64,000 nt of DNA from Accumulibacter sp. (GTDB taxonomy: Bacteria > Pseudomonadota > Gammaproteobacteria > Burkholderiales > Rhodocyclaceae): positions 62,001 to 126,000 of the forward strand of contig NZ_JAPUVI010000043.1 in assembly GCF_029255285.1 (NCBI RefSeq), in the 5' to 3' direction. Numbering within the stretch: position 1 is the stretch's first letter; each line of letters begins with the position of its first letter. Made by a program: the position numbers and the translations under genes. The notes beneath the pieces were generated by a model. The model ran no database searches and had not been told where the DNA came from. It saw nothing but the letters and a program-made list of their open reading frames with translations. Shown piece by piece: positions 1 through 64,000 of the stretch.

Positions 1-1
1 C

Positions 2-2260
2 ATGAACACGATCAACCAGGTGGCACGGCCCGGCGCCGCGCGGAATCTCTTCTCGTTCAACCAGGTGGCACGGCCCGGCGCCGCGCGGAATCTCTTCTCG
101 TACCGCAAGTACTGGGCTCATCGCTTCGGCACGGCGCCTTTCCTGCCGATGTCGCGCGCCGAAATGGATGCCCTCGGCTGGAACGCTTGCGACATCATCC
201 TGGTCACCGGCGACGCCTATGTCGATCACCCGAGCTTCGGCATGGCGCTGATCGGCCGCCTGCTCGAGGCGCAGGGTTTTCGCGTCGGCATCATTAGCCA
301 GCCCGACTGGCGGTCGGCAGCGGACTTTCGCGCTCTTGGCCGGCCGCAGCTTTTTTTCGGCGTGACGGCCGGCAACATGGATTCGATGGTCAATCGCTAC
401 ACGGCGGAGCGCAAGCCGCGTTCGGACGACGCCTATACGCCCAACGGCGAACCGAACCGGCGGCCCGACCGCGCGGTCGTCGTCTATGCACAGCGCTGCC
501 GCGAGGCTTTTCCCGGGGCTGGCGTGGTGATCGGCTCGATCGAAGCCAGCCTGCGCCGCATCGCGCATTACGACTACTGGTCGGACAAGGTGCGCCGCTC
601 GGTCCTGCCCGATTCGAAGGCCGATCTGCTGATCTTCGGCAACGCCGAACGGGCGATCGTCGAGCTGGCGCATCGCCTGGCCGCCGGCGAGGCGATGGCC
701 GAGATTCGCGACCTGCGCGGCACGGCCTTCATGGTTCCGCACGCCTGGCTGCCGGGCGGCGATTGGGCCGAGGTCGATTCGACCGCGGTCGATACGCCCG
801 GACCTCTGGTCCGTCACCCCGATCCCTATGCGGCGAGCCCGCACGACACCCAGGCCGGCGCGGCTTGCGGTGGTCCGCCCGCCGGCGCCGAGGCGGACCA
901 CCGGGCGCCGCGCACCCAGGTCGTTCGTACTCCCTTGCAGTGGCACCAGCGGATGCCCCGGCTCGATCGCGCACGCACGGTGATTCGCTTGCCTTCGTAC
1001 GAGCAGGTGGCCGCCGACCCGGTGCTTTATGCGCACGCCTCGCGTACTTTTCACATCGAATCGAATCCCGGTAATGCGCGAGCGCTGGTGCAGGCGCACG
1101 GCGAGCGCGACGTGTGGCTCAACCCTCCGCCCATTCCGCTGTCGACGCCGGAGATCGACGGCGTGTTCGCCGCGCCCTTCCAGCGTCGACCGCATCCGTC
1201 GTACGGCGCGGCGAAGATTCCGGCTTTCGAAATGATCCGCTTCTCGGTCAACATCATGCGTGGCTGCTTCGGCGGCTGTACCTTCTGCTCGATCACCGAA
1301 CACGAGGGGCGAATCATCCAGAGCCGCTCCGAGCAGTCGGTCCTGCGCGAAATCGAGGAAATCCGAGACAAGACCCCAGGCTTCACCGGCGTCATTTCCG
1401 ATCTCGGTGGCCCGACGGCCAACATGTACCGCTTGGCGTGCAAGGACGCGCGGATCGAGTCGGCGTGCCGCCGCCTGTCCTGCGTTTTTCCCGGCATCTG
1501 CGAGAACCTCGATACCGACCACACGCCGCTGCGCCAGCTCTACCGCCAGGCGCGGGCCGTACGGGGAGTGAAGAAGGTGCTGATCAGTTCCGGTCTGCGC
1601 TACGACCTGGCAGTACGCGATCCGCATTACGTGCGGGAACTGGTGACCCACCACGTCGGCGGTTATCTCAAGATCGCTCCGGAGCATACCGAGGAGGGGC
1701 CGCTGGCCCATATGATGAAGCCCGGGATGGCGTCCTACGAGCAGTTCCGGGCAATGTTCGAGAAGTTCTCGAAAGAGGCCGGCAAGGAGCAGTACCTGAT
1801 CCCGTACTTCATCGCGGCACATCCCGGGACGACCGACGAGGACATGCTCAATCTGGCGCTTTGGCTCAAGCGCAACGGTTTTCGTCTCGACCAGGTGCAG
1901 ACCTTTCTGCCGACTCCGATGGCGATCGCCACGGCGATGTATCACACGCGCCGCAATCCGTTGCACAAGGTCGGCCGATCCTCGGCAAGCGTCGACTCCG
2001 TCCGCGGCAGCCGCCAGCGCCGTCTGCACAAGGCTTTTTTGCGTTATCACGAGCCTGACAACTGGCCGCTGCTGCGCGAAGCGCTGAAGCAGATGGGACG
2101 TGCCGATCTAATCGGCAACGGCAGGAAGCAGCTCGTTCCCGCGTTTCAACCGCGAGGCAGCGCGATGTTGCCGCGCCAGGCGGCCAAGACGCCGCGGCGT
2201 CCGGCGGAGAACGCGGCGGGCCGATTGGCCGCGGTGGCCGTGGGCGACGGGAAGCGCTAG
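2..2260 (+). CDS. ygiQ: YgiQ family radical SAM protein
   Basis: A 752-residue radical S-adenosylmethionine protein of the YgiQ family, whose physiological substrate is not established. The 4Fe-4S/SAM cluster motif Cx3Cx2C is plain at C422, C426 and C429 ([11 protein letters not shown]), in a stretch with the family's usual neighbours (MIRFSVNIM before, [14 protein letters not shown] after). The N-terminal signature [19 protein letters not shown] and the later [17 protein letters not shown] also match my memory of E. coli YgiQ. The ATG is the second base of the window, so an upstream start cannot be excluded, but the length before the conserved core is close to that of E. coli YgiQ once the duplication is discounted. 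The first 33 residues contain a perfect 15-residue duplication ([14 protein letters not shown] twice). The C-terminal tail is rich in Arg, Ala and Lys, as is common in this family. It looks monocistronic. Confidence 0.95.
12..101 (+). repeat. Perfect 45-bp in-frame tandem duplication in ygiQ
   Basis: Bases 12-56 and 57-101 are identical over 45 bp. The unit is 15 codons long, so the reading frame is kept and the protein carries its N-terminal segment ending ARNLFS twice. The duplicated segment lies before the conserved catalytic core, so it may be tolerated. Confidence 0.95.
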
Positions 2261-2287
2261 CGGCAGACAATGAGTTTCAGCGCCTGC

Positions 2288-2626
2288 TCATTCCGGTGTC
2301 GGCGGGCAGGCATAGTGGACCGCCAGCCAGAGGGTGGCCGGATCGCGGCTCGTCCAGTCGACCCGGTGGCGGCGGCGCGGCGCGATGTCGACGTAGTCGC
2401 CCGCCTCCAGCGACCGCGCTTGCGCTTCGTCGGCGAAGCGCAAGTGTGCCGCTCCTTGGAGAAGCAGTACCCATTCACCGTCGGGCTGGTCGTACCAGAA
2501 ACCTGGCGGGCTGGCCTGGCCGGTGGAGACGATACGTTCGATGCGGATTCCGGGTCGGGCGAGCAGTTGCCGGAACTCCTCTTCGGCCGACGTCGTTGGT
2601 GGTAGTTTGGCGTAGAGATTGTCCAT
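2288..2626 (-). CDS. Small cupin-fold protein
   Basis: A 112-residue single-domain cupin. It shows the expected pattern of a beta-barrel with an acidic/aromatic first motif (FWYDQPDGEWVLLLQG), a central glycine turn (LEAGDYVDIAP) and a basic, His-containing second motif (RRRHRVDWTS). The classic first-motif histidines are replaced by other residues, so metal binding is uncertain. Proteins of this type are often annotated only as cupin-domain proteins and the substrate is unknown. It lies between ygiQ and the cis/trans isomerase gene and is transcribed against both; its stop is 27 bp from the ygiQ stop, so the two are convergent. Confidence 0.8.
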   Translation of the reverse strand: MDNLYAKLPPTTSAEEEFRQLLARPGIRIERIVSTGQASPPGFWYDQPDGEWVLLLQGAAHLRFADEAQARSLEAGDYVDIAPRRRHRVDWTSRDPATLWLAVHYACPPTPE

Positions 2627-2839
2627 CGGGCGAGAGGCGGAAAGCGAAGCCGTCGAATCGGCGTGGTCGGGAGACAGGTGGAAGTCGATCGGCCAGCGCG
2701 ACCGCTCCTGCGTATCATAGGCGAATGGCGGGGCGCCGCACTAGCGGGCTCGGTGGCGAAATGCTTATCCTTGGCCCTGGCCGATCGGGCGCGCCGGTCG
2801 GTCCCGGATATCGTGGCGCGCAAGCTGGAGGACAAGCCG

Positions 2840-5188
2840 ATGCTTATTGACAGGTACGTGTTGCTGCTCTGCCTTCTGGTGCTCGGCGGCTGTACAGCGA
2901 TCGTCCGGCACGAGCTCGACGAACGTCATGGCAAGGCCGATCCGACCTTGTTCGACACGCCGCGTTCACCGGCCGCGGGACTCTCCTTCCGCAACGACGT
3001 GCAGCCCATTCTCGAACGCCGCTGCGTCGTTTGCCACGCCTGTTACGATGCCCCGTGCCAACTGAAACTCACCGCCTGGCAGGGAATTGCCCGCGGCAGC
3101 AGCAAGGAACTGGTTTACGACGGTGGTCGCCTGAGCGAGACCGCGCCCTCGCGCTTATTCGTTGACGCGCAGAAGGCGTCGCAGTGGCGCGCCAAAGAAT
3201 TTTCGGCGGTGCTCAACGAGCGTCGGCAGACACCGGAGGCCAACCTGGCCGCCAGCGTGCTGTATCGTGCGCTGCGTCTCAAGGAGAGTCACCCCCTGCC
3301 ACAGGTGGCGGTTCTGCCTGAGTCCATGGATTTCTCGCTCGACCGGACGCAGCAGTGTCCACGCATCGAGGAGTTCGACGCCTTCGAGCGCCAGAATCCC
3401 TTGTGGGGAATGCCGTTCGGTCTTCCCGGGCTGCATCCCTCGGAGCTGAACACGTTGCGCCGCTGGCTGGAACAGGGGGCGCCGTTCGAAGGCATGCCGC
3501 CGCTGCCGGCGGCGGTCGACCGGCAGGTGGCCGAGTGGGAAACCTTCTTCAACGGCGATTCCCTGAAACAACGTCTGGTCAGCCGCTATCTCTTCGAGCA
3601 TCTGTTCCTGGCGCATTTGTACTTCGATAGCGATGCCCAGCCGCACTATTTCCGTCTATTGCGGTCGCGCACGCCACCTGGGCAGCCGATCGATCCGATC
3701 GTCAGCCGAAGACCCTACGACAATCCCGGCGTCGATCGCGTCTACTATCGGCTGGAGCGCGAGCAGGAAACGATCGTCGACAAGACGCACATGCCTTACG
3801 CGCTCGGGCAGAAGCGCTTGGCTCGCTGGCGGGAACTGTTCCTGACGCCGGACTACCGCGTCGAGCGGCTGCCATCCTATGCCCCGGAAGTGGCGTCCAA
3901 CCCCTTCGTTGCCTTCCAGGCGCTGCCGACCGACGCGCGTTATCAGTTCCTGCTCGACGAAGCGGAGTTCACGATCATGGGCTTCATCAAGGGCCCGGTC
4001 TGTCGCGGTCAGGTCGCGCTCAACGTGATCAACGACCGCTTCTGGGTATTTTTTCTCGCCAACGAGCGATCTCCGCAGCAGGAGGGCGACTTTCTGTCGC
4101 GCGAGGCGCGGCTTCTCGAACTGCCGTCCGCACAAGGGAGCGACGCGGGAATTATCGGGCCCTGGCACAAGTACGCCAAGCTGGAGGCGCAATACTTACA
4201 AGACAAGTCGGACGCCCTGACGCGTTACGCGGTTACCCGGCGCCTGCCTGATCTGCCGTGGATCTGGAACGGCGACGGCGGGAATCCGAACGCTGCCCTG
4301 ACCGTTTTCCGCCACTTCGACAGTGCGACGGTGGTCAAGGGGCTGCTCGGCGAGCCGCCGAAGACGGCCTGGGTCATCGGCTACCCGTTGCTCGAACGTA
4401 TCCACTATCTGCTGGTCGCCGGTTTCGACGTCTATGGCAACGTCGGACATGAACTCCTGTCGCGGCTGTACATGGACTTCATGCGCATGGAGGGTGAGTT
4501 CAATTTCATTGCTTTTCTACCCATCGAGCGACGCCAGGCGGTGCGCGACCATTGGTATCGCGGTGCCAGTCAGGAAGTCAAGGACCACGTGTACGGCAGT
4601 CTGGCGCGCTTCGATGTCGACAGCGGCATCAAGTTCCACACCGACGACCCGCAGCGCGAGTTTTTCGCGCTGCTCAAACGGCGGTTGGCGCCGGTTCTCG
4701 AACGTCGCTACGATCTGTCGGCTCTCCCGGATACGGTTCTGCGGCAGGATCTCGAGGTTCTCGCCGGGCTGCGCGGCGCGTCACTTTCGTGGTTGCCCGA
4801 GTTGATCGTTCTCCGGGTCGAAGATCCGCCGCAGGAGGCACGCTACTTCACCCTGCTGCGCAACACAGGCCACAGCAACGTTTCGAGTCTGCTGCGCGAG
4901 GGGCGCGAGTTGCTGCCGGCAGAGAACACGCTGACCGTAGTGCGCGGCATCATCGGTGCGTACCCGAACGCGATCTACCGCGTTCGGCGTTCGGAAATCC
5001 TGGCTCTCGCCAAGGCCATCGGCGGCCTGTCGTCGGAAGACGACTATCGAACTTTGGCCGGTCGATACGTCGTTCGGCGTACCGACCCCGATTTCTGGAA
5101 GTACAGCGATGAGCTGCAGACTGCGCACTTGCGACAGGCGCCGATCAGCGCCGGACTGCTCGACTACAATCGCCTCGACAACCGCTGA
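2840..5188 (+). CDS. cti: Fatty acid cis/trans isomerase (Cti), periplasmic lipoprotein-like
   Basis: Cti isomerizes cis to trans unsaturated acyl chains in membrane phospholipids as a fast response to solvents or heat. The protein has a short hydrophobic signal ending in LGGC (probable lipobox) and a c-type haem motif CVVCH at residues 62-66, followed by the family string CYDAPCQLK. The open frame extends back to 2663, but ATG 2840 is preferred: a GGAGG lies just upstream at 2827-2831 and translation then begins directly with the signal peptide MLIDRYVLLL. From there the product is 782 residues, the usual family size. No operon partner is visible; a divergent cupin gene lies upstream. Confidence 0.93.
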   Translation: MLIDRYVLLLCLLVLGGCTAIVRHELDERHGKADPTLFDTPRSPAAGLSFRNDVQPILERRCVVCHACYDAPCQLKLTAWQGIARGSSKELVYDGGRLSETAPSRLFVDAQKASQWRAKEFSAVLNERRQTPEANLAASVLYRALRLKESHPLPQVAVLPESMDFSLDRTQQCPRIEEFDAFERQNPLWGMPFGLPGLHPSELNTLRRWLEQGAPFEGMPPLPAAVDRQVAEWETFFNGDSLKQRLVSRYLFEHLFLAHLYFDSDAQPHYFRLLRSRTPPGQPIDPIVSRRPYDNPGVDRVYYRLEREQETIVDKTHMPYALGQKRLARWRELFLTPDYRVERLPSYAPEVASNPFVAFQALPTDARYQFLLDEAEFTIMGFIKGPVCRGQVALNVINDRFWVFFLANERSPQQEGDFLSREARLLELPSAQGSDAGIIGPWHKYAKLEAQYLQDKSDALTRYAVTRRLPDLPWIWNGDGGNPNAALTVFRHFDSATVVKGLLGEPPKTAWVIGYPLLERIHYLLVAGFDVYGNVGHELLSRLYMDFMRMEGEFNFIAFLPIERRQAVRDHWYRGASQEVKDHVYGSLARFDVDSGIKFHTDDPQREFFALLKRRLAPVLERRYDLSALPDTVLRQDLEVLAGLRGASLSWLPELIVLRVEDPPQEARYFTLLRNTGHSNVSSLLREGRELLPAENTLTVVRGIIGAYPNAIYRVRRSEILALAKAIGGLSSEDDYRTLAGRYVVRRTDPDFWKYSDELQTAHLRQAPISAGLLDYNRLDNR

Positions 5189-5315
5189 GCATGGCCGGGC
5201 CGGTTGTTTGCAGGTACCTGGAGCGCGCTGGGGCGAAAGGATTTTTGGTGCGATTTCTGACCCCGTTGCCGGGTGACGTCCGTTTACCGCCTTGAACCCC
5301 TACGAAAGGACTGCC

Positions 5316-7271
5316 ATGAATCGTACCCTCGTCGCTCGCCTGACCGCTGTCGTGTTGGGCGTCCTGTGCCTGCCGCCGGCTTTGGCGGCGGAGCCGCTCA
5401 AAGCCACTGCGCCGCGCAAGACGCTCAGCGCCTTCGCCAGTGAGCAGGAACTTGCCGACCTCTTCAAACGCTGGGCCGACGAGGCGCAACGGCGCCGCGA
5501 CGAACAGCAACGGGCGCGTGCCGATAAGTCGGCGAACAGCGCCGTCGGCCAGTTTGCGCTGCCGTCGCCGGCGCCGAGCGCGGCCGCCCCGGCGGCGGCC
5601 AAGGAGGTGGCCAAGGAGGCGGTCGGCGGAAAAGCCGAGTCGGTGACCAACGTCCAGCATGCTGGCGTCGACGAGGGCGGGATCGTCAAGCTGCATGGCG
5701 ATCATCTGGTGATTCTTCGTCGTGGCCGCCTGTTTACGGTGCGCATCGGCGGCGAGGAGTTGCGCCCGGTAGCGGCGATAGACGCCTTCGGCACGGGCAT
5801 CGACCCGGGCGGCGCCTGGTACGACGAGATGCTGATTTCGGGCAACACGATCGTCGTCATCGGCTACAGCTATGCGCGTGGCGGTACCGAGGTCGGCGTG
5901 TTCGACATTTCACGCGACGGGCAACTGGCCTATCGGGCGAGCTATCACCTGCGTTCCAACGACTACTATTCGTCGCGCAACTACGCCAGCCGACTGATCG
6001 GCGACAAGCTGATCGTTTACTCACCCCACTTTCTGAGTCCGTGGAGTGATCCCTGGGCGGCTTTCCCGGCGCTGCGCCGCTGGCGGCCGGGAGCGCTGCC
6101 GGCGGACTTTCGGCGCATCGCGCCGGCGACGCGGATCTATCGTACCGACGAAGCGCTCGACCCATTCGCCGGCGTCGCCTTGCACAGCGTCACGATCTGC
6201 GACCTCGCCAAACCGGAGATGGATTGCCAGAGTAGCGCGGTGCTCGGGCCGCCGGGCCGCGTATTCTACGTTTCGCCGAACTCGGTATTCGTCTGGACGA
6301 CGGCTGGGCGCGCGGGATCAGCGGGGACGGTACCCGCTTCGGCGGTATTCCGCATCCCGCTCGACGGATCGGCGCCGAGCATGCTGAAAACGGTCGGCAG
6401 CCCGATCGACCAGTTCTCCTTTCTCGAGGACGAGGACGGGATGCTGAACGTCCTGCTGCGCGCCAATGGCCGCGGTGAAGGCATGTGGGCGGCGGAGGCC
6501 AAGGCGGGCGACCTGGCGTTGCTGCGCGTGCCGCTGGCCAGTTTTTCCGACGGCCGCGACGGCGCGCCTGGCAGCGCCTACCGCCGTTTGCCGGAAGCCC
6601 CAGGCCACGCCCTGCAGAGCCGCTATGTCGGCCCCTATTTGCTCTACGGTGCTGGCCGCGGCTGGCAGGCGCCGTCGGCAACCACGTCATCGCAAGTCTA
6701 CGCCGTGCGCTACGCGCAGGGCGAAGTCTACGAGTTGCCGCTCGCGCACTCGGTGGACCGCCTCGAAGCGCTCGGCCGCAACGCTCTGGTCGTCGGCAGC
6801 AGTGGCAAGGACTTGCACCTGACAAGCGTGCGGCTGAGTTCGCTGCCGGTGACCGCCGGGCGGTATACGCGCCCCGACGCCGCGCAGGGTGAAACGCGCA
6901 GCCATGGTTTCTTCTATAAGTCCGACGGCGACTTCGATGGCCTGCTCGGCCTGCCGATCGTCGGCGCCGGCGAATCGGCGGCTCGTCAACTGCGCACACC
7001 GTCGGCGGCGCTTCTTTTCTTGCGCAATCGGGCTTTGTCGCTGAGCGAACTGGGAACGCTCAAGGCGCAGCCCTCAGCCAGCGACCGCAACGACGGCTGC
7101 CGTGCCTCCTGCGTCGATTGGTACGGCAATTCGCGGCCGCTGTTCGTTCGCGGCCGCGTGTTTGCACTGATGGGCTACGAGATCGTCGAGGGAAAAGTCG
7201 ACGACAAGCGAATTGTTGAGACACGGCGCATCAGCTTTGCCCCGGCCGTGTTGCAGGTGACGAGAGAGTAA
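5316..7271 (+). CDS. Secreted beta-propeller domain protein
   Basis: A 651-residue exported protein. Residues 1 to about 25 form a signal peptide with an ALA-A cleavage region (LCLPPALAAEP). After an Ala-rich linker (about residues 85-105) comes the hallmark segment TNVQHAGVDEGGIVKLHGDH, which matches the Beta_propel family (Pfam PF09826) in which a conserved TNVQ-GVDE box precedes a repeated-strand propeller. Cysteines occur in pairs (CDLAKPEMDC and CRASC), suggesting disulfides in the envelope. The function of the family is unknown; some archaeal and bacterial members are surface-associated. ATG 5316 is chosen over an upstream TTG at 5292 because GAAAGGA sits at normal distance and the signal peptide starts there. 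Confidence 0.85.
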   Translation: MNRTLVARLTAVVLGVLCLPPALAAEPLKATAPRKTLSAFASEQELADLFKRWADEAQRRRDEQQRARADKSANSAVGQFALPSPAPSAAAPAAAKEVAKEAVGGKAESVTNVQHAGVDEGGIVKLHGDHLVILRRGRLFTVRIGGEELRPVAAIDAFGTGIDPGGAWYDEMLISGNTIVVIGYSYARGGTEVGVFDISRDGQLAYRASYHLRSNDYYSSRNYASRLIGDKLIVYSPHFLSPWSDPWAAFPALRRWRPGALPADFRRIAPATRIYRTDEALDPFAGVALHSVTICDLAKPEMDCQSSAVLGPPGRVFYVSPNSVFVWTTAGRAGSAGTVPASAVFRIPLDGSAPSMLKTVGSPIDQFSFLEDEDGMLNVLLRANGRGEGMWAAEAKAGDLALLRVPLASFSDGRDGAPGSAYRRLPEAPGHALQSRYVGPYLLYGAGRGWQAPSATTSSQVYAVRYAQGEVYELPLAHSVDRLEALGRNALVVGSSGKDLHLTSVRLSSLPVTAGRYTRPDAAQGETRSHGFFYKSDGDFDGLLGLPIVGAGESAARQLRTPSAALLFLRNRALSLSELGTLKAQPSASDRNDGCRASCVDWYGNSRPLFVRGRVFALMGYEIVEGKVDDKRIVETRRISFAPAVLQVTRE

Positions 7272-7282
7272 TGCGGGCGGAC

Positions 7283-7303
7283 TGGCCCTGCACGCAGGGG
7301 CCA
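7283..7303 (+). terminator. Possible weak terminator hairpin
   Basis: TGGCCCTG and CAGGGGCCA can pair across a CACG loop with one bulged G, 12 bp after the beta-propeller stop and before the convergent ligase gene. There is only a short T-rich stretch (TTCTTTT) further downstream, so this is a weak call. Confidence 0.3.
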
Positions 7304-7382
7304 GCCGATTCTTTTCCCACCGTGGGTTGGCACGGGTCGCGAGCTGCGCCGCAACCCGACCTACGGCGTCGCCAGTCGCCGC

Positions 7383-9059
7383 TCAGAACTCGAAATCCTC
7401 CTCGTAGAACTCCAGGGCGCCACGCCCCGAGGCGGCTTTGTCCTGTTCGCCCTTGCGCAGTTCGACACGGCGAATCTTGCCCGAGATGGTCTTCGGCAAT
7501 TCGCCGAACTCGAGCCGCCGGACGCGTTTGTAAGGCGACAGCCGGCTGCGCAGAAAGACAAAAATGTCGCGTGCCAGTTCGCGGCTCGGCTCGTAGCCGG
7601 CGCGCAGGGTCAGGAAAGCCTTAGGCACCGCCAGGCGCAGAGGATCCGGACTCGGCACGACGGCCGCTTCGGCGACCGCTTCGTGTTCGATGAGCACGCT
7701 TTCGAGTTCGAAGGGACTGATCCGATAGTCCGATGCCTTGAAGACGTCATCGGCCCGACCGACATAGGTAATGTAGCCGTCGGCGTCGACCGCGGCGGTG
7801 TCGCCGGTGTGATAGAACCCGTCGCGCATGACTTCGGCTGTCTTTTCCGGGTCGTCGGCGTAGGAAATCATCAGCCCGATCGGGCGCGGCGACAGCTCGA
7901 GGCAGATCTCGCCTTCCTCGGCGACATGACCTTCCATGTCCACCAGGCGTACCCGGTAGCCCGGCATCGGTCGTCCCATCGAACCGAGCTTGACCGTCTG
8001 GCCCGGCGAGTTGCCGATTTGCGCCGTCGTTTCGGTTTGTCCGAAACCGTCGCGCAAGGTGATTCCCCAGGCTTCCTTGACCTGGTCGATGACTTCCGGA
8101 TTGAGCGGTTCGCCGGCGCCGATCAGTTCGCGCACCTTGACCGGATACTTGCGCAAGTCTTCCTGGATCAGCATCCGCCACACGGTCGGTGGCGCACACA
8201 GCGTGGTTACCGAGCAACGGACCAGCGTTTCGAGAATCGCCGCCGCCGTGAAACGCGAGTAGTTGAAAATGAAGATCGTCGCGCCCGCGTTCCAGGGAGC
8301 GAAAAAGCAGCTCCAGGCATGCTTCGCCCAGCCCGGCGAGCTGATGTTCCAATGCACGTCGCCCGGCTGCAGGCCAAGCCAGTACATGGTCGACAGGTGT
8401 CCGATCGGATAGCTCTGCTGGCTGTGCAACACCAGCTTCGGTTTCGAGGTGGTGCCCGACGTGAAGTACAGAAGTTGCGGATCGGTGGCCAGCGTCGGCC
8501 CGTCGGGGATGAACTCGGTGGACTCCTGGTAGGCTTGTTCGAGCTGTTGCCATCCGGCTACCGCTCCGCCGACGGTGGTCCGCGTATAGTCGCCCGGCAG
8601 CGTGCTGAACTTGTCGGTATGCGTGTGGCCGATGATCACGTGCCGCACCTGGCCGCGGTCGAGGCGATCGCGTAGATCGTCCGGCGCCAGCAGCGTCGTT
8701 GCCGGCGTCAATACGGCGCCGAGTTTGATTGCCGCCAGCATCGTGTCCCACAGCGGCACTTCGTTGCCCAGCATCATCAGGATGCGGTCACCGCGCTTGA
8801 CGCCTTGGCCGCGCAGCCAGTTCGCGACCTGGTTCGAGCGCTGCGACATTTCGGAGTACGACATCTTCTGTTCCGTGCCGTCCTCGTTTACCACCCACAG
8901 CGCCGGGCGGTCGTTGCCCTTGGCCGCCACGTCGAAATAATCGAGCGCCCAGTTGAACTCGGTCAACTGCGGCGGCTGGTAATCGCGATACGCGGTCTCG
9001 TAGTCCGTACGGTGTGCCTGAAGGAAATCGCGCGCCTGCACGAAAGCCGAATAAGACAT
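7383..9059 (-). CDS. AMP-dependent acyl-CoA synthetase (medium-chain/ACSM-like)
   Basis: A 558-residue member of the ANL superfamily that activates a carboxylic acid to its acyl-AMP and then CoA thioester. The ATP-binding P-loop is YFTSGTTSKPK with SGTTSKPK at residues 201-208; the GQTE motif (DGFGQTETTA) and the YHTGD hinge region follow, and the C-terminal catalytic lysine lies in KTISGKIRR near residue 528. Overall layout resembles acetyl/medium-chain synthetases of the ACSM type rather than long-chain FadD, but the true substrate cannot be read from sequence. AAGGAG at 9 bp before the ATG supports the start. It stands alone on the minus strand. Confidence 0.88.
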   Translation of the reverse strand: MSYSAFVQARDFLQAHRTDYETAYRDYQPPQLTEFNWALDYFDVAAKGNDRPALWVVNEDGTEQKMSYSEMSQRSNQVANWLRGQGVKRGDRILMMLGNEVPLWDTMLAAIKLGAVLTPATTLLAPDDLRDRLDRGQVRHVIIGHTHTDKFSTLPGDYTRTTVGGAVAGWQQLEQAYQESTEFIPDGPTLATDPQLLYFTSGTTSKPKLVLHSQQSYPIGHLSTMYWLGLQPGDVHWNISSPGWAKHAWSCFFAPWNAGATIFIFNYSRFTAAAILETLVRCSVTTLCAPPTVWRMLIQEDLRKYPVKVRELIGAGEPLNPEVIDQVKEAWGITLRDGFGQTETTAQIGNSPGQTVKLGSMGRPMPGYRVRLVDMEGHVAEEGEICLELSPRPIGLMISYADDPEKTAEVMRDGFYHTGDTAAVDADGYITYVGRADDVFKASDYRISPFELESVLIEHEAVAEAAVVPSPDPLRLAVPKAFLTLRAGYEPSRELARDIFVFLRSRLSPYKRVRRLEFGELPKTISGKIRRVELRKGEQDKAASGRGALEFYEEDFEF

Positions 9060-9776
9060 GTTTGCTCCTTTCTGCTTGATGAAACCACCGGGCAGCCGAT
9101 CAGCGCAGACTTGCGCAGCAGGTTGAGTACCAACCGGCGTCCCTCCCTATGGAACCTCAGGCTCTGGCCTCGCAAGGCCGCGTCTGATTTGTGGCACGGT
9201 CATGTCCCGGGCTGCGCTGCCGACGCCCCGTGGATCGATACCGGCCGGGTATTGCAGAGCAGGATTGTAAGGGACTTATTGTCCCGGCAACCAGCGTCGG
9301 GTTTTCGAAATTTTTCGTCCGTCAACGCAGGGGCCAGCCGCAGCTCATGGGCGGCCAGACTTGCGCGGCAGGCGTTTCGGCCGCTTCGAACGGTCGCCCG
9401 GCGGGTGCCCGCGTCGGCCTTGCCGGCCGGCATCGGCGGCCCAATGTCTGAGACATGTCATTCGATGCGTGCCACCGTAGAGGTGCAATCGCGATCCGAC
9501 CGCCTCGCACCCTGGCGATTTTGCGGACCATCACCCGGTCGTGGCGACCACGGACAGCCTTCGTAGAGGACTCTCGGGGTTCGGCATGTGGCTTGCGCGA
9601 TCGCAGTGTTTTGCCGGCCGGCCTTGATCCGTGTTACGGTCTCGTCCGCGATCTGCTGCAGGTCGGGCGAGGGCATGGCTTCTCGCCCGGCAGCAGACAC
9701 CCGGACGAAACCGTCGGACGAGGTTTCTCCGGCTGGCCGCTCCGGCACGCGGAGCAAGCACACGAGGAGGAAGGTC
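9060..9776. other. 717-bp intergenic region without a convincing gene
   Basis: Upstream of two divergently transcribed genes (acyl-CoA ligase on minus, ParB-like on plus), so it should hold both promoters. Short frames here lack homologous-looking content and ribosome binding sites. I see a small GGGAC/GTCCC inverted repeat near 9270-9285 but no clear promoter boxes. Confidence 0.5.
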
Positions 9777-10508
9777 ATGGATTTCAACTACGATGATTGC
9801 ACATCCCGCGCGCAACGCGGCGGGCGCCTGTATCAGTTGCGGGTTGCTGACTTGCATCCGACGCAATGTGGCGTCGGACTCGATGAGGTCAACGCCAAGG
9901 CGGACTCGATGCGCAAGAAGAGCAAGGAAGAACTCACGGCGTATTTGATCACGCATCCTGTGCCGATTGTCATCGGCAATGGCGACAAGTTTTATCTGAC
10001 CGATCACCATCACCTGGCGCGCGCGCTGTGGGAGGTCGCGAGCGGAAAGAACGAGGCGGGAATCGACGAAAGCAACGCGCGGGTCGCCGTCGAAGTGCTG
10101 TACAACTGGAGTGTTCTCAAGGACTACAGCTTCTGGAAAGCGATGCACGACAACAGTTGGGTCTATCTGTTCGACCACATGGGCGGCGGCCCCCTGCCGC
10201 CCGATGCTCTGCCCAAGCACATCAAGGACTTGCGCAACGATCCCTATCGGGGCCTCGCCTGGTACGTACGCACTGCCTTCGGCTACGACAAGATGCCAGC
10301 CGACTTCGCGGAGTTTCAGTGGGCGCAGTTCTTCCGCATGCGAATGATTCTCGACAACCGCCTGCTGCGCAATCAGATCGAGGACACGGACATCCTACTC
10401 GCGAAGATGAGTGACGAGGATCGGCAGGCGATCATCGACGAGGCGGTACATCTGGCAAGCTCGTCTGCCGCCGCCGGGTTGCCGGGGTACGTCGGGCGTG
10501 GTGGCTGA
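9777..10508 (+). CDS. ParB-like nuclease-fold protein (ParBc_2 type)
   Basis: A 243-residue protein resembling the putative ParB-like nuclease family (ParBc_2, Pfam PF08857), which is unrelated in function to plasmid partition. Diagnostic features are a leading HPTQCGVGLDEV segment, a central PVPIVIGNGDKFYLTDHHHLARAL region in two adjoining strings (the triple-His box is typical), and a C-terminal segment of helices with FRMRMILDNRLL. The biochemical role is not known. The open frame continues back to 9588, but ATG 9777 has a strong GAGGAGG upstream and removes a non-conserved Arg/Ser-rich leader. Next gene downstream is a chemoreceptor with a 107-bp gap. Confidence 0.8.
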   Translation: MDFNYDDCTSRAQRGGRLYQLRVADLHPTQCGVGLDEVNAKADSMRKKSKEELTAYLITHPVPIVIGNGDKFYLTDHHHLARALWEVASGKNEAGIDESNARVAVEVLYNWSVLKDYSFWKAMHDNSWVYLFDHMGGGPLPPDALPKHIKDLRNDPYRGLAWYVRTAFGYDKMPADFAEFQWAQFFRMRMILDNRLLRNQIEDTDILLAKMSDEDRQAIIDEAVHLASSSAAAGLPGYVGRGG

Positions 10509-10615
10509 CCGTCACGCTGAGCCGGTGCCGCGGTTAGTCCACCGCAGGCCGGGGCGCCGCGGTTGCCGGCTTGCCTTTCCCGTCGATCGTCTCGCTTGTT
10601 CACTAGGCAATAACA

Positions 10616-12226
10616 ATGAAGATCAAGACGCTTCTGTGGAGTGGGTTTGCCGCTGTGTGCGCCGTGATGACGATCCTCGTCGTCGTCTGTGTGCTGCAAC
10701 TCCAACTGATCGAACAGGGTGTGGCGAACATTCTTCGAGCCAACACCAACGAAACCTTGGCGCGGGAAATCGCCGCGCGCGTCAACAGCATGCGTCGTTA
10801 CCAGCTCAGCGCGCTGGTGGCGGCCGACGAGCGTGACAAGGAACTCGCGCGGGTGAGCCAGGCGGGCAAGGAGAACGCCGAATTGGCCGGGGAACTCGAG
10901 AAGTCGCAGCGCAGTCCGGAAACGCGGCAAATGGCGGCCGACATTCGAGCACTGAACGACCGCTATACGCAGCTCAGCGATCAAATCCTCAGCCTGGCCA
11001 GGGAACGCAAGATCGATGCGATGCGCGATCTGATCCAGGGTGATGCGCGTGCGGCGCAGCGCCAACTGGCCGCCGAGACGGAGAAGTACATCAAGCTTCA
11101 GGACGAGCGCGAGAAGCAGGCGGAGAAGGCGGTGGAAGCCGCTCATTCGCTGGCGGTGACGCTGATGTGGGGACTGCTGGCGGTGGCTCTGGCGCTGGCG
11201 GTCGGCATCGCATTCATCGTCACGCGGCGCATCACTGGTCAACTCGGTGGCGAGCCCGAAGAGGCGCGGCAACTCGTCCAGCGCATCGCTGGCGGCGACC
11301 TGAGCCAGGATCTGGCGCTGCCAGCCGGTGACACACAGAGCCTGATGGCGCACCAGCAGCAGATGCAATTGCGGCTGCGTGCGATGCTGAAGAACGTTGC
11401 CTCGACGGTGGACAGTACCGAACAAGCGGCTCAGTCGCTGGCCTGTTCGTCGCAGCAGGTGGCCGGTGCATCGCGTACGGCCAGCGATTCGGCGACGTCG
11501 ATGGCGGCGGTCGTCGAGGAAATGTCGGTCAGCATCAGTCAGGTGGCGAACAACGCGCACGACGCTCTGAAGACGGCGACACAGGCTTCCAAGCTCTCCG
11601 AAAGCGGTGGCGGCGTCATTGAGCAGGCGACGATGGAAATCAATCGCATCGCCGATACCGTTCGCCGTACATCTCGTGCGATGAGCGCGCTCGATGAAAG
11701 CTCGTCCCGCATATCGACCGTGGTGCAGGTGATCAAAGAGGTTGCCGATCAGACCAATCTGCTGGCGCTCAACGCGGCGATCGAGGCGGCACGGGCCGGC
11801 GAGTCGGGGCGCGGCTTCGCCGTCGTTGCCGACGAGGTGCGCAAGCTGGCCGAACGTACCGGCAAGGCGACCAGCGAAATCAACGCGATGGTCCTGCAGA
11901 TTCAGCAGGAAACCCGCAACTCGCTGGAGTCGATGGAGGATGCCGTGCAGCAGGTCGACCGCGGCGTCGAACTCGCCGGGTCGGCAGGCCAGGCGATCCG
12001 GAACATTCGCGGCAGCGTCGACCAGGTGGTCGCCGTGGTCAACGAAATTGGCAGCGCGATCGAAGAACAATCGATCGCCAGCCAACAGATCGCGCAGCGC
12101 GTCGAACAGGTGGCTCAGGCTTCCGAGGAGAACAATTCGGCGGCTCAGCAGACAGCCGACGCAGCACGTACACTCAGCGTCCTGGCCGGTGGCCTGCGCA
12201 GTACGGTGGCCAGCTTCCGGACCTGA
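10616..12226 (+). CDS. Methyl-accepting chemotaxis protein
   Basis: A 536-residue class of transmembrane chemoreceptor. TM1 spans about residues 5-30 and TM2 about residues 182-203, separated by a periplasmic four-helix-type sensor of about 150 residues rich in Glu, Gln and Arg (4HB_MCP-like). A HAMP-like linker follows, and the cytoplasmic coiled coil carries the highly conserved hairpin tip [19 protein letters not shown] plus [18 protein letters not shown], which docks CheA and CheW. The protein ends shortly after the coiled coil with no obvious CheR pentapeptide. No chemotaxis genes are adjacent, so it is an orphan receptor. The long open frames opposite to it are GC-driven shadows. Confidence 0.95.
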
Positions 12227-12253
12227 TGACAGGCAACGAAGACGCGAGGCTAG

Positions 12254-12271
12254 CCGGCGGGTGCCCGCCGG
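12254..12271 (+). terminator. GC-rich hairpin downstream of the chemoreceptor gene
   Basis: CCGGCGGG and CCCGCCGG are perfect inverted arms separated by TG, 28 bp after the chemoreceptor stop. It lacks a T-tract, so intrinsic termination would be inefficient. Confidence 0.4.
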
Positions 12272-12449
12272 GCTTCTCCGGCGAACGAGCTTCTTGGTCT
12301 CGGCGGCCTTGCGCCAAGGCGGGGTGGTGACACCAGGGCTCTCGCCTACCTCGCCACGCTCGTTGATTGACAATACGGGCGGGCGAACCCTAAGCTAGCC
12401 GGAATAGTGGTCTTACCACTCTTGCGTGACTGACAAGGAGGAGAAAGAC

Positions 12450-13232
12450 ATGGAGGAGGCAGGTGTTCGCCACTACCCCGGTAAGCCACTCCGGGTCTAC
12501 CTTTTCGGAACCTGCCTGATCGACCTTTTTTGTCCGGACGCGGGAATCGACGCCGTCCGCCTGCTCGAGCGCGAGGGGATCGAGGTGCTCTTCCCGGCTG
12601 ATCAGACCTGCTGTGGGCAGCCGGCGCACAGCAGTGGCTTCCCCGAACAGACCCGCGCCGTGGCGCTGGCGCAGTTGCGCCTGTTTCCCGAACCGTGGCC
12701 GGTGATCGTTCCTTCCGGTTCCTGCGCCGGCATGATGCGCCACCACTATCCCAAGATCTTCGCCGATGAGCCCCGCTTGCTGGCCGAAGCGATGGCGCTG
12801 GCCGAGCGAATTTTCGAGTTGTCGGAATTTCTCGTGCATGTGGCGAAGGTCAGCCTGAGCGATCGGGGTGCGTCCGTCTGCGTCGCGCTGCATACTTCCT
12901 GCGCGGCGCGCCGCGAGATGGCGACGCACTTGCACGCGCGGGCCTTGCTGGCTCAGTTGCCGGGAGTGGATGTCAGCTTGCACGAGCATGAATCGGAATG
13001 TTGCGGTTTTGGCGGAACTTTTTCGCTCAAGCACCCGGCGATTTCGTCCGCGATGGCGGCCGACAAGGTGGAGGCGCTCAAGGAAACCGGTGCAGAGACC
13101 TTTCTGTCGGCCGACTGCGGCTGCCTGCTCAACCTCAACCACACTCTGGAGAAACGCGGCGATACTTTCCGGGGTCAGCATCTGGCCTCGTTTCTCTGGT
13201 CGCGGACGAACGACGAGGGATCTCGGCGATGA
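12450..13232 (+). CDS. lutA: LutA-type lactate utilization Fe-S protein
   Basis: First gene of a three-gene lactate oxidation operon. LutA-type proteins have two CCG domains (as in GlpC/HdrB) that bind Fe-S or cofactors and pass electrons from L-lactate oxidation. Both motifs are present: TCCGQ with C54-C55-G56 and ECCGFGG with C184-C185-G186, with single Cys boxes SGSCAG and HTSCA between them. Length 260 residues is usual. ATG 12450 is preferred over GTG 12426 because an AAGGAGGA lies 9 bp before it. The stop overlaps the start of lutC by the sequence ATGA, so translation is probably coupled. Confidence 0.93.
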   Translation: MEEAGVRHYPGKPLRVYLFGTCLIDLFCPDAGIDAVRLLEREGIEVLFPADQTCCGQPAHSSGFPEQTRAVALAQLRLFPEPWPVIVPSGSCAGMMRHHYPKIFADEPRLLAEAMALAERIFELSEFLVHVAKVSLSDRGASVCVALHTSCAARREMATHLHARALLAQLPGVDVSLHEHESECCGFGGTFSLKHPAISSAMAADKVEALKETGAETFLSADCGCLLNLNHTLEKRGDTFRGQHLASFLWSRTNDEGSRR

Positions 13233-13906
13233 GCGCGCGTGACAACATCCTGCAACGCCTGCGCGCGGCGCCATCAGGCACGCCGCCGTTGTCACCCGAC
13301 GTGCGTGCCTGGCAGGCGCTGTCGCGTGGCGGCATGGCGAGCGCTGCCCGTGCGGCGCGCGTTGACCTGTTCTGCGAAAAGATGGCTTTCTGGCAGGCCG
13401 AGGTCGTCCGCGTGACGCGCGACGACTGGCCGGCGCAGCTGCGCACGCTGTGCGCGGCGAAAGGGGTTCGGTCGCTGCTCTATGGCGAGGACACCGAACA
13501 GGCGGCGGCACTGCTCGCCGCCGGGATTGGCGGACTGCAGCCTTACGATCGAGCGATCGACGATTGGAAGCAGGATCTGTTCGAGAATATCGATGCCAGC
13601 TTCACTTCGACACGCGGCGGCATCGCTGAAACCGGCACCTTGATCATCTGGCCCGATGCCAGTGAGCCCCGGCTGATGTCGCTCGTACCTCCGATCCACT
13701 TCGCTCTGCTGGACGCCGCGAAGCTTTACGACACGCTGCTCGACGCGATGATCGAGCAGGGCTGGAGCGGCGGCCTGCCGACCAACGCGTTGCTCGTATC
13801 CGGGCCGTCGAAGACGGCCGACATCCAGGTAACGCTCGCCTATGGTGCGCACGGGCCGAGGGAGTTGATCGTCCTGTTGCTCGTCGACGAGGAGCAAACG
13901 GCATGA
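13229..13906 (+). CDS. lutC: LutC-type lactate utilization protein (LUD domain)
   Basis: A 225-residue LUD-domain protein without Fe-S cysteines, as expected for LutC, a component of the LutABC lactate oxidation complex. The conserved LUD features are the segment VDASFT-like IDASFTSTRGGIAETGT, LMSLVPPIHF and the final GPSKTADIQVTLAYGAHGP. It overlaps lutA and lutB by 4 bp on each side (ATGA junctions). In Bacillus and many proteobacteria the order is A-B-C; here lutC lies between lutA and lutB. Confidence 0.93.
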   Translation: MSARDNILQRLRAAPSGTPPLSPDVRAWQALSRGGMASAARAARVDLFCEKMAFWQAEVVRVTRDDWPAQLRTLCAAKGVRSLLYGEDTEQAAALLAAGIGGLQPYDRAIDDWKQDLFENIDASFTSTRGGIAETGTLIIWPDASEPRLMSLVPPIHFALLDAAKLYDTLLDAMIEQGWSGGLPTNALLVSGPSKTADIQVTLAYGAHGPRELIVLLLVDEEQTA

Positions 13907-15333
13907 ACAGCCGACCGCTCGACTTCGTTCCGGCCAGTGAATTCAAGCGCCGCGCCGCAGAGGCCGTGGCCGACCAGCATCTGCGCAAGAGCTTCCGGGG
14001 CGCGATGGATTTCCTGATCGCCAAGCGCGCCGCCCAGTTTCCGGACCCGGCAGCACTCGAACGTCAGCGTGTCCTGGCCGAGCAGATCCGTCAGTACAGT
14101 CTCGCCCGTCTGCCCGATTTGCTCGAACAACTGGAGCGCAAGCTGACTGAGAACGGCGTCCAGGTGCATTGGGCGGAAAACGCCCAGCAGGCCAACCGGA
14201 TCATCATCGACATCGCCCGTCGTCATGCCGCGAAGTTGATGGTCAAGGGCAAGTCGATGGTCAGTGAGGAGATCGAGCTCAACCACGCCATGGCCGATGC
14301 CGGGATCGAGGCTCTTGAAAGCGACATGGGCGAGTACATCGTGCAGCTCGACGGCGAAAAGCCTTCACACATCATCATGCCGGCGATCCACAAGACCAAG
14401 CTCGAGATAGCCCGTCTGTTTGCCGCCAAGGTACCGGGTGCCGCCTATACCGAGTCGGTCGACGAACTGATCGGAATTGGCCGCGCCGTACTGCGTGAGA
14501 AGTTCATGACGGCCGGGATCGGACTGTCCGGGGTGAACTTCGCCGTCGCCGAAACCGGCACTCTTTGCCTGGTCGAGAACGAAGGCAATGGCCGCATGTG
14601 CACCACGGTGCCGGACGTTCACATCGCCATCACCGGCATCGAGAAGGTCGTCGAGAAGCTCGAGCACGTGCCGCCGCTGTTTGGCTTGCTGACCCGCTCG
14701 GCGACCGGCCAAGCGATCACCACCTACTTCAACATGATCAGCGGCCCGCGCAAGGCAGGCGAAAAGGACGGACCGCGCGAAATGCACCTGGTGTTGGTCG
14801 ATAACGGCCGAAGCCAGGCCTACGCCGACGAACAATTGCGGTCCACCTTGCAGTGCATCCGTTGTGGCGCCTGCATGAATCATTGCCCCGTATATACCCG
14901 CATCGGCGGCCACGCTTACGGGACGACCTACCCGGGGCCGATCGGCGAGATCTTTTCGCCGCACTTGCTGGGCCTGGCGGCGACACATGTGCTGCCGACC
15001 GCATCCAGTCTCTGCGGTGCCTGTGGCGAGGTCTGTCCGGTCCGGATTCCGATTCCCGAACTGCTGATCCGGCTGCGCGGCGACGCTCAGCACGCCGTCC
15101 GCCCCGGACGGGTCGCCCTGCGCGGCCAGGGCGCGGCGAGAAGCCGCCTGGTCGATGCCGTTTGGTCTGGCTGGGCCGCGCTGTACTCCCGGCCGGCACT
15201 CTACCGCGCTTTTGGCTGGCTGGCGACGCGCTTTCGCCTGCTGACGCCGCCGATGCAGTCCGGCTGGACGGTCAGCCGTACGCCGCTGAAACCGGCAAAG
15301 CGGACGCTGCATGAGGAAATGGCCAACCGCTAG
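13903..15333 (+). CDS. lutB: LutB-type lactate utilization iron-sulfur protein
   Basis: A 476-residue protein joining an N-terminal LUD domain (GIGLSGVNFAVAETGTLCL near residues 205-225) to a ferredoxin-like region. Cluster ligands are C318, C321, C324 and C328 (CIRCGACMNHCP) and a second set C371, C374 and C378 (CGACGEVCP). The C-terminal part has Trp- and Arg-rich helices as in other LutB proteins. It is the last gene of lutACB and presumably conducts electrons from lactate to the respiratory chain. No lactate permease or GntR-type regulator is next to the operon. Confidence 0.94.
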   Translation: MNSRPLDFVPASEFKRRAAEAVADQHLRKSFRGAMDFLIAKRAAQFPDPAALERQRVLAEQIRQYSLARLPDLLEQLERKLTENGVQVHWAENAQQANRIIIDIARRHAAKLMVKGKSMVSEEIELNHAMADAGIEALESDMGEYIVQLDGEKPSHIIMPAIHKTKLEIARLFAAKVPGAAYTESVDELIGIGRAVLREKFMTAGIGLSGVNFAVAETGTLCLVENEGNGRMCTTVPDVHIAITGIEKVVEKLEHVPPLFGLLTRSATGQAITTYFNMISGPRKAGEKDGPREMHLVLVDNGRSQAYADEQLRSTLQCIRCGACMNHCPVYTRIGGHAYGTTYPGPIGEIFSPHLLGLAATHVLPTASSLCGACGEVCPVRIPIPELLIRLRGDAQHAVRPGRVALRGQGAARSRLVDAVWSGWAALYSRPALYRAFGWLATRFRLLTPPMQSGWTVSRTPLKPAKRTLHEEMANR

Positions 15334-15370
15334 GCGGCAGCGCTCCGCTCCGGGCCAGGGTGCCGTGCGT

Positions 15371-17605
15371 TCACGAGGTCCGCAAGCGTAAGGCGATCCG
15401 CCCGCCATGCTCTTCGGCCGGCAGCACGTGGCCGATGCGCGCGGCTTTCTCGTAGCCGAGCGAACGCAGCACGTGCAGGCAGGCGTCGGCTTTCTCCGGC
15501 GCGACACTGGCCAGCAAGCCGCCGGCGATCTGAGGGTCGAACAGCAACGGGTAATGGCGGTGCCCGGCCGCCGCCGGTGGCTCAAGCAAGGCGTGGCGTA
15601 GGCGCAGGTTGGCCATCTGCCGCGCATCGAAGCTTCCCGCGGCGCCGGTTTCGAGCGCGCCATCGAGTACTGGCAGTTGGTCGAGATCGATTTGCGCATC
15701 GACGCCGGACAGGCGCGCCATCTCGATCAGATGGCCCAGGATACCGTGGGCATGGACCTTGGAACAGGCGGTGGCCGCGTGCTCGCGCAAGCACTTGGCA
15801 GCCAGCCGGTTCGAGCGCTGCATCGACCTCAGGGCCTCGTCGATCCAGCGGCCCTTGGCTTGCAGGCGGGCATGCCCGGCGAAAAGCGTGCCGACACCGA
15901 CCGCCTTGGTCAGGATCAAGACATCGCCCGGGCGCATGCCGCCCAGCGCGCTGGCCGGCTCTTCTTGGACCCGGAAGGTGATCACGAAGCCGAGCGCCAG
16001 TTCCTCACCTAGGCTGACCCGGCCGCCGGACAGGGCGCAAGCCGCGTCGTCGAGTACCGCCGTGGCACCGGACAGCAGGTCGAACAGGCTGGCCTCGATC
16101 TTCTCGTCGGGGCCGGGTGGCATAGTGACGATCGCTGTCGCCGAATGCACCTGACCGCTCAGTGCAAAGATTTCGTCGAGCGCATGATTGGCGGCGATCT
16201 GTGCAAACAGCCAAGGGTCGTCAATAGCCGCGGAAACCGCACACAGCGTCTGCTGAAGCGTCTTACCGGGTGGCGCGTGCATGATAGACAGCTCGTCGGG
16301 AGCGCAAGCGCGGCTGGGCCGTGTGCTGTGCGCGACCGGTTGCACGGTGGCGAGTACGCGCAACAGCAAGGCCGTCGCCTTCGCTTCGTCCGCTGCGCTC
16401 GCTTCGCGCCGGGCTTCGTGCCTGTCCGGCTGACCGGTCGGCCGCGGCAGATCGCGGAAGCCGGTCATGAAGCGGCGGTCGATCCAGTCTTTCCAGCGCC
16501 AGACCCAGGCTCCCTCAGCGTACAGGATGCCGCGTGAGGCGACCGCGTAGCGGTTTCCGGTGCTGATCAGGGCCAGCCAGCGTCGCTGCGCATGCCAGAC
16601 GCGCAAGGGTTCGTGACGCAGCGACCGGCGCAGGTTGTTGGCCAGTGTTCGGCCCTGGCGAACGGCAAAGACACCGGCCTTGGCGAGTCGCCGGCCGACC
16701 AGTGCGGCACAATCGCCGGCCGCAAAGATCAACGGATCGTCGACCGTCTGCAAGGTTTCGCGCACCGCGATGAAACCGTCACCATCGAGCGCCAGGCCGG
16801 TGTCGCGCAGCCAGGCGGCCGCCGCCGCCTGCGTGACCCAGACGATCTCGTCGGCGTACAGGGTTTCGCCGCGGCGTGTGCGTAGTCGGCCCGCGCCAAC
16901 CTGAATCACTTCGGCAGCACGGTGCAAGACGATCTGGCGCTCGTTCAGCACGCGCTCGAAACTGCGCCGAACGGCCGCGTTGTGCGTCGGCAGGATATCG
17001 CGCTCAGCGGCCAAGAGGTGAACCGTGAGATCGTCGGGTTTGCCCGTCACCAAGTCGATTTCGCGGCGTAAGCGGTGGTGCATTGCCAGCGCCAGCTCGA
17101 CGCCGCCTGCTCCGGCGCCGACGACGGCAATCGTCAGCGGCCCGCCGTGGCGGCGCACACGTTCGAGCAAGGATAGCCAGCGTTCGTTGAAGTGCCGAAT
17201 CGGCTTGACCGGAGTCGCGTTTTCCGATGCCCCGTCGACCAGATCGACCGCCGGCATCGAACCGATGTTGATCGACAGGCGGTCGTAGGCCACCGGCGGG
17301 CGAGCGCGACACAGTACTTGGCGCTTTTCGCGATCGAGACCGATTACCTCGTCGCGATAAAAGCGGGCAGCGGCGAAACGGGCCAGACGGCGCAGATCGA
17401 TATGGACCTCGTCGTAGTCGTAATGTCCGGCGATATAGCCGGGCAGCATGCCCGAATACGGAGTATGCGTATCGCGACAGATCAGTGTCAGGCGTACGCC
17501 GGGCAGTGGCTGCGCGGCGAAGCGCTTGATTACGCCGACGTGGCTGTGGCCGCCACCGACGAGAACGATATCGCGCAGATCGGCTGATTGTTCGTCGTTT
17601 GGCAT
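15371..17605 (-). CDS. NADH dehydrogenase-like / selenide water dikinase fusion with degenerate SelD half
   Basis: A 744-residue two-domain protein. Residues 1 to about 385 form an FAD/NAD(P)H-dependent oxidoreductase: FAD motif LVGGGHSHV near 15-23, NADH motif VVGAGAGGVE near 161-170 and the second FAD motif IFAAGDCA near 293-300. Residues about 400-744 align by eye with selenophosphate synthetase (GMRPGDVLILTK, GTLFAG, AKGRWIDEAL, ILGHLIEMAR). Such NDH-SelD fusions are known. Here, judged against remembered E. coli SelD, catalytic positions are altered: Cys17 is D406 (Lys20 kept as K409), Asp51 is E438, Asp68 is C455, Asp91 is E478, and Asp227 is K616, with TGFG changed to HAHG. The oxidoreductase half looks intact. 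The SelD half may therefore be a pseudoenzyme. Convergent with lutB. Confidence 0.88.
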   Translation of the reverse strand: MPNDEQSADLRDIVLVGGGHSHVGVIKRFAAQPLPGVRLTLICRDTHTPYSGMLPGYIAGHYDYDEVHIDLRRLARFAAARFYRDEVIGLDREKRQVLCRARPPVAYDRLSINIGSMPAVDLVDGASENATPVKPIRHFNERWLSLLERVRRHGGPLTIAVVGAGAGGVELALAMHHRLRREIDLVTGKPDDLTVHLLAAERDILPTHNAAVRRSFERVLNERQIVLHRAAEVIQVGAGRLRTRRGETLYADEIVWVTQAAAAAWLRDTGLALDGDGFIAVRETLQTVDDPLIFAAGDCAALVGRRLAKAGVFAVRQGRTLANNLRRSLRHEPLRVWHAQRRWLALISTGNRYAVASRGILYAEGAWVWRWKDWIDRRFMTGFRDLPRPTGQPDRHEARREASAADEAKATALLLRVLATVQPVAHSTRPSRACAPDELSIMHAPPGKTLQQTLCAVSAAIDDPWLFAQIAANHALDEIFALSGQVHSATAIVTMPPGPDEKIEASLFDLLSGATAVLDDAACALSGGRVSLGEELALGFVITFRVQEEPASALGGMRPGDVLILTKAVGVGTLFAGHARLQAKGRWIDEALRSMQRSNRLAAKCLREHAATACSKVHAHGILGHLIEMARLSGVDAQIDLDQLPVLDGALETGAAGSFDARQMANLRLRHALLEPPAAAGHRHYPLLFDPQIAGGLLASVAPEKADACLHVLRSLGYEKAARIGHVLPAEEHGGRIALRLRTS

Positions 17606-17808
17606 CTCAGATGGCCTGTGGCAGTCGGTCGGGTGTGGCTCATCGGCCGCCAGTTTGCCGGCGACCGATCGAGCAGTTCATTGTCGCACGCGCCGCGTGA
17701 GCAGGGATGCGCCGGCCTCCCTGCCTGGTCAACGCGCCGGAATCCGTGGCACACTATGGTCAATGGGCGCCGCGGTCGGCGGCCGCAGGTTTTCACAGGA
17801 GACATGAC

Positions 17809-18078
17809 ATGCGCGATGAGGGGGTGCGGGACCCGCGCCAGCCTGCCTCGACTTCGTCGCCCGGAGCGGCTGATCGACGGTCCGGGCCCGATCGGCGCGG
17901 CGAAAGCGACAGGCGGCGTGGCACGGATCGTCGTCGGGGCGACCGCCGGGACCCGCGCGATTCCGACCTGCTGTTGGCTGAGCTCGAAATGCGGGTTGCG
18001 GCGGCGATTCGTCAAAGCGGAGGCGTCGTCGAGGGTGACGGCTCGGGTTGGGATAAGCTGATCGTTCCCTTTCGCTAG
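17809..18078 (+). CDS. Small Arg/Asp-rich hypothetical protein with DRR repeats
   Basis: An 89-residue protein that I do not recognise by family. Residues about 20-50 are a low-complexity string of imperfect repeats built on DRRxG or DRRRG (ADRRSGPDRRGE, SDRRRG, TDRRRGDRRD), followed by a predicted short helix (LLLAELEMRVAAAIRQSGG) and the ending WDKLIVPFR. ATG 17809 is used, with AGGA about 10 bp before it; an alternative reading starts 102 bp upstream. It sits between the divergent NDH-SelD gene and the convergent PilZ gene. The charged repeat could bind nucleic acid or polyanions, which is inference only. Confidence 0.5.
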   Translation: MRDEGVRDPRQPASTSSPGAADRRSGPDRRGESDRRRGTDRRRGDRRDPRDSDLLLAELEMRVAAAIRQSGGVVEGDGSGWDKLIVPFR

Positions 18079-18120
18079 GCGTCGCGGGACTTTGTCGATA
18101 GGACGCCCTGGCGGCGGCTT

Positions 18121-18861
18121 TCAGCTCAGTTCGTGACGCCGGTGTTCGACTTGCGCGACGTAGCGCTGGATCTGCCGGTCGTCGGCGCGCCGCAGATCGA
18201 AAAACTGCAGTCCGACGCGCCACTGCGTGACGCCGGCGCGCAGTTCCAACGCGGTAACGTGGCGTACGACTGCTTGCACAAAGATGTCGTGTCGCCCTTC
18301 GGGCAGCGCAAAGCGGCAGTCTGGAATGGTCGTTCCCGGCGGCAGGGTGTTGTCGCCGCCGGTGCTGAGGCCGACGCCGGCGATTGACAGGTCATGCACC
18401 GGCGCCGTTAACCAGCGGCCGCCGGACGGGCGGGCGTGAAACTGCAGTGGACGGGCCAGCGGCGTCTCGATCCGGAAGACTTCGCGCCGCTGCAGACGGA
18501 CGATGAAACGCGGCAGCGGGACGGCGAAGGCGCGGGCGCCATGGAAGTCAATTTCGCGTGCTTGACCGGTCGTGAACTGGACGTGAATCCCTCCCGGCCG
18601 GGCGACGAAGACATTGCGCTGGCTTCCGGGGAAGCGCCGGTTGATCTCGACGCTCCCGCTGCAGTCGATGATCAGCCAATCGTCTTCGGGTTGTACGGCA
18701 AGCAGAACGGTCAGAAAGTGCTCGTGGCCGCCGGAAAACTGGACGGAAAACGATTCCTTGTTTTCCGCAAAGCCGGCCAGCGTAAACGGAATAGCGGTGC
18801 GCCCAGTGATGTAAAAGCGCTCCTCGATCTCGGCTTCGGACAACTGGGCTATCTGGCTCAT
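18121..18861 (-). CDS. ycgR: YcgR-type PilZ domain protein (c-di-GMP effector, flagellar brake)
   Basis: A 246-residue protein with an N-terminal YcgR-like domain (residues about 1-110, with VQFSGGHEHFLTVLLAV) and a C-terminal PilZ domain. Both c-di-GMP contact motifs are visible: RREVFR (RxxxR type) near residues 125-130 and DLSIAGVGL (D/NxSxxG type) near 156-164. YcgR proteins bind c-di-GMP and slow the flagellar motor. Flagellar genes are not in the window, although a chemoreceptor is, so the organism may be motile or the protein may act on other surface behaviour. Its stop faces the stop of the small DRR protein. Confidence 0.9.
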   Translation of the reverse strand: MSQIAQLSEAEIEERFYITGRTAIPFTLAGFAENKESFSVQFSGGHEHFLTVLLAVQPEDDWLIIDCSGSVEINRRFPGSQRNVFVARPGGIHVQFTTGQAREIDFHGARAFAVPLPRFIVRLQRREVFRIETPLARPLQFHARPSGGRWLTAPVHDLSIAGVGLSTGGDNTLPPGTTIPDCRFALPEGRHDIFVQAVVRHVTALELRAGVTQWRVGLQFFDLRRADDRQIQRYVAQVEHRRHELS

Positions 18862-19024
18862 TTCTGAGAATTGGCGCGGCTTGTCGGAGCGCGAGAGTAT
18901 CGGGCGATGTGCCCGTGCTCGTCAATGGCCAGGTCGCGGCGCTTGGGCCGAGCAACGCTTCGGCGATTCGGGCCGCCGGCCCGTGCAGTACGGCCGGGCC
19001 CCTGCCATCGTCGAGACTCGCTAG

Positions 19025-19123
19025 GGAACCTCTGAACAAGTCACAAATTTCAGCGGAAACAAGTTACAACACATTGATTCATCAAGGTTCTAATATTCAC
19101 GAAACCACTTATTCAGAGTTTCC
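19025..19123. mobile_element. 99-bp IS5-like MITE with CTAG target duplication
   Basis: The element begins GGAACCTCTGAACAAG (19025-19040) and ends with the inverse CTTATTCAGAGTTTCC (19108-19123); the 16-bp ends match at 14 positions. It is bounded on both sides by CTAG (19021-19024 and 19124-19127), the 4-bp target duplication type expected of IS5-family transposition (YTAR). The interior is AT-rich compared with its surroundings and has no coding capacity, so it would need a transposase supplied elsewhere. The right-hand CTAG supplies the TAG stop codon of the SDR gene. Confidence 0.85.
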
Positions 19124-19927
19124 CTAGGCGAAGCGTGCCGACAGGCCGCCGTCAACCAGAAGCTCTGTGGCGGTGATGTACTTGGCCTCGTCGGAGGCGA
19201 GAAAGAGCGCCGCGTAGGCGGTGTCCCAGGCATCTCCCATGTGGCCCAGCGGGCACTGTGCATCGCGCGTGCGGATCAGATTGGCGATATCGCCTTCCTG
19301 ACCATAGACACGTGTCAGTGCAGCGTGCACCAGTGGTGTGTTCATCAGTCCAGGTAGCACGCAGTTGGCGCGGATACCGTCGGGGGCGTGGCGGATGGCC
19401 ATCGTGCGGGTCATAGCCACCATCGCCCCTTTGCTGGCTGCGTAGAATCCGTAGTTGACGCCGGCCCAGCCGCGGACGGCGACCGAAGCGTTGTTCACGA
19501 TCGCGCCGCGGCGCTGACGGATCATCACCGGCAGCACGTGGTGACAGGTCAGGTAGACGCTTTTGATGTTGACCGTCATCAGTCGGTCCCAGGCCGCTTC
19601 GTCAAGTTCGGCCGGGCCACCGACGACGGCGATGCCGACATTATTGACCAGGATATCGATTTGCCCGTAGGTGTCGATCGCGGTCGCCACGATACGTTCG
19701 ACATCGGCCGCCCGGGTCACGTCGGCGACGACGGCAATTCCGGAGCCGCCCTCGTCGTCGATGATGCCTTGCGTCGCGGCGCCCGCTTCGGCATCACTGT
19801 CTACGCCGACGACTTTCGCTCCCTGGCGCGCGAACAGTACCGACATCGCCTTGCCGTTACCCCAGCCTGGCCCGACCGAGCCACTGCCGGTGACGATCGC
19901 CACTTTGTCCTGCAAGCGTCCCCCCAT
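19124..19927 (-). CDS. SDR family NAD(P)-dependent oxidoreductase
   Basis: A 267-residue classical short-chain dehydrogenase/reductase. The coenzyme motif is unusual in spacing (IVTGSGSVGPGWGNGKA), the NNVG structural motif is present (ILVNNVGIA), and the catalytic Tyr and Lys lie in YAASK. The specific alcohol or ketone substrate is unknown. ATG 19927 has GGGGAGG 7-8 bp before it and begins 2 bp after the stop of the upstream CoA ligase, so the hydrolase, ligase and SDR genes probably form one minus-strand operon. The terminal TAG lies inside the CTAG duplication of the adjacent MITE, so the insertion left the protein end unchanged. Confidence 0.9.
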   Translation of the reverse strand: MGGRLQDKVAIVTGSGSVGPGWGNGKAMSVLFARQGAKVVGVDSDAEAGAATQGIIDDEGGSGIAVVADVTRAADVERIVATAIDTYGQIDILVNNVGIAVVGGPAELDEAAWDRLMTVNIKSVYLTCHHVLPVMIRQRRGAIVNNASVAVRGWAGVNYGFYAASKGAMVAMTRTMAIRHAPDGIRANCVLPGLMNTPLVHAALTRVYGQEGDIANLIRTRDAQCPLGHMGDAWDTAYAALFLASDEAKYITATELLVDGGLSARFA

Positions 19928-19929
19928 TT

Positions 19930-21465
19930 TCAGTCCTCCCCTTGCCGCGCCCAGCGGCGACGCAATTCGCTCTTCAGCACCTTGCCGTAGTTGTTTTTCG
20001 GCAGCGCGCTGACAAACAGGTAATCCTTCGGCCGCTTGAAACGAGCGATCGAAGCGAGACAAAGCCGATCGAGTTCGGCGACTGGCGCCGAACTGTCCGG
20101 CCGGCAAACGACAAAGGCGACAGCTTCCTCGCCCCACTCGATGCTCGGTCTTCCGACTACCGCGACTTCGACCACCGCGGGGTGCCGCAGCAGTACCTCC
20201 TCGACTTCTCGCGGGTAGATGTTGGCACCGCCACTGATGATCAGATCCTTTGAACGGTCCTTGAGCGTCAGGAAGCCGTCGGCGTCGAGGCAGCCGAGAT
20301 CCCCTGTATGCAGCCAGCCGTTGCGCAGCGTTGCCGCCGTCGCCTCCGGGTTGCGCCAATAGCCCGACATCACGGTTTCACCGCGTACCAGAACCTCGCC
20401 GGTTTCCTCGGTCGGCAGCGCTTGGTCCTCGGTGTCGGCGACGACGACTTCGACGACGCTGTGCCTGACGCCGACCGACGCGATGCGTTCGAGATAGCGC
20501 GCGTGGGTGCGATCGGCGAGGTGGTGGCGGGCCAGGGCGGTAATGGTCATCGGGCTTTCGCCCTGTCCGTAGATCTGCACCAGGCGATTGCCGAGGACGT
20601 CGAGCGCGCGACGGATGTCCTCGCGGTACATCGGCCCGCCACCGTAGACGATGGTTTTGATGCCGCGGCAGTCGCCACCTTGTGCGGCGACCTCTTCGAC
20701 CAGGCGGCGCACCATCGTCGGTGCAGCGAACAGCGAAACCCGGCCAAAGCGCTGGGATAGCGACAGAATCTCGGGCGCGGCGAAGCTGCCCGACTCGGGA
20801 AGCACATGTCGCGCGCCGACCAGCACGTGCGGGAAGTTGTACATCCCGGCGCCGTGCGACATGGGCGCCGCGTAGAGAATGCTGTCCTCCGGCATCGCCT
20901 GATCGACATCCGGGAAGTAGGCAAGAGTCATCGCCAGCAAGTTGCGCTGCGAGAGCATGACGCCCTTCGGCCGGCCGGTGGTGCCCGAAGTGTAGAACAG
21001 CCAGGCCAGGTCGTCGGGCTGACGCGGCAGTACAGCAAGCGCGTCGCCGCTGGTCAGCCGTCGGTAGTCCGGGTCCGTGACCGAGATGATGCGCAGGCCG
21101 GGAGCGCCGGCGCGCCACAGTTGCCCGTCGTCGCCCGGGTAGCCGTCCACGAAAAGCAGCGCGGCGGTCGAATCCTCGAGGACGAAGGCCAACTCGCGCG
21201 GGTGCAGTTTGTGGTTGATCGGTACGGCGACCAACCCGGCGTGCCAGATGCCGTACAGCAATTCCAGGTAGGATGGGCAGTTGGCCAGGCAGAGCGCGAC
21301 CCGGTCGCCGGTCCGCAGTCCCATGCTCCCGCGCAGCGCCCCAGCAATCGACGCAACGCGGCTGGCCAGCTCACCGTAGGTGAAGAGTTCTCGCTCGCCG
21401 TAAGCGATGGCCGTCCGCTCGGGAGCGACCCGAGCGGTTCGCGCCAAAAGATGGGCGAGATTCAC
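19930..21465 (-). CDS. AMP-dependent acyl-CoA ligase
   Basis: A 511-residue ANL-superfamily enzyme expected to activate a fatty or aromatic acid to its CoA ester. The P-loop FYTSGTTGRPKGVMLS, the A5-type motif IYGQGE, the LHTGDLG hinge and the C-terminal lysine in KNNYGKVLK are visible. The open frame runs back to 21645, into the hydrolase gene, but a GTG at 21465 starts the protein at the normal family N-terminus (VNLAHLLARTARVAPERTA); the Shine-Dalgarno before it is weak. Middle gene of the hydrolase-ligase-SDR operon. Together they suggest degradation or modification of an ester- or ketone-containing acid, but no substrate can be named. Confidence 0.88.
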   Translation of the reverse strand: MNLAHLLARTARVAPERTAIAYGERELFTYGELASRVASIAGALRGSMGLRTGDRVALCLANCPSYLELLYGIWHAGLVAVPINHKLHPRELAFVLEDSTAALLFVDGYPGDDGQLWRAGAPGLRIISVTDPDYRRLTSGDALAVLPRQPDDLAWLFYTSGTTGRPKGVMLSQRNLLAMTLAYFPDVDQAMPEDSILYAAPMSHGAGMYNFPHVLVGARHVLPESGSFAAPEILSLSQRFGRVSLFAAPTMVRRLVEEVAAQGGDCRGIKTIVYGGGPMYREDIRRALDVLGNRLVQIYGQGESPMTITALARHHLADRTHARYLERIASVGVRHSVVEVVVADTEDQALPTEETGEVLVRGETVMSGYWRNPEATAATLRNGWLHTGDLGCLDADGFLTLKDRSKDLIISGGANIYPREVEEVLLRHPAVVEVAVVGRPSIEWGEEAVAFVVCRPDSSAPVAELDRLCLASIARFKRPKDYLFVSALPKNNYGKVLKSELRRRWARQGED

Positions 21466-21532
21466 AGTCGAAGCGTGGCGGGTGGCCGGCGACAACGCCG
21501 CACGGTGCCGCAGCGGGAGCGGCAGTCGTCGT

Positions 21533-22468
21533 TCAGCCCTGGTCGGCGAGCAGGAAATCCTGGACGATGCGTACCTGCGATTCCTCGAGGAACATCGGTG
21601 CATGGCCGACCGCTGGCACTTCGACGAGTGTCGCCCGTGGTCCACGGGTCGTCATTTCGGCTGCGGTGTCATGCAGCAGAATGTCCGACTGCGCTCCGCG
21701 GACGACCAGGGTGGGACAGCGAATCGCCTCGTACATCGGCCACAGGTCGATCTCCTTGGCTTCCAGGTAGGCCTTCTGGTAGGGCTGCGCGATCGCGCGG
21801 TCATAGTTCATCTCGAAGCCACCATCGGCCTTGGCCCGCGTTCCGACCACGGTCATGAAGCGCCACTGCGCGTCGCTCAGGGCGCCGAACGGTGCGCACA
21901 CGGCGCGCACGTAGGCTTCGGCTTCGTCGAGGTCGGGAAAATCGGGCGCCTTGCCGAGGTACTCGCCGATGCGCTGCAAGGCGTCCATGCCGATTGTCGG
22001 ACCGACGTCGTTAAGTACCAGACGGCTGATCGGCGAACCCGGCAGGCTCGCCAGGAACATGCCGATCAGGCCGCCCATCGAACTGCCCAGCCAATGCACC
22101 GAGTCGACGCCGAGACGGGCGATCAGCGTCATCATGTCGTTGGCGTAGACCGGCAGACCGTAGTCATCGGCGAAGTACAGGCGATCGCTGAGCCCGCGCC
22201 CCACGACGTCCGGGCACACGACGCGGTAATCGCTGGCCAGGGCATTGGCCAGCACGTCGAAGTCACGGCCGTTGCGGGTCAGGCCGTGGGCGCATATCAG
22301 GACGCGTGGGTTCGTCGGCTCGCCCCATTCGACGTAGGCCATGCGGTGCAGACCGTGTGGCCCGAGGCAGCGGACCACACCGGCGCGCATTTCGTGTACC
22401 AGACGGCCAGCCGTCTGACCAGGCCGCGAGGCCACCACCAGTTCTTCGAATTGCTTGAGTATCGCCAT
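21533..22468 (-). CDS. Alpha/beta hydrolase
   Basis: A 311-residue alpha/beta-hydrolase fold protein. The oxyanion region is CAHGLTRNGRDF, the nucleophile elbow GSSMGG places the catalytic serine at S130, and the C-terminal histidine lies in GHAPMFLEE. The fold is close to meta-cleavage-product hydrolases and small esterases in the same superfamily, but the exact reaction is unknown. No signal peptide, so cytoplasmic. It is the first gene of a minus-strand set with the CoA ligase (68 bp to its GTG) and the SDR. Confidence 0.88.
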   Translation of the reverse strand: MAILKQFEELVVASRPGQTAGRLVHEMRAGVVRCLGPHGLHRMAYVEWGEPTNPRVLICAHGLTRNGRDFDVLANALASDYRVVCPDVVGRGLSDRLYFADDYGLPVYANDMMTLIARLGVDSVHWLGSSMGGLIGMFLASLPGSPISRLVLNDVGPTIGMDALQRIGEYLGKAPDFPDLDEAEAYVRAVCAPFGALSDAQWRFMTVVGTRAKADGGFEMNYDRAIAQPYQKAYLEAKEIDLWPMYEAIRCPTLVVRGAQSDILLHDTAAEMTTRGPRATLVEVPAVGHAPMFLEESQVRIVQDFLLADQG

Positions 22469-22623
22469 GCTTGAGCCCCGATGTCGTTCAGTGGTTGGGT
22501 CGAAGGTTGCCGCTCGTCAACCCCGCCTGAAGCCGGTCCATGAGCGAGGAGCGCTCGTGCCGCGGGCAGGGGCCGGAAAGTCAGCGCTAACGACGAGAGT
22601 ATCCTCGTATCGGGGCGTCTGAG

Positions 22624-23256
22624 TCAATCGCCGTCGCTTGGCGCCTGACCTCGCTTGCGGCCGGTGATCATGGCTCGCACGAGATTTTCGCGGTGCAGCA
22701 GACTTTCCCAGACGACGCCGAGCAGGTGTCCGGCAATCAGAAGCAGGGTGAAGTGGGTGGCCACTTCGTGCGCCTCCTCGATGAAGTCGATGCTTGCCTC
22801 GCTGCTTTCCAGCAGCAGGCCGGCGAGCGGCCCAAGGCCCTTGTCGGCGCCGTACAGCGCCAGGCCGGTGACGATCGTCGCACCCAGACTGAGCAGCAGC
22901 AGGACGATCATCGCGCCGCCGGCGGGATTGTGACCCAGGTAACGGCGCGCGCGCAGCGTCAGCACTTGGCACAGATAGGCGAACGTTACGCGCGGGCCGC
23001 GGACGAAGTCGTCGAAGCGGGCGTGGCGCGGTCCGATGAAGCCCCAGAGGAGACGGAACACCAGCAGGCCGCCGATCGTGTACCCGGCCCAGACATGGAC
23101 CGTTTGCAGGAACTCGCCGTCCAGGCGGTTCTGGAGGCGCTCGAAAATTTCGCCTTCGGAGACGTAGGCGGTGCAGAAACTGACGAACAGGATCCAGTGA
23201 AAGGAGCGAAGCAGCGGATCCCAGACCGGGACTTCATTGGCAACGTGGGTACTCAT
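22624..23256 (-). CDS. Cytochrome b561/hydrogenase-type diheme cytochrome b
   Basis: A 210-residue membrane protein with four hydrophobic segments and the histidine layout of Ni-Fe hydrogenase type b-cytochromes and related soluble-electron-carrier reductases: H20 in RSFHWILF, H54 in VHVWAGY, and two near the end in EVATHFTLL and AGHLLGVVW. It would pass electrons between a periplasmic partner and the quinone pool. The PepSY gene follows upstream in sequence (23343-23657), reading the same direction and ending 86 bp before this start, so the two may be cotranscribed. Partner oxidoreductase not visible. Confidence 0.87.
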   Translation of the reverse strand: MSTHVANEVPVWDPLLRSFHWILFVSFCTAYVSEGEIFERLQNRLDGEFLQTVHVWAGYTIGGLLVFRLLWGFIGPRHARFDDFVRGPRVTFAYLCQVLTLRARRYLGHNPAGGAMIVLLLLSLGATIVTGLALYGADKGLGPLAGLLLESSEASIDFIEEAHEVATHFTLLLIAGHLLGVVWESLLHRENLVRAMITGRKRGQAPSDGD

Positions 23257-23342
23257 GGCATCGACCGGAACGGGTGGTGTCCCGCTGCTGGCGCCGGCGG
23301 GACAGGATTACAGATCGGCGGGTGGAAGCTTGCTGGCGTCGG

Positions 23343-23657
23343 CTATTTGCCTTCCTCGGAAACCAGGGCGCCGGTCTTGATCTCGTAGTGGACTTCCCAT
23401 TTTTTGCCGTCGGCACCGTTGATCTTCACCTCCCAGGTCTTCTTGCCCTTCTTGGTGTCTTCATAGGCCTTGGTCACTTCGCCGGGATGGGCCTTGGTGG
23501 CCATTTCGATGGCCTGTTCCTTGGTGATTTCGTGCGCCGCTGCCGGCGCCGCCGCTGTCGCGGGCGTGGTGGTCTTTGCGTCGGCCGCGACAGCGCTACC
23601 GCCGATGGCAGTGAGGATGGCAAGCAGGGTGGCGGAGAGGGTGGTCTTGATTTTCAT
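23343..23657 (-). CDS. Small secreted PepSY domain protein
   Basis: A 104-residue exported protein: a signal peptide (MKIKTTLSATLLAILTAIG, cleavage around AVAADA), an Ala/Thr linker and a single PepSY domain with the typical AIEMATKAHPGEVTKAYED and WEVKINGADGKKWEVHYE strands. PepSY domains are thought to be inhibitory or binding modules in the envelope. Its gene is just upstream of the cytochrome b gene, a pairing also common in other proteobacteria where PepSY proteins accompany cytochrome b561 proteins. Confidence 0.88.
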   Translation of the reverse strand: MKIKTTLSATLLAILTAIGGSAVAADAKTTTPATAAAPAAAHEITKEQAIEMATKAHPGEVTKAYEDTKKGKKTWEVKINGADGKKWEVHYEIKTGALVSEEGK

Positions 23658-23782
23658 TCGATCAATCTTTCGTGGAGTTGGCGGGAGAAAAACCCGGGCT
23701 TCCAGTTTTTCGGACGGTCGGCCCGCATCGGAAGCACGGACGCCACTTTGCCCTCGTATCCTTAAGCGAGTCTTAGCGGTCG

Positions 23783-24910
23783 TCAGACTCCCGGTTGCAG
23801 CGCGACCGCCACTTCGACCTCGCGACCACTGCGCAGTACCTTCAGTCTCACCGTTTCGCCTACTCGACGTTCGTCCAGGCGCCCGAGTAGTCTGGCCAGG
23901 GAATCCACCGGCTGGCCGTCAACGGCGGTGATGATGTCGCCCGCTACGATGCCGCCGTCGGGTGACAGCGTGGCGCCTGTCAATCCAGCCGCTGCGGCCG
24001 CCGAGCCGGGGACGACGCGCAGGATCACCACACCCTCGACGCCGAGGATTCGTTTCAAGCGCGTGTTCAGGCTCTCATCGGCCTCGATTCCGAGTGCTGG
24101 ACGGATGTACCTGCCGCCGGCAATCAGTTGCGGGACGACGCGGTTGACCGTGTCCACCGGCACCGCGAAGCCGATGCCAGCGCTGGTTCCGCTGGGACTG
24201 TAGATAGCCGTGTTGATGCCGATCAAGCGTCCTGCCGAGTCGAGCAGCGGTCCCCCCGAATTGCCGGGATTGATCGCCGCGTCGGTCTGGATCAGGTGCT
24301 CGATCGTGTTGCCATTGTCGCCACCCAAAGAGCGGTCGAGGGCGGAAACGATGCCGGAGGTGAGCGTCCAGTCGAGGCCGAAGGGATTGCCGATGGCAAA
24401 CACCTTCTGCCCGACTTTAAGGTCGGTGCTAGTTCCCAGATGAACCGGCGGTGGCCGTTTGAAACCAACGCCAATCCGGAGCACGGCGATGTCGTGCGCC
24501 GGCGAGACGCCGATCAGGAAGGCCCTGTAACTACGTCCATCGGCGAGCTTGACCGACGCTTCGCTGGCATTTTCGATGACGTGGAAGTTGGTCACGACGT
24601 GCCCGGCGTCGTCCCAGATGAAACCCGAGCCAGTGCCCCTCGGCACGGTGAACACGTTGCGCGTCCAGAAGTCACGCACCTGCGCCCGCGTAGTAATGAA
24701 GACCACCGAATCGCGGGCGTTTTCGAATAACTCGATAGTCGCCTTTTCGTCGGCCGCGAGGTCGCCGCGCGCACTCACCGTACGCGGCAGCGCCTGCTCG
24801 GGGGCCAGCCAGTACTCGATGCGCGGCAGCGCATGCCAGATCGTCAGGAGCAGGGCGGCCGCCAGAGTGAACCAAAGAAGACGCGAGAGGAATCGATCCG
24901 GGCCGGCCAT
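23783..24910 (-). CDS. DegS/Do-like membrane-anchored periplasmic serine protease with PDZ domain
   Basis: A 375-residue trypsin-like protease. One N-terminal transmembrane segment (about residues 10-27) anchors it; the catalytic triad is H110 (TNFHVIENA), D140 (AHDIAVLRI) and S218 (NPGNSGGPL). A single PDZ domain occupies about residues 270-375. One TM plus one PDZ is the DegS arrangement, which cleaves anti-sigma factor RseA in E. coli; here it could equally be a general HtrA-type quality-control protease. ATG 24910 with an AAGGA about 10 bp before it is chosen over an upstream in-frame ATG at 24952. Confidence 0.9.
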   Translation of the reverse strand: MAGPDRFLSRLLWFTLAAALLLTIWHALPRIEYWLAPEQALPRTVSARGDLAADEKATIELFENARDSVVFITTRAQVRDFWTRNVFTVPRGTGSGFIWDDAGHVVTNFHVIENASEASVKLADGRSYRAFLIGVSPAHDIAVLRIGVGFKRPPPVHLGTSTDLKVGQKVFAIGNPFGLDWTLTSGIVSALDRSLGGDNGNTIEHLIQTDAAINPGNSGGPLLDSAGRLIGINTAIYSPSGTSAGIGFAVPVDTVNRVVPQLIAGGRYIRPALGIEADESLNTRLKRILGVEGVVILRVVPGSAAAAAGLTGATLSPDGGIVAGDIITAVDGQPVDSLARLLGRLDERRVGETVRLKVLRSGREVEVAVALQPGV

Positions 24911-25020
24911 GGTGATTTTCCTTATACGAAATCGTTCCGATCTTTGCCGCAACGACGGTCACTGCGGAATAAGCTGCGGGTGATGATCCCGATGTGTCCG
25001 CATGCCGACCACGGCGCGGT

Positions 25021-26181
25021 TCAGTGCTCCCTGCCGTCTACCCGTGGGCGGAGAAGGTAGGGAATGTAGCGCCACCCGAGGATCGAAAAGCAGGCGAACC
25101 AGCACGCGGCGGCGAGGCCGACCCAGTAGAGGTAGAGCGCCGGAGCGAGTTGCGGGGCGATGATGCGGCACACGAAACCGGCGACCATGACCCACAAGAC
25201 ACCCTTGTCGAGGCGGTCGAAAGCCACTCTTCTGCCGGTGTGACCGTTGGCGATGCGAATCAGCATGGCGGGAATGATCAGTCCCATGGCGCCGAAGGTG
25301 AAAACGTGCATCGGCAGCGAGCCCAGCCATTCGGGATGGGCGAGTTGGCCTATCGCCTCGAGGACGAGTTGGCCGACGATCGCCAGGTAGCCGAGATACA
25401 TGATCCCGATATCCAGTCGTCGGAAGGCCAACTGCGGCTTCCAGAAAACGAAGCGGATGCTCAATAGAAGCGCCAGCAGCAAGGCCATCGACGGCGCGAC
25501 GAGTGGCGGCAGGAAACCGGCAAACACGAGCACCAGGGCGAGCAGTTTGATCGCCTGGTCGAGCGTCGCGTGGCGCAGAATTTCGGCTTGCAGCGAGTTC
25601 TTCATGAACTGGGTGACGGTTCGCTCGAGCATGATCAGGAAGGCGACACGAAAGAGCCCAAGTGTCATGCCCGCACCCAGTTGGAAATGGTCGGCACTGA
25701 GCAGAAGATTTTTGGCAACCAGGAACAGCGGCAAGATGAGCAGGAAGAAGTAGTTGTCGCGGAAGGAATCGTTGCGATGGTGACGGATCAGGGTCCAAGA
25801 CAGCATGCCGACGATCGTGCCGAGGAACAGGTTGCTCGACAGGCGGAAGAGATGCGGTGGCAGGGCATCCGCCCACCACATGCCGACGCGTTCGAGCAGC
25901 CAGGCGGCGGTGAGCAGTATCAAGGCGGTGCCATGGTAGCCGCGAATGTTTACCCAGTTCTTGGTCGAGGTGAGCAGGAAGCCGCCCATGACGGCCCAGC
26001 CGAAGCCGAAAAACATCTCGTGGGCATGCCACTGGGTGGGCGAAATCGGCCACGCCGGTGCGGCCAGGGTAGCCGAAAAGAAAAGTATCCACAACGTGGG
26101 TAGGACGAGCCCGGACAGGCAAGCCAGGGCGAAGAATGGCCGAAAGCCGACGAGCCAGAGGGGATGGTCGGAAAAGCGCAT
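25021..26181 (-). CDS. nnrS: NnrS family membrane protein
   Basis: A 386-residue polytopic membrane protein of the NnrS family, with about twelve hydrophobic segments and the family start HPLWLVGFRPFFALACL. NnrS is a haem- and copper-containing protein linked to tolerance of nitric oxide and nitrosative stress in denitrifiers. Conserved His residues are seen in WHAHEMFFGF, GMLSWTLIRHHRN and MHVFTFGAMG. ATG 26181 begins right at the conserved N-terminus; an in-frame GTG at 26208 would add nine residues. No nitrite or NO reductase genes are in the window. Confidence 0.92.
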   Translation of the reverse strand: MRFSDHPLWLVGFRPFFALACLSGLVLPTLWILFFSATLAAPAWPISPTQWHAHEMFFGFGWAVMGGFLLTSTKNWVNIRGYHGTALILLTAAWLLERVGMWWADALPPHLFRLSSNLFLGTIVGMLSWTLIRHHRNDSFRDNYFFLLILPLFLVAKNLLLSADHFQLGAGMTLGLFRVAFLIMLERTVTQFMKNSLQAEILRHATLDQAIKLLALVLVFAGFLPPLVAPSMALLLALLLSIRFVFWKPQLAFRRLDIGIMYLGYLAIVGQLVLEAIGQLAHPEWLGSLPMHVFTFGAMGLIIPAMLIRIANGHTGRRVAFDRLDKGVLWVMVAGFVCRIIAPQLAPALYLYWVGLAAACWFACFSILGWRYIPYLLRPRVDGREH

Positions 26182-26380
26182 GGGTAGGGGTTCACGGTGG
26201 ACCAGCACGGTGCGGCAGACGAAGTATAGCCGGATGCCGGCCGCCGTCTATCTGTTCTGGCCGCTGACGCTTTCTGCTAAGCTGCCCGCCCAACGCTGCG
26301 GGGCGACTTCGAGATTTCGAAAATCGTCGCCGCGTTGCCGTGTTCAGCCACCCGATACAGTCACCTGACGATGGTTAGCC

Positions 26381-28963
26381 ATGTTTGACAATCTGCGCAA
26401 ATATACTGCCGCTTGCGCGGTGGCGGTTGGTGGCGTTCTTCTGACCTGCCTCTCGTCCTGGAATGTGCGTCAGGAGTTGCAGACCAGTCACTATAAGGAA
26501 TTTCAGTGGGCGGCCGGTGACCGTATCCAGTCCGTGCGGGCGGTGGTGGACCAGGGGCTGGATTCCTTGCTCGAGATCCGGGGTTTGTTCTACGCGGCGC
26601 GAGAGATCGACGAGCGGGAGTTCCTGATCTTCACCGATTCGATTCTCAAGCGCCGGCCCTACATTGACAGCCTGCTCTGGGCGCCGCTACCGGTGTCGCC
26701 GCGACGGCCACGGTCGGCGCGCACCGCTGGTGGCGCAGTGGCGGGGACGCCAGCGCTCGGACCGGGGCTTGCCGGTGGCGGGCAGCGCGCGCGCGTCCCA
26801 GTGCTCCTCTCGGCCTCGCGTGCCGATCCGGGGCGTCTGAAGGGTGTGGACCTCAACGCGACCGACGAACTCGCCATGCTGCTCCAGCGTGCCCGAGACA
26901 GCGGTCAAATCGCGGTCAGCGGGCGAATGAAAGTGGCGCGCGACGGACGACGGGAAGGCGCCCATGTCATCTACGCCGCGCTTCCGGTCTACGCATCGGT
27001 CGGTGGCGACGGCGTCGCGCCCGCCGCGTACAAGGCGGCCAGGCTTCTCGGGTTCGTGGTTGGCGTTTTCGATATCGAGGAACTGGTTCATGCGGCCATC
27101 AGTCTGCTCGAACCGCGTGGTGTCGAGGTATTGGTGCGCGATGGCTCGGCCGGCGCCGACGCGCAGTTTCTCCATTTCTATGCCAGTCGCCTGGAACCGC
27201 GTACCTTGGCCGGTGCCGGTGGCTTCCTGCCGGCCAGCGACGAGGATCAACCGCGGATGGAGTCGACGATTCCGGTCGGCGACCGGAGCTGGTCGATCAC
27301 CTGCGTCGCCACCCACACCTTTCGTAGCGCCGAGGCTTTTACTGAGGCGCACTGGTCGGTACTCCTCGGCGGCATACTGTTTACCGCCTTGCTGAGTTTC
27401 TACCTGGTGCGCAGTCGGCGCGAACTGGACAATCGCATTCAGCTGAATCAGACGATTTACGAGCGCGAGGAGCTTTTCCGCCAGTTGGCGGAAACGGTCG
27501 ATGTCGTTTTTTGGGCGACCAACGCGGAGGCGACGCGACTCGAATACATTGGTCCTGCCTTCCGGCAGTTTGCCGGGCCCGGAGTGCCGTTCGACGATGC
27601 CGCACCGGCGCTCATGCTCGATGTTTTTGCGCCCCACGACCGCGCCACGCTGGTTGACGCAATCGCTCAGCTGCAAGCCGAAGGCGGGCGCTTCACGGTC
27701 GTTCTGCCGGTGTCGTCGGGCGACCGGGGGCCGCGCTGGTTGCGTGTCTGCGGTTTCCCGGTGCGGGAAATGGGTTCCGATCTCAGTCGGATCGTTGGCT
27801 TCCTGGAAGACATTACCGAGCACAAACTGGCCGAGGATGCCCTGCGCGACTCGGAAGCCAAGCTGCGTACGCTGTTCAACCATTCACCCGACCTGATCTT
27901 CACCGTCGATGCCGGAGCCAACATTCTGCTCACCAACCGTCCGCTGCCCTACCCGGTAGGCAGTGCCGGCGAAAAGCGCTCCGAACTGATTCTGCCGCCC
28001 GATGTGCGCGATGGCTATCTCAAGAAGCTGCGCCGGGTTTTTGCCAGTGGGCGCGTTGACCATTTCAGATACACCTCGAGCGACGCCACCTGGTGGGAAA
28101 TCCGCATGGTGCCGATCAGTTCGGCCAACGCCGTGATGGCGGCAATGGTGGTAATCACCGACATCACCGAGAACCGGAAGCTGCAATGGCAGGCCATTCG
28201 CAGCGCGCGTCTCGCTTCGCTGGGCGTGCTGTCGGCAGGCATTGCGCACGAAATCAACAATCCCAACCACGCGATTCTCGCCAATGCTTCGCTGCTGGCC
28301 CGAATCTGGCAGGACGCGCTACCTATCCTCAACGAGTACGCCGACGAACAGGGGGACTTTCTGCTGGCCGGGCTGAGCTTCCTGGAGGCACGCGGGATCA
28401 TCGCCAGGGGAATGCGTGACATTGGCGAAAACGCTAAACGAATCCAGAAGATTGTCGATAATCTGAAGCACCTCGGCAAGCAGGATCGCGGGCATATGGA
28501 CGAACTGGCGGATATCGGGAAAATCCTGCAGGCGGTGGTGACATTGCTCGATGCCCGTATCCGCAAGTACACCGACGTCTTTTCCCTCGATCTGCCGGCT
28601 TCGCTGCCGGCGGTCAGAGGCAATGTGCAACAGTTGGAACAGGTCTTCATCAACGTCATCGTCAACGCTCTCGAAGCCCTGCCAGAACGTAGTCGCGCCG
28701 TCCGGGTTTCGGCTCGAGCGGACAGTGAAGGAAGCCGTGTCGTCGTGCAGGTCGAGGATCAGGGCAGGGGGATCAGTGAGGATGTCATGGCTCAGATCGG
28801 CGACCCCTTTTTCACGACCAAGGCGGAGAGTGGTGGCACCGGCCTGGGGCTGTCCATCTCTTCGTCCATCGTCGACCGACACGGTGGCATCCTGAGATTC
28901 GAGTCGAACCATGAGCAGGGTACGACGGTGAGTATCGATTTGCCGGTCAGCAAGGAGGAGTGA
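26381..28963 (+). CDS. CHASE-PAS sensor histidine kinase
   Basis: An 860-residue membrane histidine kinase. TM1 (about residues 8-27) and TM2 (about 327-346) bracket a periplasmic CHASE-type sensor (QSVRAVVDQGLDSLLEIRG is typical). Two PAS domains follow (about 365-475 and 485-595). The H-box is unusual but clear, with the phosphoacceptor H623 in IAHEINNPNHAIL; N-box N762 in NVIVNALEAL; G boxes VEDQGRGI and GTGLGLSIS. The start is the first ATG after a weak ribosome binding site. The next gene is its response regulator, joined directly stop-to-start, so the two form a two-component system. The signal is unknown; CHASE domains bind small ligands such as cytokinins or metabolites in the periplasm. 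Confidence 0.93.
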   Translation: MFDNLRKYTAACAVAVGGVLLTCLSSWNVRQELQTSHYKEFQWAAGDRIQSVRAVVDQGLDSLLEIRGLFYAAREIDEREFLIFTDSILKRRPYIDSLLWAPLPVSPRRPRSARTAGGAVAGTPALGPGLAGGGQRARVPVLLSASRADPGRLKGVDLNATDELAMLLQRARDSGQIAVSGRMKVARDGRREGAHVIYAALPVYASVGGDGVAPAAYKAARLLGFVVGVFDIEELVHAAISLLEPRGVEVLVRDGSAGADAQFLHFYASRLEPRTLAGAGGFLPASDEDQPRMESTIPVGDRSWSITCVATHTFRSAEAFTEAHWSVLLGGILFTALLSFYLVRSRRELDNRIQLNQTIYEREELFRQLAETVDVVFWATNAEATRLEYIGPAFRQFAGPGVPFDDAAPALMLDVFAPHDRATLVDAIAQLQAEGGRFTVVLPVSSGDRGPRWLRVCGFPVREMGSDLSRIVGFLEDITEHKLAEDALRDSEAKLRTLFNHSPDLIFTVDAGANILLTNRPLPYPVGSAGEKRSELILPPDVRDGYLKKLRRVFASGRVDHFRYTSSDATWWEIRMVPISSANAVMAAMVVITDITENRKLQWQAIRSARLASLGVLSAGIAHEINNPNHAILANASLLARIWQDALPILNEYADEQGDFLLAGLSFLEARGIIARGMRDIGENAKRIQKIVDNLKHLGKQDRGHMDELADIGKILQAVVTLLDARIRKYTDVFSLDLPASLPAVRGNVQQLEQVFINVIVNALEALPERSRAVRVSARADSEGSRVVVQVEDQGRGISEDVMAQIGDPFFTTKAESGGTGLGLSISSSIVDRHGGILRFESNHEQGTTVSIDLPVSKEE

Positions 28964-30394
28964 ATGAAAGAAACGCCGTTTTCCAGCCTGCCCGTTTTTC
29001 TCGTCGATGACGATCCGTCGGTCCTGCACGCTTCGGCAGCCGTACTGCGCAGCGCCGGCGTGGCCAACATCCGGCTGGTGGACGACAGTCGGGAATTGCT
29101 GCCGGCGCTCGAGAAGCAGCCGGCGAGCGCCGTCCTGCTCGATCTCTTCATGCCCCACATTACGGGCAACAAACTGCTGCCGGACATCGTTCACCTCTAC
29201 CCGGAAGTACCGGTGATCGTCATGACGGCGGCGCAGGATGTCGAAACCGCGGTGCGCAGCATGAAGGAAGGCGCTTTCGATTATCTCGTCAAACCGGTCG
29301 AGGAAAGCCGGCTGATCGCCAGTGTCCGGCACGCGCTCGAAGTGCACTCGCTGCGCCGCCAGATGGGGGTGTTGAAACACTATCTCCTGTCGGATTGTCT
29401 GCAGAACAACGAGGCCTTCGCCGGCATTGTCACCAACAGCCGCCGGATGCGCTCGCTTTTTCAATACCTGGAGGCGGTCGCCGTGTCCGCCGAGCCGGTG
29501 TTGATCAGCGGGGAGACCGGGGCCGGCAAAGAGATGTTCGCGCACGCCCTGCACAAGTTGAGCGGTCTCGCGGGGCAATTCGTGCAGGTCAATGTCGCCG
29601 GTCTCGATGACACACTGTTTTCCGACACGCTTTTCGGCCACCGTAAAGGAGCGTTCACCGGTGCCGAGCAGACGCGCGCCGGACTGATCGCGCAGGCCGC
29701 CGGCGGAACGCTGTTCCTCGACGAAATCGGCGATCTTTCAATGGCTTCGCAGGTCAAGCTGCTACGCCTGTTGCAGGAGCACATGTACTTCCCGCTCGGT
29801 TCCGACGTGGCACGCCCGAGCGATGCTCGCGTCGTCTGCGCGACCAACTGCAAGCTGGCGCAGATGATGCGTCAGAACCAGTTTCGCTCGGATCTCTTCT
29901 TTCGCCTTTCGGTGCATCAGATCGAGGTGCCACCACTGCGCGAGCACAAGGAAGACATTCCGCTGCTGTTGCAGCATTTTCTCGACGAGGCGGCGGCTTC
30001 GATCAACAAACCGGCGCCCGAGCCATCGAACGAACTGATCACACTGCTTTCGAACTATCACTTCCCGGGTAATGTCCGCGAACTGCGGGCAATGGTTTTC
30101 AACGCCATGGCGCTGCATCGCGGCGGTTCGGTACTGGCCATGGACAGTTTCCGTCAGGCGATACAAAAGCAGCAAAAGACTGGCGTAGACAGCCCGGCGA
30201 CGGAAGCCTCCGACGGATTGCCGGTGGTGATTCCAGGGCGTTTCCCGACTCTCGACGAGGTCGAGGAAGCGCTGGTCAATGAAGCGCTCAAACGCGCCAA
30301 GGGAAATCAGGGAGTCGCCGCGACGCTGCTCGGACTTTCCCGGCCGGCACTCAACCGGCGCCTGGCGAGGCGCGCCTTTCAGGCTGACTCCTGA
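28964..30394 (+). CDS. Sigma-54-dependent response regulator (NtrC family)
   Basis: A 476-residue regulator with three domains: receiver (phosphoacceptor D60 in LLDLFMP, K near 109), sigma-54 AAA+ ATPase (Walker A GETGAGKE at residues 183-190, Walker B TLFLDEIGD, and a perfect GAFTGA loop at 229-234 that contacts sigma-54), and a Fis-type helix-turn-helix at about 430-474 (NQGVAATLLGLSRPALNRRL). It activates RpoN promoters from enhancer sites when phosphorylated by the adjacent kinase. ATG follows the kinase stop with no gap, AAGGAGG lies just before, so the pair is translationally coupled. The next two long intergenic regions contain paired sites and RpoN-like promoters that it could use. 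Confidence 0.95.
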   Translation: MKETPFSSLPVFLVDDDPSVLHASAAVLRSAGVANIRLVDDSRELLPALEKQPASAVLLDLFMPHITGNKLLPDIVHLYPEVPVIVMTAAQDVETAVRSMKEGAFDYLVKPVEESRLIASVRHALEVHSLRRQMGVLKHYLLSDCLQNNEAFAGIVTNSRRMRSLFQYLEAVAVSAEPVLISGETGAGKEMFAHALHKLSGLAGQFVQVNVAGLDDTLFSDTLFGHRKGAFTGAEQTRAGLIAQAAGGTLFLDEIGDLSMASQVKLLRLLQEHMYFPLGSDVARPSDARVVCATNCKLAQMMRQNQFRSDLFFRLSVHQIEVPPLREHKEDIPLLLQHFLDEAAASINKPAPEPSNELITLLSNYHFPGNVRELRAMVFNAMALHRGGSVLAMDSFRQAIQKQQKTGVDSPATEASDGLPVVIPGRFPTLDEVEEALVNEALKRAKGNQGVAATLLGLSRPALNRRLARRAFQADS

Positions 30395-30414
30395 TCGGGT
30401 TGGCCACCACACCC

Positions 30415-30422
30415 GGTGTAAC
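30415..30422 (+). promoter_or_regulatory. Candidate enhancer half-site GGTGTAAC (upstream, pit)
   Basis: An 8-bp site that is the exact inverse of the GTTACACC at 30527. It is the right arm of an 11-bp palindrome ACACC-C-GGTGT. The CGGTGTAAC string also occurs at the same relative place before the CYTH-CHAD gene. Confidence 0.45.
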
Positions 30423-30522
30423 ATTTCGCGATTTCGTACCGAACCCGAAGTCGGCATCCAGGCCATTGTTTTAAAGCCATTTTATGCCTATTTCTGGGGG
30501 CGCCGCGGGATCTCGTCGCGCA

Positions 30523-30534
30523 TTTTGTTACACC
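30523..30534 (+). promoter_or_regulatory. Candidate enhancer half-site TTTTGTTACACC (downstream, pit)
   Basis: A 12-bp string repeated exactly at 32982-32993. Its GTTACACC core lies 86 bp before the first base of the sigma-54-like promoter, within the usual range for an NtrC-type activator. Confidence 0.45.
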
Positions 30535-30612
30535 CCCTTCTGGCGTCGCTGGTCCACCTCCTGGGCGACCAAATAGCCGGTCACGCCGATTCTCGGCGGC
30601 TGTCCTTCGTTC

Positions 30613-30627
30613 TGGCATGGAAGATGC
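30613..30627 (+). promoter_or_regulatory. Sigma-54-like promoter upstream of pit
   Basis: TGGCATGGAAGATGC preceded by C and followed by T. Against the RpoN consensus it keeps the -24 GG and -12 GC at correct spacing, with two differences (TGGCAT for TGGCAC, ATGC for TTGC). The direction is towards pit. Confidence 0.45.
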
Positions 30628-31038
30628 TTACGTCACCCGACTCGATACCGCCGGCGGTCTGCCATGACCGCCGACAGTAGCCGCCGAACAGGCTATCGAG
30701 GGGGCGTGAGCAATTTGCCATAGAGGGGCTCAGGTGGCGGCTCACGATACGTTCGGACGGGAAATCGAACTGACGCCGGTCAGTCCACCGTGTCACCGCC
30801 TGTTCTCGGTTCGCCAGCGATAGTTCCCGGGACAGTGCTTGGCGGCACGCCGGTGTTCGCGGCGGCGGCCGGTGCGTATGACAGAACAGTTCTTTCAACC
30901 GAGTCGAGCAGGAGGATCGACACGACGTCACGCGCGTACACACCGACAGCCAGTCGGCAATAGCCAGGCGCAATGGCGGCAACGGGAGTTTACGCCCTGC
31001 CGCGCTGCCTCACCTTACAAAAACCACAGGGCCGCTTG

Positions 31039-32079
31039 ATGAGTACATTGCTTATTCTGACGATCGCAACTGTCGCCATCGTCCTCTTCTTTGATTACAC
31101 CAACGGCTTCCATGATGCCGCGAATATTGTCGCGACGATCATCGCGTCGCGCGCCATGACTCCGATACAGGCGGTGATCATTGTCGGAACCTTCGAGTTT
31201 CTCGGTCCCCTGTTTGGCGGTACGGCGGTGGCCAACACGATCGGCAAGTTCGTCACTCTGGGCGACGTGGCCGCCGTTCTCTCGCTGGCGATTCTGATGA
31301 GCGGGTTGGTCGGCGCCATCGTCTGGAATCTGGCCACCTGGTACTTCGGCATTCCGTCGTCGTCCTCGCATGCGCTGGTCGGCGGACTGATCGGCGCGGT
31401 GATCGTCTCTGCCGGTCCGGACAACGTCGTGTGGGGCGTTTCGCAACTGATGCACGGACAGATGACGGGAATAATGAAGGTGCTGGCCGCCCTCATCCTG
31501 TCGCCGCTGATCGGTTTTTGGGCGGGTTTCCTGATCCTGCGGGTGATGCAAGTCCTGCTCTTCGCGGCTAAACCGTCGGCCAACACCGGACTGCGTTATG
31601 CGCAGTTCATCACGGCGGCCGGACTGGCTTTCTCGCATGGCGCCAACGACGCCCAGAAGAGCATGGGAATGCTGACGCTCGCCCTGCTGCTGGGCGGTTT
31701 CATTCCGACCTTCGAGGTTCCCTTCTGGGTCATGCTCGCCTGTGCCACGGCGATCACCCTGGGAATTCTTTCCGGCGGCTGGCGGATCGTGCGCACGCTC
31801 GGTTTCGCGATCTACCGGGTTCGCCCGATCCACGCCTTGAGTTCGCAACTGACTTCGGCGATCGTCATCCTGACGGCATCGGTGATTGGCGCTCCGGTAT
31901 CGACCACCCATGTCGTCGCGACGTCGATCATGGGCATCGGCGCTTCGGAGCGGCCGAACGCCGTACGCTGGAAGAAGGCCAAGGACATCGCGATCACTTG
32001 GCTCATTACCATCCCCGGCTCCGCGCTGGTTGCCGTTCAGACATTCGCTCTCGTCAATCTCTTTCTTGGAAAGGTCTAA
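31039..32079 (+). CDS. pit: Pit-type low-affinity inorganic phosphate transporter
   Basis: A 346-residue membrane protein of the PiT family, which takes up metal-phosphate with protons or sodium. Both signature repeats are present: FFDYTNGFHDAANIVATII at the N-terminus and FSHGANDAQKSMG in the second half, and about ten hydrophobic segments. Length is at the short end of Pit proteins. The start M at 31039 follows a weak GGGCCGC; an upstream in-frame ATG at 30973 would add 22 non-conserved residues. The DUF47 gene begins 2 bp after the stop, a common pair in which the DUF47 protein modulates Pit. Pit transport is central to anaerobic phosphate release and proton motive force in polyphosphate-accumulating bacteria. 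Confidence 0.93.
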   Translation: MSTLLILTIATVAIVLFFDYTNGFHDAANIVATIIASRAMTPIQAVIIVGTFEFLGPLFGGTAVANTIGKFVTLGDVAAVLSLAILMSGLVGAIVWNLATWYFGIPSSSSHALVGGLIGAVIVSAGPDNVVWGVSQLMHGQMTGIMKVLAALILSPLIGFWAGFLILRVMQVLLFAAKPSANTGLRYAQFITAAGLAFSHGANDAQKSMGMLTLALLLGGFIPTFEVPFWVMLACATAITLGILSGGWRIVRTLGFAIYRVRPIHALSSQLTSAIVILTASVIGAPVSTTHVVATSIMGIGASERPNAVRWKKAKDIAITWLITIPGSALVAVQTFALVNLFLGKV

Positions 32080-32081
32080 TC

Positions 32082-32738
32082 ATGTCGGACGTAAGCATCG
32101 CCAAACCCTCCATCACTCGCCGGCTCCTGCATCGGGTCTTTCCCAAGGTGCCGAATTTCTTCGCCCTGCTGGCCGAACAGAGCGCGCACGTCGATCTCAG
32201 CGCGGGCCTGCTGGTCGAGTACATGGGCGCCGACAGTTCGCAGGCGGCGAAGAAGATCGTCGAAGCCGAATATGAGGGCGACAGACTCAAGGTACGCAAT
32301 CTTACGCTGCTCAACGAGGCGTTTTCGACGCCGATCGATCGCGAAGATCTGCACCGGGCGATCATCAACCTCGATGAAATCATCAATAGCTGCAAGTCCA
32401 TCGTCGTCGAAATGGATTCTTCGGTTCTGGCGCTCAAACCGGACAAACATTGTCTGGAGATGGCCGTCCACCTGAAGGCTGGGGCCGAGGCGGTGGCCGC
32501 CGGCTACGGTCGCCTGGGGAGTGATCCGAAATTGGGACGCACCGACGCCGAGAAGGCCGACAAGGCGGTGCGCAACCTGACGAGAACCCATCGGCGTGCA
32601 CTGGCCGAGCTGTTTCAGGACGCCGATTTCCACAACATCTTCCGGCGCAAGGAGATCTACAACGAGTTGCGCGGCGCCGGCGATCGCCTCAACGTCTGCA
32701 ACAGCACCTTGCTCGACATCGTCGTCAAGCTCTGCTGA
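32082..32738 (+). CDS. DUF47/PhoU-like Pit accessory protein
   Basis: A 218-residue all-helical protein of the DUF47 (PhoU_div) family. Diagnostic features are FPKVPNFFALLAEQSAHV at the start, the EAEYEGDRL box, FSTPIDREDLHRAI and the LDEIINSCKSIV helix. Homologues regulate or assist Pit transporters and coordinate metal ions through Glu/Asp boxes of this kind. It starts 2 bp after pit with GGAAAGG inside the end of pit, so it is in one operon with the transporter. Two more, less typical PhoU-like proteins are encoded further on. Confidence 0.92.
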   Translation: MSDVSIAKPSITRRLLHRVFPKVPNFFALLAEQSAHVDLSAGLLVEYMGADSSQAAKKIVEAEYEGDRLKVRNLTLLNEAFSTPIDREDLHRAIINLDEIINSCKSIVVEMDSSVLALKPDKHCLEMAVHLKAGAEAVAAGYGRLGSDPKLGRTDAEKADKAVRNLTRTHRRALAELFQDADFHNIFRRKEIYNELRGAGDRLNVCNSTLLDIVVKLC

Positions 32739-32811
32739 CCCTTCCCTGATGCGGCTTGGGGAGTTGACTCGCTGGTCGCTCCCGACGCCGCCCCGCCCCG
32801 CGCCGCAGTTC

Positions 32812-32825
32812 GCCGGTCGACCGGC
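32812..32825 (+). terminator. Possible terminator after the pit operon
   Basis: GCCGG and CCGGC pair across TCGA, 74 bp after the DUF47 stop, followed by CGCTGTTTTCC. Short stem and short T-run make it a weak call. Confidence 0.35.
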
Positions 32826-32876
32826 CGCTGTTTTCCGCTCGCTGTTTTCCCCCATGTTGCTCGATCCCTGACCGAC

Positions 32877-32884
32877 GGTGTAAC
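32877..32884 (+). promoter_or_regulatory. Candidate enhancer half-site GGTGTAAC (upstream, CYTH-CHAD)
   Basis: Same 8 bp as at 30415, here 109 bp before its inverse at 32986 and 193 bp before the sigma-54-like promoter (198 bp in the pit region). Confidence 0.45.
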
Positions 32885-32981
32885 GCTGTCACATTGCGTG
32901 GCGCTTGAGAATTCATTGCAACGTCCTGTTTTGTTGGAGAAACGCTACCCAGAGGTAATGCTGGAGATAGTACGTTGTGTG

Positions 32982-32993
32982 TTTTGTTACACC
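32982..32993 (+). promoter_or_regulatory. Candidate enhancer half-site TTTTGTTACACC (downstream, CYTH-CHAD)
   Basis: Identical 12 bp to 30523-30534. The GTTACACC core begins 84 bp before the sigma-54-like promoter, against 86 bp in front of pit. Confidence 0.45.
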
Positions 32994-33069
32994 AGTAAAC
33001 GCTTTCCCAGCGCCCGGGTGTTCGTTCTTGAAATCTGATTTATAAGGGATATTGCCCAGCCTTTGGATC

Positions 33070-33084
33070 TGGCATGACTCGTGC
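33070..33084 (+). promoter_or_regulatory. Sigma-54-like promoter upstream of the CYTH-CHAD gene
   Basis: TGGCATGACTCGTGC, preceded by C and followed by T. It has the invariant GG and GC at RpoN spacing and differs from consensus at the same two columns as the pit element (T for C at position 6, G for T at position 12). Predicted transcript start would be about 100 bp before the ATG. Confidence 0.45.
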
Positions 33085-33195
33085 TCACTGTGACACTGCA
33101 AACACCCGGCAGGCGCCTACGACAAAGAAAGGCGATCGGGCCAGGGCTTTTCTTGGTGTGGCTGGAACTTCAGTCCGATTCTCAGGAGCTTACAG

Positions 33196-34671
33196 ATGGA
33201 CATGGAAAACGAACTCAATCTCTCCCTTAGACCCGGAGTTGCCAACCGGCTGGCACGGCATCCCTTGCTGATCCAGGCCAAGCCGATCCGACAGAAAGTA
33301 AGCAACACCTACTACGACACGCCCGATCTTCGCTTGCAGCGCGAGAGCGTCGTGGTTCGCGATCGCAAGAGAGGCTCGACCTGCCTGTCGTCGGTGAAAC
33401 GGGTTTCCGTGTCTGAGCGTCGGCCGACGAGCGATGCCGAATGGGCGGTAGCCGCCACGCCGGGTGAACTCGATTTTTCACACGTCGCGGATAGCAGTTT
33501 GCGGCAGTGGCTGGAGTCGGTCCGTCAGGAATTGCGGCCGGCGTTTACCACCAGCTTCACCCGTGACGCCTGGTTGCTCGAGCCGCGCGCCGGTGTGCGC
33601 ATCGAACTGGCGCTCGACCGCGGCTGGATCGAAGCGCAGGGTCGTCGCCAGCCGATCTGTGAGGTCGGACTGGAGTTGCTGTCGGGCGAGGTCGCCGATC
33701 TCTTTTCCGCGGCCGGCGAACTGCAGACCGAGTTGCCGTTGCACCCGGAAAGCTGCAGCAAGTTTCAACGCGGCTATCGTGTGTTGACCGATCAGGCGCT
33801 GCAGGTGGTCAAGGCCGTTCCGGTGGCAAGCGACGCCGGCATGACGGCGATCGCCGCTTTCCGCACGATCGCCCGCTCTTGCCTCAAGCACCTGCAAGGC
33901 AACGAGCAGGGAGTGCGCGAGAGCGACAACCCGGAGTTCGTCCATCAGGCGCGGGTTGCGATTCGCCGCCTGCGCTCGGCGATCCGCGTCTGGAAACCGC
34001 TGCTGCCCGAGTCCTTCGTGAACGAATTCGATCCCCTCTGGCGAGAACTGGCTCAGAAGCTGGGCGAAACGCGTAACTGGGACGTTTTTCTCGCCGAGAC
34101 CCTGCCGGCCATCGTCGCCGCTTTCTCCGCCGGCGGGGAGCATGCACGCCTGACACGGTACGCCCGTCAACGCTGCGCGATCAACCGCCGAGCGGCACGC
34201 GGTGCGCTTGCGGCGGACGGCTACTCGCGACTGCTGCTCGAGTTCACCGCGGCGGTAATGGCTCTTCCGGAAAGTGACCAGGATCGGCTCGAACGTTTCG
34301 CCCCGCGCTGCCTCGACAAACGCGCCAAGCAGGTCAGGCGCCTGGCGGCCGAAGCGCTGGAAAGCGACGCGGCCGCTCGTCATCGCCTGCGTGTTGCCTA
34401 CAAGCGCCTGCGCTACGCCCTTGAGTTCTTCGCCCCGTTGTTCCCCGGCGAACGGCTGCGCAGTTACCACGTTTCGGCAAGCAGCCTGCAGGAACTGCTC
34501 GGGCGACTCAACGACCTGGCTGTGGCCGGCCAGTTGACCGACGAAGCGCTGCCCGGCGAGCCTGGCGAAGCCATTCGCTGCTGGCTCGAGGCGCAGAGTG
34601 AATCGCTGCTGCCGGAGCTCAGGAGTGCGCTTGACGATTTTCACCGGCAAGCCGTGCCATGGCGTGCCTGA
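33196..34671 (+). CDS. CYTH-CHAD domain protein (polyphosphate-associated)
   Basis: A 491-residue protein with an N-terminal CYTH (triphosphate tunnel) domain of about 200 residues and a C-terminal CHAD domain. CHAD domains are helical, rich in conserved His, Arg and Lys and bind polyphosphate; here the conserved histidine helices are FVHQARVAIRRLRSAIR and RHRLRVAYKRLRYALEFF. The CYTH signature normally reads ExExK; this protein has E4-N5-E6-L7-N8, with Asn in the lysine position, so catalysis may be altered. Start at ATG 33196 with GGAG before it. It follows the Pit operon and precedes two PhoU-like genes, in line with a polyphosphate role. Confidence 0.92.
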   Translation: MDMENELNLSLRPGVANRLARHPLLIQAKPIRQKVSNTYYDTPDLRLQRESVVVRDRKRGSTCLSSVKRVSVSERRPTSDAEWAVAATPGELDFSHVADSSLRQWLESVRQELRPAFTTSFTRDAWLLEPRAGVRIELALDRGWIEAQGRRQPICEVGLELLSGEVADLFSAAGELQTELPLHPESCSKFQRGYRVLTDQALQVVKAVPVASDAGMTAIAAFRTIARSCLKHLQGNEQGVRESDNPEFVHQARVAIRRLRSAIRVWKPLLPESFVNEFDPLWRELAQKLGETRNWDVFLAETLPAIVAAFSAGGEHARLTRYARQRCAINRRAARGALAADGYSRLLLEFTAAVMALPESDQDRLERFAPRCLDKRAKQVRRLAAEALESDAAARHRLRVAYKRLRYALEFFAPLFPGERLRSYHVSASSLQELLGRLNDLAVAGQLTDEALPGEPGEAIRCWLEAQSESLLPELRSALDDFHRQAVPWRA

Positions 34672-34722
34672 GAGGGCTGGTGACTCGCCGGACGATCATC
34701 GCTCAGGGAAAAAGGTGACACC

Positions 34723-35493
34723 ATGACATGGATTTCCGCTTCGCCGCCGGGCTGGGCAAACGCGTCACCATCGGCGACCAGCACAGCGCCTGACTTTTTT
34801 TCGCTGCTCGACCAGCAAACGAGGATGGTGGCCAACTTGGCTCGCGCTCTCGGCGAGATCGTACAGGGCAAGGAGTCCATCCATTCCGTGCGCCTGCTCG
34901 ACCTCGAACAGCGGCGCGAGGAATTGCGGCGACGCCATCGCGCCGCGGTGCATTCTCTGATTGCACGGGCAGTGAGCGTCGACGAAATCGACGGGACGAT
35001 GGAAGCGCTTGACCGGGCGGCGGTGAGCCTGCTGCGCACGGCGCGCGGTTTGCATGAATTTCGCCGTGCTCCGCAGGAGGCGGCTTGCAGGATGATGACG
35101 CTCATCGAGCGGGCGACCGAAAGCTTGCGGCATGGCTATACCCGGCTGGCAAACGGCTCACCGGCCGCCGAGTTGGATGCCGACGAGGCGATCGGCAGCA
35201 AGAACGCTTTGAGCAACTATCGCGTCATCGGACGTCAGGCGACTTTCCTGGTGGCCAACCCGGGGCACTCGCCGAATGCGTTCGAGGCGGATCAGGTGGC
35301 CGGCGATCACAGCTTCGAACTGGGGAAACTGTACGGCCATCTGACGGACGTCGCTCATGAGCTTGCCAGTGCTGGCGGCATTCTCAAGAAGTGGTCCCAG
35401 CGACTGTCCGCCGGACGCTATCCCAAGGGCGCCGAACCGATTGCCGGGTGGGGCTCCTTGCGCTTTCCGGTTGTCGAGATCTTTGCGACATGA
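34723..35493 (+). CDS. Divergent DUF47/PhoU-like helical protein
   Basis: A 256-residue, probably all-alpha protein that I do not recognise with certainty. Residues about 24-115 have the feel of a DUF47 domain: DFFSLLDQQTRMVANLARAL, then an acidic-basic LLDLEQRREELRRRHRAAV helix and VSVDEIDGTMEALDRAAVSLL, in the place where DUF47 proteins have their IDREDI box. The second half (RQATFLVANPGHSPNAFEAD onward) is not family-like. It begins 52 bp after the CYTH-CHAD stop, preceded by GGGAAAAAGG, so it is likely in the same operon. Function unknown; the neighbourhood points to phosphate or polyP. Confidence 0.6.
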   Translation: MTWISASPPGWANASPSATSTAPDFFSLLDQQTRMVANLARALGEIVQGKESIHSVRLLDLEQRREELRRRHRAAVHSLIARAVSVDEIDGTMEALDRAAVSLLRTARGLHEFRRAPQEAACRMMTLIERATESLRHGYTRLANGSPAAELDADEAIGSKNALSNYRVIGRQATFLVANPGHSPNAFEADQVAGDHSFELGKLYGHLTDVAHELASAGGILKKWSQRLSAGRYPKGAEPIAGWGSLRFPVVEIFAT

Positions 35494-35590
35494 ATCTCTC
35501 GGCGATCTTCATTCTGGCCGACCGCTTTGAAAAGCCCGCGCAAAGTGGTCCGGCTTACGCTTAATTGGGCATAGGGTTGGAGAATTCATC

Positions 35591-36313
35591 ATGGAAACAC
35601 AAGTTCAAACTCATGTGGCGGAGAGATCCCTCGGCTCGAGGTCGAGCAAGAGCGATCTGGAATGCTATCTGGACGCCATTGCCGACGCCACCGAAGTTTT
35701 CCGGTCGGCGGTCGAGGTCTACCTGAGAAGTGGGCCGGACGGCAGTTGCTGGCAACATGCGAAACGGATGTCCGAGCACCTGCGGACGGTAGAGGATTTA
35801 CAGCAAAGGCTGGAAACGGCGCTCCCCGCGGGATCGCTTCTCGGCGGTCTGGTGGCGGACATGGTCGAACCGCTGATCGGTGTCGGTCGTCTGATCAAGG
35901 ACATGAAGCGGCAGATCACGGGCTTTGCCATCGAGTCCGGTTTCTCGGGACCTGGCCGCCGAGTTCCGGCGTATCTGGTGCCCGCTGTCCGGGATCTGAG
36001 TGACGACGTCTGTGCGGCGGTGGAAGCGCTGGTGGTGGCCTACCGTCAGAGCGCCGTCTGGTCGGAACAAACGTCGACCGGTGAGGAAGAGCGCCGTGTC
36101 GCCTGGTACGAGAGTCAGGCGGATCGCCGGTCGATGGAACTGATTCAGAAGATTTTTTCCGACGAAGACCTGGAGGTCAAGATGAAACTCTCCTTGGCTC
36201 AGTTCGTCGAGGAGATCGATCGCGTAGCGGATTACGCCGAGTGCGTCGACCGCGAACTACGGCACAAACACTTCGACACCGTACAGCGCGCTCGCTGTAA
36301 AGACCGGCACTGA
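35591..36313 (+). CDS. PhoU-like helical protein
   Basis: A 240-residue, helix-rich, Glu/Arg-rich protein with no signal peptide. The segment YLDAIADATEVFRSAVEVYL near the start, VADMVEPLIGVGRLIKDMKR in the middle and EEIDRVADYAECVDREL at the end resemble helices of PhoU/DUF47 proteins, where the final helix contains an IDRVADYAE-type motif. The family assignment is by eye. Start is the ATG at 35591 with TTGGAG about 10 bp before it. With the two preceding genes this gives three PhoU-like products beside Pit and CHAD genes. Confidence 0.65.
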   Translation: METQVQTHVAERSLGSRSSKSDLECYLDAIADATEVFRSAVEVYLRSGPDGSCWQHAKRMSEHLRTVEDLQQRLETALPAGSLLGGLVADMVEPLIGVGRLIKDMKRQITGFAIESGFSGPGRRVPAYLVPAVRDLSDDVCAAVEALVVAYRQSAVWSEQTSTGEEERRVAWYESQADRRSMELIQKIFSDEDLEVKMKLSLAQFVEEIDRVADYAECVDRELRHKHFDTVQRARCKDRH

Positions 36314-36570
36314 TTGTTCCGTGAGCGGCCCGCGGCCGCGGGTCGGCTGACAGACGCGGCGTGGCCAGAGCCGCGTTTCGTTTCGTCTCTCGGGTGCCGG
36401 GCAAGGAAGCGGCGGTCGCCGGTGCGGCCGGCGGCCTCCTGCCGGACCGGTTACGCGTGCCGCCCGGAACCCCGCACCTGGGTGGCGAGGGGTTACGCGG
36501 AGTGGATTGGGTCGGCCGGTTGGCGAAGGGGCTTCTCTTGTCGTTGGAGACTGGATAAGGGGTTGAAGCT

Positions 36571-38784
36571 GTGGAAGTGGCAATAAATTTCAAGAACGAC
36601 AAACTCGTCGGCGACTTCTGGGGCGGGCTAGCGGCAATGCTCGTTGCCTTGCCGTCGGCGATCGCTTTCGGCGTGACGATCTACGCTTCGATCGGTCCGG
36701 CCTATGCCGGTCTGGGAGCACTGGCCGGAATTCTCGGTGCCACCGCCCTTGGCTTGGTGGCGCCGGCATTGGGCGGTACGAACCGGTTGATCACCGCGCC
36801 TTGCGCACCGGCAGCGGCGGTGCTCTCGGCCTTTGCCATCGAGCTCGTTCAGCACGGCGTCGCCCCGCCTTTCGTCGTCCTGATGTTGACCGCGCTCGGT
36901 CTGGTGGCCGGCCTGCTGCAACTCTTCCTGGGCTTCATGGGGATTGGCAGCCTGATCAAATACATTCCGTTTCCAGTCGTCAGCGGCTATCTGACGGGGG
37001 TCGGCCTGATCATCATCGGCAGTCAGATTCCCAAGTTTCTGGGCGTTTCCGGCGGCATCGCGTGGTGGCGGGCACTGATCTCGCCCGAGCTTTGGCAATG
37101 GCAGAGTGCATTGATCGGTGGAGTGACTGCGGCGGTGATGATCGGCGCGCCATTGCTCACGCGTGCCGTTCCGGCGGCGATTCTCGGGTTGCTGGCCGGA
37201 GTGTCAACCTATTTCGCATTGGCTTACGGCGTGGACCAGAGTCTGCTGCTGATCGAGGGCAACAAGCTGATCATCGGCCCGCTCGGCGGAACGGCGTCGA
37301 GCATGCTCGACGCCATCACCGGGCGTTGGCAGGAAATCGGCGAATTGAAACTCAGCCAGATCGGCGGACTGCTCGGTACGGCGTTCACCCTGGCCGTCTT
37401 GTTGTCGATCGACACGCTCAAGACGGCTGTCGTCCTCGACGCGCTGACCCGTGGCCGTCACGACTCGAACCGTGAATTGATTGCGCAAGGGTTGGGCAAC
37501 GTCGCGTCGGCCTGCGCCGGTGGCATGCCGGGAGCCGGACAGATGGGCGCGACACTGGTGAACCTGGCGAGCGGCGGGCAGACCCGCGTTTCCGGTGTGG
37601 TCGAAGGCGTGTTGTCGTTGATCGCCTTTCTCGCCCTGGGAGCTTTCATCGCGTGGATCCCGGTGGGCGCGCTGGCCGGCATCCTGATCGTTGTCGGGAT
37701 ACGGATGATAGACCGGCACAGCCTGCATCTACTCGAGTCGCCGTGGACCCTGCTCGACTTCATCGTCATCGTGGCGGTGGTCGCCGTCGCGGTTGGCTAC
37801 AGCCTGATCGCTGCGTCGGGGGTCGGCATTGCGCTGGCGATGTTCCTTTTCATCCGCGAGCAGCTCAGCAGCACGGTGATTCGCCGCAAGGTAGAGGGCG
37901 GCAGCCGTTTCTCGAAGCGCGTCCGCCTGCGGTCGGACATGGAGCAGCTCGAAAGACAAGGGGTCCAGACGGCCATCCTGGAGCTTCAAGGCAGTTTGTT
38001 CTTTGGTACCAAGGACCAGCTCTATACGGCGCTCGAACCTGAACTCAGCCGGCGCAGGTACATCGTTCTGGACATGCGGCGCGTCCAGTCGGTCGATGTC
38101 ACGGCGGTGCACCTGCTCAGCCAGATCAGGGACTCGCTGATCGAACGAGACGCCTATCTGATCTTCAGCAGCCTGTCGCATACCTTGCCGAATGGCCGGA
38201 ACATCGGCGAATTCTTCGACCAGATGGAACTGACGACGACAACCGAGCATGTCAAGGTGTTTCCCGAACTCGACAGTGCGGTCGAGTGGATCGAGGACCA
38301 GATCCTGGGCGCCACCGAGGCCGTGGAGTCGGAGGCCGCGGCGCTCGAGCTGAACGATCTCGAACTGTTCCGCGATCACAAGGAAGAGACGCTGATCGAC
38401 CTCGAAGCGTGCCTAGAGCGGCGCTCACTGGCCAAGGACGACAAGGTTTATTCGTTCGGCGATCCGGGCAACGAACTGTATCTGATACGCAAGGGCGCGA
38501 TTCGTATTACCTTGCCGATCGCCAGCGGTGCGGGCGACCATCATGCGCTGACCTATGGGCGTGGCGACTTCTTCGGCGGCATGGCTTTCCTGTCGCAGGC
38601 GACTCGGCTCAACGATGCCGTGGCACTCGAGAACACCGAGCTGTACGTATTGCAGCGCGAGCAGTTCGAGAAACTCCGCGAGGAGCACAAACGACTGGCG
38701 CTGCATCTCGTCGAAGCGGTCGCCAAGGTGCTGGCATTGCGGCTGCGCTATGCGGACAAGGAACTGATGGCCATGCAGGATTAA
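36571..38784 (+). CDS. SulP family anion transporter with STAS and cyclic-nucleotide-binding domains
   Basis: A 737-residue membrane transporter. Residues about 10-420 form the SulP transport core (FWGGLAAMLVALPSAIAFG at TM1, then TM segments with PFPVVSGYLTGVGLI and AGAGQMGATLVNLASGG-like GMPGAGQMGATLVN). A STAS domain follows at about 445-580 (AILELQGSLFFGTKDQLY, VLDMRRVQSVDVTAVHLL), and a cyclic nucleotide-binding fold at about 610-725 (VYSFGDPGNELYLIRKGAI). In the nucleotide-binding cassette the usual FGE reads FGG and the R-S/T pair is RL, so ligand binding is in doubt. A GTG start is used. Substrate could be sulfate, bicarbonate or another anion. Confidence 0.9.
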   Translation: MEVAINFKNDKLVGDFWGGLAAMLVALPSAIAFGVTIYASIGPAYAGLGALAGILGATALGLVAPALGGTNRLITAPCAPAAAVLSAFAIELVQHGVAPPFVVLMLTALGLVAGLLQLFLGFMGIGSLIKYIPFPVVSGYLTGVGLIIIGSQIPKFLGVSGGIAWWRALISPELWQWQSALIGGVTAAVMIGAPLLTRAVPAAILGLLAGVSTYFALAYGVDQSLLLIEGNKLIIGPLGGTASSMLDAITGRWQEIGELKLSQIGGLLGTAFTLAVLLSIDTLKTAVVLDALTRGRHDSNRELIAQGLGNVASACAGGMPGAGQMGATLVNLASGGQTRVSGVVEGVLSLIAFLALGAFIAWIPVGALAGILIVVGIRMIDRHSLHLLESPWTLLDFIVIVAVVAVAVGYSLIAASGVGIALAMFLFIREQLSSTVIRRKVEGGSRFSKRVRLRSDMEQLERQGVQTAILELQGSLFFGTKDQLYTALEPELSRRRYIVLDMRRVQSVDVTAVHLLSQIRDSLIERDAYLIFSSLSHTLPNGRNIGEFFDQMELTTTTEHVKVFPELDSAVEWIEDQILGATEAVESEAAALELNDLELFRDHKEETLIDLEACLERRSLAKDDKVYSFGDPGNELYLIRKGAIRITLPIASGAGDHHALTYGRGDFFGGMAFLSQATRLNDAVALENTELYVLQREQFEKLREEHKRLALHLVEAVAKVLALRLRYADKELMAMQD

Positions 38785-39034
38785 AGCGGCGGATGCCTGG
38801 CCGCGAACAGTGGGCGATGCCGTCCGCTCCCGCGGACGCTGCCCGGCCGCTTTGCGGTCCAGGCAAGCGAGGCGGGGGCAACGTGCGGCGTCGTTCGCCG
38901 CCCAGCCATTGGCTGGGCGGTGTGTCGTCTCGGGCGCGTTGCGCCGCGAGGGCATGGTTGTGGATCGAATTAGGCTATCATTGCGCGCGCGCCTGTTGGC
39001 GGCAGGTGGCGACAACCCGTGGGAGAAAATAAGA

Positions 39035-39541
39035 ATGTTCCAACATATCTTGCTGCCGACCGACGGCAGTCAGCTATCGCGAGAAACCGCAGAGCGAGCC
39101 GTGACATTTGCCAAGGCGGCGAATGCCAGCATCACCGCTTTGTACGCCAAGCCGGTGGGAAACCCGGACAACTATGGCGATCTGGTGGAGCCGGCCGCAC
39201 TCGAGCGACTGGTTACCGGTTCCGAAGGGAAGTCCCGGGAGTACCTGGGTTTCATCAAGAAGCTCTGCAAGGAGGCCGGCGTCGAGTGCAGGGCATTGGC
39301 CGTGGTTAGCGACACGCCGTGGGAGGCAATCGTCAATGTCGCTGAGGACAATAATTGCGACCTGATTTTCATGTCCAAACACGGCCGGGGTGGTTTGTCG
39401 TCCTTGCTGCTCGGCAGCGAGACCTACCGCGTGCTGACCCACTCGAGCATTCCCGTACTGGTATATCGCCCGCCTGAGGTGGACGCGAGCCGACGCAAGG
39501 CCAAGGAAAAGGCTCGCGAGAAGGACCGGAAAAGAGTCTGA
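39035..39541 (+). CDS. Universal stress protein (UspA family)
   Basis: A 168-residue single-domain UspA protein: N-terminal beta strand and P-loop MFQHILLPTDGSQLSRE, and the nucleotide-binding signature G-2x-G-9x-G(S/T) seen as HGRGGLSSLLLGSET. It therefore probably binds ATP. The lysine- and arginine-rich tail (KAKEKAREKDRKRV) is longer than usual. ATG 39035 with GGGAGA about 8 bp upstream. It sits 250 bp downstream of the SulP gene and is probably separately transcribed. Confidence 0.9.
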   Translation: MFQHILLPTDGSQLSRETAERAVTFAKAANASITALYAKPVGNPDNYGDLVEPAALERLVTGSEGKSREYLGFIKKLCKEAGVECRALAVVSDTPWEAIVNVAEDNNCDLIFMSKHGRGGLSSLLLGSETYRVLTHSSIPVLVYRPPEVDASRRKAKEKAREKDRKRV

Positions 39542-39644
39542 GCGTGAACCGTGCGGCAGGCAGGCGCGGTCCGCGCGTAGGCTGGCGCACGATCGGCGTT
39601 GCCCCGGCGGCGCTCTCGCCGATCAGCACCGCCAGTATTTGCCC

Positions 39645-40262
39645 ATGATGCCAAGCTATTGGCAGAAAGCGTCGGCCGATCTGGCGCGGGCCGATCCGGT
39701 ATTGAGCGGTTTGATCGAACGTTTTGCCGGAACGGCGCTCGTTTCGCGCGGCGAACCCTTCGTGACCCTGCTGCGCTCGATCGTCGGTCAGCAGATATCC
39801 GTCAAAGCGGCCGACAGTGTCTGGGCTCGCTTTCTTGCCGCTTTGCCCTTACTCACGCCAGCCGAGATTCTGGCCTGCGAGCCGGCGATCCTACGTGGCT
39901 GCGGCTTGTCGGCGCGCAAGGTCGAGTACGTGATCGATCTGGCCAGGCACTTCGCGAATGGGCAGATTTGCGCCGATCAGTGGTCTTCGATGAGCGACGC
40001 CCAGATTGTCGCCAAACTCACGGCGGTGCGCGGCATTGGCTTGTGGACTGCTGAGATGTTTCTGATCTTCAACCAGTTGCGTCCGGATGTCTTCCCGCTC
40101 GACGACATCGGATTGCAGCGTGCGGTGGCGACGCACTACTGCGGCGGCGAGCGGCCGGCCCGACAGCGGCTCGCCGAGCACGGCGAACGCTGGCGCCCGT
40201 GGCGCTCCGTCGCGACCTGGTATCTCTGGCGCAGCCTGGATCCGCTGCCGGTCGACTACTAA
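39645..40262 (+). CDS. DNA-3-methyladenine glycosylase II family protein (AlkA-like, HhH-GPD)
   Basis: A 205-residue base-excision glycosylase that lacks the N-terminal domain of E. coli AlkA. The helix-hairpin-helix AVRGIGLWTAEMFLIF and the catalytic aspartate in FPLDDIGLQRAV define the HhH-GPD superfamily, and the SIVGQQISVKAA motif is typical of alkyladenine glycosylases. No Fe-S cysteines at the C-terminus. ATG 39645 and 39648 are both possible; a TTG at 39639 is less likely. It precedes accA by about 100 bp. Confidence 0.9.
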   Translation: MMPSYWQKASADLARADPVLSGLIERFAGTALVSRGEPFVTLLRSIVGQQISVKAADSVWARFLAALPLLTPAEILACEPAILRGCGLSARKVEYVIDLARHFANGQICADQWSSMSDAQIVAKLTAVRGIGLWTAEMFLIFNQLRPDVFPLDDIGLQRAVATHYCGGERPARQRLAEHGERWRPWRSVATWYLWRSLDPLPVDY

Positions 40263-40358
40263 GCCGGCGGGGCGCCTTGCCGCCAGCGGGCGATGGAGTG
40301 GTCTTTCGTATTAGAATAGCGGGCTTCCGCATCAGCACGCTGGCAATTACGGTTCTTC

Positions 40359-41327
40359 ATGAAAACCACTTTCCTCGAATTCGAACAGCCGATCGCCGAC
40401 CTCGAAGGCAAGATCGACGCGCTACGTCTTGCGCAAGACGATTCGTCGCTTGACATTTCCGATGAAATCAGGCGCCTCGAGGAGAAGGGTCGGGCGCAGA
40501 CCCGTGAGATCTACGCCAAGCTCAGTGCCTGGCAGGTCTCTCAGGTTGCCCGTCACCCGCAGCGCCCCTATACGCTGGATTATCTGCGCCTGATGTTCAC
40601 CGATTTCGAGGAACTGCACGGCGACCGCTCTTTCGCCGACGATCACGCCATCGTCGGCGGTCTGGCGCGCTTCGATGGCCACTCCGTGATGGTGATCGGT
40701 CACCAGAAGGGGCGCGACACCAAGGAAAAAATCTACCGCAACTTTGGCATGCCGCGCCCGGAAGGTTACCGCAAGGCGCTGCGCCTGATGCGGCTGGCGG
40801 AGAAGTTCGACCTGCCGGTCATGACCTTCATCGACACACCGGGCGCCTATCCCGGCATCGACGCCGAAGAACGCGGTCAGTCCGAGGCCATCGGCCGCAA
40901 TCTCTACGCCATGGCCGAGCTGAAGGTGCCGATCATCGTCACCATCATCGGCGAGGGCGGGTCGGGCGGTGCGCTGGCGATCGGTGTCGGTGACGTGTTG
41001 CAGATGCTTCAATATTCGACCTATTCGGTCATTTCTCCCGAAGGATGCGCCTCCATCCTCTGGAAGAGCGCTGAAAAGGCGAGCGAGGCGGCAGAAATCA
41101 TGGGCATCACGGCACCGCGCCTGAAGTCCCTTGGTCTGATCGACAAGATCGTCGACGAACCGCCGGGGGGCGCCCATCGCGATCACGCCGCCATGGCGCA
41201 GACTCTTGGCAAGGCGCTGCGGGAAGCCCTGCACAAACTTTCCGCCGTGCCGGTCGGCGTACTGCTCGCGGCTCGCCTCGACCGCCTGCTCGCCTATGGC
41301 CGCTACGCAGAGCAGGCGGCAGGCTGA
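40359..41327 (+). CDS. accA: Acetyl-CoA carboxylase carboxyltransferase subunit alpha
   Basis: AccA (322 residues) pairs with AccD to transfer the carboxyl group from biotin to acetyl-CoA, the committing step of fatty acid synthesis. Key features are the start [19 protein letters not shown], the repeated [19 protein letters not shown] loop, the oxyanion [15 protein letters not shown] and the HRD-like C-terminal segment. Length and order match proteobacterial AccA. The gene overlaps the start of tilS by 32 bp, the usual accA-tilS neighbour pair in betaproteobacteria. Confidence 0.97.
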
Positions 41328-42672
41328 GCTTCCTGCGTACACGGCGAGCGGGCAACTCCGGCGAACGCTGACGACGTTTCTCGGCGTCCGCTTGGCGCCC
41401 GCCGCCCGCTTGTGTGTCGGTCTTTCCGGCGGGCGTGACTCAGTCGTACTTCTGCATGCCCTTGGCCAATTGCGCGAGCAGGGGATTTTCGGCTCGCTGA
41501 CCGCTGTTCACGTCGATCACGGACTAAGTGCCAAGGCCAGCAGCTGGGCTGGCTTCTGTACCGACTTCTGTCGTCAGCAGGACGTGCCGCTCGAAATTGC
41601 CCGTATCAAAGTACCGCGTGGCGACGCCGAGGGCCTGGAAGCGGCCGCGCGCCGCGCGCGCCATTCGGTGTTTGCGAGCTGCCGCGCCGACTGGCTGGCG
41701 CTGGCGCATCATCAGGACGATCAGGCCGAAACGATCCTGTTTCGCCTGCTGCGCGGCGCGGGCGTCTCGGGCGCCGCCGGCATGCCTGCCGAGCGCCCGC
41801 TGGCTGACGGGCTGCGCCTCATCCGGCCGCTGCTCGATACGCCGCGAGCGCTGATCGCTGGCTACGCGGCCGAGAATTCGCTGGCCTGGGTCGAGGACGA
41901 GAGCAACGCCGATTGTCGCTATCGGCGCAACCACTTGCGATGTGCGGTACTGCCACGCATCGAGGAGGCCTTTCCGGCGGCGGCACGGACTCTCGCGCGC
42001 GCCGGCGCCCACTTTGCGGAGGCGGCACGCTTGCTCGACCAACTGGCGCAGACCGATCGGCTGACGGTTGTCGGGGCAGGGGGGAGAATCGATCTGGCCC
42101 GCTTCAATGCGTTGCCCGCGATGCGGGCGCGCAATCTCTTGCGCTGCGAGCTGATGGCAGCCGGCTGGCGCGCACCGGAAGCGCGTTGGCTTGATGAGGC
42201 GCTGCGCCAACTCGCCACCGCCAGCGATGATTCGCAGACCTGCATCGCGACGCTGGACGGAGAGGTCCACGTCTATCGCCGTCAGATCCACGTCTGCGGT
42301 CGTCGGCGGCCGCTTCCGGCGGCAGCGCTTGCCTGGCGGGGCGAGGCGCGCCTGGCCTGGGGTGATCTGTGGCTCTCCTTTTTGCCGACTGTTGGCGCCG
42401 GCATCAGCCGCCGCCTGCTGGTCGGTACGCACGTTGGCGTGCGTACCCGGCAAGGCGGCGAGCGTTTGCAGGTCGACGCCGGGCGCCCGCGCCGGACGCT
42501 TGCCAAGCTGCTGCAGGAGGCCGGCGTGCCACCGTGGGAACGTGTGTGCTTGCCGCTGCTATGGTCGGATGATCGGCTGGTCTGGGTGGGTGGCATCGGC
42601 GTAGACGCGTCCTTCGCCTGTGCCGATGGCGAAGCGGGAATAGTGATCGCCTGCTCCTCGAGCGTGAATTGA
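41296..42672 (+). CDS. tilS: tRNA(Ile)-lysidine synthase
   Basis: TilS modifies C34 of the CAU-anticodon isoleucine tRNA to lysidine with ATP and lysine. The PP-loop signature [12 protein letters not shown] is at about residues 37-48, followed by the HVDHGL and [20 protein letters not shown] boxes; TilS substrate-binding and C-terminal domains follow ([11 protein letters not shown], the final [21 protein letters not shown]). I take ATG 41296 as the start, overlapping accA by 32 bp; an in-frame ATG lies further upstream at 41206, but most of it would be inside accA. Product 458 residues. Confidence 0.93.
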
Positions 42673-43081
42673 GGTGACGCCGAAACCCGCGCCGTCCATC
42701 GTGGCGGAGTGAATCGTCCGGTCGCCGTGGCTTCCTCGCGATCGTTTGGCCGACGAAGGCGCTTGCTTCTTCCATCGCCGGCGGAACGAACTCGGTGTCG
42801 AAAGCAGGCCGATAGACGACCACCGGGTAGCGCTTGGCATTCACCGGGTAGGTGACCCTGGCCGGAGTCCGTTCCCACGGCGGCTGGCCTTGATGGAACG
42901 AAGCATGCGTTCCGAACGCCCGCGGGCTTCCCGCGCAGGCCAGTAGTGTCCCCCTAGATCGGAGTAGAAACCAGAATATTGACAGGCATTGCCGGCAACC
43001 GGATAATGCGTAGCCTGGATGGCCAAAGTGCCGCTGCGCTGACGTGATCCACGTTCCGGCATCGAGAATGCGTCCTTAGAC
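42673..43081. other. 409-bp region without a confirmed gene
   Basis: Between tilS and tRNA-Gly. A minus-strand frame from 42844 begins with a protein-like string (NAKRYPVVVYRPAF), but then degrades into Arg/Gly-rich sequence and overlaps the tilS end on the other strand. It could be a decayed gene; I do not call it. Confidence 0.45.
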
Positions 43082-43157
43082 GCGGGAGTAGCTCAGTTGG
43101 TAGAGCGATACCTTGCCAAGGTATAGGTCGAGAGTTCGAGACTCTTCTCCCGCTCCA
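43082..43157 (+). tRNA. tRNA-Gly (GCC anticodon)
   Basis: A 76-nt cloverleaf. Acceptor GCGGGAG pairs with CTCCCGC; D-arm GCTCAGTTGGTAGAGC, anticodon loop CTTGCCAAG with GCC at 43115-43117, T-loop GTTCGAG. CCA is encoded at 43155-43157. Confidence 0.97.
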
Positions 43158-43215
43158 GAATCCGCAGGGAATTTGCGCCAAGCCGCGCTCTTCCTTTCTT
43201 CCATCGCGTGGCAGG

Positions 43216-43221
43216 TATAAT
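43216..43221 (+). promoter_or_regulatory. -10 box upstream of tRNA-Leu
   Basis: A perfect TATAAT 11 bp before the tRNA-Leu 5' end. The expected -35 position (about 43193) is CTTTCT-like and a poor match to TTGACA, so promoter strength is uncertain. Confidence 0.55.
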
Positions 43222-43231
43222 TGCCTAGCTT

Positions 43232-43315
43232 GCCCGGATGGTGAAACAGGTAGACACAAGAGACTTAAAATCTCTCGGCCTCGCGGCCGTGCCGGTTCGA
43301 TCCCGGCTCCGGGTA
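43232..43315 (+). tRNA. tRNA-Leu (UAA anticodon)
   Basis: 84 nt to the discriminator A. Acceptor GCCCGGA with TCCGGGT (one G-U pair), anticodon loop CTTAAAA reading UAA, the long variable arm expected for Leu, and T-loop GGTTCGATCC. The 3' CCA is not encoded (TGG follows), unlike the neighbouring tRNA-Gly. Confidence 0.97.
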
Positions 43316-43354
43316 TGGCTTTCTCCACTGCAAGCCTCCATATTCTAAGCACCG

Positions 43355-45038
<1,684 letters not shown>

Positions 45039-45047
45039 GCCGTGACG

Positions 45048-45902
45048 ATGCCGCTTGCCGTCGGGTTCGAGGAGATCGCCGCCAATCGCTGCTTTGCCGG
45101 CTGGCATCGGCGCTATCGCCATCGGTCTGCGACGCTGCGCTGCGACATGGTATTCGCGGTCTATCTGCCGCCGCAGGCCGACCAGCGCCGGGTTCCGGCA
45201 CTCTACTGGCTGTCGGGTCTGACATGCAGCGACGAGAACTTCATGCAGAAGGCTGGAGCGATGCGTCTTGCCGCCACGCTCGGTCTGGCGATTGTGGTTC
45301 CCGATACCAGCCCGCGCGGTGCCGGAGTGCCGGGTGATCCGGACGGGGCCTGGGACTTCGGTCATGGAGCAGGTTTCTACCTCAACGCGACACAGGAACC
45401 GTGGGCCGCGCACTATCAGATGCACGACTACGTGGTTCACGAACTTCCGGCGCTCATCGAGGAGGCGCTGCCGATCGACGCCCGACGCGGAATCTGCGGC
45501 CATTCCATGGGCGGCCATGGCGCGCTGGTTTGTGCCCTGCGCAACCCCGGACGCTATCTTTCCCTGTCGGCCATGGCTCCGATCAGCCACCCGCTTGCCA
45601 GTCCTTGGGGAGAGAAGGCTTTCCTGCGCTATCTCGGGGAAGACCTCGCCGCGTGGCGGGCCTGGGACGCCTGCGAACTGATCGCGGTGGCCCGTGAACG
45701 CTTGCCGCTGCTGGTCGATCAGGGCGAAGCCGATCCCTTTCTTGCCGCACAGCTACGGCCGGAGACGCTGCGACAGGCTTGCGCCGCCGCCGGACATCCG
45801 CTGACGCTGCGCTTGCACCCGGGTTACGACCACAGCTACTACTTCATCGCGACCTTCATCGAAGATCACCTGCGTCACCACGCGGCCGTCCTGCTGGCCT
45901 GA
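45048..45902 (+). CDS. frmB: S-formylglutathione hydrolase
   Basis: A 284-residue esterase-D family enzyme hydrolysing S-formylglutathione to formate and glutathione. The nucleophile elbow GHSMGGHGAL, the oxyanion segment WLSGLTCSDENF, the DTSPRG loop and the His in PGYDHSYYFI are present. It begins 9 bp after the frmA stop (or 3 bp if the in-frame GTG at 45042 is used), so the two are in one operon. Convergent with the HDOD-GGDEF gene. Confidence 0.95.
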   Translation: MPLAVGFEEIAANRCFAGWHRRYRHRSATLRCDMVFAVYLPPQADQRRVPALYWLSGLTCSDENFMQKAGAMRLAATLGLAIVVPDTSPRGAGVPGDPDGAWDFGHGAGFYLNATQEPWAAHYQMHDYVVHELPALIEEALPIDARRGICGHSMGGHGALVCALRNPGRYLSLSAMAPISHPLASPWGEKAFLRYLGEDLAAWRAWDACELIAVARERLPLLVDQGEADPFLAAQLRPETLRQACAAAGHPLTLRLHPGYDHSYYFIATFIEDHLRHHAAVLLA

Positions 45903-45954
45903 ATCGTGGGCGGCGGCAAGCGGCGGTCGTCGCTTGTCCTGGTGACGCCTTCCG

Positions 45955-47874
45955 TCAGGTGGCGACGCTGACCCGGTTGCGGCCGGCGTTCTTCGCCTGG
46001 TAGAGGGCAGCGTCGGCGGCCTGGACCAGCGCCTGGCAGTCCTTTTCGGTACTGTTGAGAACCGCCACGCCGACGCTGACCGTGAGCGGGATCGGACGGC
46101 GCTGCCAAAGGAAGTCGTACTTCTGAACCACGGAGCGGATGCGCTCGGCGACCTGCACGGCGGTGGCCACGTTGGTGTTGGGCAGGACGGCGGCGAATTC
46201 TTCGCCGCCGAAGCGAAAGATCATGTCCTCGGGGCGCGAGGCACGCTTGAGCAGATCGGCGAGTTGTTGCAGGACGGCGTCTCCGGCAGGATGGCCGAGC
46301 GTATCGTTGACCCGCTTGAAGTGGTCGATGTCGAGCAGCAGGCAGGCCATGGGCAGCGCGTTGGCCTGCGCGAAGGCCCATTCCGAGGCGAGGAAATCGA
46401 GACCATGTCGGCGATTCGGCAGTTGCGTGAGATTGTCGGTCAGCGCGTCACGCAACAGGCGTTTGTGGGCGACGGCGAACTGGTCGGTCGAACGCATGAT
46501 GCCGCGGCGTTCGCGTTGGATCTCCTCGCGCAGCAGAAGCATGCGACTCGCCGTGTTGAGGCGCACGCGCAGAGTCTGTAGCGTCAGCGGCTTGACGAGA
46601 ATGTCGTCAGCGCCGGCGTCGATCGCCTCGAGAAGATGGCCTTCGCTTTCGGGCGAGGCCAACAGGAGCAGGTAGGTTTCCTTGCCGGCGGGAGTCTGGC
46701 GAAGAATGCGGCAGAACGCGGCCGGATTTATCCCCGGCATGGCCATGTCGGCGATGACGATCTGGGCCGGTTGGTGTAACGCTTGCCTGATTTCTTCGGC
46801 GTGGCCATCGACCAGCACGGGCAGATGGCCCAGTTCCTCGACTTGCTGCATCAACTCCGCCAGCTCTGCCGGCGGAATACCAAGCATCTGGACGTGCAGG
46901 CGCGGCGCGGCGACCTTGCCGCTCTGTTCGGTGGGCTTCGTGCTGACCCGGCGGCTAGGCGGACTGGCGGCCAGAATCTCGGCGAACGGCGGCACTTCCT
47001 GGGTGCGAACCTGCAGCGTCGCTCCCCAGTCGCGCCAGCGCCTGACCATTCTATCGACCATATCGTTCAACGCATCGCCACTGATGCCGAGCCTCGCCGC
47101 CCGGGTCAACAGCCCGGGAAGTAGGCTCCAGCGCGACTCCTCGTCGGCCATGCAGAGTTCGGCCAGCGAACGCGCGAAATTCAGGGAGTAGGTGAGCGTC
47201 TGTACCCGGGAGCCGTCGGCGAAGGCGGCCACATCGGGCTCTTCGTGGTGATAAGCGGCCTGGATGAGCATCTCTGGGATTCCCCACTCGGCCAGCATCG
47301 TCGCTCCGAGCTGCCGATGGTCCATGTCGAAGCACTCGCGTTCGAGGCTCACCAGAGCCTGCTGTCCCTCCTGTACCTGGAGCAGCACGGTCGCGTACTT
47401 CTCGGGATACAGCGAAGCCATCGCCAACTCGCCGACGCGCGCCAGCAGGCCGATGGTGAAGATTTCTTCACTCGAAATCTGCGCAAAATGGGCCAGTTCC
47501 TGGCAGGCGATACCGGTGGCCAGCGAGTGCCCCCAGAATCCCGGGTAATCGAAAGCCGAACACTGTCCGCTGGTATGGGTGTGCATCACCGACAGGCCGA
47601 TCACCAGGTCGCGCACCCGGAACGAGCCGAGGGCGACGATCGCTCGTTGCAGCGAAACGATCGGCCGCGTTCGGCCGAAAGCGGCCGCGTTGGCAAACTT
47701 GAGAAGGCGTCCGGCAATCGCCGGGTCCGACTGGACCAGTTGCACGAGGTCTGTGACTCGAAAGTCATCCCGTTGCAGCAGCTTGATGATCGAAAAGGCA
47801 ACGCCCTTGGGCGAGGGCAGTTTGCCCGTAGCCTTCATCGAGTGATAGCGGTCGGGATCGACAAAACTGATCAA
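45955..47874 (-). CDS. HDOD-receiver-GGDEF regulator (diguanylate cyclase)
   Basis: A 639-residue cytoplasmic signalling protein. HDOD-type domain at about residues 20-220 (LPSPKGVAFSIIKLL, LLKFANAAAFGRTRPIVSL), a receiver-like domain at about 325-440 (IVIADMAMPG, with the acidic position conserved), and a GGDEF domain at about 480-637 with an intact active-site RFGGEEFAAVLP and the DIDHFKRVND metal site. It therefore should make c-di-GMP, which could act on the nearby YcgR-type effector. The HDOD domain may recognise another nucleotide signal. No operon partner. Confidence 0.93.
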   Translation of the reverse strand: MISFVDPDRYHSMKATGKLPSPKGVAFSIIKLLQRDDFRVTDLVQLVQSDPAIAGRLLKFANAAAFGRTRPIVSLQRAIVALGSFRVRDLVIGLSVMHTHTSGQCSAFDYPGFWGHSLATGIACQELAHFAQISSEEIFTIGLLARVGELAMASLYPEKYATVLLQVQEGQQALVSLERECFDMDHRQLGATMLAEWGIPEMLIQAAYHHEEPDVAAFADGSRVQTLTYSLNFARSLAELCMADEESRWSLLPGLLTRAARLGISGDALNDMVDRMVRRWRDWGATLQVRTQEVPPFAEILAASPPSRRVSTKPTEQSGKVAAPRLHVQMLGIPPAELAELMQQVEELGHLPVLVDGHAEEIRQALHQPAQIVIADMAMPGINPAAFCRILRQTPAGKETYLLLLASPESEGHLLEAIDAGADDILVKPLTLQTLRVRLNTASRMLLLREEIQRERRGIMRSTDQFAVAHKRLLRDALTDNLTQLPNRRHGLDFLASEWAFAQANALPMACLLLDIDHFKRVNDTLGHPAGDAVLQQLADLLKRASRPEDMIFRFGGEEFAAVLPNTNVATAVQVAERIRSVVQKYDFLWQRRPIPLTVSVGVAVLNSTEKDCQALVQAADAALYQAKNAGRNRVSVAT

Positions 47875-47980
47875 GGCAGCCTCAGGTCCAACAGGAGTGG
47901 CCGATTATGCAACAAATTTCGCCGGCTCGGCGGACGCCGGTCGCGCTTCCGTGGCGGCCAGGCGGCACACCGGGCTTCTC

Positions 47981-48379
47981 TTACAGCAGTTCGGTGTCTT
48001 CATGGGAGTACGCCGGGCTGCAGCAACAAAGCAAATGGAGCGGCTGGTTGCCACGGGCGGCAACGCAGTGCGGGGTGCCCGGCACGATCAGCACGGTGTC
48101 CCCGACGCCGATGGCGAAGGTCTCCTTGTCCAGTGTCATCAAACCGCTGCCTTGAGTGACGTGGTACAACTCCTCACTGCGCGTGTGGCGGTGTAAGCGG
48201 GTTGACTGTCCGGGCCGGACGATGGCCTCGGCGAGGCTCTGGTGGCGGTTGCCATGCTGCTCGGGATGCATCAGCTCGCGGATCTCGCAGCCGTCCTTGG
48301 TGATGTAGGCCAGGACATCACCGTAGCGCGTTTTCGACAAACGCCTTCCAGAGGTAGCGAGAGCATGAGGTTTACACAT
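47981..48379 (-). CDS. Cupin domain protein
   Basis: A 132-residue single cupin. First motif GQSTRLHRHTRSEELYHVTQGSG supplies two His and one Glu metal ligands; second motif GDTVLIVPGTPHCVAARG supplies the third His. It resembles small mannose-6-phosphate isomerase-like cupins, but the substrate is unknown. Located 106 bp upstream of the HDOD-GGDEF start on the same strand. Confidence 0.87.
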   Translation of the reverse strand: MCKPHALATSGRRLSKTRYGDVLAYITKDGCEIRELMHPEQHGNRHQSLAEAIVRPGQSTRLHRHTRSEELYHVTQGSGLMTLDKETFAIGVGDTVLIVPGTPHCVAARGNQPLHLLCCCSPAYSHEDTELL

Positions 48380-48519
48380 GAGCGAAGTGTGGCATGAGCG
48401 GCCTCGACCAGTCCAGCGTTCACTTGCCGAGCCTTGGCGAGCGGCGGCGACTTGCCGACAGTGTCATCCGTGGCGAGGGTTCATTCGTTGCTAGAGCATT
48501 TCGAGTGAAAGGGATTTCT

Positions 48520-48948
48520 ATGAAAGCTTCGGCGATGGTCCTTCTGTTGGCTTTGGGCGCGACATCGGCGACAGCCCAGGTTTCCGTGTCGGTGGGCGGC
48601 GCGGGGGGTGTCAACGTGAATACCGGTGGTGCCGGCGGGGTGAGCGTCAATACGGGAAATGGAAGCAAAGTGGATACGGGCCGGACGACAGCCGGAGCCA
48701 AGGGCAACGCGGTTTATGTCAATCCCGGCCAGAGTTCGTCGTCGATTACCCATTCGCCTGGAACGAAGGTCACCACCAGCCGGGATGACGACGACGCCAG
48801 CGGAATCAGCGTGGTGAATGGCAATGTGACGATCGACGGGGTGCGAGTTCCGCCGTCGGCGACCCGTTGGACCGGCAAGGATGGCACCAAATACCGTATC
48901 AAGCGTTCCGGGAAAGGTAACGTAAGCGTCGAGGAAATCGACGACTGA
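48520..48948 (+). CDS. Secreted Gly/Asn/Val-rich repeat protein
   Basis: A 142-residue exported protein that I do not recognise. Signal peptide MKASAMVLLLALGATSATA is followed by near-duplicate units GGAGGVNVNTGG and GGAGGVSVNTGN, then a Thr/Ser-rich segment and a charged C-terminal part (KYRIKRSGKGNVSVEEIDD). ATG 48520 has AAAGGGA upstream. The repeats are of a kind seen in surface or fibre-forming proteins, but this is inference. No neighbour gives a function. Confidence 0.6.
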   Translation: MKASAMVLLLALGATSATAQVSVSVGGAGGVNVNTGGAGGVSVNTGNGSKVDTGRTTAGAKGNAVYVNPGQSSSSITHSPGTKVTTSRDDDDASGISVVNGNVTIDGVRVPPSATRWTGKDGTKYRIKRSGKGNVSVEEIDD

Positions 48949-49014
48949 GGCGCGTGCGAGGTGTCGCCGGCGACGTTCTTTGGCGATCACGGCCGATGAA
49001 CTCGTCTTGCCTTT

Positions 49015-50088
49015 TCAGGCCAGTAGCGCGACGGCCTTGACTTGAGCCGTCACCGCCAGGCCAGGGCGTATACGGAGCTTGTCGGCCGAACGCCGGGTGA
49101 TGCGTGCGAGCAGCGCCTCGCCGGCCACGTCGAGGCGAACCAGGACTTGCCCCGGGGAATCGCTCGGCACCAGATCGACGACGGTGGCCGCGACGTTATT
49201 GAGGATGCTGCTGTGCGCCTGTGGCTCCAGGGCTAGGCTGACGTCGCGCGCATGGATGCGGCAGCGCAGCAAGGTGCCGACCGGCTCGTCACGACGGGGT
49301 ACGAGAATCGGGATGCCGGCGAATTCAAGTCGGCTCAGGTCGTCCGGCTCCTGGGCGGCCAGGCGGGTCTCGATGACTACGCCCGCGTCGTCGGCAAAGG
49401 CAGGGGGCAGATCGAGACGGCTCAGGACCTGTTTGAGCGGTCCGCTGGCAATGCACTGGCCACGATCGAGCAGGACCAGATGATCGGCCAGTCGCGCGAC
49501 TTCGTCGGGCGAGTGACTGACATAGATGATGGGAAGCGACAACTCGTGGTGCACACGTTCGAGGTAGGGCAGGATCTCGTCTCGCCGCCTCAGGTCGAGG
49601 TTGGCCATCGGTTCGTCCATCAGCAGGATGTGCGGCGAGGCGAGTAGCGCACGAGCGATCGCGACGCGCTGGCGCTCGCCCCCGGAAATGCGCTCGGTCG
49701 AGCGCGGCAGGAGATGCTCGATGCCGAGCAGGGCGGCTATTTCATGCAAGGCGAAGCGGCGCTCCGGTGCGCGTTGCTCGGCGAAACGCAGGTTGCCGAG
49801 TACCGACAGGTGAGAGAACAGACTGGCTTCCTGAAAGACCATTCCGAGGGCGCGTCGGTGCGGCGGCACGAAGAGTCGCCGGGACTCGTCCTGCCAAACG
49901 TCGTCGCCGATTGAGAAGTAGCCGTTGGCCGCCCGCTCCAGGCCGGCCATGGCGCGCAGGCAGGTGGTCTTGCCCGATCCGGAATGCCCGAAAACGCCCG
50001 TAATGCCGCGACCGGGCACGGTGAGGTCGATTTCGAGAGCGAAATCCCGGCGGGCGATGCGGAAGCGGGCGCGGATCTCCGGGCTCAT
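49015..50088 (-). CDS. modC: Molybdate ABC transporter ATP-binding protein
   Basis: A 357-residue ABC ATPase. Walker [10 protein letters not shown], signature [10 protein letters not shown], Walker B HILLMDEP and a C-terminal Mop-type (TOBE) domain ([22 protein letters not shown]) that marks ModC among ABC ATPases. It powers molybdate uptake through ModAB. Start overlaps the modB stop by ATGA, so the two are coupled. Confidence 0.95.
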
Positions 50089-50765
50089 CCGGTCTTGCGC
50101 GGTCTCGGATTGAAAGCGTACAGCATCGTCAGCACCAGGAAGCTGAAGAGCATCATGCCGCCGGCCAGCCAGTGTGCCTGGGCGTATTCCATGGCCTCGA
50201 CATGATCGTAAAGCTGTACCGAGACGACGCGAGTTCTTTCGGGGATATTGCCACCGATCATCAGCACGATGCCGAACTCGCCGACGGTGTGGGCGAAACC
50301 GAGAATGGCGCCGCTTACGAAGCCGGGGCGGGCCAGTGGCACGGCGACTGACCAGAAGACGTCCCAGGGACCGGCGCGCAATGTCGCGGCGACTTCCAGA
50401 GGACGTTCGCCGATTGCCTCGAAGGCGTTTTGGATTGGCTGTACGACAAAGGGTAGCGAGTAAAAAAGTGAGGCGATGACCAGACCGCTAAACGTAAAGG
50501 GCAGCAGACCGAGGCCGAGCGATTCGGTAAGTCGTCCGAGAGGGCCGTGCGGTCCCATGGCAATCAGCAGGTAGAAACCGACTACGGTCGGTGGCAGAAT
50601 GATCGGCAGTGCTACCACGGCGCCGACGACGCCCCGCAGTGGGGAGCGTGTACGCGCCAGCCACCAGGCGATCGGTGTTCCGACGATGAGCAAGAGGATG
50701 GTGACTACCGTCGCGAGTTTCAGCGTTAGCCAGACAGCGGCAAGATCAGGCAGGGCACTGTTCAT
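50085..50765 (-). CDS. modB: Molybdate ABC transporter permease
   Basis: A 226-residue inner-membrane permease with five to six hydrophobic segments and the EAA loop typical of ABC permeases ([22 protein letters not shown]). It forms the channel of ModABC. ATG 50765 is used; a GTG 9 bp upstream would add three residues. Its stop overlaps modC; modA ends 15 bp before it. Confidence 0.94.
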
Positions 50766-50780
50766 CTGCGTCACCGGGTA

Positions 50781-51527
50781 TCAGGGGAGTTCGTAACCGT
50801 AGGCGCGGATCACGAGCTGCGCCTTTGAGCTTCGCAGGTAAGCGAGCAAGGCGGTAGTGGCCGGTTTGTCACGCCCTTTGGTCAGCAGGATAGCGTCCTG
50901 CCGTATCGCTTCGTAGAGATTGTCGGGCACCAGCCACGCCGATCCCGCACCGATTCCGCCCTCGGTTTGGACTTGCGACAGGGCGACGAAACCGAGCTCC
51001 GCCGCGCCGCTGGCAACGAACTGATGGGTCTGGGCAATGCTTTCGCCCTGCACCAGGATAGGCCGCAGCTTGCCGATCACGCCGAGTCGGCTCATCGCCG
51101 TGATCGCCGCCGCTCCGTAGGGCGCGGTCTTGGGATTGGCGATGGCCAGGTGGCCAATGCTCCGGGTTTTCAGGATGTCACCCCGGTCGTCGACCAAAGC
51201 AGGGTTGGCGGACCACAAGACGAGTTTGCCGATGGCGTAGGTGAAGCGCGTACCGAGCACGCCATAGCCTTCTCTCTCGAGGCGTGCCGGGGTGTCGCTA
51301 TCGGCCGCCAGCAGGGCCTCGAAAGGCGCGCCATTGGCGATCTGCCCGTACAACTTGCCGGTCGAGCCAAACGAGATAAGCAGCTTGTGGCCGCTGTCTT
51401 TCTCGAACTGTGCCGCGATCCGGTGCATCGGTGCATTGAAGTTGGCCGCGACGGCAAGCCGGACCTCGTCGGCCGCCGCGCTGGTGGCGATGACGACGGT
51501 GAGGAGGGCGGTGGAAAATGGCTTCAC
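50781..51527 (-). CDS. modA: Molybdate ABC transporter substrate-binding protein
   Basis: A 248-residue periplasmic binding protein. A signal peptide (VKPFSTALLTVVIATSAAA) precedes the mature domain with VAANFNAPMHRIAAQFEKDSGHKL and SFGSTGKLYGQI, the residues that coordinate molybdate or tungstate through main-chain and Ser/Thr hydroxyls. GTG at 51527 is the only reasonable start at the signal peptide; the frame continues upstream without function. First gene of modABC. Confidence 0.93.
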   Translation of the reverse strand: MKPFSTALLTVVIATSAAADEVRLAVAANFNAPMHRIAAQFEKDSGHKLLISFGSTGKLYGQIANGAPFEALLAADSDTPARLEREGYGVLGTRFTYAIGKLVLWSANPALVDDRGDILKTRSIGHLAIANPKTAPYGAAAITAMSRLGVIGKLRPILVQGESIAQTHQFVASGAAELGFVALSQVQTEGGIGAGSAWLVPDNLYEAIRQDAILLTKGRDKPATTALLAYLRSSKAQLVIRAYGYELP

Positions 51528-51666
51528 TGAGACTATTTGAAGGTTTCCCTGTCGCGTAATGCCTGCCAGCCGGGAAGCGATGCCGCCTGCCTTCGGACGG
51601 CCGATTCTGTTGCGGGCAGTTTCCGGGAAGCGCCTGGAAACACGGCCATTGTCGACTTCGGCAAGC

Positions 51667-51692
51667 AAAAGGGCCATCGCTGCCGATGGCCC
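51667..51692 (-). terminator. Rho-independent terminator of pfp
   Basis: On the minus strand GGGCCATCG, loop GCAG, CGATGGCCC, then TTTTGC. The 9-bp perfect stem lies 26 bp after the PPi-phosphofructokinase stop. Confidence 0.85.
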
Positions 51693-51717
51693 ATTCTTGC
51701 GGGAAAGCGCTGGCTCG

Positions 51718-53424
51718 TCAGCCAATCCTGAACATCAGCGAGTCGGCGCCGGAGTTCAGCGCGACGCTGATCGGCAACTGATGCGTGGTTGGCCCCCAGA
51801 ACTGGCGCGGACCAGGTGACGTGAAGAGGTCGCTGCGTGCCCACTCGTCGCGCCGCGAGACGAAGTACTGCATGGCCGGCGAATCCATTCTCACCAGCGC
51901 CTTTTCGATCACGAACTCGTCCTGTCCATGGCGCCGTTCGATGTTGAGCAGGCCGGCGAGCGGGATCGCTTGCGGTGTGCCGCCGCGGGTCAGGTCGGTG
52001 ATGGTCGCCATGTAGCCGGTACGGCCGTCGAGGATCAATGAGCCGGCCGTCAGACCAAGGTTGTAGGTATAGGCGGCATCGAACAGCGTCGGTGCGCCAC
52101 AGCGTCCTTCATAGCCCAGGAAATGGTTGTGGGCGGCAAAGGGAACAGCCGGGTCGAGTTCCTTGACCCGCCTTTTTGCCATGTCGATCAGCAACTGCTC
52201 GGTCGGAATCAGCGAGACCTGCAAGTTGCCGTGCGAGTCGCGTTCGGCGAGCAGCATGTTGACGATGTAGTCGGGCAGTGACGCGAGCAGGCTGGCGTTG
52301 TCGGCGCGCAGCTTGCTGGCGACGAAACCCGGTTTGGCGTCGTCGGCCAGCGCGGCGAAATCGGCGGCATGATGGGCGAGCACGTCGTTGAGGTCGGCGA
52401 TCATGGCGTTCATTTCAGGGATGAACTCGATCAGCCCCTCGGGTGCCAGCAGGACGCCATAGTTCATTCCCTTGTGCGAACGGTCGACGATGACCTGCGC
52501 GATGCCGTCGACGATGCTCGCGAGCGACATCTTCCGGGTCGCGACTTCCTCGGAAATCAGGGTAATCGCCGGCTTGGTCTGCAGCGCCACCTCGAGGGCG
52601 ACATGCGACGCGGAGCGGCCCATCAGCTTGACGAAATGCCAGTACTTGAGCGAGGAACTGGTGTCCTGCAAGATGTTGCCGACCATCTCGCTGTAGATGC
52701 GCGTCGCGGTATCGAAACCAAAGGAGATCGCCAGCAGGTCTCCGACCTGCAGGTCGCCGTCGATCGTTTTCGGAACACCGATGACCTGCACACCGGAACC
52801 GTCTTCCTTGACGCCGGTGTATAGGGATTCGGCCAGAACGGCGGCATTGGTGTTGGAATCGTCTCCGCCAATCACGACGATCGCGTCGAGCCGGTGCTTG
52901 ATGCAGGTGTCGCGGACTTGGGCGAACTGCTCGGCGCTCTTGATTTTGGTGCGGTCCGAGCCGAGGAAGTCGAAGCCCCCGGTGTTGATGATGAAGTCGA
53001 CGTTCGCGTCGGTGATTTCGAACAAGGAGCCCTTGAGCAAGCCCTTGGGACCCGCCCTGACGCCGAAGAGCGTGTTGTTGTCGCCAAGGACGCGCTTGAG
53101 ACCGCAGACGACGTTATGGCCGCCAGCGGCGGGGCCGCCCGAAAAGAGGACGGCCACGCGTTTGCCTTGCACCGTGGCACGGCTGGGACCGGCGGAAGTA
53201 AGCACGACGTTGCCCGACGCGGCGACGGTCTGAGGGAACTTGGCGCGTACGCCATCGCTGTCCTTCGTACCGAGGACGCGGTCGGTATTCTTGAAGCTGA
53301 CCGGTTGTGGCTGGCCGGTGGCGCCGAAAGCGGCGCAGACCGGAAGGGGATTCTGGCGCACGGCCGACTCGAAAATCGACTTGTGCGCTTCGCTGTTGCG
53401 TAACTGTTCTACCAGGGTGCTCAT
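51718..53424 (-). CDS. pfp: Diphosphate-dependent 6-phosphofructokinase
   Basis: A 568-residue PPi-dependent phosphofructokinase of the long type. The motif GGDDSNTNA has the second Asp that selects PPi over ATP, and the catalytic loop reads PKTIDGDLQVG. The reaction converts fructose 6-phosphate and PPi to fructose 1,6-bisphosphate and phosphate reversibly. ATG 53424 has GAGG about 9 bp before it and drops a seven-residue non-conserved extension. It neighbours the aldolase gene on the same strand, giving the two central steps of the Embden-Meyerhof route; in a PPi- and polyP-rich cell it would save ATP. Confidence 0.95.
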   Translation of the reverse strand: MSTLVEQLRNSEAHKSIFESAVRQNPLPVCAAFGATGQPQPVSFKNTDRVLGTKDSDGVRAKFPQTVAASGNVVLTSAGPSRATVQGKRVAVLFSGGPAAGGHNVVCGLKRVLGDNNTLFGVRAGPKGLLKGSLFEITDANVDFIINTGGFDFLGSDRTKIKSAEQFAQVRDTCIKHRLDAIVVIGGDDSNTNAAVLAESLYTGVKEDGSGVQVIGVPKTIDGDLQVGDLLAISFGFDTATRIYSEMVGNILQDTSSSLKYWHFVKLMGRSASHVALEVALQTKPAITLISEEVATRKMSLASIVDGIAQVIVDRSHKGMNYGVLLAPEGLIEFIPEMNAMIADLNDVLAHHAADFAALADDAKPGFVASKLRADNASLLASLPDYIVNMLLAERDSHGNLQVSLIPTEQLLIDMAKRRVKELDPAVPFAAHNHFLGYEGRCGAPTLFDAAYTYNLGLTAGSLILDGRTGYMATITDLTRGGTPQAIPLAGLLNIERRHGQDEFVIEKALVRMDSPAMQYFVSRRDEWARSDLFTSPGPRQFWGPTTHQLPISVALNSGADSLMFRIG

Positions 53425-53579
53425 GCTTGGATCCTCGGCAAACAAGGGAGTGGGAATAGGAAAAGGCCAGGATTACGTGGGGGTTCCGCCGACTCTCGGC
53501 TGTCTGGCACGCGCGAAGGCAAGTATCGTTTGACCGGTGGCGCCGGTCAACGCTCCACGGCCGGCGTTGCCAACGACAC

Positions 53580-53608
53580 AAAAAGGGCCGGCCCAGCCTG
53601 GGCCAGCC
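53580..53608 (-). terminator. Rho-independent terminator of fbaA
   Basis: On the minus strand GGCTGGCCC, loop AGGCT, GGGCCGGCC (one G-U pair), then CTTTTTG. It lies 25 bp after the aldolase stop, so aldolase and PPi-PFK are probably separate transcripts. Confidence 0.82.
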
Positions 53609-53632
53609 CCTCATCGCGCCCAGAGAGAGCTG

Positions 53633-54703
53633 TCAGGCCAGCGTACCGAGGTTGTTCAGATCGGCGAACGCCTGCTTCAGTCGGGCACGGAAGGCCTCCT
53701 CGCCCTTGCGCAGCCAGGCACGCGGATCGTAGTACTTCTTGTTCGGCTTGTCGTCGCCTTCCGGATTGCCGATCTGACCTTGGAGGTAGCCCTCGTTCTT
53801 CTTGTAGAAGCCCATAACGCCATCCCAGAAAGCCCATTGCAGATCGGTGTCGATGTTCATCTTGACGACGCCGTAGCCGATAGCTTCGCGGATTTCCTCG
53901 AGGGTCGACCCCGAACCTCCGTGAAAAACGAAGTTGACCGGACGATCCTTGGTGCCGAACTTCTTCTGCACGTAGTCCTGGGAGTTTTTCAGGATGATCG
54001 GCTGCAGCTTGACGTTACCCGGCTTGTAGACGCCGTGCACGTTACCGAAAGCGGCCGCGATGGTGAAACGGTCGCTGACCTTGGAGAGTTCTTCGTAGGC
54101 CAGGGCAACGTCTTCAGGTTGCGTGTAGAGCTTGGAGCTGTCGACTCCCGAGTTGTCCACGCCGTCTTCCTCGCCGCCCGTGACGCCCAGCTCGATTTCC
54201 AGCGTCATTCCCATCTTGCTCATCCGCTCGAGGTAGCGCTTGCAGATCTCGATGTTCTCCTGGATCGGTTCTTCCGACAGGTCGAGCATATGCGAACTGT
54301 AAAGCGGCTTGCCGTGGGTCTTGAAGTATTGCTCGCCGGCGTCGAGCAGGCCGTCGATCCAGGGCAGCAACTTCTTGGCCGCATGGTCGGTATGCACCAC
54401 CACGGTCGCGCCATACAGTTCGGCCATCAGGTGGATGTGCTTGGCGCCGGAAACGGCACCGGCGACGCAGGCTCGTTGGTTTGTGTTGTCGAGGCCCTTT
54501 CCGGCGAAGAACTGGGCGCCGCCATTGGAAAACTGGATGATCGCCGGAGCGTTCAGTTCCTTGGCGGTCTCGATGACTGAGTTGACCGTGCTGGTGTTGA
54601 TGACGTTTACCGCCGGCAGGGCGAACTGCTTCTCCTTGGCCAGATCGAAGATTGCCTGCAGCGCGTCGCCGGTGGCGACGCCCGGTTTGATTTGTGTGCT
54701 CAT
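53633..54703 (-). CDS. fbaA: Class II fructose-bisphosphate aldolase
   Basis: A 356-residue zinc-dependent aldolase cleaving fructose 1,6-bisphosphate to triose phosphates. Zinc-ligand motifs are HTDHAAKKLLPW, ELGVTGGEEDGVDN and FHGGSGST, and the phosphate-binding KMNIDTDLQ follows. The N-terminal extension and length fit the E. coli type FbaA. ATG 54703 is used; the frame continues upstream without function. Its terminator separates it from pfp. Confidence 0.96.
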   Translation of the reverse strand: MSTQIKPGVATGDALQAIFDLAKEKQFALPAVNVINTSTVNSVIETAKELNAPAIIQFSNGGAQFFAGKGLDNTNQRACVAGAVSGAKHIHLMAELYGATVVVHTDHAAKKLLPWIDGLLDAGEQYFKTHGKPLYSSHMLDLSEEPIQENIEICKRYLERMSKMGMTLEIELGVTGGEEDGVDNSGVDSSKLYTQPEDVALAYEELSKVSDRFTIAAAFGNVHGVYKPGNVKLQPIILKNSQDYVQKKFGTKDRPVNFVFHGGSGSTLEEIREAIGYGVVKMNIDTDLQWAFWDGVMGFYKKNEGYLQGQIGNPEGDDKPNKKYYDPRAWLRKGEEAFRARLKQAFADLNNLGTLA

Positions 54704-55094
54704 GATTGACTTGTCCAGATTCGGTTGATCGAGTGGGTCCAGCAGCGAAAGGAGAACGGGCGCCATAAAACGACCGCTTCAGCCGAAGTATCTCCGGCGT
54801 TCAGCGGCTCGTCAAGCTTCGTCTGTCGGCCGCTGCCGGGTTCTCGGCGAAGCGCTGGAACAGTGTCGGAAAGACGGTCTGAACGAGCGTTGTTGTTGCG
54901 ATCGTCCGTTCGCTGCGCGCCTACGCGAGTTGTCGTAGCGCGCTCGGACTGTGGTCGGAGGGAGATCGTGAGGGGCCGGGGATTGTGATCAAGGTGAAGC
55001 GTCCCCACCGCTCCGAATCCGAGATATAAATTAATAGCCGTCACTTACTAAAAAAATAGCTGCAAAGCGGGAGAGACCATGCTATTGTTCGCCC
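54704..55094. other. 391-bp intergenic region between aldolase and depolymerase
   Basis: Mostly GC-rich non-coding sequence, with an AT-rich patch at 55021-55070 (TATAAATTAATA, then TAAAAAAATAG) that could be a promoter for the plus-strand depolymerase gene. A GGGAGAG at 55069-55075 precedes a 24-codon frame (ATG 55079) that overlaps the depolymerase start in another frame. Confidence 0.5.
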
Positions 55095-57671
55095 ATGGCA
55101 AATCGACTGGCACGTTACGAATTCAGCGAACGACTCGCCGACCTTCTGGGTGAGTCGCGGCGCGACCTGCGCTTCCGGGTGACGCTAATGGTTGCCGAGG
55201 GACTGGTGGCCCCGGGCCCGCGCGGACGCGGCTCGCCGCCGGCGACTCCTCAGTACGCCGCCCAGTTGCTGATCGGAGCGATGGCCGCACCGCAGCAGTC
55301 GCAGACCGTCGAGGCGATCCGCTGCTATGCTGACCTGCGGCCTCTCCACGCGGCTTCCGGGAAGCACTCGCCGCGCGTGATCTTTGGTCCGGCGGTGGCC
55401 GCGATGGAGCTTGGCGACCAGCCGACCTCGACCATTCACCTTGACGGTTTGCGTTTCGGTGAGGCACTCGCCAGCCTGCTCGAGCTGGCTTGTGCCGACG
55501 AAACCCGTGCGCTGGTCGCCAACGAGCTGTTCGGCGTCTGGATCAACCGGGGCTGTCCGGTGGCGTCGTTGCAGTTCAGTTCGTGGTGGCAGGGCCGCCG
55601 GGCCGTCTTCAGCCATACCTACGGTTTGGCTCCGGGGGCCGCTCCGCCGGCCTGGCTTGATCCGCAACGTGGCGGGCTGGTCGATCCGGGCCTTTTCCAT
55701 ACCGTTTTCCTGCCGGTCCGAAAGTTCATCGAGATCGGTCTGTTCACCACCTTGTCCGATGACAGGAGTAATCCAATGCTCAACAAACTGGGCCACAAAG
55801 TGGCCAACCTTGCCAATATGGCAAAACTCGCGGCCAAGACGCCGCATGGTAGCCGTTGGGAGAAACTCCTGACGACACTGGCGACCGTGCAGGCCTGGTC
55901 CGACCAGGTCGACTCGCAGGAGCACAGACTGGTGGAGGTCAGCGCTTTCGGTTCCAATCCCGGGGAACTGCGGATGTTTCACTACGTGCCCGATGGCCTG
56001 CCGGACGGTGCGCCGCTGGTCGTCGTTCTGCACGGTTGCACGCAGAGTGCGGCGTCTTACAACAAGGGAGCCGGCTGGTCGACACTGGCCGACCGCTATG
56101 GTTTTGCGCTCCTGTTTCCACAGCAGCAATGGAACAACAACCCCTTGCGCTGTTTCAACTGGTTCAGGCCGGAAGACAACGGGCGCGACACAGGCGAGCC
56201 GCTGTCGATCCGACAGATGGTCGACCGGATGGTGGCCGACCACAGGATAGACCGTCGCCGCGTTTACGTGACCGGGACGTCGTCGGGCGGGGCGATGACG
56301 ACGGTGCTTTTGGCGACTTATCCTGACGTGTTCGCCGGCGGCGCGGTGCTCGCTGGTGTGCCCTACCGCACGGCGAAGGGTCTGCAGGAGGGACTCGAGA
56401 GCATTTTCCAGGGACGCTGTCGTTCGGCGCGCGAATGGGGCGACCTGGTGAGAGCGGCGTCGTCGCACCCGGGACCGTGGCCGACGCTGTCAGTCTGGCA
56501 TGGTGATGCAGACAGCGCCGTGAGGCCGGTCAACGCCGACGAGATCATCAAGCAGTGGACCGACGTGCACGGCCTCGATCCGAATCCGACAATCCAGATG
56601 ACGGTCGCCGGCTATCCCCGGCGCGTCTGGCAAGGGGCGAACGGCGAGGAATTGATCGAGTCCTACACGATCACCGGCATGTCGCATGGCGCGGCCCTCG
56701 ATCCGGGTGCCGAACCGCATCAGTGCGGTACCGCGGCGCCGTTCTTCAACGCGGTGGGCATTTCGTCCACGCATCGCATTGCCGATTTCTGGGGCTTGCT
56801 AGTCGAGCAGCCGGCCAACGTGCGGCGTTCGGGGGCCAGCGAAACCTCAACCACGTCTTCGGCTGGCGCGGCGAGCGGCGACAGTGCCGCCAGCCGCGCC
56901 GCGGCGGCGCAGCCAGGCGACGCTGACGTGCGCCGGGAGGCGGCCGGCGGCGGCGAGCCGGCGCACGAGCCTCTTGCCGACGACCTGCGAGCCAGCGCCA
57001 ATCGGCCGTTTGGCCTCGACGTGCATGGCATCATTTCGGCCTCGCTCGAGGCCGCGGGTCTGCTCAGGGCCGACCGGCCGCGCCGCCCGGCGAGCAACGC
57101 GCCGTTGGGAATCGACGTGCCCGGAATCATTTCTACCGCGCTCGAGGCGGCCGGCGTTCTGAAAGGGATCGGCCAGCGGCAGGCGGCTGTCGATCCGTCG
57201 GAGGCTCTGAAAGCTAGCGGTTGGGAAGGAACTGGCTGGGAACTGTTGGTTGATCATCGACGCGCCTTTCGCGGTGGCGCGATGCTTTACGGTCATGTCT
57301 CCTCCGGTGACGCTGGCGCCGTCGGCGCACGAGCGCAGTCAAGCTCTCGTCGTATCAAGCTGGGAGCACGGCCCGAACTGACCTACGTGCGGCGGCTGGA
57401 TCTGAGCGCCGCGGTCAACGATTACACCAGCGCGAGTTTCCGGATTCTGATCGACGGCATCGTGGTCGACGAAGTCACGGCGATCGGCATGAACCACCAG
57501 GAAACCGAGTGGCTGCGCCCGGCGGCAATCGACCTGTCGCGGTTCGCCAATCGTACGGTGACGCTGACGCTCGAGGTAGCCGCCTATTCCAACCTCTACA
57601 GCCGGGTCTATGCGAAGGCGTGGATCGATCAAATAGAGATTCACACCGCGGCGGACACGGTTTCCTGCTGA
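55095..57671 (+). CDS. PHB depolymerase-family esterase with N-terminal extension and tandem C-terminal motifs
   Basis: An 858-residue multidomain protein. Residues about 1-227 are an extension with no clear family. From residue 228 (MLNKLGHKVANLANMAK) it resembles the usual start of a PHB depolymerase-family esterase: VVVLHGCTQSAASYN, nucleophile S396 in GTSSGG, acid in WHGDADSAV and His in TGMSHGAAL. After a low-complexity linker come two copies of a 19-residue motif (FGLDVHGIISASLEAAGLL at 639-657; LGIDVPGIISTALEAAGVL at 671-689) and a beta-rich C-terminal domain. It probably degrades PHB or short PHB oligomers. No signal peptide is seen. The ATG used has no good ribosome binding site, but residue 228 does. 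Confidence 0.8.
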   Translation: MANRLARYEFSERLADLLGESRRDLRFRVTLMVAEGLVAPGPRGRGSPPATPQYAAQLLIGAMAAPQQSQTVEAIRCYADLRPLHAASGKHSPRVIFGPAVAAMELGDQPTSTIHLDGLRFGEALASLLELACADETRALVANELFGVWINRGCPVASLQFSSWWQGRRAVFSHTYGLAPGAAPPAWLDPQRGGLVDPGLFHTVFLPVRKFIEIGLFTTLSDDRSNPMLNKLGHKVANLANMAKLAAKTPHGSRWEKLLTTLATVQAWSDQVDSQEHRLVEVSAFGSNPGELRMFHYVPDGLPDGAPLVVVLHGCTQSAASYNKGAGWSTLADRYGFALLFPQQQWNNNPLRCFNWFRPEDNGRDTGEPLSIRQMVDRMVADHRIDRRRVYVTGTSSGGAMTTVLLATYPDVFAGGAVLAGVPYRTAKGLQEGLESIFQGRCRSAREWGDLVRAASSHPGPWPTLSVWHGDADSAVRPVNADEIIKQWTDVHGLDPNPTIQMTVAGYPRRVWQGANGEELIESYTITGMSHGAALDPGAEPHQCGTAAPFFNAVGISSTHRIADFWGLLVEQPANVRRSGASETSTTSSAGAASGDSAASRAAAAQPGDADVRREAAGGGEPAHEPLADDLRASANRPFGLDVHGIISASLEAAGLLRADRPRRPASNAPLGIDVPGIISTALEAAGVLKGIGQRQAAVDPSEALKASGWEGTGWELLVDHRRAFRGGAMLYGHVSSGDAGAVGARAQSSSRRIKLGARPELTYVRRLDLSAAVNDYTSASFRILIDGIVVDEVTAIGMNHQETEWLRPAAIDLSRFANRTVTLTLEVAAYSNLYSRVYAKAWIDQIEIHTAADTVSC
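55764..55778 (+). promoter_or_regulatory. Internal ribosome binding site and ATG in the depolymerase gene
   Basis: AGGAG at 55764-55768, 7 bp before an in-frame ATG (55776) encoding residue 228, exactly where the depolymerase-like part begins. It could give a 630-residue short form. Confidence 0.5.
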
Positions 57672-57700
57672 GCCCACGCTAGCGAGGGGCGCACAGTTTG

Positions 57701-57735
57701 CGGCCGGTGCGACTGTCGCATCATCGCACCGGCCG
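57701..57735. terminator. Bidirectional terminator-like hairpin between convergent genes
   Basis: CGGCCGGTGCGA and TCGCACCGGCCG form a perfect 12-bp stem with an 11-nt loop, between the depolymerase stop (57671) and the crotonase stop (57772). No T-tract follows on either strand. Confidence 0.55.
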
Positions 57736-57771
57736 TCCTGGCTGATAGGGAGAGTGGGGTGCCCCGCCGGC

Positions 57772-58548
57772 TCAGCGGTTGGTGAACGACGCCTTGCGCT
57801 TTTCGACGAAGGCGGCCATTCCCTCCTTCTGATCGTCGAGTGCGAAAGCAGAATGGAAAGTGCGACGTTCGAAAAGCAGGCCTTCCGTCAAGGAGCTCTC
57901 GTAGGAGCGATTGATGCATTCCTTGATCATCATTACTACAGGCAGCGAGAAACTGGCGATTCGGCTCGCCGTCGACATGGCCTCATCGAGAAGCTTGTCG
58001 GCCGGTACGACGCGTGAAATCAGACCAGCGCGTTCGGCTTCCTGGGCGTCGATATTGCGTGAGGCAAGGCACATTTCCATCGCCTTCGCTTTTGACACGG
58101 CTCGCGGCAGGCGCTGGGTGCCACCGGCACCGGGAAGGATTCCCAGGCGAATTTCGGGTTGGCCAAACTGCGCGTTGTCGGCCGCCAGGATGATGTCGCA
58201 CATCATCGCCAGCTCGCAGCCGCCGCCCAGGGCATAGCCGGCGACGGCAGCGATGACCGGCTTGCGGCAGTTCTTGACGCCCTCCCAGTTACGTGTGATG
58301 AAGTCGCCCTTGTAGGCTTCCATATAACTCATCGACTGCATCAACGTGATGTCGGCACCCGCGGCGAAGGCCTTGTCCGATCCGGTGATGACGATGGCGC
58401 CGATATTGTCGTCCGCCTCGAAATCGGCGAGCGCGCGGCCCATCTCGTTCATCAGGTCATCGTTCAGGGCATTGAGTTGTTTCGGACGGTTGAGCGTGAT
58501 CAGGCCGACCTTTCCGCGTACTTCGGCGGTGATATTGATATAAGTCAT
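57772..58548 (-). CDS. Enoyl-CoA hydratase/crotonase
   Basis: A 258-residue crotonase-fold enzyme. The oxyanion segment FAAGADI and the catalytic glutamates in [12 protein letters not shown] and [19 protein letters not shown] are all present, so it should add water to 2-enoyl-CoA. It could supply 3-hydroxyacyl-CoA for PHA or serve beta-oxidation. ATG 58548 with GGAG at about -12 is used; an in-frame ATG at 58569 is upstream. The next gene upstream is PhaC-like, in the same direction. Confidence 0.94.
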
Positions 58549-58674
58549 TGGGCGAATCTCCGGATTCAAGGTTGGAAAAAACGCGAGCTTCCCGAAATCA
58601 GGCGCGGAAGCTTCCGGGTGTGATGATCGAAACGAACGTCGCTCGTCGCGAACGGCAGCAATTCAGCCATGACG

Positions 58675-58709
58675 AGCGCCGGCTGGACAGATGGTGTCCA
58701 GCCGGCGCT
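58675..58709 (-). promoter_or_regulatory. Perfect 15-bp hairpin between phaC-like gene and crotonase gene
   Basis: AGCGCCGGCTGGACA and TGTCCAGCCGGCGCT are exact inverse arms around GATGG. It lies 62 bp after the PhaC-like stop and 126 bp before the crotonase start, without a T-tract. It may reduce read-through or stabilise the upstream mRNA end. Confidence 0.65.
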
Positions 58710-58770
58710 GCGGAGAACCACGTGAGTTCTTGGCGGCGCGGCGTACTCGGTTGGCGTGTGCTGCCGTCGA

Positions 58771-60246
58771 TCAGGCCGTTTTCGAGATGTCGAGCTGGAA
58801 CTTGACCGGTCCCCGAGCCGATTTGCCGTTGGCGTCGTTGAAAGCACCGTTGACCGGCGCTTTCTTGGCGTAAGGGCTGGTCAGGATGGCCACGTGACCA
58901 CCGAAGAAGGCGACCGACTCGAGGCCGTCCCAGCCTTCTAGGAACTTGTTGCCGGCGGTGGCACACGGCGGCGTGACGAGGTCGTCCTTGATCGCATAGT
59001 CCTGATACCAGGGCACCTTCAGGTCGATGAGGCGCTTGATGTTCAGTGGCTGATCAAACAGCTTGACCGGTAGCGTACCGTCCTCGGCAATCGGATCCTG
59101 GAAAGTGTGCGAGCTCATGTTCGCGATCGCCAGCGGCAGGTGGACACGTTCCTTGAGCAGCCAGCGGAAGAGCGCCGCAGGCGTCTTGCCCGGATTGAGG
59201 TCGGTGGCGCGTTGCAGCGAGGCTTGATCAAGCACCTTGACGAGCGGCGTTTCGCGGTCGATGGCGACGAAGCGCATGCCGAGACTCAGCAGGTAGCCGT
59301 TGGCCACCTTGTTGCCGCTCGGCAAAGTGGTGGTAATGAAGTCGTGATGCATCGTCGGCATGCCACTGATCGCGTCGCTGTAAGTCCCATCAACCGGTGT
59401 CACGTTGGTGATCAGCGCGTCGCAGACGTCTGCCAGTTTGCCCGACAGGATGTTCATCAGCGAGATGTAACCCCCCTGGCAGGTGCCGTTCAAGGTCGCT
59501 TTCTTGCCGTCGTTGAGTTCCATGACCTTGGCGCAGAGCTGACGGGTCTGTTCGCAGTCCTCTTCGGGCGTCATCGTCTGGACTTTCTCGTTGGTCATGA
59601 TGTCCTTGACGACGCGGACGTAGGTCGGAATGCCCTCGTTGGCGAACGAGTGGGCATAACTCTTGTTTTCGAAAGGCAGGAAGGCGAGGATGTGCACACC
59701 CAGCATGTACGGTGGTACGAGGATGACCGGCTTGAGATGTTCGTTGACTTTGACACCCTCCTTGAGCGGCAGAACCTGATAGAGCTCGAAGGCGTCGGTT
59801 TCGTGTACGAGCTTGTAGCCCGAGGTGTTGAAATGGAAGCCGAATTCGTCGCCGATGGCCTCGATCTGTTCGTTGAAGTTCGAAACCGCTTCCATGATCT
59901 CGGCTTCCCGTTTCATGTAGCCGCTCCACTTTTCGCCGTCCGTCTTCAGAAGCGAATTCAGGAAAGCGCGCGTTCCTTCCTCGATTTGGTCGAAGGCGTA
60001 GTCGGCCAGCTTGCCCTGCGCACCGGACAATCCCTTGCTGGCGAGTGCCAGATTGTGCTCGACGATCTGGTAGGCTTCCATGACGCTCAACGGATTGTCC
60101 CGTGCCGCGGTCAGCGCGATGTGCGCGGCAATGAAGAGATTGTCATTGAACTCGCTGATCTCCCGGTTCGAGGCGCGCATCATGGCCATCGTATACCGCA
60201 TCCAACTGGTTGTGAAATCAGGTATTTCCTTCAGCAGTGCAAACAT
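58771..60246 (-). CDS. PhaC-like protein with divergent lipase box
   Basis: A 491-residue protein in the poly(3-hydroxyalkanoate) synthase superfamily. The lipase-like box reads NGTCQGGYI with the nucleophile C256 (usual class I box GYCLGG); the probable Asp is in KDDLVTPP (D421 or D422) and the His is H451 in FGGHVAI. The N-terminal 150 residues are not like ordinary PhaC. GGAGG 7 bp before ATG 60246 is a strong start. It could be a PHA synthase of another substrate class or a related acyltransferase. The true PHA synthase gene lies at 62.5 kb on the same strand. Confidence 0.82.
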   Translation of the reverse strand: MFALLKEIPDFTTSWMRYTMAMMRASNREISEFNDNLFIAAHIALTAARDNPLSVMEAYQIVEHNLALASKGLSGAQGKLADYAFDQIEEGTRAFLNSLLKTDGEKWSGYMKREAEIMEAVSNFNEQIEAIGDEFGFHFNTSGYKLVHETDAFELYQVLPLKEGVKVNEHLKPVILVPPYMLGVHILAFLPFENKSYAHSFANEGIPTYVRVVKDIMTNEKVQTMTPEEDCEQTRQLCAKVMELNDGKKATLNGTCQGGYISLMNILSGKLADVCDALITNVTPVDGTYSDAISGMPTMHHDFITTTLPSGNKVANGYLLSLGMRFVAIDRETPLVKVLDQASLQRATDLNPGKTPAALFRWLLKERVHLPLAIANMSSHTFQDPIAEDGTLPVKLFDQPLNIKRLIDLKVPWYQDYAIKDDLVTPPCATAGNKFLEGWDGLESVAFFGGHVAILTSPYAKKAPVNGAFNDANGKSARGPVKFQLDISKTA

Positions 60247-60961
60247 TTTCCAACCTCCAACAATCAACGTCAGTCAAAACGGGCCAGCCCACGGGGGCGA
60301 CCCACGATTACCATGGCCTGGCGACACGCCCGACTTCGCGAGCCCATCCCGGACAGCGACTCCCAAGTGGCCAACGCCGACGGCCAAGCACGCCACCGAT
60401 TGTCTTACCTGTGCAGCGCAGCGCGCTCGGGCTGTCGACCAAGCAGGCCGTGTCGCCTGCCGCCACGCTCTACGGTCCGCGAGCGCACCAATGGTCGCCA
60501 GATCTGACGACGGTACTGGTCTTCGGTTATCGGTCCGACGCCTACAGCCGCTGCTTGAAGAAGTCGTATCCATTGCGCTTCTCCTGCTGGTCCTGGCAAA
60601 CTCGGGGGTGAGTCGGGCCGCCATCCTGCACGCGCGCCTTTCTGCACCGCACAATGCATTCTACTCCTCCGTGCGGTATTTGTTCACTCCGCTTGGCGGT
60701 TCCAGTGGGGATTATTCGTCCGATCGTCTGAAGCGTTGGCAATTGCTTGGCTCGTAAGTCTTCCGAGGGGTTGGCGCGGGCGCCGGCGGGGGCTCGGGAT
60801 CGCTTTGCAAGAGGCTTGCGCCGCAGTGCTGCCAGGAGCGGTATACTGGCGGCTTGTTGCGCTGCGATAGCGGCGTCGGCGGGTAGTTTGGCTTACTCGA
60901 TGCCGTGGTGCGGCACGGGCGGCTCGCTGGCTGCGTCGGGTATTCTTGGACCGGAGACGAA
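60247..60961. other. 715-bp intergenic region between divergent PhaC-like and ligase genes
   Basis: Divergent promoter region of the PhaC-like gene (minus) and the acyl-CoA ligase gene (plus). No convincing small gene is seen in it; the short frames have no ribosome binding site and no family-like content. I do not see clear promoter boxes. Confidence 0.5.
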
Positions 60962-62485
<1,524 letters not shown>

Positions 62486-62492
62486 TCCGGCG

Positions 62493-64000
62493 CTACTGCT
62501 GGAAGACGTAAGTCCCCGGGGCATCGCACAGCGCGACGTAGCCCTTGTCGACGGCGCCCATCGGCGGTGCCGCTTCGCTTCCCGAGGAATGCTTAACCAG
62601 CCATTCCTGCCAAACTGGCCACCAGGAGCCCTCGTACTTCGGCGTTTGCTCCTTCCAGGTATCGGCGTCGAGAAAGCGCTCGCCTTCACGGCAGACACTT
62701 AGCTGGAACGACCGGTGTGCACGGCCGGGTTCATTGACGATGCCTACATTGTGCCCGCCGCTAGTCAGGACAAAAGTCAATTCGGTCGAATCGCTCTGCA
62801 GGTGGAGCTTGTAGACCGAGCGCCATGGGGCAACGTGGTCGGCAACCGCAGCGACGGCAAACATCGGACAGTGGATGTTGCTGATCGAAATGGCCCGCCC
62901 GCCGACCATGTACTTGCCCTGGAACAGCTGGTTGTCGACGTAGAGGCGGCGCAGCACTTCGGAATGCTGGCGGTAGGGCATGCGCGTGCCGTCGGCGTTC
63001 CAGGCCATCAGATCGAACATCGGTTCGCGATGTCCGAGGTAGTACTCGCGCACCATCTTCGACCAGATGAGGTCCGCCGACTTGAGCAACTGGAAGCCGC
63101 CGGACACCTGCTTGTGACCGAGATAACCCTTCTCCCACATCATGTCCTCGAGCAGGGTGACTTCACTGGCGTCCATGAAAACGTTGATTTCGCCAACTTC
63201 CGTGAAGTCGGTCATCGTCGTGAACAAGGTGATGCTGGCCAGACGGTCGTCACCGTCGCGAGCCATGGCAGCCGCCGCGATGGTCAGCAGGATTCCGCCC
63301 AGGCAGTAACCGACGGTATGAATCTTGCGTCCTGGCAGAATGTCCGAAATGGCATTGATCGCTGCCAGCGTTCCCGACTTGCGATAATCTTCCATGCCCA
63401 GATTGCGGTGCTCCGCTCCCGGGTTGAGCCACGAGATCATGAATACGGTATGACCGCGATCGACCAGATACTTGACCAGCGAGTTGTGCGGCGACAGGTC
63501 GAGGATGTAGTACTTCATCATCCAGGCGGATTGCATCAGGACCGGTTCGCGTTGAACGGTGTCGGTGGTCGGCGAATACTGGATCAACTCGATCAGGTGA
63601 TTGCGGTACACCACTTTGCCGGGGGTGATGGCGAGGTTCTTTCCGACCTTGAACGCCTCGACGCCCGCGGGTTTTTCGTCACGCAAGGCGCGACGCAGAT
63701 CTTCTGTGTAGTGCTCGGCCCCGCGTACGAGATTGGCGCCGCGTTCCTTGACCGTCGCTTCGACGATTTCAGGGTTCATCGTCGGCACGTTGCCCGGCGC
63801 CATCATGTCGAGAATCTGCTTCGCCGTGAACCAGACCGCCGCCTCGCTGTGTTTGGAAACACCGCGCACGCCTGTGGTGGCGTTGTGCCACCATTGCTGA
63901 TTGAGCAGGAAGCCCTGGTAGATCACGTTGTAAGGAAAGCTCTGCCATCCCGGATGGTCGAAGCGATGGTCGCCTGGCAGCGGCTTGATGCACGGTTCGG
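62493..64000 (-). CDS. phaC: Class I-type poly(3-hydroxyalkanoate) synthase (5' end missing)
   Basis: The 3' part (about 502 residues) of a PHA synthase that polymerises 3-hydroxyacyl-CoA. The gene runs off the window end; codons continue past the GTG at 63926 to base 63998 with PhaC-type N-terminal sequence ([19 protein letters not shown]). The lipase box is GYCLGG with the nucleophile Cys; the Asp is in [11 protein letters not shown] and the His in [12 protein letters not shown]. Trp-rich C-terminus ([12 protein letters not shown]) is typical. Together with the depolymerase it shows PHA storage. Confidence 0.94.

Follow-up and report, generated by a model that had tools for sequence, protein, structure and literature searches.

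In the PhoR-PhoB regulon, phosphate transport genes are placed under a two-component system, PhoB being an OmpR-type regulator that acts through Pho boxes. Systems of the NtrC, AtoC and ZraR type combine a receiver-AAA+-Fis domain order and a GAFTGA motif with -24/-12 promoters and conserved upstream sites. Pit-driven phosphate efflux and uptake are central to enhanced biological phosphorus removal. The accessible part of PMC13170248 describes PhoU-like partners of phosphate transporters, with a PhoU-like protein encoded alongside Pit and with Na/Pi transporters that carry a PhoU domain (the PitA-PitR and NptA-PhoU pairs); the word 'sigma' is absent from its main text. For Accumulibacter, PhoR-PhoB and PhoU are the only phosphate regulators mentioned in the available sections of PMC11131965, and in those of PMC6446978, a study that inferred an FNR motif, rpoN serves as qPCR reference. 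Among the open-access matches listed, titles and abstract beginnings held no account of a sigma-54 phosphate regulon such as the one proposed below.

We analysed a 64,000-nt stretch (the window) of an Accumulibacter genome of 4.19 Mb. Judged from sequence, the regions preceding pit and the CYTH-CHAD gene appear to be copies of a single sigma-54 cassette under the adjacent histidine kinase and NtrC-type regulator, forming a phosphate-transport regulon apart from PhoB, a reading to which we assign a probability of roughly 0.85. The arrangement resembles PhoR-PhoB in its (here predicted) two-component control of phosphate transport genes, but no Pho box was found in the two regions and the targets are low-affinity transporters. 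It likewise shares the features of NtrC/AtoC/ZraR-type systems listed above, and differs from these in its phosphate-transport targets, its rigid pair of facing sites ~110 bp apart and its IHF-like elements. The likeness to PitA-PitR and NptA-PhoU lies in the PhoU-like partner of Pit and Na/Pi transporters; the accessory control of PhoPR in S. aureus, as given in the accessible part of PMC13170248, is unlike the system in the window.

Table 1. Genes and predicted regulatory elements of the locus (window coordinates).
Feature	Position	Strand	Evidence
Sensor histidine kinase, CHASE-PAS-PAS-HisKA-HATPase	26381..28963	+	Pfam CHASE 1.7e-18, PAS_4 3e-12, PAS 3.5e-5, HATPase_c 5.1e-24
NtrC-type response regulator, presumed activator	28964..30394	+	Pfam Response_reg 5.5e-25, Sigma54_activat 8.1e-57, HTH_8 4.9e-8
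Site 1 before pit, GGTGTAAC	30415..30422	+	candidate site, sequence match
IHF-like element 1 before pit, CAGGCCATTGTTT	30459..30471	+	7/9 consensus positions
Site 2 before pit, TTTTGTTACACC (GGTGTAACAAAA on - strand)	30523..30534	-	candidate site, sequence match
Sigma-54 type -24/-12 promoter before pit, TGGCATGGAAGATGCT	30613..30628	+	predicted, TGGCATG-N5-TGC
pit, low-affinity phosphate transporter	31039..32079	+	Pfam PHO4 1e-87
DUF47 / PhoU_div accessory protein	32082..32738	+	Pfam PhoU_div 1.1e-10
Site 1 before CYTH-CHAD, GGTGTAAC	32877..32884	+	candidate site, sequence match
IHF-like element 1 before CYTH-CHAD, CAACGTCCTGTTT	32919..32931	+	7/9 consensus positions
Site 2 before CYTH-CHAD, TTTTGTTACACC	32982..32993	-	candidate site, sequence match
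Sigma-54 type -24/-12 promoter before CYTH-CHAD, TGGCATGACTCGTGCT	33070..33085	+	predicted, TGGCATG-N5-TGC
CYTH-CHAD protein	33196..34671	+	Pfam CHAD 1.3e-54, CYTH 1.1e-9
U1, divergent DUF47/PhoU-like protein	34723..35493	+	hhalign vs DUF47 alignment: probability 98.2, E 3.5e-14
U2, divergent PhoU-like protein	35591..36313	+	predicted fold ~ PhoU-like 2iiu, E 2.6e-5, TM 0.71
SulP-family anion transporter, STAS + cyclic-nucleotide-binding domains	36571..38784	+	Pfam Sulfate_transp 2.3e-45, STAS 2.2e-11, cNMP_binding 1.4e-16

The regulator contains a receiver, a sigma-54 AAA+ domain and a Fis-type HTH, in that order, with Walker A (GETGAGK, residue 183) intact and with the intact GAFTGA (residue 229) that the original prediction had reported for an activator encoded directly upstream. 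This architecture, with a predicted -24/-12 promoter and conserved upstream sites, places it in the NtrC family. It fell below the cut-off of each of the best 25 of 113 matched NCBIfam models (AtoC 333.1 bits against 714 needed, NtrC 332.6 against 558.6), and on these models is not assigned to NtrC, AtoC, ZraR or another named equivalog. The HisKA domain of the kinase scored 24.6 bits, slightly below the Pfam cut-off of 26.9. The genome carries one copy of rpoN and one ihfA match above cut-off. The genes at 34723-38784 had been missed earlier, as had the IHF-like element between the sites and the additional cassettes in relatives. U1, for which the nearest predicted fold is PhoU-like 3l39, lies 51 bp 3' of the CHAD gene and is probably part of its transcript; in many relatives it is preceded by its own cassette. 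PhoU_div matches to U2 were weak and under cut-off, and hhalign against the DUF47 alignment was negative. The SulP gene lies directly 3' of a cassette in some relatives. An Rfam scan of the window at the gathering threshold returned two tRNAs and nothing else, and the pit leader thus contains no listed RNA family. In a search of a plasmid collection, all of the 20 records listed (of 60) matched within pit.

Both cassettes have the layout GGTGTAAC (site 1), 109-112 bp, GTTACACC (part of site 2, at 30527 and 32986), 84-86 bp, TGGCATG-N5-TGC, with sites 1 and 2 facing each other. Every string position in the original prediction was exact to the base, and its spacings (112 and 109 bp between sites, 86 and 84 bp to the promoter, for pit and CYTH-CHAD respectively) were correct. 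This layout is far beyond chance. The 4.19 Mb genome has exactly two matches to the site pair (total length 106-136 bp) and exactly two to site 2 plus promoter, all of them in the window, and a reversed-pattern control gave none; dinucleotide shuffles of either region gave the pair or the layout in 0 of 3000. On both strands of the window GGTGTAAC was found 5 times (0.50 expected; none of 100 shuffles had as many), the fifth copy, at 46773, lying within ORF 45955-47874. Perfect TGGCATG-N5-TGC strings number two in the window, namely the cassette pair, and with 1 mismatch allowed promoter strings alone show no excess over chance (12 found, 14.3 expected). The remainder of the two regions was indeed dissimilar, sharing 3 direct 10-mers, all part of TTTTGTTACACC. 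As shuffles of the two regions can reach this number (mean 0.40, largest 6), the case is built on the arrangement and not on common words.

Loss of the strings from orthologous regions had been named beforehand as evidence against the original prediction; they are instead kept at fixed spacing, both in the genus and in Gammaproteobacteria, ahead of genes for phosphate transport or linked to polyP. In the scan of related genomes proposed at the same time, 26 of the 28 genomes from the genus matched a relaxed pattern, while G002 and G016 did not; genome sets and named loci overlap, so these and the following counts are not independent. In 22 Accumulibacter stretches (477,558 bases), with up to 1 mismatch and 20-300 bp allowed, 32 of 33 site pairs were 109-112 bp apart. 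The promoter was tested without selection on the 15 exact pairs, picked without regard to it: TGGCNYR-N5-TGC lay at 84-87 bp in 13, L092 had a GGGCACG variant at 79 bp, and L094, the only pair from outside the genus, had no such string at that distance. Immediately 3' of the regulator, parts of the full layout were missing at 6 of the 21 loci assessable in Accumulibacter (contig running past the regulator), four of which (L010, L014, L017 and L018) retain an exact site 2. A cassette logo was built from the 42 unique sequences among 49 cassettes that had no more than 2 mismatches in the sites and passed a promoter score of 15, and therefore overstates promoter conservation. Two of 48 distinct cassettes were set aside: L158, which lies outside the genus, and the G008 pair read in reverse (L101 +).

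Within the genus, each of the 51 site pairs lies ahead of a module gene (pit, DUF47/PhoU-like, CHAD or SulP), and some of these cassettes are on contigs apart from the regulator. In G001 (L131), a C-terminal remnant of the regulator (residues 449-476, 71%) is found just 5' of the cassette before SulP, and cassettes may thus have travelled with flanking DNA at least once. The remnant would also fit the repeats being leftovers of promoter DNA that was duplicated or mobile and now has little function. We regard that as extremely improbable, as the two window regions have little in common beyond sites and promoter, Gammaproteobacteria hold the same cassette design, and across 40 non-redundant cassettes (the 42 reduced by similarity) sites, promoter and spacing stay constant while the spacers diverge.

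A sample of the family was used to compare the distribution of cassette and regulator. The relaxed pattern occurred in 12 of 12 genus genomes versus 1 of 285 others (reversed-pattern control: 1 of 297), and an NtrC-type regulator of this kind in 12 of 12 versus 0 of 285, absence being based on the 5 best-scored candidates per genome. Apart from the lone match outside the genus, which falls inside an open frame, the pattern is confined to regulator-bearing genomes. This co-distribution bears on whether a real, sigma-54 dependent cassette could answer to another enhancer-binding protein, such as NtrC or NifA, with the adjacent regulator a bystander. With Y=C, the core of the sites reads GGTGCA..TGCACC and does resemble NtrC half-sites, and by eye the TGT..ACA spacing of NifA sites is present in some copies of site 2; the strict TGT-N10-ACA is not kept in site 1 of the logos, also by eye. 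However, all of the 285 other genomes, many of which should have ntrC, are without the regulator and 284 of the 285 are without the pattern; gammaproteobacterial carriers moreover have the same recognition-helix core as the Accumulibacter regulator. We consider a different activator unlikely. Control of the Pit and CYTH-CHAD operons by the adjacent regulator, as first proposed, thus gains support from cassette conservation, regulator co-occurrence and the nature of the predicted targets. CHAD domains bind polyP, and from the CHAD protein we infer that polyP handling may come under the same control.

The textbook alternative, PhoB control of pit and CHAD with the sigma-54 element secondary, draws on the naming of PhoR-PhoB in the available part of PMC11131965. 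It appears very improbable here: the best Pho-box candidates in the two regions have 5 mismatches of 14 specified positions against the consensus assumed, leaving both without a Pho-box-like site, and in the accessible part of PMC12604563 pitA transcripts rise at high phosphate and pst and pho genes at low. The apparent switching of phosphate-transport and polyP-related genes by the kinase-regulator pair next to pit, with one rigid promoter design used repeatedly, suggests a control route alongside the textbook phosphate-starvation system in this phosphorus-removing sludge bacterium. A candidate regulator, exact predicted sites and promoters and a target list are now available, so that the way in which a polyphosphate-accumulating organism controls its defining step becomes directly testable, and the cassette provides a promoter signature for locating the regulon in metagenomes.

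In the proposed regulon, a signal would be received by the CHASE-PAS-PAS kinase, leading to phosphorylation of the regulator, which may then bind the facing sites 1 and 2. A DNA-bending protein, probably IHF, would fold the two stretches of DNA that separate site 1 from site 2 and site 2 from the promoter, allowing the AAA+ ring to remodel RpoN polymerase on the -24/-12 element ~85 bp downstream. The output would comprise Pit with its DUF47 partner and the CHAD protein and, via presumed read-through or cassettes of their own, the two PhoU-like proteins and the SulP transporter. Using what we take to be the IHF consensus, scores of at least 7/9 were obtained for 30 of the 40 non-redundant cassettes versus 27% of shuffles, and element 1 lies at s1+42 to s1+44 in 28 of 40. 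Element 2, which lies between site 2 and the promoter, is a weak match in the two cassettes of the window (5/9 and 6/9). Two IHF-like elements at fixed places appear to be part of the cassette design. In the forward orientation, the consensus was less enriched than in reverse.

Outside the genus, some Gammaproteobacteria have a regulator 60-66% identical. One cassette each was found in 8 of 12 such genomes searched (L033 lies outside this set) and no match in the other 4; 7 of the 8 cassettes precede a Na/Pi cotransporter, a transporter unrelated to Pit, and at the eighth the contig ends. Near non-Accumulibacter relatives of the regulator, phosphate-transport genes are present at 18 of 33 loci with at least 54% identity versus 0 of 26 below. 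In a tree of 60 rows, 9 of them Accumulibacter, cassette carriers form one group with moderate support (92/85). The recognition-helix core SRPALNRRL is present in 24 of 25 aligned carriers, Accumulibacter and gammaproteobacterial alike, and in 10 of 52 aligned regulators in which no cassette was found, so the helix is shared and not diagnostic. The alignment holds 77 of 81 sequences (L021, L035, L036 and L068 were omitted for stops or truncation) and includes the GAFTGA variants GAFSGA (22), GSFTGA (10), GAYTGA (6), GAYSGA (2) and GAFTDA (1). The chances seem to us about even that bulk low-affinity phosphate transport is under a second, PhoB-independent system, a single two-component family acting through a portable sigma-54 cassette in both Accumulibacter and Gammaproteobacteria, with unrelated transporters (Pit, Na/Pi, probably SulP) exchanged beneath the same promoter design, and that Accumulibacter, as opposed to the rest of its family, gained this system together with its polyphosphate-accumulating life. 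In Magnetococcales relatives the two-component system lies next to Pit or Na/Pi genes, yet no recognisable cassette was found. One of these relatives, L051, contains an inverted pair of GGGGTGAA ~120 bp apart and a partial promoter string.

The original prediction had described recurring strings at near-fixed spacing before pit and before CYTH-CHAD, and all strings and distances claimed were found to be correct in the window sequence. In both regions site 1 is followed after ~110 bp by a facing site 2 and, ~85 bp further on, by a sigma-54 type -24/-12 promoter, an arrangement we term the cassette. Across the 4.19 Mb genome, GGTGTAAC-N(90-120)-GTTACACC and GTTACACC-N(65-95)-TGGCNNG-N5-TGC each occur in two places, which are the two reported regions; the reversed-pattern control gave no match for either paired pattern, and none of 3000 shuffles reproduced the site pair in either region. 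GGTGTAAC also occurs alone inside a long ORF of the window, lacking its partner site, and is read as chance.

The genes upstream of the cassettes encode a CHASE-PAS-PAS histidine kinase and an NtrC-type regulator. The first cassette is followed by pit and the DUF47 gene, the second by CYTH-CHAD, U1 (51 bp on), U2 and a transporter of the SulP family that also has STAS and cyclic-nucleotide-binding domains. U1 aligns with DUF47 (hhalign probability 98.2, E 3.5e-14) and its predicted fold is nearest to PhoU-like 3l39; by profile and model, U1 is a divergent DUF47 protein. The predicted fold of U2 is also PhoU-like (match 2iiu, E 2.6e-5, TM 0.71), with weak PhoU_div sequence matches and a negative hhalign alignment against DUF47. 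The regulator, up to 95% identical to Accumulibacter homologues, falls under the cut-off of every NCBIfam model among the best 25 of 113 matched. The promoter string lies 426 bp from the pit ATG in the window and ~80 bp in the related loci L014, L017 and L018; no Rfam family was found in the window interval.

Coordinates of features in the window and in related loci (L-numbers)
Feature	Location	Position	Strand
Kinase	window	26381..28963	+
Regulator	window	28964..30394	+
Cassette before pit	window	30415-30628	
Promoter string to pit ATG	window	30613-31038	
DUF47 gene	window	32082..32738	+
Cassette before CYTH-CHAD	window	32877-33085	
U1	window	34723..35493	+
U2	window	35591..36313	+
SulP	window	36571..38784	+
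Lone GGTGTAAC	window	46773-46780	
Long ORF around it	window	45955-47874	
Regulator remnant	L131 (G001:C13)	4099-4182	
Split regulator match	L021	10001-11397	
Split regulator match	L068	10001-11415	
Extra DUF47-type gene	L012	16713-17369	
Extra DUF47-type gene	L138	6291-7946	
Extra DUF47-type gene	L074	1943-4612	-
Second pit-DUF47 pair	L008	14004-15718	
Regulator to DUF47/Pit gap	L051	11386-11593	

The scan of related genomes proposed with the prediction shows that the layout is kept: a relaxed, three-part pattern was present in 26 of the 28 genomes of the genus (22 of the 23 high-quality ones). In a family sample of 297, the pattern occurred in 12/12 genus genomes versus 1/285 others, the lone outside match sitting inside a 366-codon open frame; the reversed control gave one match in 297. 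At a threshold of E 1e-150, with five candidates scored per genome, the regulator was present in 12/12 versus 0/285. The genus scan yielded 53 rows, or 51 distinct site pairs (in genomes G008 and G020 one pair is listed twice, once per direction), and in all 51 the following gene is CHAD, U1, pit, DUF47-type, U2 or SulP. Annotation gave 46 distinct cassettes, 44 automatically and two before CHAD genes without most of CYTH; L089, L095 and L097 were read separately, and the two pairs of G026 were merged as identical to others. Cassettes also occur on contigs apart from the regulator (G001:C13, G006:C320, G007:C163, G012:C44); linkage alone is therefore no explanation. The full layout lies directly 3' of the regulator in 15 of 21 assessable Accumulibacter loci (in the 22nd, L036, the contig ends within the regulator) and is missing there in L010, L014, L015, L017, L018 and L021. 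L010, L014, L017 and L018 keep an exact site 2 at this position, with a full cassette before CHAD.

Spacing was surveyed over 477,558 bases from 22 Accumulibacter stretches (at most one mismatch, sites 20-300 bp apart); the distance is 109-112 bp in 32 of 33 site pairs and 20 bp in the remaining one. Among 15 exact pairs picked without regard to promoters, the window's two included, 13 have a strict -24/-12 string 84-87 bp past site 2. The others are L092, with a GGGCACG variant at 79 bp, and L094, the sole pair from outside the genus. Logos of 42 promoter-selected cassettes read GGTGTWACGTTTCG for site 1, GGGGTGYAACAAAAYG for site 2 (reverse) and TGGCAYG-N5-TGCTT for the promoter.

Both ihfA and rpoN are present in the genome. 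We scored 40 non-redundant cassettes against YAANNNNTTGATW, which we take to be the IHF consensus, out of 9 positions. The best match begins 42-44 bp into the cassette in 28/40 (element 1) and 41-43 bp before the promoter in 28/40 (element 2), with at least 7 of 9 in 24 at each. Scores of at least 7 anywhere in the spacer were found in 30/40 at each place, versus 27% and 19% of shuffles. Both window cassettes score 7 for element 1; IHF is the least certain part of the design because their second elements score only 5 and 6.

The results as a whole support a sigma-54 regulon of phosphate-transport genes under the control of the neighbouring two-component system. A polyphosphate link would be through the CHAD protein, CHAD domains being described as binding polyP (PMC6537752). 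PMC12604563 reports pitA as higher at high phosphate and pst and pho genes as up at low phosphate, a pattern that agrees with regulation separate from PhoB and is no proof of the candidate regulon. As a prediction, the original proposal that phosphate uptake and polyP handling depend on RpoN, and not on PhoB alone, is therefore well supported.

Outside the genus, 8 of 13 gammaproteobacterial loci (regulator 60-66% identical; several on short contigs) carry a cassette of Accumulibacter type. Of 12 of these genomes that were scanned, 8 contain a single cassette and 4 contain none. An Na/Pi cotransporter gene lies at most 1 kb downstream in 7/8, the eighth contig ending 370 bp downstream; Pfam confirmed PF02690 in six of these genes. 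In genome G357 cassette and regulator are on different contigs. In 6/8, site 1 fits the dyad GGTGTAAC-N10-GTTACACC with two mismatches or fewer. All aligned cassette carriers but L013 (24 of 25) have the recognition-helix core SRPALNRRL, as do 10 of the other 52 aligned regulator rows. Accumulibacter and gammaproteobacterial carriers form a moderately supported group (92/85) in the tree, which also takes in five other rows. A Pit, Na/Pi, DUF47 or SulP gene is nearby in 18/33 non-Accumulibacter loci with at least 54% regulator identity versus 0/26 below, a cut set after the data were seen, with flank lengths varying between loci. In Magnetococcales relatives the two-component genes neighbour Pit, DUF47 or Na/Pi genes, and no recognisable cassette is present. 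One of them, L051, has in the gap between regulator and DUF47/Pit an inverted GGGGTGAA pair ~120 bp apart and an incomplete promoter string (TGGCACG), which may represent a diverged cassette.

CHAD rather than CYTH seems to be the retained function, since the cassette-linked CHAD gene of some species is without most of the CYTH part (L100, L152, also L017 and L018). The regulator match is split in two pieces in two draft genomes, which may reflect sequencing error or decay. L131 has a C-terminal regulator remnant (residues 449-476, 71%) immediately before a cassette and SulP; a rearrangement that took the cassette along may have left it there. In some Accumulibacter (L012, L138 and L074) a further DUF47-type gene follows a cassette, replacing or accompanying U1-U2, and a second Pit gene comes after it in L138 and L074, the loci checked. 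In L008 a second pit-DUF47 pair stands in tandem, with an inverted CHAD gene adjoining; its genes are 73% and 51% identical to their window counterparts.
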